Shown: positions 1 through 18,914 of the stretch, piece after piece
How positions within the stretch are numbered: position 1 is the first letter of the stretch
How the letters are laid out: every line of letters begins with the position of its first letter
Origin: an uncultured Bacilli bacterium
GTDB taxonomy: Bacteria; Bacillota_I; Bacilli_A; RF39; UBA660
DNA: 18,914 bases
Direction: 5' to 3'
NCBI GenBank assembly: GCA_947627965.1
Contig: CANQYA010000002.1
Coordinates: 1 to 18,914 of the forward strand
Made by a program: the position numbers and the translations under genes
Notes under the pieces: model-generated
Databases searched by the model: none
Told to the model about the DNA's origin: nothing
Seen by the model: only the letters and a program-made list of their open reading frames with translations

Positions 1-57
1 AAAAATAATCCTATGAAAGAGAAATACCAAATTGCAAAATTTGGGCATGATTTATAA
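1..57 (+). CDS. 3' tail of an upstream gene (partial)
   Basis: Frame 1 is open from the window edge to a TAA at 55-57, giving an 18-residue tail that ends in KYQIAKFGHDL. The gene itself lies outside the window. In Bacillus the gene before tatD is the methionyl-tRNA synthetase gene, but this short tail does not resemble a MetRS end that I can recognise, so I leave it unnamed. It could also be a chance open frame. Confidence 0.35.
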   Translation, partial: KNNPMKEKYQIAKFGHDL

Positions 58-74
58 AATAAATCATTTGTTTT
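47..74 (+). terminator. Weak AT-rich hairpin with T tail before tatD
   Basis: ATGATTTA (47-54) pairs perfectly with TAAATCAT (60-67) across a 5-base loop and is followed by TTGTTTT. The stem overlaps the stop codon of the upstream frame. It has only two G-C pairs in effect, so termination would be weak. It is best read as an attenuating or partial terminator. Confidence 0.4.
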
Positions 75-87
75 GGTGGGAGGGTAT

Positions 88-840
88 ATGTATATAGATA
101 CTCATTTACATTTATCTAAGAATGATAATATTGATAGTATTTTAAAGGATTGTCTTGATAATAATGTTGGTCATTTAATTATAAGTGGCTGTGATAAAGA
201 AGGTATAATTGATGCCTTAGATATAATTAATAAATATAAAAATATAAATGCTGTTTTAGGTTTTCACCCTAGCGAAGTCGATAAGGTTAATGATAAAGAT
301 TTAGAGTGGTTAGAAGATGCGATTAAAAATAATGACAAAGCAGTTGGGTTAGGCGAAATAGGTCTTGATTACTATTATGGTAAAGATAATAAAAATGAAC
401 AAATATCATTATTTGAAAAGCAACTAGTTATAGCTGAAAGACTAAATGTTCCAGTTGTTATTCATACACGCGATGCTTTTCAAGATACTTACGATATATT
501 AAAAAAATATTCTGTTAGGGGAATAATTCATTGTTTTAATGGAAGCCTAGAAGTAGCTAATCTATATATAAAAAGAGGTTTTTATCTTGGAATAGGTGGG
601 GTATTAACTTTCAAAAATAGTAAATTAGATAGTGTAATTAAAGATATTGATTTATCACATATTGTTTTAGAAACAGATAGTCCATATCTTTCACCTGAAC
701 CTTATAGAGGTAAACCTAATAGTCCCAAAAATATCCCTTTGATAGCATCTCGTCTTGCTGAAATAAAAAAAATATCCACAGAAAAAGTGGAAAACATTAC
801 CTTTAATAATGCTTGTCAAATATTTGACTTAAAAATATAA
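88..840 (+). CDS. tatD: TatD-family metal-dependent deoxyribonuclease
   Basis: A cytoplasmic TIM-barrel hydrolase of the amidohydrolase superfamily; TatD proteins are 3'-5' exonucleases and DNA-repair or quality-control nucleases. The metal-site motifs are all present: DTHLH at the N-terminus (D4, H6, H8), GEIGLD with the bridging glutamate at E90, VIHTRDA and IIHCFNG supplying histidines, and ETDSPYLSPEPYRGK near the C-terminus. Length (250 aa) is normal for the family. I start at the ATG at 88 rather than the in-frame TTG at 73, because GGGAGG lies just upstream (78-83) and the family begins MxIDTHxH. In Bacillus tatD (yabD) also precedes yabE and ksgA, which matches the next genes here. 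Substrate specificity cannot be read from the sequence. Confidence 0.95.
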   Translation: MYIDTHLHLSKNDNIDSILKDCLDNNVGHLIISGCDKEGIIDALDIINKYKNINAVLGFHPSEVDKVNDKDLEWLEDAIKNNDKAVGLGEIGLDYYYGKDNKNEQISLFEKQLVIAERLNVPVVIHTRDAFQDTYDILKKYSVRGIIHCFNGSLEVANLYIKRGFYLGIGGVLTFKNSKLDSVIKDIDLSHIVLETDSPYLSPEPYRGKPNSPKNIPLIASRLAEIKKISTEKVENITFNNACQIFDLKI

Positions 841-877
841 TCATGATATGATTAATTCGTAAAGACGAGGCGAAAAT

Positions 878-1453
878 ATGAAAAATATATTACGTATGGC
901 AAGAAACCAACTTTGTGTTATTGGCGTACTGGTTATAATGTTTTTTATAATAATTAGTGGAAATCAAAGCCAAGAAATAGTTACTTATAATGTTAGTAGT
1001 ATTAATTCAATACAAGCTATACATTTAGTATCAAAATATAATCCTGAAGTAGTCGAAACTGTTTATGCTAATGGGATAGGCGAAGTTCTACAGTATGGAA
1101 GCTCTAATCCTGTTATATTTAATGGAACAATGACGGCATATGGACCTGATTGTGTAGGGTGTACAGGTATTGTAGCGTGCCCTCCAAGGAATGATGTAAG
1201 AGGCGGTAATATTTATTTTAATGATAATGAATATGGACAAGTACGAATAGTGGCAGCGGATAAAAATATACCATGTGGAACTATGTTAAAAGTTACGGGA
1301 AGTAGTCTTGGTGAAAATGTAATGGCTATTGTGTTAGATAGAGGGGGCGTAATTAATGGAACCTTAATGGATTTATTAATGCCTAGCGAAAGAACCTCTA
1401 GTCCATTTGGAAGACAAAATGTTACTTATGAAATAATAAGATGGGGTTGGTAA
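878..1453 (+). CDS. Short 3D-domain cell-wall protein (YabE-like position)
   Basis: A 191-residue secreted or membrane-anchored protein. An N-terminal hydrophobic segment at about residues 12-28 serves as a signal or anchor, followed by a spacer, then a 3D domain from about residue 85 to the end. The domain starts TAYGPD and carries its three name-giving aspartates at D128 (AADKNIPCGT), D154 (VLDRGG) and D165 (LMDLL). 3D domains have the double-psi beta-barrel fold of MltA-type lytic transglycosylases, so a peptidoglycan-cleaving role is likely. In Bacillus the yabE product at this locus also carries DUF348 repeats and a G5 domain; both are missing here. Three cysteines cluster in the motif DCVGCTGIVAC. 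A GAGG site at 867-870 supports the start. The gene ends directly in a terminator. Confidence 0.85.
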   Translation: MKNILRMARNQLCVIGVLVIMFFIIISGNQSQEIVTYNVSSINSIQAIHLVSKYNPEVVETVYANGIGEVLQYGSSNPVIFNGTMTAYGPDCVGCTGIVACPPRNDVRGGNIYFNDNEYGQVRIVAADKNIPCGTMLKVTGSSLGENVMAIVLDRGGVINGTLMDLLMPSERTSSPFGRQNVTYEIIRWGW

Positions 1454-1479
1454 ACTTGTATTTATGCAAGTTTCTTTTT
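1452..1479 (+). terminator. Rho-independent terminator after the 3D-domain gene
   Basis: AAACTTG (1452-1458) pairs perfectly with CAAGTTT (1467-1473) across an 8-base loop, then CTTTTTAT follows. The hairpin begins inside the stop codon. The rsmA ribosome site follows only 8 bases after the T-run, so some readthrough into rsmA is likely. Confidence 0.7.
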
Positions 1480-1495
1480 ATCTATTAGGAGGAAT

Positions 1496-2284
1496 ATGTT
1501 GGAGCATAATTTTAAGAAAAAATTTGGACAAAATTTTTTAACCGATAAAGGTACTATCGGTAAAATAGCTAATTGTACTGATATAGATAAAGATACTTTA
1601 GTAATTGAAATAGGACCAGGTTCCGGTAACCTTACTAGTTATTTAGTAGAGTTAGCTGGTATGGTTATTGCCTATGAAATAGATACTGATTTAAAAAAAA
1701 TTTTAGAAGACAAGTTTAAAAATACGGATAATTTAGAAATAATCTATGAAGATTTTTTACAAAGAGATGTAATGACTGATATTCTAAAGTTTAATTATAA
1801 AAAAATATATGTTGTAGCCAATATTCCTTATTATATTACGACGCCTATCATGAAAAAGATAATTGATTTAAAAGTAGAAGTTCAAAAAATAGTTGTCATG
1901 GTTCAAAAAGAGGTCGGAGAAAGATTTACGGCTCAACCTAAAACGAGGGCATATGGTTCTATAACGGTATACTTAAACTATTACTTTAATATAAAAAGAT
2001 TATTTGTAGTTAGTAGAAATTCTTTTATTCCTAAACCGAATGTCGATAGTATTGTTCTTTTATTTGAAAGGAAAAAGGTTAGTAATTTAGTTAACAATGA
2101 AGAATTACTGTTAAAATTAATTAAAGATGCTTTTAAATATAAAAGAAAAACTTTAAGAAATAATTTAAAAAATTATGATTTAGAAAAAATAAATAAAGTT
2201 TTAAATAAATATAACATCGATTTGAATGTAAGAGCTGAAGAATTACCTCTAGAATTGTTTATTGAGATAAGTAATAATTTATAA
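1496..2284 (+). CDS. rsmA: 16S rRNA dimethyladenosine transferase RsmA (KsgA)
   Basis: Dimethylates the two adjacent adenosines in the 3'-terminal hairpin of 16S rRNA using S-adenosylmethionine, a late step in 30S assembly; loss gives kasugamycin resistance. The N-terminal KKFGQNFL signature, the SAM loop IEIGPGSG (residues 37-44) and the catalytic NIPYY motif (109-113) are intact. The C-terminal helical part includes AFKYKRKTLRNNL. Length (262 aa) is near the usual 260-290. An AGGAGG at 1487-1492 lies only 3 bases before the ATG at 1496; a TTG at 1499 would be spaced better but differs by one residue. In Bacillus the 5S maturase gene rnmV sits directly before ksgA. It is absent here and the 3D-domain gene abuts instead. 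Confidence 0.97.
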   Translation: MLEHNFKKKFGQNFLTDKGTIGKIANCTDIDKDTLVIEIGPGSGNLTSYLVELAGMVIAYEIDTDLKKILEDKFKNTDNLEIIYEDFLQRDVMTDILKFNYKKIYVVANIPYYITTPIMKKIIDLKVEVQKIVVMVQKEVGERFTAQPKTRAYGSITVYLNYYFNIKRLFVVSRNSFIPKPNVDSIVLLFERKKVSNLVNNEELLLKLIKDAFKYKRKTLRNNLKNYDLEKINKVLNKYNIDLNVRAEELPLELFIEISNNL

Positions 2285-2324
2285 AAATATCAAATAATAT
2301 ATTAAATTTATCCATTTTAAATGA

Positions 2325-2352
2325 TTGAAAAATTTTCTAATTATTATATAAT
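2325..2352 (+). promoter_or_regulatory. SigA-type promoter for the OatA-like gene
   Basis: TTGAAA (2325-2330), a 16-base spacer and a perfect TATAAT (2347-2352). The next gene starts at 2377, with GAGGT at 2366-2370 as its ribosome site. This suggests that the acyltransferase gene is transcribed separately from rsmA. Confidence 0.7.
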
Positions 2353-2376
2353 TGAATTATAATATGAGGTAGCAAA

Positions 2377-4629
2377 ATGGATAATAGAAGTAAATATTAC
2401 AAAAATATTAATATGGTAAGAGTAATCGCTTGTATTGGTGTTTTATTATATCACTTAAATATATTGAAAGGTGGATATTTAGCTGTTTCTACTTTCTTTG
2501 TACTAAGTAGCTTTTTATCTTGTCTTTCTCTTTTTAAAAAGGAAAAGGTATCTTTAAAAGATTATTATGTTAATTTAATTAAAAGGACATATTTACCATT
2601 ATTAATTGTCGTATTTGTAACAATTGCTTTTTTAGCGATTTTTCCTGTTGGTAACTGGTTAAATTTAAAACCAGAAACAACTTCTATTTTATTAAATTAT
2701 AATAATTATTGGCAATTAAATGCTAAGCTAGATTACTTTGCTCGTCAAGTTAATTCTCCTTTTATTCATTTATGGTATATTTCAATATTGTTACAATTTG
2801 ACCTAATATTACCTTTTATCTTCATTTTGTTAAGGAAATTAGGTGATAAGTGCAAAAAAATATTCCCTTGTATAATTACTTTACTTTTAGCTGTTATAGC
2901 AACGGTTTATTTTTATTTATCTAGTATTAATCAACCTTTAATGCATACTTATTATGGTACTTTTAGTAGATTATTTTCATTATTATTTGGATTATCTTTA
3001 GGATTTTTTTATAATTATTATGGCTCTATGGTAGCCAAACCATTTACTAAAAAAACAGTTAGTTATATTATTTTTATTGTATATTTATTAGCTTTAATAT
3101 CATTATTTACCATATCTGATATCAATAATACTTATTGGCAAGTAGGTATGATTTTAGTAACGTTAATAAGTTGTCGATTAGTTAGTTATTCTACCGTTTT
3201 AGTTAGTGATAAATTAAATATATTTGATAAAATTATTGAATTTCTAGCTAAGATAAGTTATGGAATATATTTATTTCAATATCCATTAATCTTTATTATG
3301 CAATATTATTTTGAAGATAGACTATATATGATAATTATGGTAATTAGTATAACTATTACTTTATCGATAATTTTGTATTATTGCTTACAAGTAAAAGTTA
3401 AGAATATATTTTTAAGAATAATTAAATATTTGTTATGGGGTATAGGAATTTTAATTATTGGTACAGGAATATACTTTTATATTATAGCTAAAGATCATAC
3501 TGCAGAAATGAAACTATTAGAAGAACAGTTAGCTAATAATTCAGTTATGTTTGAAAAAAGACAAGAAGACTTTTTAGCTCAACAAGCCAAAGAGAAATTG
3601 GATTGGCAAAAAGTATTAGAAGATTTAGAAAAAGACGAAGCAAATTTAAAGAATGTAGTAAATAATTTATCTGTTATTGGTATAGGGGACTCCGTTATGT
3701 TAGGTGCAGTAGGGCAACTTTATCAACAATTCCCTAAGGGTTATTTTGATGCTCAAGTATCACGTACAGCATGGACAGCTAACGATATATTAATTAATTT
3801 AAAAAATAAAAATGTATTAGGAGACCCTATTGTTTTCCATTTAGGAACTAATGGTGATTGTTCAAAAGAGTGTAAGATAGAAATATTAAAAACTTGTGGC
3901 GATAGAGAAGTTTTTTGGATAAATGTTACTAACGATTATGACGTTCATATAAACGATAACTTATTACAATTTGCTAATGAATACAATAATGTCCATATTA
4001 TTGATTGGAATAGTGCCTCTAAAGGACATCAAGAATATTTTTATGCAGACGGTATTCACCTAACCCCTGATGGTGTAATCGCATACTCTAATACTATTTA
4101 TGACGCTATTTATAAAATTTATTTAGAAAAATATAACAAAAAGAAAGAAGAAATAATAAAAAATCATGAAAACATACAGATAAATAAAATAAGCTTTTAT
4201 GGTAATGATTTATTATTAAATGTTTTTGATTATATAAAAGATTATTATAATGACGCTAATGTAGTAATCGATAAGGATTTCTCTTATGAAACTCTCTATT
4301 CAAAAATTAATGGATCAATAAAAGATGGAACTCTTACTAATAAAGTAGCTATATTACTAGATACAAGTATTAATATTGATTATGAAGACTATTTAAAATT
4401 AATAGATTTATGTAAAGATAGAGACTTATATTTATTAATGCTTGATGAAGAAATTGCTGATAAAATAGAAAATTTGAATAATGAAAAGGTACATATCATT
4501 CCTTTTTATAATGAAATAAAAAATAATAAAGATTATTTAATGGTCGATAAAATTCATTTAACTACAAAAGGTAATATGCAGTTAAAGGATAATATATTAA
4601 AAATAATTAATAATGATAAAAATAATTAA
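2377..4629 (+). CDS. OatA-like membrane O-acetyltransferase with two SGNH domains
   Basis: Probably acetylates an extracellular glycan, most likely peptidoglycan MurNAc as OatA does, giving lysozyme resistance. Residues 1-370 are an acyltransferase-3 membrane domain of about ten helices with the conserved histidine H26 and the FFVLSSFL motif. Residues about 375-430 form a charged, coiled-coil-like linker. An SGNH hydrolase-type domain follows (about 431-580), with nucleophile S439 in GIGDSV, oxyanion LGTN (489-492) and D558/H561 in DGIHLT. A second domain (about 598-745) repeats the same layout in degenerate form: GND (609-611) replaces GDS, LDTS (661-664) replaces LGTN, but D724/H727 in DKIHLT persist. 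Typical OatA is about 600 aa with one SGNH domain, so this 750-aa version is longer by one domain. It has its own promoter and lies between rsmA and yabG, where Bacillus has no such gene. The acetyl acceptor is inferred from the family. Confidence 0.88.
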   Translation: MDNRSKYYKNINMVRVIACIGVLLYHLNILKGGYLAVSTFFVLSSFLSCLSLFKKEKVSLKDYYVNLIKRTYLPLLIVVFVTIAFLAIFPVGNWLNLKPETTSILLNYNNYWQLNAKLDYFARQVNSPFIHLWYISILLQFDLILPFIFILLRKLGDKCKKIFPCIITLLLAVIATVYFYLSSINQPLMHTYYGTFSRLFSLLFGLSLGFFYNYYGSMVAKPFTKKTVSYIIFIVYLLALISLFTISDINNTYWQVGMILVTLISCRLVSYSTVLVSDKLNIFDKIIEFLAKISYGIYLFQYPLIFIMQYYFEDRLYMIIMVISITITLSIILYYCLQVKVKNIFLRIIKYLLWGIGILIIGTGIYFYIIAKDHTAEMKLLEEQLANNSVMFEKRQEDFLAQQAKEKLDWQKVLEDLEKDEANLKNVVNNLSVIGIGDSVMLGAVGQLYQQFPKGYFDAQVSRTAWTANDILINLKNKNVLGDPIVFHLGTNGDCSKECKIEILKTCGDREVFWINVTNDYDVHINDNLLQFANEYNNVHIIDWNSASKGHQEYFYADGIHLTPDGVIAYSNTIYDAIYKIYLEKYNKKKEEIIKNHENIQINKISFYGNDLLLNVFDYIKDYYNDANVVIDKDFSYETLYSKINGSIKDGTLTNKVAILLDTSINIDYEDYLKLIDLCKDRDLYLLMLDEEIADKIENLNNEKVHIIPFYNEIKNNKDYLMVDKIHLTTKGNMQLKDNILKIINNDKNN

Positions 4630-4637
4630 TATTTTAC

Positions 4638-4665
4638 TTGCAATTAAATACAAAAATGGTATTAT
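4638..4665 (+). promoter_or_regulatory. Extended -10 promoter for the NUDIX gene
   Basis: TTGCAA (4638-4643), a 16-base spacer and TATTAT (4660-4665) preceded by TG one base upstream (4657-4658), as in extended -10 promoters. It lies between the OatA-like stop and the NUDIX start. Confidence 0.5.
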
Positions 4666-4713
4666 ATAGACATAATATTTAGTAGGATAAATATTAGAGA
4701 AAGAAGGTTGAAA

Positions 4714-5211
4714 ATGGTTGAATATTGGGATCTATATGATAAGGACAGAAATAAGCTAGATAAAGTAGTTAAAAGAGGAGATTATCTAAATGATGACGAA
4801 TACCATTTAGTAGTTAATGCTTGGATAAAAAACTCTAAAGGGGAATTTCTAATTACTCAAAGGGTAGAAAATAAACCTCACCCTTTAATGTGGGAATGTA
4901 CTGGAGGTTCTGCTGTTAAAGGTGAAACATCTAAAATGGCCGCATTAAGAGAAGTAAAAGAAGAATTAGGTATCGATATAAGTAATTGTGATGCTACATT
5001 TGTAGGTAGTACATTAAGATATTACGAAGGTTGTCCTGATATCTTAGATGTTTGGTTATTTAATTGTGATGCTCCTATTGAAGAGATTAAAATACAAGAA
5101 GAAGAAGTAAATGATGTTATGTGGGCAAGTCCTTCAAAAATAAAAGAATTATATGACAATAATAAATTTGAATACAATGCTTACTTTAAAGAAATAGTAG
5201 GAATTGAGTAA
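4714..5211 (+). CDS. NUDIX hydrolase
   Basis: A cytoplasmic pyrophosphohydrolase of 165 residues that cleaves nucleoside diphosphates linked to some group X. The NUDIX box is complete: G, five residues, E, seven residues, then REVKEELGI, all within about residues 69-91. The N-terminal EYWDLYDKDRNKL and the WECTGG before the box resemble the isopentenyl-diphosphate-isomerase-like and YfcD-type branch of the superfamily, but the substrate cannot be assigned. I prefer the ATG at 4714 to the TTG at 4708, because AGAAGG (4702-4707) touches the TTG with no space and lies 6 bases from the ATG. The gene ends shortly before the first copy of the intergenic repeat, whose hairpin probably terminates it. 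Confidence 0.9.
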   Translation: MVEYWDLYDKDRNKLDKVVKRGDYLNDDEYHLVVNAWIKNSKGEFLITQRVENKPHPLMWECTGGSAVKGETSKMAALREVKEELGIDISNCDATFVGSTLRYYEGCPDILDVWLFNCDAPIEEIKIQEEEVNDVMWASPSKIKELYDNNKFEYNAYFKEIVGIE

Positions 5212-5225
5212 AAAATAATAAAATA

Positions 5226-5353
5226 GTGCTCGAATTTTCATGAAGTGATGAATGTAATTGTCACTTCTTTTTATTTTTTTAAACTCTAAATTACGTATTC
5301 TTACAAAAAAAATGATGCTTAATTTTAAGCTATTATCCCTTGATTTAATAACC
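5226..5353 (+). repeat. Intergenic repeat element, copy A
   Basis: First of four related elements in the window. In order it holds a hairpin with T-run (5242-5279), the core AAACTCTAAATTACGTATTC (5281-5300), a run of A, the palindromic block GCTTAATTTTAAGC (about 5317-5330) and a right end ATTTAATAACC. The left end lacks the CTTGTAC motif of copies B and C. AATAAAAT occurs on both sides, at 5217-5224 and 5354-5361, as a possible target duplication. It contains no long open frame. Confidence 0.75.
5242..5279 (+). terminator. Terminator carried by repeat copy A, after NUDIX
   Basis: GAAGTGA (5242-5248) pairs perfectly with TCACTTC (5261-5267) over a 12-base loop and is followed by TTTTTATTTTTTT. 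It is well placed to end the NUDIX transcript. The same hairpin is present in weaker form in the other repeat copies, so it belongs to the element. Confidence 0.65.
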
Positions 5354-5382
5354 AATAAAATTATATCGGTATTTTTTTATAT

Positions 5383-5409
5383 ACTAAAAAAAATATAAAA
5401 ACATATAAT
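5383..5409 (+). promoter_or_regulatory. Candidate SigK-type promoter for yabG
   Basis: AC (5383-5384), exactly 17 bases, then CATATAAT (5402-5409). This approximates the mother-cell SigK pattern AC-N17-CATANNNTA, with one mismatch in the final TA. Bacillus yabG is known to be SigK-dependent, which supports the reading. The predicted start of transcription would fall just before the ribosome site at 5415-5419, giving a very short leader. Confidence 0.45.
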
Positions 5410-5426
5410 TACGTGGAGATGATTAT

Positions 5427-6206
5427 ATGTTTTTTAAAGTAGGTGATTTAGTAACAAGAAAGTCACACAATAATGATATAGTCTTTAAAATAGTAGAAGT
5501 TGTCGATAAACTAGCATATTTAAAAGGATTAAATATTAGATTATATGCCGATAGTGATACAGACGATTTAAAATTAGTCGACAGTGCCAAAATTGACGAT
5601 AATGAGGTGTTAGATAGACTTAATAATTCTATTAATTTAGATAGAAACGAGTATTTTTATTTACCAGGTAAAGTTTTACATTTTGATGGTGATGTAGAGT
5701 ATTTAGAACGGTGTATGGACTTTTACAAAAAACTTAAAATAATGGCATATGGTGTTAATTTAAAAGAAGACGAAATTTATTTAGAAATAGATAAATATTT
5801 AGACGAATTACATCCTGATATTGTAGTTATAACAGGTCATGATGTTTATTATAAAAATAAAGGTAATATAAACGATGTTGAAAATTATAAAAATAGTCTT
5901 AATTTTATAAAGGCGATAAAAAAAGCAAGAGAATACGAAAAATCTCATGATAAATTAATAATAATTGCTGGAGCTTGTCAATCAAATTATGAAGAATTAA
6001 TAAAAGCAGGAGCTAATTTTGCTAGTAGTCCTAAAAGAGTTAATCTTCATGCTTTAGATCCAGCTATAGTAGCTTGTTCCGTAGCTTTATCAGATAAAAG
6101 TAAACCTATCGATTTATTAAATATTATCGAAAAAACGAAGTATAAAGAGGAAGGCGTTGGGGGTATTATTACTAATGGAACAATGTATACAGGGTATCCA
6201 AGATGA
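5427..6206 (+). CDS. yabG: Sporulation-specific protease YabG
   Basis: A mother-cell cysteine protease that trims spore coat and cortex-associated proteins late in sporulation. The protein (259 aa; Bacillus about 290) begins with a small barrel-like segment (FKVGDLVTRKSH), then LPGKVLHFDGD, then the catalytic core: ITGHDVY with H138, IIAGACQSNYEELI with C184, and the highly typical ASSPKRVNLHALDP. The C-terminus GVGGIITNGTM is also characteristic. The ATG at 5427 has GGAGA 7 bases upstream. Compared with Bacillus it lacks residues in the region after the N-terminal segment. In Bacillus yabG follows ksgA directly; here the OatA-like gene, the NUDIX gene and repeat copy A intervene. Its stop TGA overlaps the veg start. 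Confidence 0.95.
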   Translation: MFFKVGDLVTRKSHNNDIVFKIVEVVDKLAYLKGLNIRLYADSDTDDLKLVDSAKIDDNEVLDRLNNSINLDRNEYFYLPGKVLHFDGDVEYLERCMDFYKKLKIMAYGVNLKEDEIYLEIDKYLDELHPDIVVITGHDVYYKNKGNINDVENYKNSLNFIKAIKKAREYEKSHDKLIIIAGACQSNYEELIKAGANFASSPKRVNLHALDPAIVACSVALSDKSKPIDLLNIIEKTKYKEEGVGGIITNGTMYTGYPR

Positions 6207-6427
6207 ATATAGAAAAAATAAAAAACAGTTTAGAGCAAAATAAAGGTAAATTATTAAAATTTAAGTTTAATGGTGCTAGAAACCAAGTAGAAGAATTTAA
6301 GGGTACAATAGAAAATACTTATAATTATATATTTTTGGTTAAAATAAAAGACGAAAGTAAACAAATAAGGTCATTTAGTTATACAGATGTGTTAACAGAA
6401 AGTTTAGAAATTTTTACTGATAAATAA
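6203..6427 (+). CDS. veg: Veg protein
   Basis: A small (74 aa) conserved Firmicutes protein with an Sm-like small beta-barrel character; in Bacillus, Veg stimulates biofilm formation through the SinR/SlrR pathway and has been linked to spore germination. The family pattern is clear: IKNSLEQNKGKLLKFKFNGAR, then the hydrophobic TYNYIFLVKI and SFSYTDVLTESLEI. The start codon overlaps the yabG stop in an ATGA arrangement and has no strong ribosome site, so translation is probably coupled to yabG. In Bacillus veg has its own strong promoter. I saw no convincing internal promoter in the end of yabG. No small acid-soluble spore protein gene (sspF) follows, unlike in Bacillus. Confidence 0.9.
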   Translation: MNIEKIKNSLEQNKGKLLKFKFNGARNQVEEFKGTIENTYNYIFLVKIKDESKQIRSFSYTDVLTESLEIFTDK

Positions 6428-6435
6428 GAAAAAAG

Positions 6436-6464
6436 TTGATTTTTTGGGCAATTTATTATATTAT
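6436..6464 (+). promoter_or_regulatory. Promoter for spoVG
   Basis: TTGATT (6436-6441), a 17-base spacer and TATTAT (6459-6464) give a reasonable SigA-type promoter. Bacillus spoVG is a classic SigH gene, but I do not see a clear SigH pattern here. The leader holds a small GGTAA-ATA-TTACC hairpin at 6479-6491 ahead of the ribosome site. Confidence 0.5.
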
Positions 6465-6514
6465 CATATTAGAAGGACGGTAAATATTACCTACTTTAGA
6501 AGGAGGATAGGCAA

Positions 6515-6790
6515 ATGAAAATCACATCTGTAAATGTGCGTAAGGTCGAAAAGGAAAATTCACGTATGAAAGGAATTGCGTCAGTTCTTATTGATGATAG
6601 TTTCGCAGTACATGATATTAGAATTATAGAAGGGGACAATGGTTTGTTTATCGCAATGCCAAGTAGAAAAACTGCAACTGGTGGATACCGTGATATAGCT
6701 CATCCAATTAATCCTGAGGGCCGTGCTATGTTTGAAGAAGCAATATTTGAAGCATATAAAAATGCTGATCAACCTTCAGAAGAAAATTAA
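6515..6790 (+). CDS. spoVG: SpoVG RNA-binding regulator
   Basis: A 91-residue nucleic-acid-binding protein conserved across Firmicutes. It affects septation and cortex formation in Bacillus and acts as a site-specific DNA/RNA-binding global regulator elsewhere. The whole protein matches the family: MKITSVNVRKV, then GIASVLIDDSFAVHDIRII, the GLFIAMPSRKTATGGYRDIAHPI core, and the helix EGRAMFEEAIFEAYK. AGGAGG at 6501-6506 lies 8 bases before the ATG. It stands as a single-gene unit between its own promoter and a strong terminator. Confidence 0.97.
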   Translation: MKITSVNVRKVEKENSRMKGIASVLIDDSFAVHDIRIIEGDNGLFIAMPSRKTATGGYRDIAHPINPEGRAMFEEAIFEAYKNADQPSEEN

Positions 6791-6795
6791 AAAAT

Positions 6796-6822
6796 AAGCA
6801 ACGCTTTGTTGCTTTTTATTTT
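6796..6822 (+). terminator. Rho-independent terminator of spoVG
   Basis: AAGCAAC (6796-6802) pairs perfectly with GTTGCTT (6808-6814) over GCTTT, followed by TTTATTTT. It ends exactly where repeat copy B begins. The last TTATTTT of its tail is repeated at the other end of that element. Confidence 0.85.
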
Positions 6823-6969
6823 GGACTTGTACTTCCCCAAGTGATAAATATAATTGTCAGTTATTTTTATTTTTTTTAAACTCTAAATTATGTATTCTTG
6901 TAAAAATATGTATTTCTCTAAAAAAGTTAATCTTAATTTTAAATTATTCCCCTTTAATGTTTAAGAACC
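6823..6969 (+). repeat. Intergenic repeat element, copy B
   Basis: Starts GGACTTGTACTT, then AAGTGATAAATATAATTGTC with a T-rich tract, the core AAACTCTAAATTATGTATTC (6878-6897), and an 18-base internal tandem duplication (TATGTATTCTTGTAAAAA followed by a diverged copy). It continues with CTTAATTTTAAA and ends GTTTAAGAACC. TTATTTT flanks it at 6816-6822 and 6970-6976. The left end GGACTTGTAC and the inverted right end GGTTCTTAAAC form a weak terminal inverted repeat. It fills the spoVG-yabP gap and contains no gene. Confidence 0.75.
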
Positions 6970-6997
6970 TTATTTTTATAAAATTACTATCTTTTTT

Positions 6998-7025
6998 TCA
7001 TATTTAATTATTAATCACATATAAT
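6998..7025 (+). promoter_or_regulatory. Candidate SigE promoter for yabP-yabQ
   Basis: TCATATT (6998-7004) matches the SigE -35 consensus KMATATT completely. After 13 bases, CATATAAT (7018-7025) matches the -10 CATACAAT with one change. The ribosome site AGGAGG follows at 7031-7036. Mother-cell SigE control is known for yabP and yabQ in Bacillus. Confidence 0.65.
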
Positions 7026-7041
7026 TCACTAGGAGGAAAAT

Positions 7042-7335
7042 ATGGACAAGACAGATAGTGCTATAACAAACTATAACCACGGTATTAGTGTTATAGAAAG
7101 AAAAAATATAATAGTTACAGGCGTAAAAAAAATAGATAATTTTGATAGCGAAGAATTTTTAATGGAAACAACAATGGGATATTTAGTAATTAAAGGTGAA
7201 GAATTAGAACTTATTAAACTTGATACCATGCAAGGTAATGTCTCAATTAAAGGTCTTATTAAAAGCTTTGCTTATGCTGATGAAGGAAAAACTAAAGACA
7301 AACAAAATTCCATATTTAATAGGTTATTCAAATAA
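7042..7335 (+). CDS. yabP: Spore protein YabP
   Basis: A 97-residue mother-cell protein of the YabP/YqfC family, which is needed for normal spore formation though its biochemical role is not well defined. The recognisable stretch runs GISVIERKNIIVTGVKKIDNFDSEEF, MGYLVIKGEELELIKLD and GNVSIKGLIKSFAY, all beta-rich as in the Bacillus protein. The N-terminal arm and the Lys-rich C-terminus are variable. AGGAGG lies 5 bases before the ATG. Its stop overlaps the yabQ start by one base (TAATG), so the two are translated as a unit, as in Bacillus. Confidence 0.92.
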   Translation: MDKTDSAITNYNHGISVIERKNIIVTGVKKIDNFDSEEFLMETTMGYLVIKGEELELIKLDTMQGNVSIKGLIKSFAYADEGKTKDKQNSIFNRLFK

Positions 7336-7631
7336 TGAATTTAGAATTACAGATACAATCACTAATATTTTCTTTTGTTTTTGGTTTGTTTTTTTCACTT
7401 ATGTTTAATTTGTTCTATAAGTATTTATTTAGAGGTAAAGCTTTTTTTAGAATTATTAGTAATTTTATTTTTGTAATGGCAAATACTTTATTATACTTTT
7501 TATGTTTAAAATTAATAAATAATGGTATAATTCATATTTATTTTATTATTATGCTTTTCTTAGGATTTATCTTAGGTAATAAAAAGACTAAGACTATAAG
7601 AAAGTTTAAGCTTGATACTATTTATGATTAA
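7335..7631 (+). CDS. yabQ: Spore cortex biosynthesis membrane protein YabQ
   Basis: A small (98 aa) integral membrane protein required for cortex formation in Bacillus, where it sits in the outer forespore membrane. Three hydrophobic segments are visible at about residues 6-29, 37-59 and 63-82, and a basic tail KKTKTIRKFK follows. The short, simple sequence makes homology weak on its own. The one-base overlap with yabP and the family's length and topology make the call secure. In Bacillus divIC follows; here a terminator does, and divIC is not in the window. Confidence 0.85.
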   Translation: MNLELQIQSLIFSFVFGLFFSLMFNLFYKYLFRGKAFFRIISNFIFVMANTLLYFLCLKLINNGIIHIYFIIMLFLGFILGNKKTKTIRKFKLDTIYD

Positions 7632-7652
7632 TAAAAATATTTGTTGCTAAAT

Positions 7653-7692
7653 AAAGATAAATAATGATTAACAAATCTTGTTTATCTTTTTT
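7653..7692 (+). terminator. Rho-independent terminator of yabP-yabQ
   Basis: AAAGATAAA (7653-7661) pairs perfectly with TTTATCTTT (7681-7689), with a 19-base loop that can form a small inner hairpin. Three more T follow. It separates the sporulation pair from the next operon. Confidence 0.6.
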
Positions 7693-7698
7693 GAGTTA

Positions 7699-7727
7699 AT
7701 GACAATATAATAAATTTGTTGTATAAT
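7699..7727 (+). promoter_or_regulatory. SigA promoter of the DHH-rplI-dnaB operon
   Basis: ATGACA (7699-7704, one change from TTGACA), a 17-base spacer and a perfect TATAAT (7722-7727). This is the best housekeeping promoter in the window. It precedes the long forward operon that runs through rlmH without a clear internal terminator. Confidence 0.75.
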
Positions 7728-7749
7728 TGTATTAGATTTTGGAGGTCCT

Positions 7750-8718
7750 ATGAAGATTGCAAAACAATATAAAAAAATTAATACTGTTATTGAGAAAGCA
7801 TCAAGTGTTTTCGTAGTAGGTCATAAAGATTTAGATTTAGATGCGATAGGTGGTTGTTTAGCCATTTATAATTATATCCATAAATTAGGTAAAAAAGTTT
7901 ATTTAATACTCGATGATAGAAGGATGGACTCTTCTGTTACTAAAGTAATAAAAGAAGTTTCTAATAATGTTAATATAATTAGGAGTACTAGTATTTCAAC
8001 CTTAAAAGATGACGATAGTTTATTATTTATTGTCGATACTAATAAATATTATTTATTGCAAAATCCTAATTTAAGCGATTACTTTTCTAAAAAAATAGTA
8101 TTTGACCATCACGAAGAAGGAGAAGGTTCAATTAATAATGGTGAGATAATTGTCGATACTGATGCCTCAAGTACTTGTGAAATGGTTACCGAGTTTTTAA
8201 AGTTAAATGAATATAAAATAGATAGTTATCTTGCAACTGTTTTACTAGCAGGGATTGTTTTAGATACTAATAATTATGTTTTAAAAACTGATAGTAGTAC
8301 TTTTTATTATTCATATTATTTAACTACTTGTGGAGCTAATCCAAATAAGGTACAATATTTATTAAAACAAGATTTAAAAAAATATATTAAAAGGCAAAAA
8401 ATGATTACAAATGTTAAAATAATTAATCGCATTGCTATTACTAAAGGATTACAAGGAGAGATATATCGAAAAGAAGAATTAGCTAAAACAGCTGATACAT
8501 TACTATTGTTTAATAATATTGATACATCGTTTGTTGTTGCTAAAATTGATAAAAATACCGTAGGTATAAGTGCTAGATCAATGGATAAAATTAATGTTGG
8601 TAAGGTTTTAGAACAATTTGGTGGTGGTGGCGATGCTAACGGAGCGGGGTGTAAAATAGTTAATACGACACCTAATAAAGTTGAAAGAGAGTTAATAAAT
8701 TTAATAAAAAATTATTAA
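7750..8718 (+). CDS. GdpP-type DHH/DHHA1 phosphodiesterase, catalytic part only
   Basis: Probably hydrolyses cyclic di-AMP to pApA, or short oligonucleotides as NrnA does. The DHH domain has [11 protein letters not shown] (H25, D29, D31), [16 protein letters not shown] (D119-H121) and [10 protein letters not shown], so the metal site is complete. The DHHA1 domain ends in the Gly-rich [10 protein letters not shown] (residues 291-300). The fold signatures ([30 protein letters not shown]) match GdpP more closely than NrnA. GdpP itself is about 650 aa, with two membrane helices, a PAS-like heme domain and a degenerate GGDEF domain; at 322 aa all of these are missing. The conserved GGGGH is GGGGD here (D295). 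A position just before rplI and dnaB is the usual one for gdpP. The ribosome site GGAGGT lies at 7741-7746. Confidence 0.88.
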
Positions 8719-8729
8719 GGAGGCGTTTT

Positions 8730-9170
8730 ATGAAAGTAATATTTCTTAAAGATTTAAAAGGAAAAGGTAAAAAGGGAGATATTAAAGAAGTAAAAGATGG
8801 TTATGCCCAAAACTTTTTAATTAAGAATGGTTATGCTACTCAATTATCGTCTTCATCGTTAGGGAAATATAACCGCGAATGTGAAGAAAAGAAAGAATTA
8901 GACGAGAAATTAACGAAAGAAGCCCAAGAGTTAAAAACTAAACTTGAACAAGTAGAACTTGTTTTTACCGTTAAAACAGGTGAAGGTGATAAAGTATTTG
9001 GAAGTATAAGTTCTAAACAGATAAAGGAGCAACTAGATACTTTGGGTTACAAAATAGATAAAAAACAAATTGAAATAGACCATGTTATATCTAGTTTAGG
9101 ATATCATGACGTAAAAATAGTTTTATATAAAGAAATTATTGCTAAAATAAAAGTTAAATTACAAAAATAG
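8730..9170 (+). CDS. rplI: 50S ribosomal protein L9
   Basis: A 146-residue ribosomal protein that binds 23S rRNA at the base of the L1 stalk and projects outward from the large subunit. The N-terminal domain [34 protein letters not shown] is canonical. The long connecting helix (about residues 42-75) is rich in Glu and Lys. The C-terminal domain has [10 protein letters not shown] and [27 protein letters not shown] overlaps the stop of the preceding gene and lies 6 bases from the ATG. It ends in TAG, which is part of the dnaB ribosome site. Confidence 0.98.
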
Positions 9171-9182
9171 GAGGTGATTTTC

Positions 9183-10541
9183 ATGCCTAATAAAACCATA
9201 CCAAACAATTTAGAAGCTGAACAGGCCGTTATTGGTTCAATGTTTTTATCACAATATGCACTTAATAAGGCGTGTGAAACACTAACTAAAGAAGCATTTT
9301 ACAATAATCAAAATGCTATAATTTTTGATACTATTAAGTCAATGGCGGAAGCTAAAAAGCCTATTGATTTAACTACTCTTACGGTTGAGTTAAAAAGTAA
9401 AAATGAGTTAAATAGTGTTGGAGGCGTTGAATATTTATCTGATGTTTTAGAGTCAGTTCCAACGGCTAGTAATATTGATTATTATATAAAATTAGTTGAA
9501 GATTCTGCTATTTTAAGGCGTTTAATAGAAGTATCGACTAACATTACTACTAATGCTTATCAAAGTGAAGGAAATGTTAATGAAACTTTAGATGAAGCTG
9601 AGCGAAAAATATTGAGTGTTGTTAAAAATAGACGTTCGACAGAATTTAGGACTATTAAAGAAGTTTTAGCATCAACACAAAATAATTTGGAGCAATTGGC
9701 AAGTAGTAATGGAGAAATAACGGGACTACCAACTGGATGGATAGATATTGATAATATTACGACGGGTCTCCATGAAAATCAGTTAATAATTATTGCCGCA
9801 AGACCAGCCATGGGTAAAACGGCTTTTGCTCTTTACCTAGCTACTAATGTAGCTATAAATACTAATAAAACGGTGGCTATTTTTAACTTAGAAATGCGTG
9901 CCGAGCAGTTAGCATCGAGAATGATTAGTTCTCTAGGACAAATAGAAGGCAAAAAATTAGCAACTGGTAAACTTTTAAATGATGATTGGAAAAGAGTTAA
10001 TGAAGCTGTCAGTCAACTTTCTAATGTTAAAATGTATATGGATGATACACCTGGTATTACAATTGGTGAAATACGTTCTAAATGCCGTAGATTAGCTAGC
10101 AGTGAAGAAGGATTAGGTTTAGTAGTTATCGACTATTTACAATTAGTTACTTCTTCCATTAATTATGGTGCTAACCGTCAACAAGAAGTATCTGATATTT
10201 CTAGATCTTTAAAAACTATGGCAATGGAATTAAATATCCCTGTAGTAGCTTTAGCTCAGTTATCGCGTGCTGTCGATGCTAGAGAAAATAAAAGACCAAT
10301 TATGAGCGATTTAAGAGAATCTGGTTCTATTGAACAAGATGCTGATATTGTCGCATTTTTATACCGTGATGATTACTATAATAAAGAGTCAGCAATTGAC
10401 CAAAATACGAGCGTTAGTGAATTTATAATTGCAAAACATCGTAACGGTCCAACAGCTACAATAGAATTATTATTCAAAAGAAATACATCGACATTTTTAA
10501 GCTATCAAAAAGAAGGACAAGGTGGTTACAATGAAAATTAA
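9183..10541 (+). CDS. dnaB: Replicative DNA helicase DnaB (DnaC in Bacillus)
   Basis: The hexameric 5'-3' helicase that opens the replication fork. The N-terminal primase-interacting domain starts PNNLEAEQAVIGSMFL and covers about residues 1-150. The RecA-like motor follows, with Walker A RPAMGKT (K212), Walker B VVIDYLQLV (D317), and later motifs LSRAVDAR, SDLRESGSIEQDAD and KHRNGPT. Length (452 aa) is standard, and no intein or insertion is present. The start is the ATG at 9183; an in-frame GTG at 9174 lies inside the ribosome site AGGAGGTGA and is unlikely. Its last 11 bases overlap the next gene, which suggests translational coupling. The rplI-dnaB pairing is common in Firmicutes. Confidence 0.98.
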   Translation: MPNKTIPNNLEAEQAVIGSMFLSQYALNKACETLTKEAFYNNQNAIIFDTIKSMAEAKKPIDLTTLTVELKSKNELNSVGGVEYLSDVLESVPTASNIDYYIKLVEDSAILRRLIEVSTNITTNAYQSEGNVNETLDEAERKILSVVKNRRSTEFRTIKEVLASTQNNLEQLASSNGEITGLPTGWIDIDNITTGLHENQLIIIAARPAMGKTAFALYLATNVAINTNKTVAIFNLEMRAEQLASRMISSLGQIEGKKLATGKLLNDDWKRVNEAVSQLSNVKMYMDDTPGITIGEIRSKCRRLASSEEGLGLVVIDYLQLVTSSINYGANRQQEVSDISRSLKTMAMELNIPVVALAQLSRAVDARENKRPIMSDLRESGSIEQDADIVAFLYRDDYYNKESAIDQNTSVSEFIIAKHRNGPTATIELLFKRNTSTFLSYQKEGQGGYNEN

Positions 10542-11994
10542 AACAGTATTATTTTGTATTTTAGCAGTATTACTTAGTTCATTTGTATTCTTTATAGGTA
10601 AAGATAATACTAACGATCCTCAAGAATTATATCATGTATACTTAGATGGAAAATCTATTGGGCATATCTATTCTAAGAATGAATTAGAAAAATACATCGA
10701 TAATGAAGAAGAAAACATTAAAGAAGAATATAAAGTTGATAAAGTATATATTCCTAACAACTTAGATATTGTTAAAGAAATTACTTATACTGATAAAATA
10801 TATAGTGCTAAAGCAATATACGAAGAAATTAAGGATAAATCTTCTTTTACCATTAAAGGGTATACAATAACTATTAAAGGTGTCGAAGAAATGACCGAAG
10901 ACGGTACTGTTAAAAATGACGATATTATCATTAATGTTTTAGATAAGCAAGTATTTATTGATGCCGTTAATAATACGATAAAAGCCTTTGTCGACGAAGA
11001 AGATTATAATGATTTTATTACTAATCACCAAGATCAAATAGTAGACACAGGAACAATTATTGAAGACGTGTATATCAAAAATGATATTCTTATAAAAGAA
11101 AATAATATCTCGATAAAAGATCAAATATTTTTAAATAGTGGTGATTTAAGTAAATATCTTTTATTTGGTACTTTGGAAGAACAAGAGAAGTACACTGTAA
11201 AACCTGGTGATACAATTGAGTCAGTATCGTTTAATAATCGTTTATCAGTTGGCGAATTTTTAATTGCTAATACTGAATTTAACAGTGCAGATAATTTATT
11301 ATATACAGGACAAGTTGTTACATTAGGTATAATAAAACCCGCTGTTAAAGTTGTCGAAGAAGACTATGTTGTTACGGTTGAAACAACTAATTATACAATA
11401 ACTTATGAAGACGATGATACTTTACCTATCGGTATGGAAATAGTTAAACAAAGAGGCGAAAACGGAATGGATAAAGTAACGCGTCGTATCCAGATGGTTA
11501 ATGGCGATATAAAAGATGTTGAACCCATTTCAAATGAAGAAATAAAACCGACAGTTACCCAAATAGTTATTAGAGGTCAAAAATATGTATCTAGTGTTGG
11601 TAATCCTAAAGTATGGGTATGGCCAACTGCTAATAACTATGTCATTAGTAGTCCTTTCGGATGGCGTTGGGGTAAATTACATGAAGGTCTTGATATTTCA
11701 GGGCCAGGATATGGTTCCCCAATATATGCTGCTAATAATGGTGTAGTAGAAATTGCCGAATGGAACGATATTAATGGATATTATATATATATAAATCATA
11801 ATAACGGATATTACTCTGTCTATGGTCATATGGCATCATTAAATGTTTCACCTGGTCAAATAGTTGAAGCAGGGCAAGTTATCGGTGGTATGGGAGAAAC
11901 AGGATTTGCTATGGGAGTCCATCTTCACTTTAGTATTTTTATAGGTAACCCTAATTATGGAGGAACATCGGTTAATCCGTTACAGTTCTACTAA
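10531..11994 (+). CDS. Secreted LysM-G5-M23 murein endopeptidase
   Basis: A 487-residue cell-envelope enzyme likely to cut peptidoglycan cross-bridges. It has an N-terminal signal or anchor helix (about residues 4-22), a long acidic region of no clear family (25-215), a LysM domain starting YTVKPGDTI (221-265), a G5-like segment (about 272-352), and a LytM/M23 peptidase (about 368-487). The zinc ligands are all present: H384 and D388 in HEGLDIS, and H464/H466 in VHLHFS. It should therefore be active, unlike degenerate M23 proteins such as SpoIIQ in some Bacillus. The start is the ATG at 10531 with AAGGTGG upstream; a GTG at 10522 lies in the ribosome site. The gene overlaps dnaB by 11 bases and walJ by one (TAATG), so it belongs to the replication and wall operon. 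Confidence 0.92.
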   Translation: MKIKTVLFCILAVLLSSFVFFIGKDNTNDPQELYHVYLDGKSIGHIYSKNELEKYIDNEEENIKEEYKVDKVYIPNNLDIVKEITYTDKIYSAKAIYEEIKDKSSFTIKGYTITIKGVEEMTEDGTVKNDDIIINVLDKQVFIDAVNNTIKAFVDEEDYNDFITNHQDQIVDTGTIIEDVYIKNDILIKENNISIKDQIFLNSGDLSKYLLFGTLEEQEKYTVKPGDTIESVSFNNRLSVGEFLIANTEFNSADNLLYTGQVVTLGIIKPAVKVVEEDYVVTVETTNYTITYEDDDTLPIGMEIVKQRGENGMDKVTRRIQMVNGDIKDVEPISNEEIKPTVTQIVIRGQKYVSSVGNPKVWVWPTANNYVISSPFGWRWGKLHEGLDISGPGYGSPIYAANNGVVEIAEWNDINGYYIYINHNNGYYSVYGHMASLNVSPGQIVEAGQVIGGMGETGFAMGVHLHFSIFIGNPNYGGTSVNPLQFY

Positions 11995-12755
11995 TGAAAG
12001 TCAAGATTTTAGCCAGTGGATCTAAAGGTAATTCCACATTAGTAATGAGTGGGGATACGATGATATTGATAGATGTCGGTATAACCGTTCCTCAAATAAA
12101 AAGAATACTAGATAAAGAACAAATAAATATTAATGATATCGATGGTATTTTAATTTCCCATAGCCATTCCGATCACATAAAAGGATTAAGTAATATTGTA
12201 AAAAACTATAATTTAAGTGTTTATGCCAAACCAGAACTAATATATGATTTAGTAAAATATATTCCTATTGAATCGATAATTGTCATTAATGACGACGCCG
12301 TGATTGGTGATATTAATGTAAAATTTATTGAAACTTCGCACGATGTAACATCTTATGGTTTTATAATTAGTGATAGTAAAGCTTCAATGGTTTATATTAC
12401 CGATACAGGATATATTAATAAAAAATATGAAGCTATAACTAAAAATAAAGATATTTATGTAATTGAAACTAATCATGACGAAGAAATGCTTATGAATGGA
12501 CCTTATCCTTATTATTTAAAACAAAGAGTAATTAGCGACAAAGGACATTTGTCTAATCGTTATACAGGTAAATATTTAACTAAAGTAATAGGTGATAATA
12601 CTAAATATATTTTTCTTGCTCACATTAGCGAAAATAATAATACTTACGATTTAGCTTTAGAACAAGTAAAAGAAGAATTAGCTTCTACTAATTTTAGTGA
12701 CGATAAAATTATTGTCACTCATCAAAACGAAGAAACAGATATGGTTGAGGTTTAA
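11994..12755 (+). CDS. walJ: WalJ (YycJ) metallo-beta-lactamase-fold nuclease
   Basis: A 253-residue MBL-fold protein of the YycJ/WalJ family, described as a 5'-3' double-strand DNA exonuclease and linked to the WalRK cell-wall regulon and to coordination of replication with division. It shows LASGSKGNSTLV at the start, the metal motif SHSHSDHIKG (H56, H58, D60, H61), ETSHDV, ITDTGYI and ETNHDEEML further on, and LAHISENNNT near the end, all typical of this family. In Bacillus it follows walRKHI; none of those genes is here, and only the walJ-rlmH end of the cluster remains. It starts within the stop of the peptidase gene. Confidence 0.95.
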   Translation: MKVKILASGSKGNSTLVMSGDTMILIDVGITVPQIKRILDKEQININDIDGILISHSHSDHIKGLSNIVKNYNLSVYAKPELIYDLVKYIPIESIIVINDDAVIGDINVKFIETSHDVTSYGFIISDSKASMVYITDTGYINKKYEAITKNKDIYVIETNHDEEMLMNGPYPYYLKQRVISDKGHLSNRYTGKYLTKVIGDNTKYIFLAHISENNNTYDLALEQVKEELASTNFSDDKIIVTHQNEETDMVEV

Positions 12756-13202
12756 ATGATAAAAGTAATATGTGTTGGTAAATTAAAAGAAAATTATTTA
12801 AAAGAAGCTGTTAATGAATATCTTAAAAGAATAAATAAGTATACAAAAATTGAATTAATAGAATTAAATGATGTAAATAATGGTAATATTTTAAAGAAAG
12901 AAAAAGAAGAAATAATTAATTACATTAATGATAAAGATTTTATTATTACTTTAGAAATTGATGGTATCGAAATGGATTCTATTAGTTTTGCCAAAAAACT
13001 CGATAATATATTTAATTATAATAGTAATATAACTTTTATTATTGGTGGGTCATATGGACTAGATGACGAAATAAAAGCAAAATCTAATTTAAAATTATCC
13101 TTTTCTCAAATGACTTTTCCTCATCAATTATTTAGAGTAATTTTATTAGAGCAAATATATCGTTCTTTTAAAATAAATAATAATGAAGAATATCATAAAT
13201 AA
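12756..13202 (+). CDS. rlmH: 23S rRNA pseudouridine N3-methyltransferase RlmH
   Basis: A homodimeric SPOUT methyltransferase that methylates N3 of a pseudouridine in helix 69 of 23S rRNA, acting on the assembled 70S ribosome. The protein (148 aa; family about 155-160) starts IKVICVGKLKENYLKEAVNEY. It has the SAM-binding trefoil knot FIIGGSYGLDDE followed by SFSQMTFPHQLFRVILLEQIYR and the conserved end YHK. The ATG follows the walJ stop directly, with no spacer; GGTTGAGG in the end of walJ may serve as the ribosome site. The stop is the last gene base before the direct repeat that flanks repeat copy C. Confidence 0.97.
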   Translation: MIKVICVGKLKENYLKEAVNEYLKRINKYTKIELIELNDVNNGNILKKEKEEIINYINDKDFIITLEIDGIEMDSISFAKKLDNIFNYNSNITFIIGGSYGLDDEIKAKSNLKLSFSQMTFPHQLFRVILLEQIYRSFKINNNEEYHK

Positions 13203-13220
13203 GAAAGATAATTATGTTTT
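13202..13220 (+). repeat. Left flanking direct repeat of copy C
   Basis: AGAAAGATAATTATGTTTT lies immediately before the left end of repeat copy C. It matches 13381-13399 in 18 of 19 positions. It looks like a duplicated target site or a recombination scar. Confidence 0.7.
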
Positions 13221-13380
13221 GGGCTTGTACTAAGAGATGCGATAAATATAATGGTCTTGTACTTGAAAGGTGACGAATATAATTGTCGCTTTTTTTAATT
13301 TTCTAAAACTCTAAATTATGTATTCTTACAAAAAAGTACTGCTTAATTTTAAGAATATCTTTTAATATTTAAGAACCACG
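13221..13380 (+). repeat. Intergenic repeat element, copy C
   Basis: Begins GGGCTTGTACTA. The left arm is duplicated in tandem with a 32-base period (CTTGTAC at 13224 and 13256, each followed by a GAATATAAT-like stretch). The second arm forms the hairpin AGGTGAC/GTCGCTT (13268-13291, two G-U pairs) with a T-run. The core AAACTCTAAATTATGTATTC (13306-13325), the block GCTTAATTTTAAG and the right end ATTTAAGAACCACG follow. It contains no open frame of note and fills the rlmH-symporter gap. Confidence 0.8.
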
Positions 13381-13399
13381 AGAAAGACAATTATGTTTT
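13381..13399 (+). repeat. Right flanking direct repeat of copy C
   Basis: AGAAAGACAATTATGTTTT differs from the left copy by one base. It directly follows the right end of the element, so the pair brackets exactly one element. Its end runs into TCTTTTTT, giving a weak hairpin with T-run that may add termination. Confidence 0.7.
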
Positions 13400-13438
13400 T
13401 CTTTTTTCATAATTAAATAAACTTACTAGTAATATTAA

Positions 13439-14713
13439 ATGGTGATTATTATTTTAAATAATATTAATAAATTATTATGGGGTATAGCAACAATAATGTT
13501 ACTAGGAAGTGGTCTTTACTATAGTAAAAAACTTAAATTTATTCAGTTTAATATAAAAGAATTATTTAAAGGTTTTACTAAAAATAAAAAAGATGAAATA
13601 TCGCCTTTTAAGACTTTAATGTTTACTTTAGCAGGAAGAATAGGTGTCGGTTGTTTAGCTGGTATAGCTTTAGCTATATATGTAGGGGGACCAGGAACTA
13701 TATTTTGGTTATGGATATCTACTTTTATAGTTGTTCCTAATGCTTATGTTGAAAGCTTTTTAGGAGTATTATTTCATAAAAAAAAAGATAATATTAATGA
13801 AGGAGGTCCATCTTATTATATTAAAAAAGGGTTAAAAGCTCCTAGATTAGCTAAAATATATGCTTTACTAGTATTAATTACTTATCTTTTTGGTTTTTTA
13901 ACTATTCAAGCTAATACCATAACTAAGTCCTTAATTAAATTTAATTTTCCTGAATTATTTATAGGTATTTTAATTGCTATTATAACAGGATTAATTATTT
14001 TTAAAGGAACTAAAGGTATAATTGATATATCTAGTAAAATGATGCCTATTATAGGTATTATCTATATTTTAATATCTTTTTATATAATAATTATGAATAT
14101 AAATAATATTGGTAATGTTTTTTTAACTATTATAAAAGATGCTTTTAAATTAAAAGCTATTGGTACTTCGTTCCTTACTACTTTTGTTATTGGTTTTCAA
14201 AGAGGTATTTTTTCTAATGAAGCAGGAATAGGTAGTGGAGCAATCGCATCTTCTACTGCTTCAAGTGAAGATGCTAAAGGGCAAGGCATGGTTCAGATAA
14301 TGGGGGTATATTTTACTAGTTTAATTCTTTGTACATTAACAGCAATTATAATTTTATTAAGTAACTACCAAAGTGTAATTTTTAATAATGTTAATGGAAT
14401 AGAATTAACTCAATATGCTTTTACTTATCACCTCGGGTATTTAGGTGAAATTATTTTATTAATAACTATTTTTATCTTTGCTTTTTCCACAATACTTACA
14501 GGTTATTACTATGGTGAAAATAGTCTTAAATTTTTATTTCCTAATATAAGTAAAAAAGCTATTATTTTACTAAAAATTATTTCTTTATTTATTTTAATTT
14601 TAGGAAGTGTTACTAATTCGTTAATTTTATGGGGATTAGTAGATATTTTTATAGCATTAATGGGTATTATTAATGTTTATTCTATTGTTAAGTTAAAAGA
14701 TTATGTACTATAA
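13439..14713 (+). CDS. Sodium:alanine/glycine symporter (AGCS family)
   Basis: A membrane carrier that takes up alanine or glycine with sodium. The family signatures are clear: GVGCLAGIALAIYVGGPGTIFW (about residues 70-91), NEGGPSYYIKKGL, FQRGIFSNEAGIGSGAIASSTAS (about 253-275) and the ILTGYYYGENS stretch. About ten hydrophobic segments are visible across 424 aa, slightly short of the usual 440-480, mainly at the ends. The ATG at 13439 has no ribosome site upstream, whereas GGTGA lies just after it (13441-13445). Either the start is weak or a non-standard codon downstream is used; the first dozen residues are therefore uncertain. Repeat copy C lies just upstream, and no clear promoter is seen. 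Substrate preference between Ala, Gly and Gln cannot be read. Confidence 0.92.
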   Translation: MVIIILNNINKLLWGIATIMLLGSGLYYSKKLKFIQFNIKELFKGFTKNKKDEISPFKTLMFTLAGRIGVGCLAGIALAIYVGGPGTIFWLWISTFIVVPNAYVESFLGVLFHKKKDNINEGGPSYYIKKGLKAPRLAKIYALLVLITYLFGFLTIQANTITKSLIKFNFPELFIGILIAIITGLIIFKGTKGIIDISSKMMPIIGIIYILISFYIIIMNINNIGNVFLTIIKDAFKLKAIGTSFLTTFVIGFQRGIFSNEAGIGSGAIASSTASSEDAKGQGMVQIMGVYFTSLILCTLTAIIILLSNYQSVIFNNVNGIELTQYAFTYHLGYLGEIILLITIFIFAFSTILTGYYYGENSLKFLFPNISKKAIILLKIISLFILILGSVTNSLILWGLVDIFIALMGIINVYSIVKLKDYVL

Positions 14714-14731
14714 TATTGATAGGTGAAGTTT

Positions 14732-15397
14732 ATGATTGGCAATGATTGGGATTTGTTACTTAAAGAGGAATTTAATAAAGAATATTTTAAAAATTTAGAA
14801 AATTTTGTAATTACTGAATATAACCATAAAATTATTTATCCTAAAATAAATGAAGTATATAATGCTTTTCGCTATACTTCTTATCAAGATACTAAAGTAG
14901 TTATTATTGGTCAGGACCCTTATCACGGTGAAAATCAAGCCGAAGGATTGTGCTTTTCAGTAAAAAAAGGCGTTGTAAAACCACCTTCTTTAATTAATAT
15001 TTTTAAAGAATTACATGACGATTTGGGGTATGATATTCCTAAAAATGGTAGTTTAGTTTCTTGGACAAAAGAGGGAGTTCTCTTATTAAATGCTGTTCTT
15101 ACTGTCGAAAAAGATAAACCAACCTCACATCGTGACAAAGGTTGGGAACAATTTACTGATGAAATAATTAAACTTTTAAATCAAAAAAAAGAACCCATAG
15201 TTTTTATTTTATGGGGAAGTTATGCTCGTAGTAAAAAAAAGCTGATTACCAATAAAGAACATTACATTATTGAATCAGCTCATCCATCACCTTTGTCAGC
15301 ATATAATGGTTTTTTTGGAAGTAGACCATTTTCTAAAACCAATAATTTTTTAATTAGTAAAGGATTAAAACCTATTAATTGGGAAATAAAGGATTAA
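14732..15397 (+). CDS. ung: Uracil-DNA glycosylase, family 1
   Basis: Removes uracil from DNA to start base-excision repair. All active-site motifs are present: VVIIGQDPYHGENQAEGLCFSV with catalytic D62, the LLLNAVLTV strand, VFILWGSYA, and the minor-groove loop HPSPLSAYNGFFGSRPFSKTN with H184. Length (221 aa) is standard. I take the ATG at 14732 with AGGTGA at 14721-14726; an in-frame GTG at 14723 lies inside that site. The gene follows the symporter by 18 bases and is probably co-transcribed. It ends convergently with the LemA-family gene, overlapping by 4 bases. In Bacillus ung also lies a few genes from gerQ, as here. Confidence 0.98.
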   Translation: MIGNDWDLLLKEEFNKEYFKNLENFVITEYNHKIIYPKINEVYNAFRYTSYQDTKVVIIGQDPYHGENQAEGLCFSVKKGVVKPPSLINIFKELHDDLGYDIPKNGSLVSWTKEGVLLLNAVLTVEKDKPTSHRDKGWEQFTDEIIKLLNQKKEPIVFILWGSYARSKKKLITNKEHYIIESAHPSPLSAYNGFFGSRPFSKTNNFLISKGLKPINWEIKD

Positions 15398-15927
15398 TTT
15401 TTTTCTTTTAATATCTCAAATTCTTCTTCTTTAGGGTCATTATACATTTCTTTTTTCTCTAAATTCATAAACTTACTAATGATATTATTAGGAAAACGAC
15501 TAATATATTTATTATATTTAACTATTACATCATTATAATAATTTTTAATGGCGGTACATTCAATATCACATTGAAATAAATCGTCTAATAAAGTTTTTTC
15601 TTCATCACTTGGAACGTAACTAGGGCGTTCATCTAAATAATTTTTTAATTCTTGATAAGCTTTATTTAAAATAACATTAAGTTTGAACTTATCTTCGCTT
15701 TCTTCGTCAATATGACATAAAAATTGAAATTCTTTCGCATCTTTTTCTTTATAAATGGCGTATATATCACCTAGTAAAGATAATTTTTTACCTAATAAAG
15801 CATCTAAATCTCTTTCACTAGCTTGAATTTTAATGCTATAAATACTTAATTTCTTTCTTATAATTAATATAATCATTAAAAAAACAGCTATTAAAACAAC
15901 TATACTTGATATAATTTCAAATATCAT
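15394..15927 (-). CDS. LemA-family membrane protein
   Basis: A 177-residue protein with one N-terminal membrane helix (about residues 5-27) and a helical cytosolic or external domain. It resembles LemA in its heptad-rich start IKIQASERDLDALLGKKLSLLGD and in its distinctive end YYNDVIVKYNKYISRFPNNIISKFMNL, where LemA proteins have a YN...FP.N....F.F pattern before an acidic tail. The acidic C-terminus DPKEEEFEILKEKN fits too. The function of LemA proteins is not settled. The middle is diverged, so this is a remote member. I start at the ATG at 15927, which has GAGGTGA just upstream (15932-15938); an upstream in-frame ATG at 16002 adds 25 residues but lies before the promoter. Confidence 0.75.
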   Translation of the reverse strand: MIFEIISSIVVLIAVFLMIILIIRKKLSIYSIKIQASERDLDALLGKKLSLLGDIYAIYKEKDAKEFQFLCHIDEESEDKFKLNVILNKAYQELKNYLDERPSYVPSDEEKTLLDDLFQCDIECTAIKNYYNDVIVKYNKYISRFPNNIISKFMNLEKKEMYNDPKEEEFEILKEKN

Positions 15928-15949
15928 ATCTTCACCTCTATTATTAACC

Positions 15950-15955
15950 ATTATA
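15950..15955 (-). promoter_or_regulatory. Extended -10 promoter of the LemA-family gene
   Basis: On the reverse strand TATAAT (15950-15955) is preceded by TGG, an extended -10 element, 22 bases before the start at 15927. The -35 region (TTACTA, about 15973-15978) is poor. Its position favours the shorter start. Confidence 0.5.
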
Positions 15956-15998
15956 CCATGTATAGTATTAAATAGTAAATTAATAAGTTTAATATTTT

Positions 15999-16037
15999 GC
16001 AACTTTTGATATTTGGGAAAGAGAAAAGTTAAGTTGC
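15999..16037. repeat. Inverted repeat upstream of the LemA-family gene
   Basis: GCAACTT (15999-16005) pairs perfectly with AAGTTGC (16031-16037), and the shifted AACTTTT (16001-16007) pairs with AAAAGTT (16024-16030). Two alternative hairpins are thus possible. No T-run follows on either strand, so it does not look like a terminator. It could be an operator or chance. Confidence 0.4.
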
Positions 16038-16045
16038 AGTTTGAT

Positions 16046-16079
16046 ACGTAAAAATATTGATATATTCATATTAATACGT
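16046..16079. repeat. Imperfect 34-bp dyad in the gerQ-lemA gap
   Basis: The half-sites start ACGTA (16046-16050) and end TACGT (16075-16079). By eye 13 of 17 positions match across the centre at 16062/16063. It lies about 100 bases upstream of the LemA-family promoter. A protein-binding site is possible; nothing identifies the protein. Confidence 0.35.
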
Positions 16080-16121
16080 TGATATAGAATTTAGTCTTAC
16101 AGTAAATTTTAGTTAAATTGG

Positions 16122-16270
16122 TGCATGCCCTTTTTTAGAGCTGATGAATAAATGGTCACTTTTTTAAATCCTTTATAAACTCGCAATTATGTATTCTTGT
16201 AAAAATATGTATTATTGCCAAAAAAGGTAATGCTTAAATTTAAGTTATCGCCCTTTAGTATTTAAAAATC
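16122..16270 (+). repeat. Intergenic repeat element, copy D (most diverged)
   Basis: It lies in the 357-base gap between the LemA-family gene and gerQ, both on the reverse strand, but the element keeps the same orientation as the other copies. It has a TGATGAATAAATGGTCACTT left arm with T-run, the core AAACTCGCAATTATGTATTC (16177-16196), the same 18-base internal duplication as copy B (TATGTATT twice), TGCTTAAATTTAAG, and a right end ATTTAAAAATC. GTTAAATTGG (16112-16121) and GTTAACTTGG (16271-16280) border it. The rest of the gap holds the two dyads listed separately and no gene. Confidence 0.7.
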
Positions 16271-16359
16271 GTTAACTTGGTAAGATTAAATTCTTTTTAT
16301 AAAAATGAAAAAATCGTGACCAAGCTTAGGTATAATGTAAAAAAAAGAAATGGTCCAAT

Positions 16360-16719
16360 CTATGTTAAATTAACTTCTTCATTATAGATAACATAATTTA
16401 AATAGATTGATGGAAGTACATACCATTCCTTTGTTTCTTCGTTTCTTAATAAAGTATATTCCCTGGAAGCATGGACGACACGTCCAGTAAAAACGCGATC
16501 ACGCCATTCGACTGAATCGGGATATGACATATAAAATGTTGCTATTTGGGCAGGATTGTTATTAAGAATATTATAAGCATATTGATAATTTTCGTCTATG
16601 TAACTATTATAGTTTTGATTATTATTTGGAATATTAGTATATGGTGGCTGAGTTCCTTGATTTGGTATATAGTTAGGATTATTATTTAAGTAGGGAATAT
16701 TTTGATAATTATTATTCAT
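16360..16719 (-). CDS. gerQ: Spore coat protein GerQ
   Basis: In Bacillus, GerQ is an inner-coat protein that positions the cortex-lytic enzyme CwlJ for germination and is cross-linked by transglutaminase. Residues 1-55 here are low complexity, rich in Asn, Tyr, Pro and Gln. Residues 56-119 are the GerQ domain, with AQIATFYMSYPDSVEWRDRVF followed by GRVVHASREYTLLRNEETKEWYVLPSIYLNYVIY. Length is 119 aa against about 180 in Bacillus, the loss being in the N-terminal arm. That arm contains no lysine, and the whole protein has a single one (in EETKEW). The ribosome site AAAGGA lies on the reverse strand at 16727-16732. No cwlJ gene is next to it in this window. The start at 16719 is well supported. 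Confidence 0.9.
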   Translation of the reverse strand: MNNNYQNIPYLNNNPNYIPNQGTQPPYTNIPNNNQNYNSYIDENYQYAYNILNNNPAQIATFYMSYPDSVEWRDRVFTGRVVHASREYTLLRNEETKEWYVLPSIYLNYVIYNEEVNLT

Positions 16720-16745
16720 ATTTTCATCCTTTCATTTTACACTTA

Positions 16746-16753
16746 ATCATATG
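16746..16753 (-). promoter_or_regulatory. Possible mother-cell promoter of gerQ
   Basis: On the reverse strand CATATGAT (followed by TA) lies 26 bases before gerQ and resembles the -10 used by SigE/SigK (CATACAAT or CATANNNTA). The same CATATxATTA form precedes yabG. A -35 candidate (TAGTATT) sits at an unfavourable 16-base spacing, so the evidence is weak. Confidence 0.35.
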
Positions 16754-16761
16754 ATAATAAT

Positions 16762-16791
16762 TTATGAAAAATACTACTAATGTGATATAAT
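16762..16791 (+). promoter_or_regulatory. Extended -10 promoter of pduL
   Basis: TATAAT (16786-16791) with TGA directly upstream gives an extended -10; a poor TTATGA (16762-16767) is 18 bases before it. Transcription would start near 16798. This makes an ATG at 16797 unusable and supports the start at 16812. Confidence 0.6.
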
Positions 16792-16811
16792 TTATAATGG
16801 AGGAAGAAAAT

Positions 16812-17372
16812 ATGGAAGTAGTTTTAGGTGTATCTAATAGGCATATTCATTTGAGTAAGGAAGATTATATCACTTTATTTGGTGATGAAGAATTGGTTAA
16901 AGTAAGAGATTTGGTTCAAACAGGAGAGTTTGCATCTAACTTATTTGTAACTATTGCAACTAGTAAAAATAAAATAGAAAAAGTAAGGGTTTTAGGACCA
17001 CTTCGTTCTTATACCCAAGTAGAATTATCTAAAACGGATTGTTATTTTTTAGGATTAGATGCCCCTATAAGGACGTCGGGGGACTTAACTGATGCTTGTT
17101 CAGTAACAATTATCGGTCCATGTGGTACTTTAACTAAAAATTGTGCGATTATTGCTAATAGACATTTGCATTTAAACCATGAGGATAGAGTTCGTTTAGG
17201 ATTAGTTAATGTTGAAAAAATTAGTATTAAAGTTAAAAGTAACAAAAGTGCTATTTTAAATGATGTTTATGTTAAAGAAACGCCACAGGGCGTTTTAGAG
17301 GTGCATTTAGATACTGACGACGCTAACGGATGTTTTTTAAAAACAGGCGATATGGTCGAGTTAATTTTTTAA
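16812..17372 (+). CDS. pduL: Phosphate acetyl/propanoyltransferase PduL
   Basis: Converts acetyl-CoA (or propanoyl-CoA) and phosphate to acyl phosphate and CoA, the step before acetate kinase in ATP-yielding fermentation. It is unrelated to Pta. Both halves carry the zinc-site motif: NRHIHLSKEDY (H11, H13) and NRHLHLNHEDR (H118, H120, H123). GPLRSYTQVELSKTDCYFLGLDAP and RTSGDLTDA are typical of the family. The protein starts directly at the catalytic fold without the N-terminal peptide that targets some PduL proteins into microcompartments, and no microcompartment gene is near, so it is probably the housekeeping cytosolic enzyme. GGAGG at 16799-16803 fixes the start at 16812, not 16797. Its last 12 bases overlap the end of the convergent penicillin-binding protein gene, with no terminator between them. 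Confidence 0.93.
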   Translation: MEVVLGVSNRHIHLSKEDYITLFGDEELVKVRDLVQTGEFASNLFVTIATSKNKIEKVRVLGPLRSYTQVELSKTDCYFLGLDAPIRTSGDLTDACSVTIIGPCGTLTKNCAIIANRHLHLNHEDRVRLGLVNVEKISIKVKSNKSAILNDVYVKETPQGVLEVHLDTDDANGCFLKTGDMVELIF

Positions 17373-18914
17373 ATTAGTATTTATTTTATTTTGATTAGAG
17401 TAAGGTTCAGTACCTTTTAGGTAATAGAGGATCTTCTTTTTTTTCGTTTGACTATTTGCTACTTCTCCTGAAATAGGATCAACTAAAACACCAACGACAT
17501 TTGATGGTTTTTCAAACCAAGTTTCTTCCGTATCTTTTAAATATGTTTCCATAGCGTCAGCCCAAATATTTTTTGATAAACCATACATGCTGGAATCAAT
17601 ATTGGCATTGTTGTCATAACCTATCCAAGTTGCTGTAACTACGTCAGGGTTGTAACCAATTGTCCAACCATCAGTTGCAGTTGTACCTGATTTAATCGCA
17701 TACTTTCTTGAAAAACGTCCAGCTAAGTTAACCATAGTAGGATAATTGTAATCGATAAAAGCTGAGTCGTATGTAGTTGTCAATAATTCATTTAAAATAT
17801 ATGTAAGACTAGGATTTAAAACCAGTTCGGGAGTTTCTTTAAAATTATATAAAACATTGCCATCGACATCTTCTATTCTATTAATTAAGTGAGGAGTAGT
17901 TTTGTATCCATTATTAGCAAAAACTGAATAAGCTGATGCCATTTCAATAATCCCTATTTCACTAGTACCAAGTGGTAATGAAGGAACCATTGGCAAGTTT
18001 TCACTAATTCCTAATCTTTTAGCAATATCAACTAAAATATTTTCTCCTAAAAACATATGCGTTTTAACAGCATATATATTTTCTGAATAAGCAATGGCTG
18101 TTGCTAAAGATATGGGCTTATTGCCATATACTTGATTAGCATTTTGTGGAGAATAAGTTTTCTGATTAGAAAAGACAAAAGTAGTTTCTTCGCTGGTAAA
18201 TGACGTACTAGCAGTAAATCCATTTTCTAAAGCTGCGTAGTATAAAAAAGGTTTCATAGTTGAACCAACTTGCCTTTTTGAATATAAAGCTCTATTATAT
18301 TGGGTAACAGAGTAATTAGTGCCTCCTACTAAAGCTATAATATTACCATTTTTAGGATTAATCATGACACTAGAAGCCTGAACATTATTTTGATTTTCCA
18401 TATTTTCTTTAATAGAATTTTCTAAAGACATTTGGGCATTCATATCCAAAGTAGTATATATTTTTAAACCACCAGTATCAAGAAAAGACGAAGGAATACT
18501 TTTAATGGTTTTTAATTCTTGTAAAACGGCATCCTGAAAATATAATAAAGTATCTGAGTCTATAGTAGCTCTTTTACCAATAATATTTAATTTTTCATTT
18601 AAAGCTTTCTCTTTTTCTTCTTCAGTTATATAATTATTTTTTACCATATTATTTAAAACTAATTCTTGTCTTTTTTTAGCTAATTCAAAATTAGTTATGG
18701 GGGAATAATTAGAGGGAGACTTTGGTATTCCTACTAATAAAGATGCTTCGGCAAGGTTCATATCTTTACTGGATTTACCAAAGTAGAAGAGACTAGCTTG
18801 TTCAATACCAATAATTCCATCATAGTTAATATTTCCTTCATTTGCTAACCATTGGGAATTTAAGTAAAATTCAATAATTTCTTCTTTTGTATAATTGGCT
18901 TCTAGCTTAAAGAC
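17361..18914 (-). CDS. Class A penicillin-binding protein (PBP1A-type), 5' end missing
   Basis: A bifunctional peptidoglycan glycosyltransferase/transpeptidase. The frame stays open to the window edge (517 residues visible), so the true start lies beyond 18914. The visible N-terminal part is the end of the GT51 domain: YTKEEIIEFYLNSQWL, IIGIEQASLFYFGKSS, LAEASLLVGIPKSPSNYSP and a Lys/Arg-rich helix. The transpeptidase domain has the nucleophile in GSTMKPF (Ser codon at 18261-18263), SEN in AIAYSENIYA, and KSGTT (17682-17693), so it should be active and sensitive to beta-lactams. It ends soon after the transpeptidase domain, with no PASTA or fibronectin-like tail. The missing part should hold the membrane anchor and the GT catalytic glutamates. 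Confidence 0.95.
   Translation of the reverse strand, partial: VFKLEANYTKEEIIEFYLNSQWLANEGNINYDGIIGIEQASLFYFGKSSKDMNLAEASLLVGIPKSPSNYSPITNFELAKKRQELVLNNMVKNNYITEEEKEKALNEKLNIIGKRATIDSDTLLYFQDAVLQELKTIKSIPSSFLDTGGLKIYTTLDMNAQMSLENSIKENMENQNNVQASSVMINPKNGNIIALVGGTNYSVTQYNRALYSKRQVGSTMKPFLYYAALENGFTASTSFTSEETTFVFSNQKTYSPQNANQVYGNKPISLATAIAYSENIYAVKTHMFLGENILVDIAKRLGISENLPMVPSLPLGTSEIGIIEMASAYSVFANNGYKTTPHLINRIEDVDGNVLYNFKETPELVLNPSLTYILNELLTTTYDSAFIDYNYPTMVNLAGRFSRKYAIKSGTTATDGWTIGYNPDVVTATWIGYDNNANIDSSMYGLSKNIWADAMETYLKDTEETWFEKPSNVVGVLVDPISGEVANSQTKKKKILYYLKGTEPYSNQNKINTNLKN

Follow-up and report, generated by a model that had tools for sequence, protein, structure and literature searches.

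An ISL3-type MITE family with terminator-like ends in an uncultured Bacilli bacterium, and the probable use of its hairpins by neighboring genes

Four intergenic gaps in an 18,914-nucleotide stretch of DNA from an uncultured Bacilli bacterium (the window) raise the question of what kind of element fills them and why it sits where it does. The first-pass annotation, made from the letters alone, described four related elements in one orientation with their parts in the same order, and this is what is present: all four gaps are filled by one repeat family, on the forward strand, and the core AAACTCTAAATTATGTATTC is matched at 19/20 positions in copy A, 20/20 in copies B and C, and 18/20 in copy D. 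The annotated gap limits were exact for copy B (6823-6969) and needed adjustment for the others, as A begins at 5225, C spans 13253-13377 and D spans 16120-16270. In our reading, which the sequences make highly probable, these are miniature inverted-repeat transposable elements (MITEs) that an ISL3-family transposase would mobilize in trans, and whose terminators have been co-opted by the host, hairpins in use being kept while unused ones decayed.

The first-pass annotation had also proposed a profile search of the genome, and this yielded many copies beyond the four gaps. With copy B as query against the whole 892-kb draft genome and a cut-off of E ≤ 0.001, there were 18 matches: B itself, D (4e-25), A (6e-18), C (3e-15) and 14 others spread over 11 other contigs, some of them two pieces of one copy. 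The elements are therefore not limited to the window gaps. A covariance model built from 12 copies, run over the whole genome and listed to E ≤ 1, gave 28 matches, of which 19 have E ≤ 6.1e-5, four are left-half remnants of the element (2.5e-4 to 0.008) and five are weaker. The family thus comprises 19 good copies and four half copies. The elements are short (about 120-150 bp, range 104-218 bp), non-coding and dispersed, and outside the window they occur in both directions; none of the 19 copies overlaps a called gene.

No riboswitch or RNA had been recognized in the elements, and Rfam indeed gives no match over the four window copies, even at E ≤ 5, which speaks against a known structured RNA or riboswitch. 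We also rejected the idea that the core is a widespread motif, as an exact scan of the species-genome collection found two stretches only; in neither did the element model match where the core lies (its best hit, E 0.055, was elsewhere), and viral contigs contained no exact core. The core is probably passive filler, or derived from the insertion sequence (IS) described below.

The parent of the family can be recognized by its ends. Inverted, the right end of the MITE reads GGTTCTTAAACATT, the terminal repeat of an ISL3-family IS, complete copies of which (1.43-1.47 kb) are found in related genomes of the same bacterial family; relatives thus contain what the first-pass annotation suggested looking for, a longer element that has ends of this kind and encodes a transposase. 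The right-end pattern GGTTCTTAAACATTRAGG, with one mismatch allowed, occurs in 5 of 145 family genomes, the bacterium's own (G000) included, and its reversed control in 0 of 145. A longer end pattern occurs in 17 of 241 genomes of the order, again including G000, and its reversed form in none. Four of the five complete copies encode an intact transposase of 430-433 aa (PF01610, E 6.7e-45 to 9.7e-47), so that intact ISL3 transposases with these ends are present in all four genomes read (G298, G239, G178 and G173); the fifth, a second copy in G239, has a broken frame. The G298 transposase, the one scanned, also scores above the NCBIfam ISL3 cut-off. Duplications flank the five copies at 8/8 bases in three, 7/8 in the fourth and 6/6 readable bases in the fifth, and the 8-bp duplication together with the GGYTCTT-type end fits an ISL3-family derivative, the length of 8 and the GGCTCTTCG end given in PMC11448079 serving for comparison.

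Aligned with the IS ends, the MITE consensus ends match at 34-42 of 52 positions; in each of the 10 comparisons, none of 1000 shuffles scored as high. The left end of the MITE has diverged from the IS end. The ‘weak inverted termini’ of the first-pass annotation do exist, as terminal repeats of the IS that have diverged; each is about 50 bp long and contains a hairpin. In all 39 sequences that fit the IS end pattern, the end hairpins have a folding energy of -10 kcal/mol or below, with compensatory changes; within the MITE hairpins covariation is weak, its score being equalled by 20 of 500 shuffles and the number of compensated pairs by 145 of 500.

In the G000 draft assembly, no PF01610 or ISL3 transposase was detected. 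Two IS ends run off contigs C101 and C4, and contig C57 carries an IS end followed by 24 transposase codons, then stops and unrelated sequence; over its first 23 residues, this remnant has 74% identity with the L151 transposase (E 9e-5). From the IS ends and the broken remnant, we infer that the species itself has an active ISL3 partner. A 130-bp IS-end query had no match in plasmids and one 38-base match in phages. The end pattern matched once in viral contigs (L122), where no ISL3-like frame was seen among the open reading frames listed for positions 1-4500 and the one frame scanned had no Pfam match.

Subterminal hairpins are a feature of IS200/IS605 and REP elements, so the MITE might instead be moved by another transposase, for example an IS200/IS605-like enzyme acting on single-strand hairpins, its common end with the ISL3-family IS being a coincidence. 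In contig C55 of G109, a similar end does lie beside a broken frame that by eye is TnpB-like. We regard this alternative as very improbable, as the elements here have 8-bp target duplications, whereas IS200/IS605 elements are not known to make any, and as ISL3 transposases lie inside complete copies with these ends in 4/4 genomes read. The target duplications likewise argue against REP/RAYT membership.

These duplications, of at least 7/8 bases, flank 6 of 18 MITE copies, compared with 2.0% of 306 swapped pairs (0 of 20,000 permutations); the other 12 have no clear duplication, eight of them scoring 4/8 or less. Sister copies in G188, G239 and G121 have a perfect 8/8 duplication in 4 of 9 cases. 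In the window, copy A is flanked by AATAAAAT on both sides (5217-5224 and 5354-5361, 8/8), and copy D by GTTAAATT at 16112-16119 and GTTAACTT at 16271-16278 (7/8). Copy C has no clear duplication (4/8), and the sequence before it, 13221-13252 on the forward strand, is probably the left arm of an older element copy that C interrupted in the loop of hairpin 1, judging from its sequence. The same nested configuration as at 13221-13377 is seen in contig C7 of G188, there with an 8/8 duplication.

Orthologous gaps, whose comparison had also been proposed, are empty at B in 3/3, at C in 4/4 and at D in 3/3 of the congeners compared, A having no comparable site; a full element copy was found in none of four congeners. 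The MITE-type, non-autonomous element proposed in the first-pass annotation is thus supported by genome-wide copies, empty gaps, an IS with the same kind of ends and 8-bp target duplications. A fixed host family of regulatory RNAs or terminators, spread by duplication and immobile, would account for the retention of hairpins and core and for copies adjoining gene 3' ends. Target duplications and empty orthologous gaps contradict it, as do the ends held in common with an IS, the nested insertion in G188, the lack of an Rfam match in the four window elements and of a full copy in 4/4 congeners, and we regard it as very improbable.

What an ISL3-type MITE could do for its host is suggested by its structure. 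Each end consists of a hairpin followed, on the inward side, by a T-run, a terminator-like arrangement inherited from the IS, where the end hairpins may protect the transposase gene against transcription entering from its surroundings. The first-pass annotation noticed the left-arm hairpin; it overlooked that each of the two arms forms a terminator-like hairpin facing inward, and that the hairpin retained in a copy tracks the orientation of the neighboring gene. Behind a gene, the near hairpin would provide that gene with an intrinsic terminator; where two genes converge on an element, both hairpins would serve. Selection would keep the hairpins used by the host, unused ones would decay, and co-option would proceed one by one.

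In the window, copy A (E 8.9e-18 with the covariance model), whose left end reads AGTGCTC where the consensus is GGTGCTT, lies between a NUDIX gene and yabG; its hairpin 1 with T-run (5242-5280, forward strand, -10.6 kcal/mol) is terminator-like and lies 30 nt past the NUDIX stop codon, and its hairpin 2 (5312-5336, reverse strand), toward the 5' side of yabG, is weak (-4.3 kcal/mol). Copy C (E 2.7e-16), between rlmH and an AGCS transporter gene, has a hairpin 1 of -11.9 kcal/mol (13267-13292, forward strand) toward the rlmH 3' end. Copy D (E 2.7e-16) lies between a LemA-family gene and gerQ, both on the reverse strand. Copy B (E 2.5e-15), between spoVG and yabP, has a conserved core (6878-6897, forward strand) and a decayed hairpin 1 (6839-6862, forward strand, -4.6 kcal/mol), the weakest in the set of 14 hairpins 1 directed toward a 3' end. 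By eye, spoVG has its own terminator-like hairpin at about 6797-6822, before copy B.

Across the genome, hairpins facing the 3' end of a neighboring gene are far more stable than the others, with a mean of -9.5 vs -4.1 kcal/mol (24 vs 12; p = 3e-5). The difference holds for hairpin 1 (p = 0.002) and hairpin 2 (p = 0.008) separately, and it is robust to the choice of window and to the omission of three rearranged copies. In mixed copies, with one gene-usable hairpin and one not, the gene-facing hairpin is the stronger in 11 of 11, by a margin of 0.5-0.6 kcal/mol in two of them (D and C13). All four half copies fall on the terminator-use side of the evidence; in the C17 copy, the usable hairpin has been lost. 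Where both neighbors are called (17 copies), six pairs are convergent and none divergent, and the eight sister-set pairs likewise include six convergent and none divergent.

Such placement could also arise if this were an ordinary ISL3-type MITE without host function, found behind genes since other insertions are harmful, with hairpin differences due to chance decay or age. In Streptococcus pneumoniae, BOX, RUP, SPRITE and IS are over-represented between convergent genes, and the authors' first reading, in the part of the paper covered, was tolerated insertion (PMC3049150). Consistent with this, T-runs of usable and unusable hairpins are nearly alike (6.9 vs 6.3 T of 8), and the sister-species set shows no separation of the hairpin classes (14 vs 3, p = 0.33, with too few unused hairpins), one young copy there having an intact unused hairpin (-11.6). 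However, insertion bias explains placement but not why the gene-facing hairpin is the stronger in 11/11 mixed copies and for each hairpin type separately, and the same comparison outside the elements gives no such difference (-2.9 vs -3.0). We consider a functionless MITE unlikely.

If the hairpins are indeed co-opted, each insertion would deliver two opposed terminators. We lean slightly toward the broader view, drawn from the same sequences, that the ISL3 transposon and its MITEs act as a self-spreading supply of terminators from which the host kept the useful ones, so that some gene 3' ends may now depend on a transposon.

ISL3-type MITEs and terminator-like repeats are already known; what is new here is that hairpin stability follows gene orientation. 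In the full-text listings and passages covered, which take in a minority of subscription journals, no paper describes this family or asks whether hairpins are retained according to gene orientation. A 187-nt MITE of Microcystis aeruginosa has been attributed to an ISL3-family transposase (PMC11448079) and, like ours, is short, lacks a transposase, has ISL3-family IS ends and 8-nt direct repeats, and occurs in multiple, mostly intergenic copies. It differs in its 9-nt imperfect ends (GGCTCTTCG) and its unrelated host, and the part of that paper covered describes neither paired inward terminators nor orientation-dependent hairpin retention. With the ISL3-family IS, our element has in common the terminal repeats and 8-bp duplications, the transposase gene being in the parent only; the parent's long, hairpin-bearing ends are unlike the GGTTCTTTGTCAA end of an ISL3 element in the congener G004.

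The interspersed repeat SPRITE of S. pneumoniae is also terminator-like and is enriched between convergent genes and near gene 3' ends, and its authors suggested co-option as terminators from position and likeness (PMC3049150). As far as the part covered goes, SPRITE has a single 18-bp duplex with a long T-rich tract, AAAA/TTTT ends and no established target duplication (PMC3049150), whereas the element here has two opposed hairpins, mostly of 8-15 pairs, and GG..CC ends, which set it outside the SPRITE definition; it also has a parent IS, target duplications and the retention test. BOX and RUP are similarly MITE-like, with inverted ends, target duplications and mutual insertion, but in the parts of the papers covered they have other ends, and folds that pair the two ends together rather than two separate hairpins (PMC3049150, PMC10969869).

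Each copy is its own internal control, with one gene-usable hairpin and often one unusable, and therefore the sequences themselves reveal which hairpins were kept. The old suggestion of terminator co-option can now be tested wherever a genome carries elements of this kind, and a route for terminator acquisition in compact AT-rich genomes is suggested. A dense, unannotated repeat is explained and its parent IS named, in a spore-forming lineage known here from draft genomes alone. Terminator T-tracts were also seen at 7 of 53 flanks, three of which belong to MITE-like copies, compared with 0-2 of 49-53 at shifted positions, which is at most suggestive of a target preference for such tracts.

The four window gaps that the first-pass annotation had described as alike do align as copies of one element, all on the plus strand (A, 5225..5353; B, 6823..6969; C, 13253..13377; D, 16120..16270). 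When the host's own assembly (G000; 892 kb in 124 contigs, completeness 68%) was searched with copy B, 18 matches were obtained at E≤0.001, with A, C and D among them. A covariance model made from 12 of the copies known by then returned 28 matches at E≤1, and all 19 copies with E≤6.1e-5 were taken as the analysis set. Four further matches are left-half remnants (C41, C58 and the second sites of C31 and C66), and of the last five, two are antisense overlaps of listed copies, contigs C57 and C101 each contribute an insertion sequence (IS) end, and the fifth is weak. Chance likeness among AT-rich gaps is ruled out, and the element is a real family.

The consensus reads, in order, GGTGCTTGTACTTT, hairpin 1 (GAAGTGAT..GTCACTTC), a T-run, the core AAACTCTAAATTATGTATTC, an A-run, hairpin 2 (GGTGATACTTAATTTTAAGTATCACC) and CTTTAATGTTTAAGAACC; inward from each outside edge, a hairpin is followed by a T-run. 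The element carries a pair of opposed, inward-facing terminator-like structures. Among six copies folded whole, the structure was strong in C30 (z -4.7) and C50 (z -4.3), not strong in B (z -0.7) and intermediate in the remainder.

The element is a short non-autonomous element (MITE) of an ISL3-family IS, as its ends, target duplications and empty sites show; its MITE-type nature had been proposed in the first-pass annotation. We compared the 8 bases on each side of 18 copies, excluding C31 since its left end is lost. Agreement reached at least 7/8 in six (8/8 in A and C47; 7/8 in D, C74, C50 and C30), as against 2.0% of 306 swapped pairs, and lay between 1 and 6 of 8 in the remaining 12. None of 20,000 permutations equalled this result, and other offsets gave 0-1 copies. 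In the sister set (six copies in G188, two in G239, one in G121), an 8/8 duplication flanks four of nine copies, one of which sits inside an older copy, within the loop of its hairpin 1. Window copy C has a similar nested look, without a clear duplication. Copy C and its older remnant lie between near-identical direct repeats of 18 bp, GAAAGA(T/C)AATTATGTTTT (window 13203-13220 and 13382-13399), which exceed the 8-bp duplication length.

Gene order around the window sites is conserved in the congeners (G001-G004), and empty sites were found there: the spoVG-yabP gap (B) is empty in all three congeners compared (G001, G002 and G004), the rlmH-AGCS gap (C) in 4/4, and the LemA-GerQ gap (D) in all three compared. 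Site A is not comparable because the upstream gene differs. The model search detected no full copy in any of the four congeners, and its four weak matches in G003 are IS ends. The same design occurs in other genera, with a nearly identical core in G239:C14 and a match at E≤1e-6 in 2 of 17 genomes of the G188 genus; with no full copy detected in the congeners, its spread is patchy.

A longer element with the same kind of ends and a transposase, the expected counterpart of such a MITE, was found in relatives. Paired IS ends form five complete copies (L151-L155) spanning 1429-1465 bp; four carry intact transposases of 430-433 aa (PF01610, E 6.7e-45 to 9.7e-47), and in L153 the frame is broken. 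The L151 transposase, the only one scanned, passes the NCBIfam ISL3 cut-off. Flanking duplications are 8/8 at L151, L152 and L154, 7/8 at L153, and 6/6 at L155, where one side has only 6 bases. When aligned to the five IS ends, the MITE consensus ends, drawn by eye, agree at 34-42 of 52 positions, and the alignments exceed all 1000 shuffles in 10/10 comparisons.

The end pattern GGTTCTTAAACATTRAGG (at most one mismatch) occurs in 5/145 family genomes, G000 included, with the G115 match being a different palindrome and the G109 match preceding a TnpB-like frame; with GGRGTG added, it occurs in 17/241 order genomes, again including G000. The reversed patterns gave 0/145 and 0, respectively. At 14/14 ends in G060 and G150, no more than 130 bases of the element precede the contig edge, as would be expected of an IS present in several copies. 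Hairpins of -10 kcal/mol or stronger are present in 39/39 distinct end-pattern sequences (mean -15.5), which include at least three from MITE-like copies (L127 and two in L130). Across 20 ends, pairing holds in 97.7% of cells, with nine compensatory cells; with relatedness uncontrolled, 0/500 shuffles reach the pairing, compensatory cells or covariation score, 19/500 the number of compensated pairs and 200/500 the number of pair types.

The weak matches on C57 and C101 and in G003 have the right end in common and then go on into sequence other than the element's. Inward of this end, C57 and C101 carry a frame start, MSINNSILKLLNMKDYNL, resembling those of ISL3 transposases such as that of congener G004. 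On C57 the frame stops after 24 codons, a broken remnant of the IS with 74% identity to the L151 transposase over the first 23 residues (tblastn E 9e-5); this locus (L089 78-281) holds the IS end, promoter region and first 24 transposase codons, then unrelated genes. The IS ends on C101 and C4 reach contig edges. Because the host assembly has no intact IS, we infer, rather than observe, that the MITE is mobilised in trans by the ISL3-family IS.

Several other loci deserve mention. A 60-bp near-perfect palindrome (L156 288-347, G182:C2) joins two IS ends in a back-to-back arrangement and represents the element in minimal form. IS ends on separate contigs of G003 (L098, C18; L099, C37) have 42 bp of flanking sequence in common, which greatly exceeds 8 bp; they are perhaps from one insertion, the shared stretch being a duplication or an assembly effect. 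At L105 (G109:C55), an IS-type end (AGTTCTTAAACATTAAGGGGTG) and hairpin lie directly before a broken frame that is TnpB-like by eye. IS flanks (L102-L157) show a T-run of terminator-like host sequence at 7/53, versus 0-2 of 49-53 when shifted, and a target preference for terminator T-runs is possible.

All 19 copies lie clear of called genes (frames ≥70 aa). Where both neighbours were called (17 copies), 11 pairs are co-directional, six convergent and none divergent; the corresponding sister counts (n=8) are two, six and none. Gene calls are mostly secure, since 22 of 27 scanned neighbouring frames (28 such frames lie outside the window) have a Pfam domain.

We classed hairpins as usable, i.e. 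facing a gene 3' end, or unusable, and took the best 34-nt window folded on the strand transcribed by the facing gene. Usable hairpins are stronger (mean -9.5 kcal/mol, n=24, versus -4.1, n=12; one-sided Mann-Whitney p=3e-5), also for hairpin 1 (p=0.002, 14 vs 5) and hairpin 2 (p=0.008, 10 vs 7) separately. In copies with one hairpin of each class, the usable one is stronger in 11/11, by just 0.5-0.6 kcal/mol in D and C13; a 30-nt window gives 10/11, a 40-nt window 11/11 and the other strand 9/11. The result holds at other search lengths and without the rearranged C31, C13 and C17 (10/10 pairs). In the 60 bases flanking the elements the classes do not differ (-2.9 vs -3.0), and T-runs are nearly alike (usable 6.9, unusable 6.3 T of 8).

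Two usable hairpins have decayed: hairpin 1 of B, behind spoVG's own terminator-like hairpin, and hairpin 2 of D, which faces gerQ, a gene with a separate terminator-like sequence nearby (both by eye). With these other terminator-like sequences nearby, their decay fits retention; hairpin 2 of C17, mostly deleted though facing a gene end, runs contrary to it. In 4/4 half copies, a fresh set for this purpose, the retained half is the one that faces a gene 3' end, and the neighbour on the missing side presents its 5' end; this count is weaker than it appears, since the model is biased towards hairpin 1 and the left neighbour of most copies ends there. With only three unusable hairpins (p=0.33), the sister set is too small for testing retention. 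The same asymmetry would arise from selection against hairpins at gene 5' sides as from selection for them at 3' sides, and the two are not separable here. Structure and retention together suggest that the hairpins act as transcription terminators.

A MITE mobilised by ISL3 has been described in Microcystis (PMC11448079), and a large IS survey reports ISL3 elements as over-represented between co-directional genes (PMC9208149). Terminator-like SPRITE repeats are commoner between convergent genes, with co-option suggested (PMC3049150), and a 2024 review deems MITE terminators conceivable (PMC10969869). As far as the literature searched shows, this MITE family and the hairpin-retention test are new.

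The host, which we take to belong to the RF39-like gut Bacilli, is a spore former by its genes for YabG, SpoVG, YabP, GerQ, SpoIIR and SpoIID. A stretch of ~65 nt (AATCCTATGAA..GAAATACCAAAT..TTTGGGCATGATTTA..AATCATTT), common to window 10-75 and L010 1-80, had no Rfam match in the window; it lies upstream of a TatD-like gene, adjoins MITE copy C31 and is possibly a further repeat or a leader RNA.
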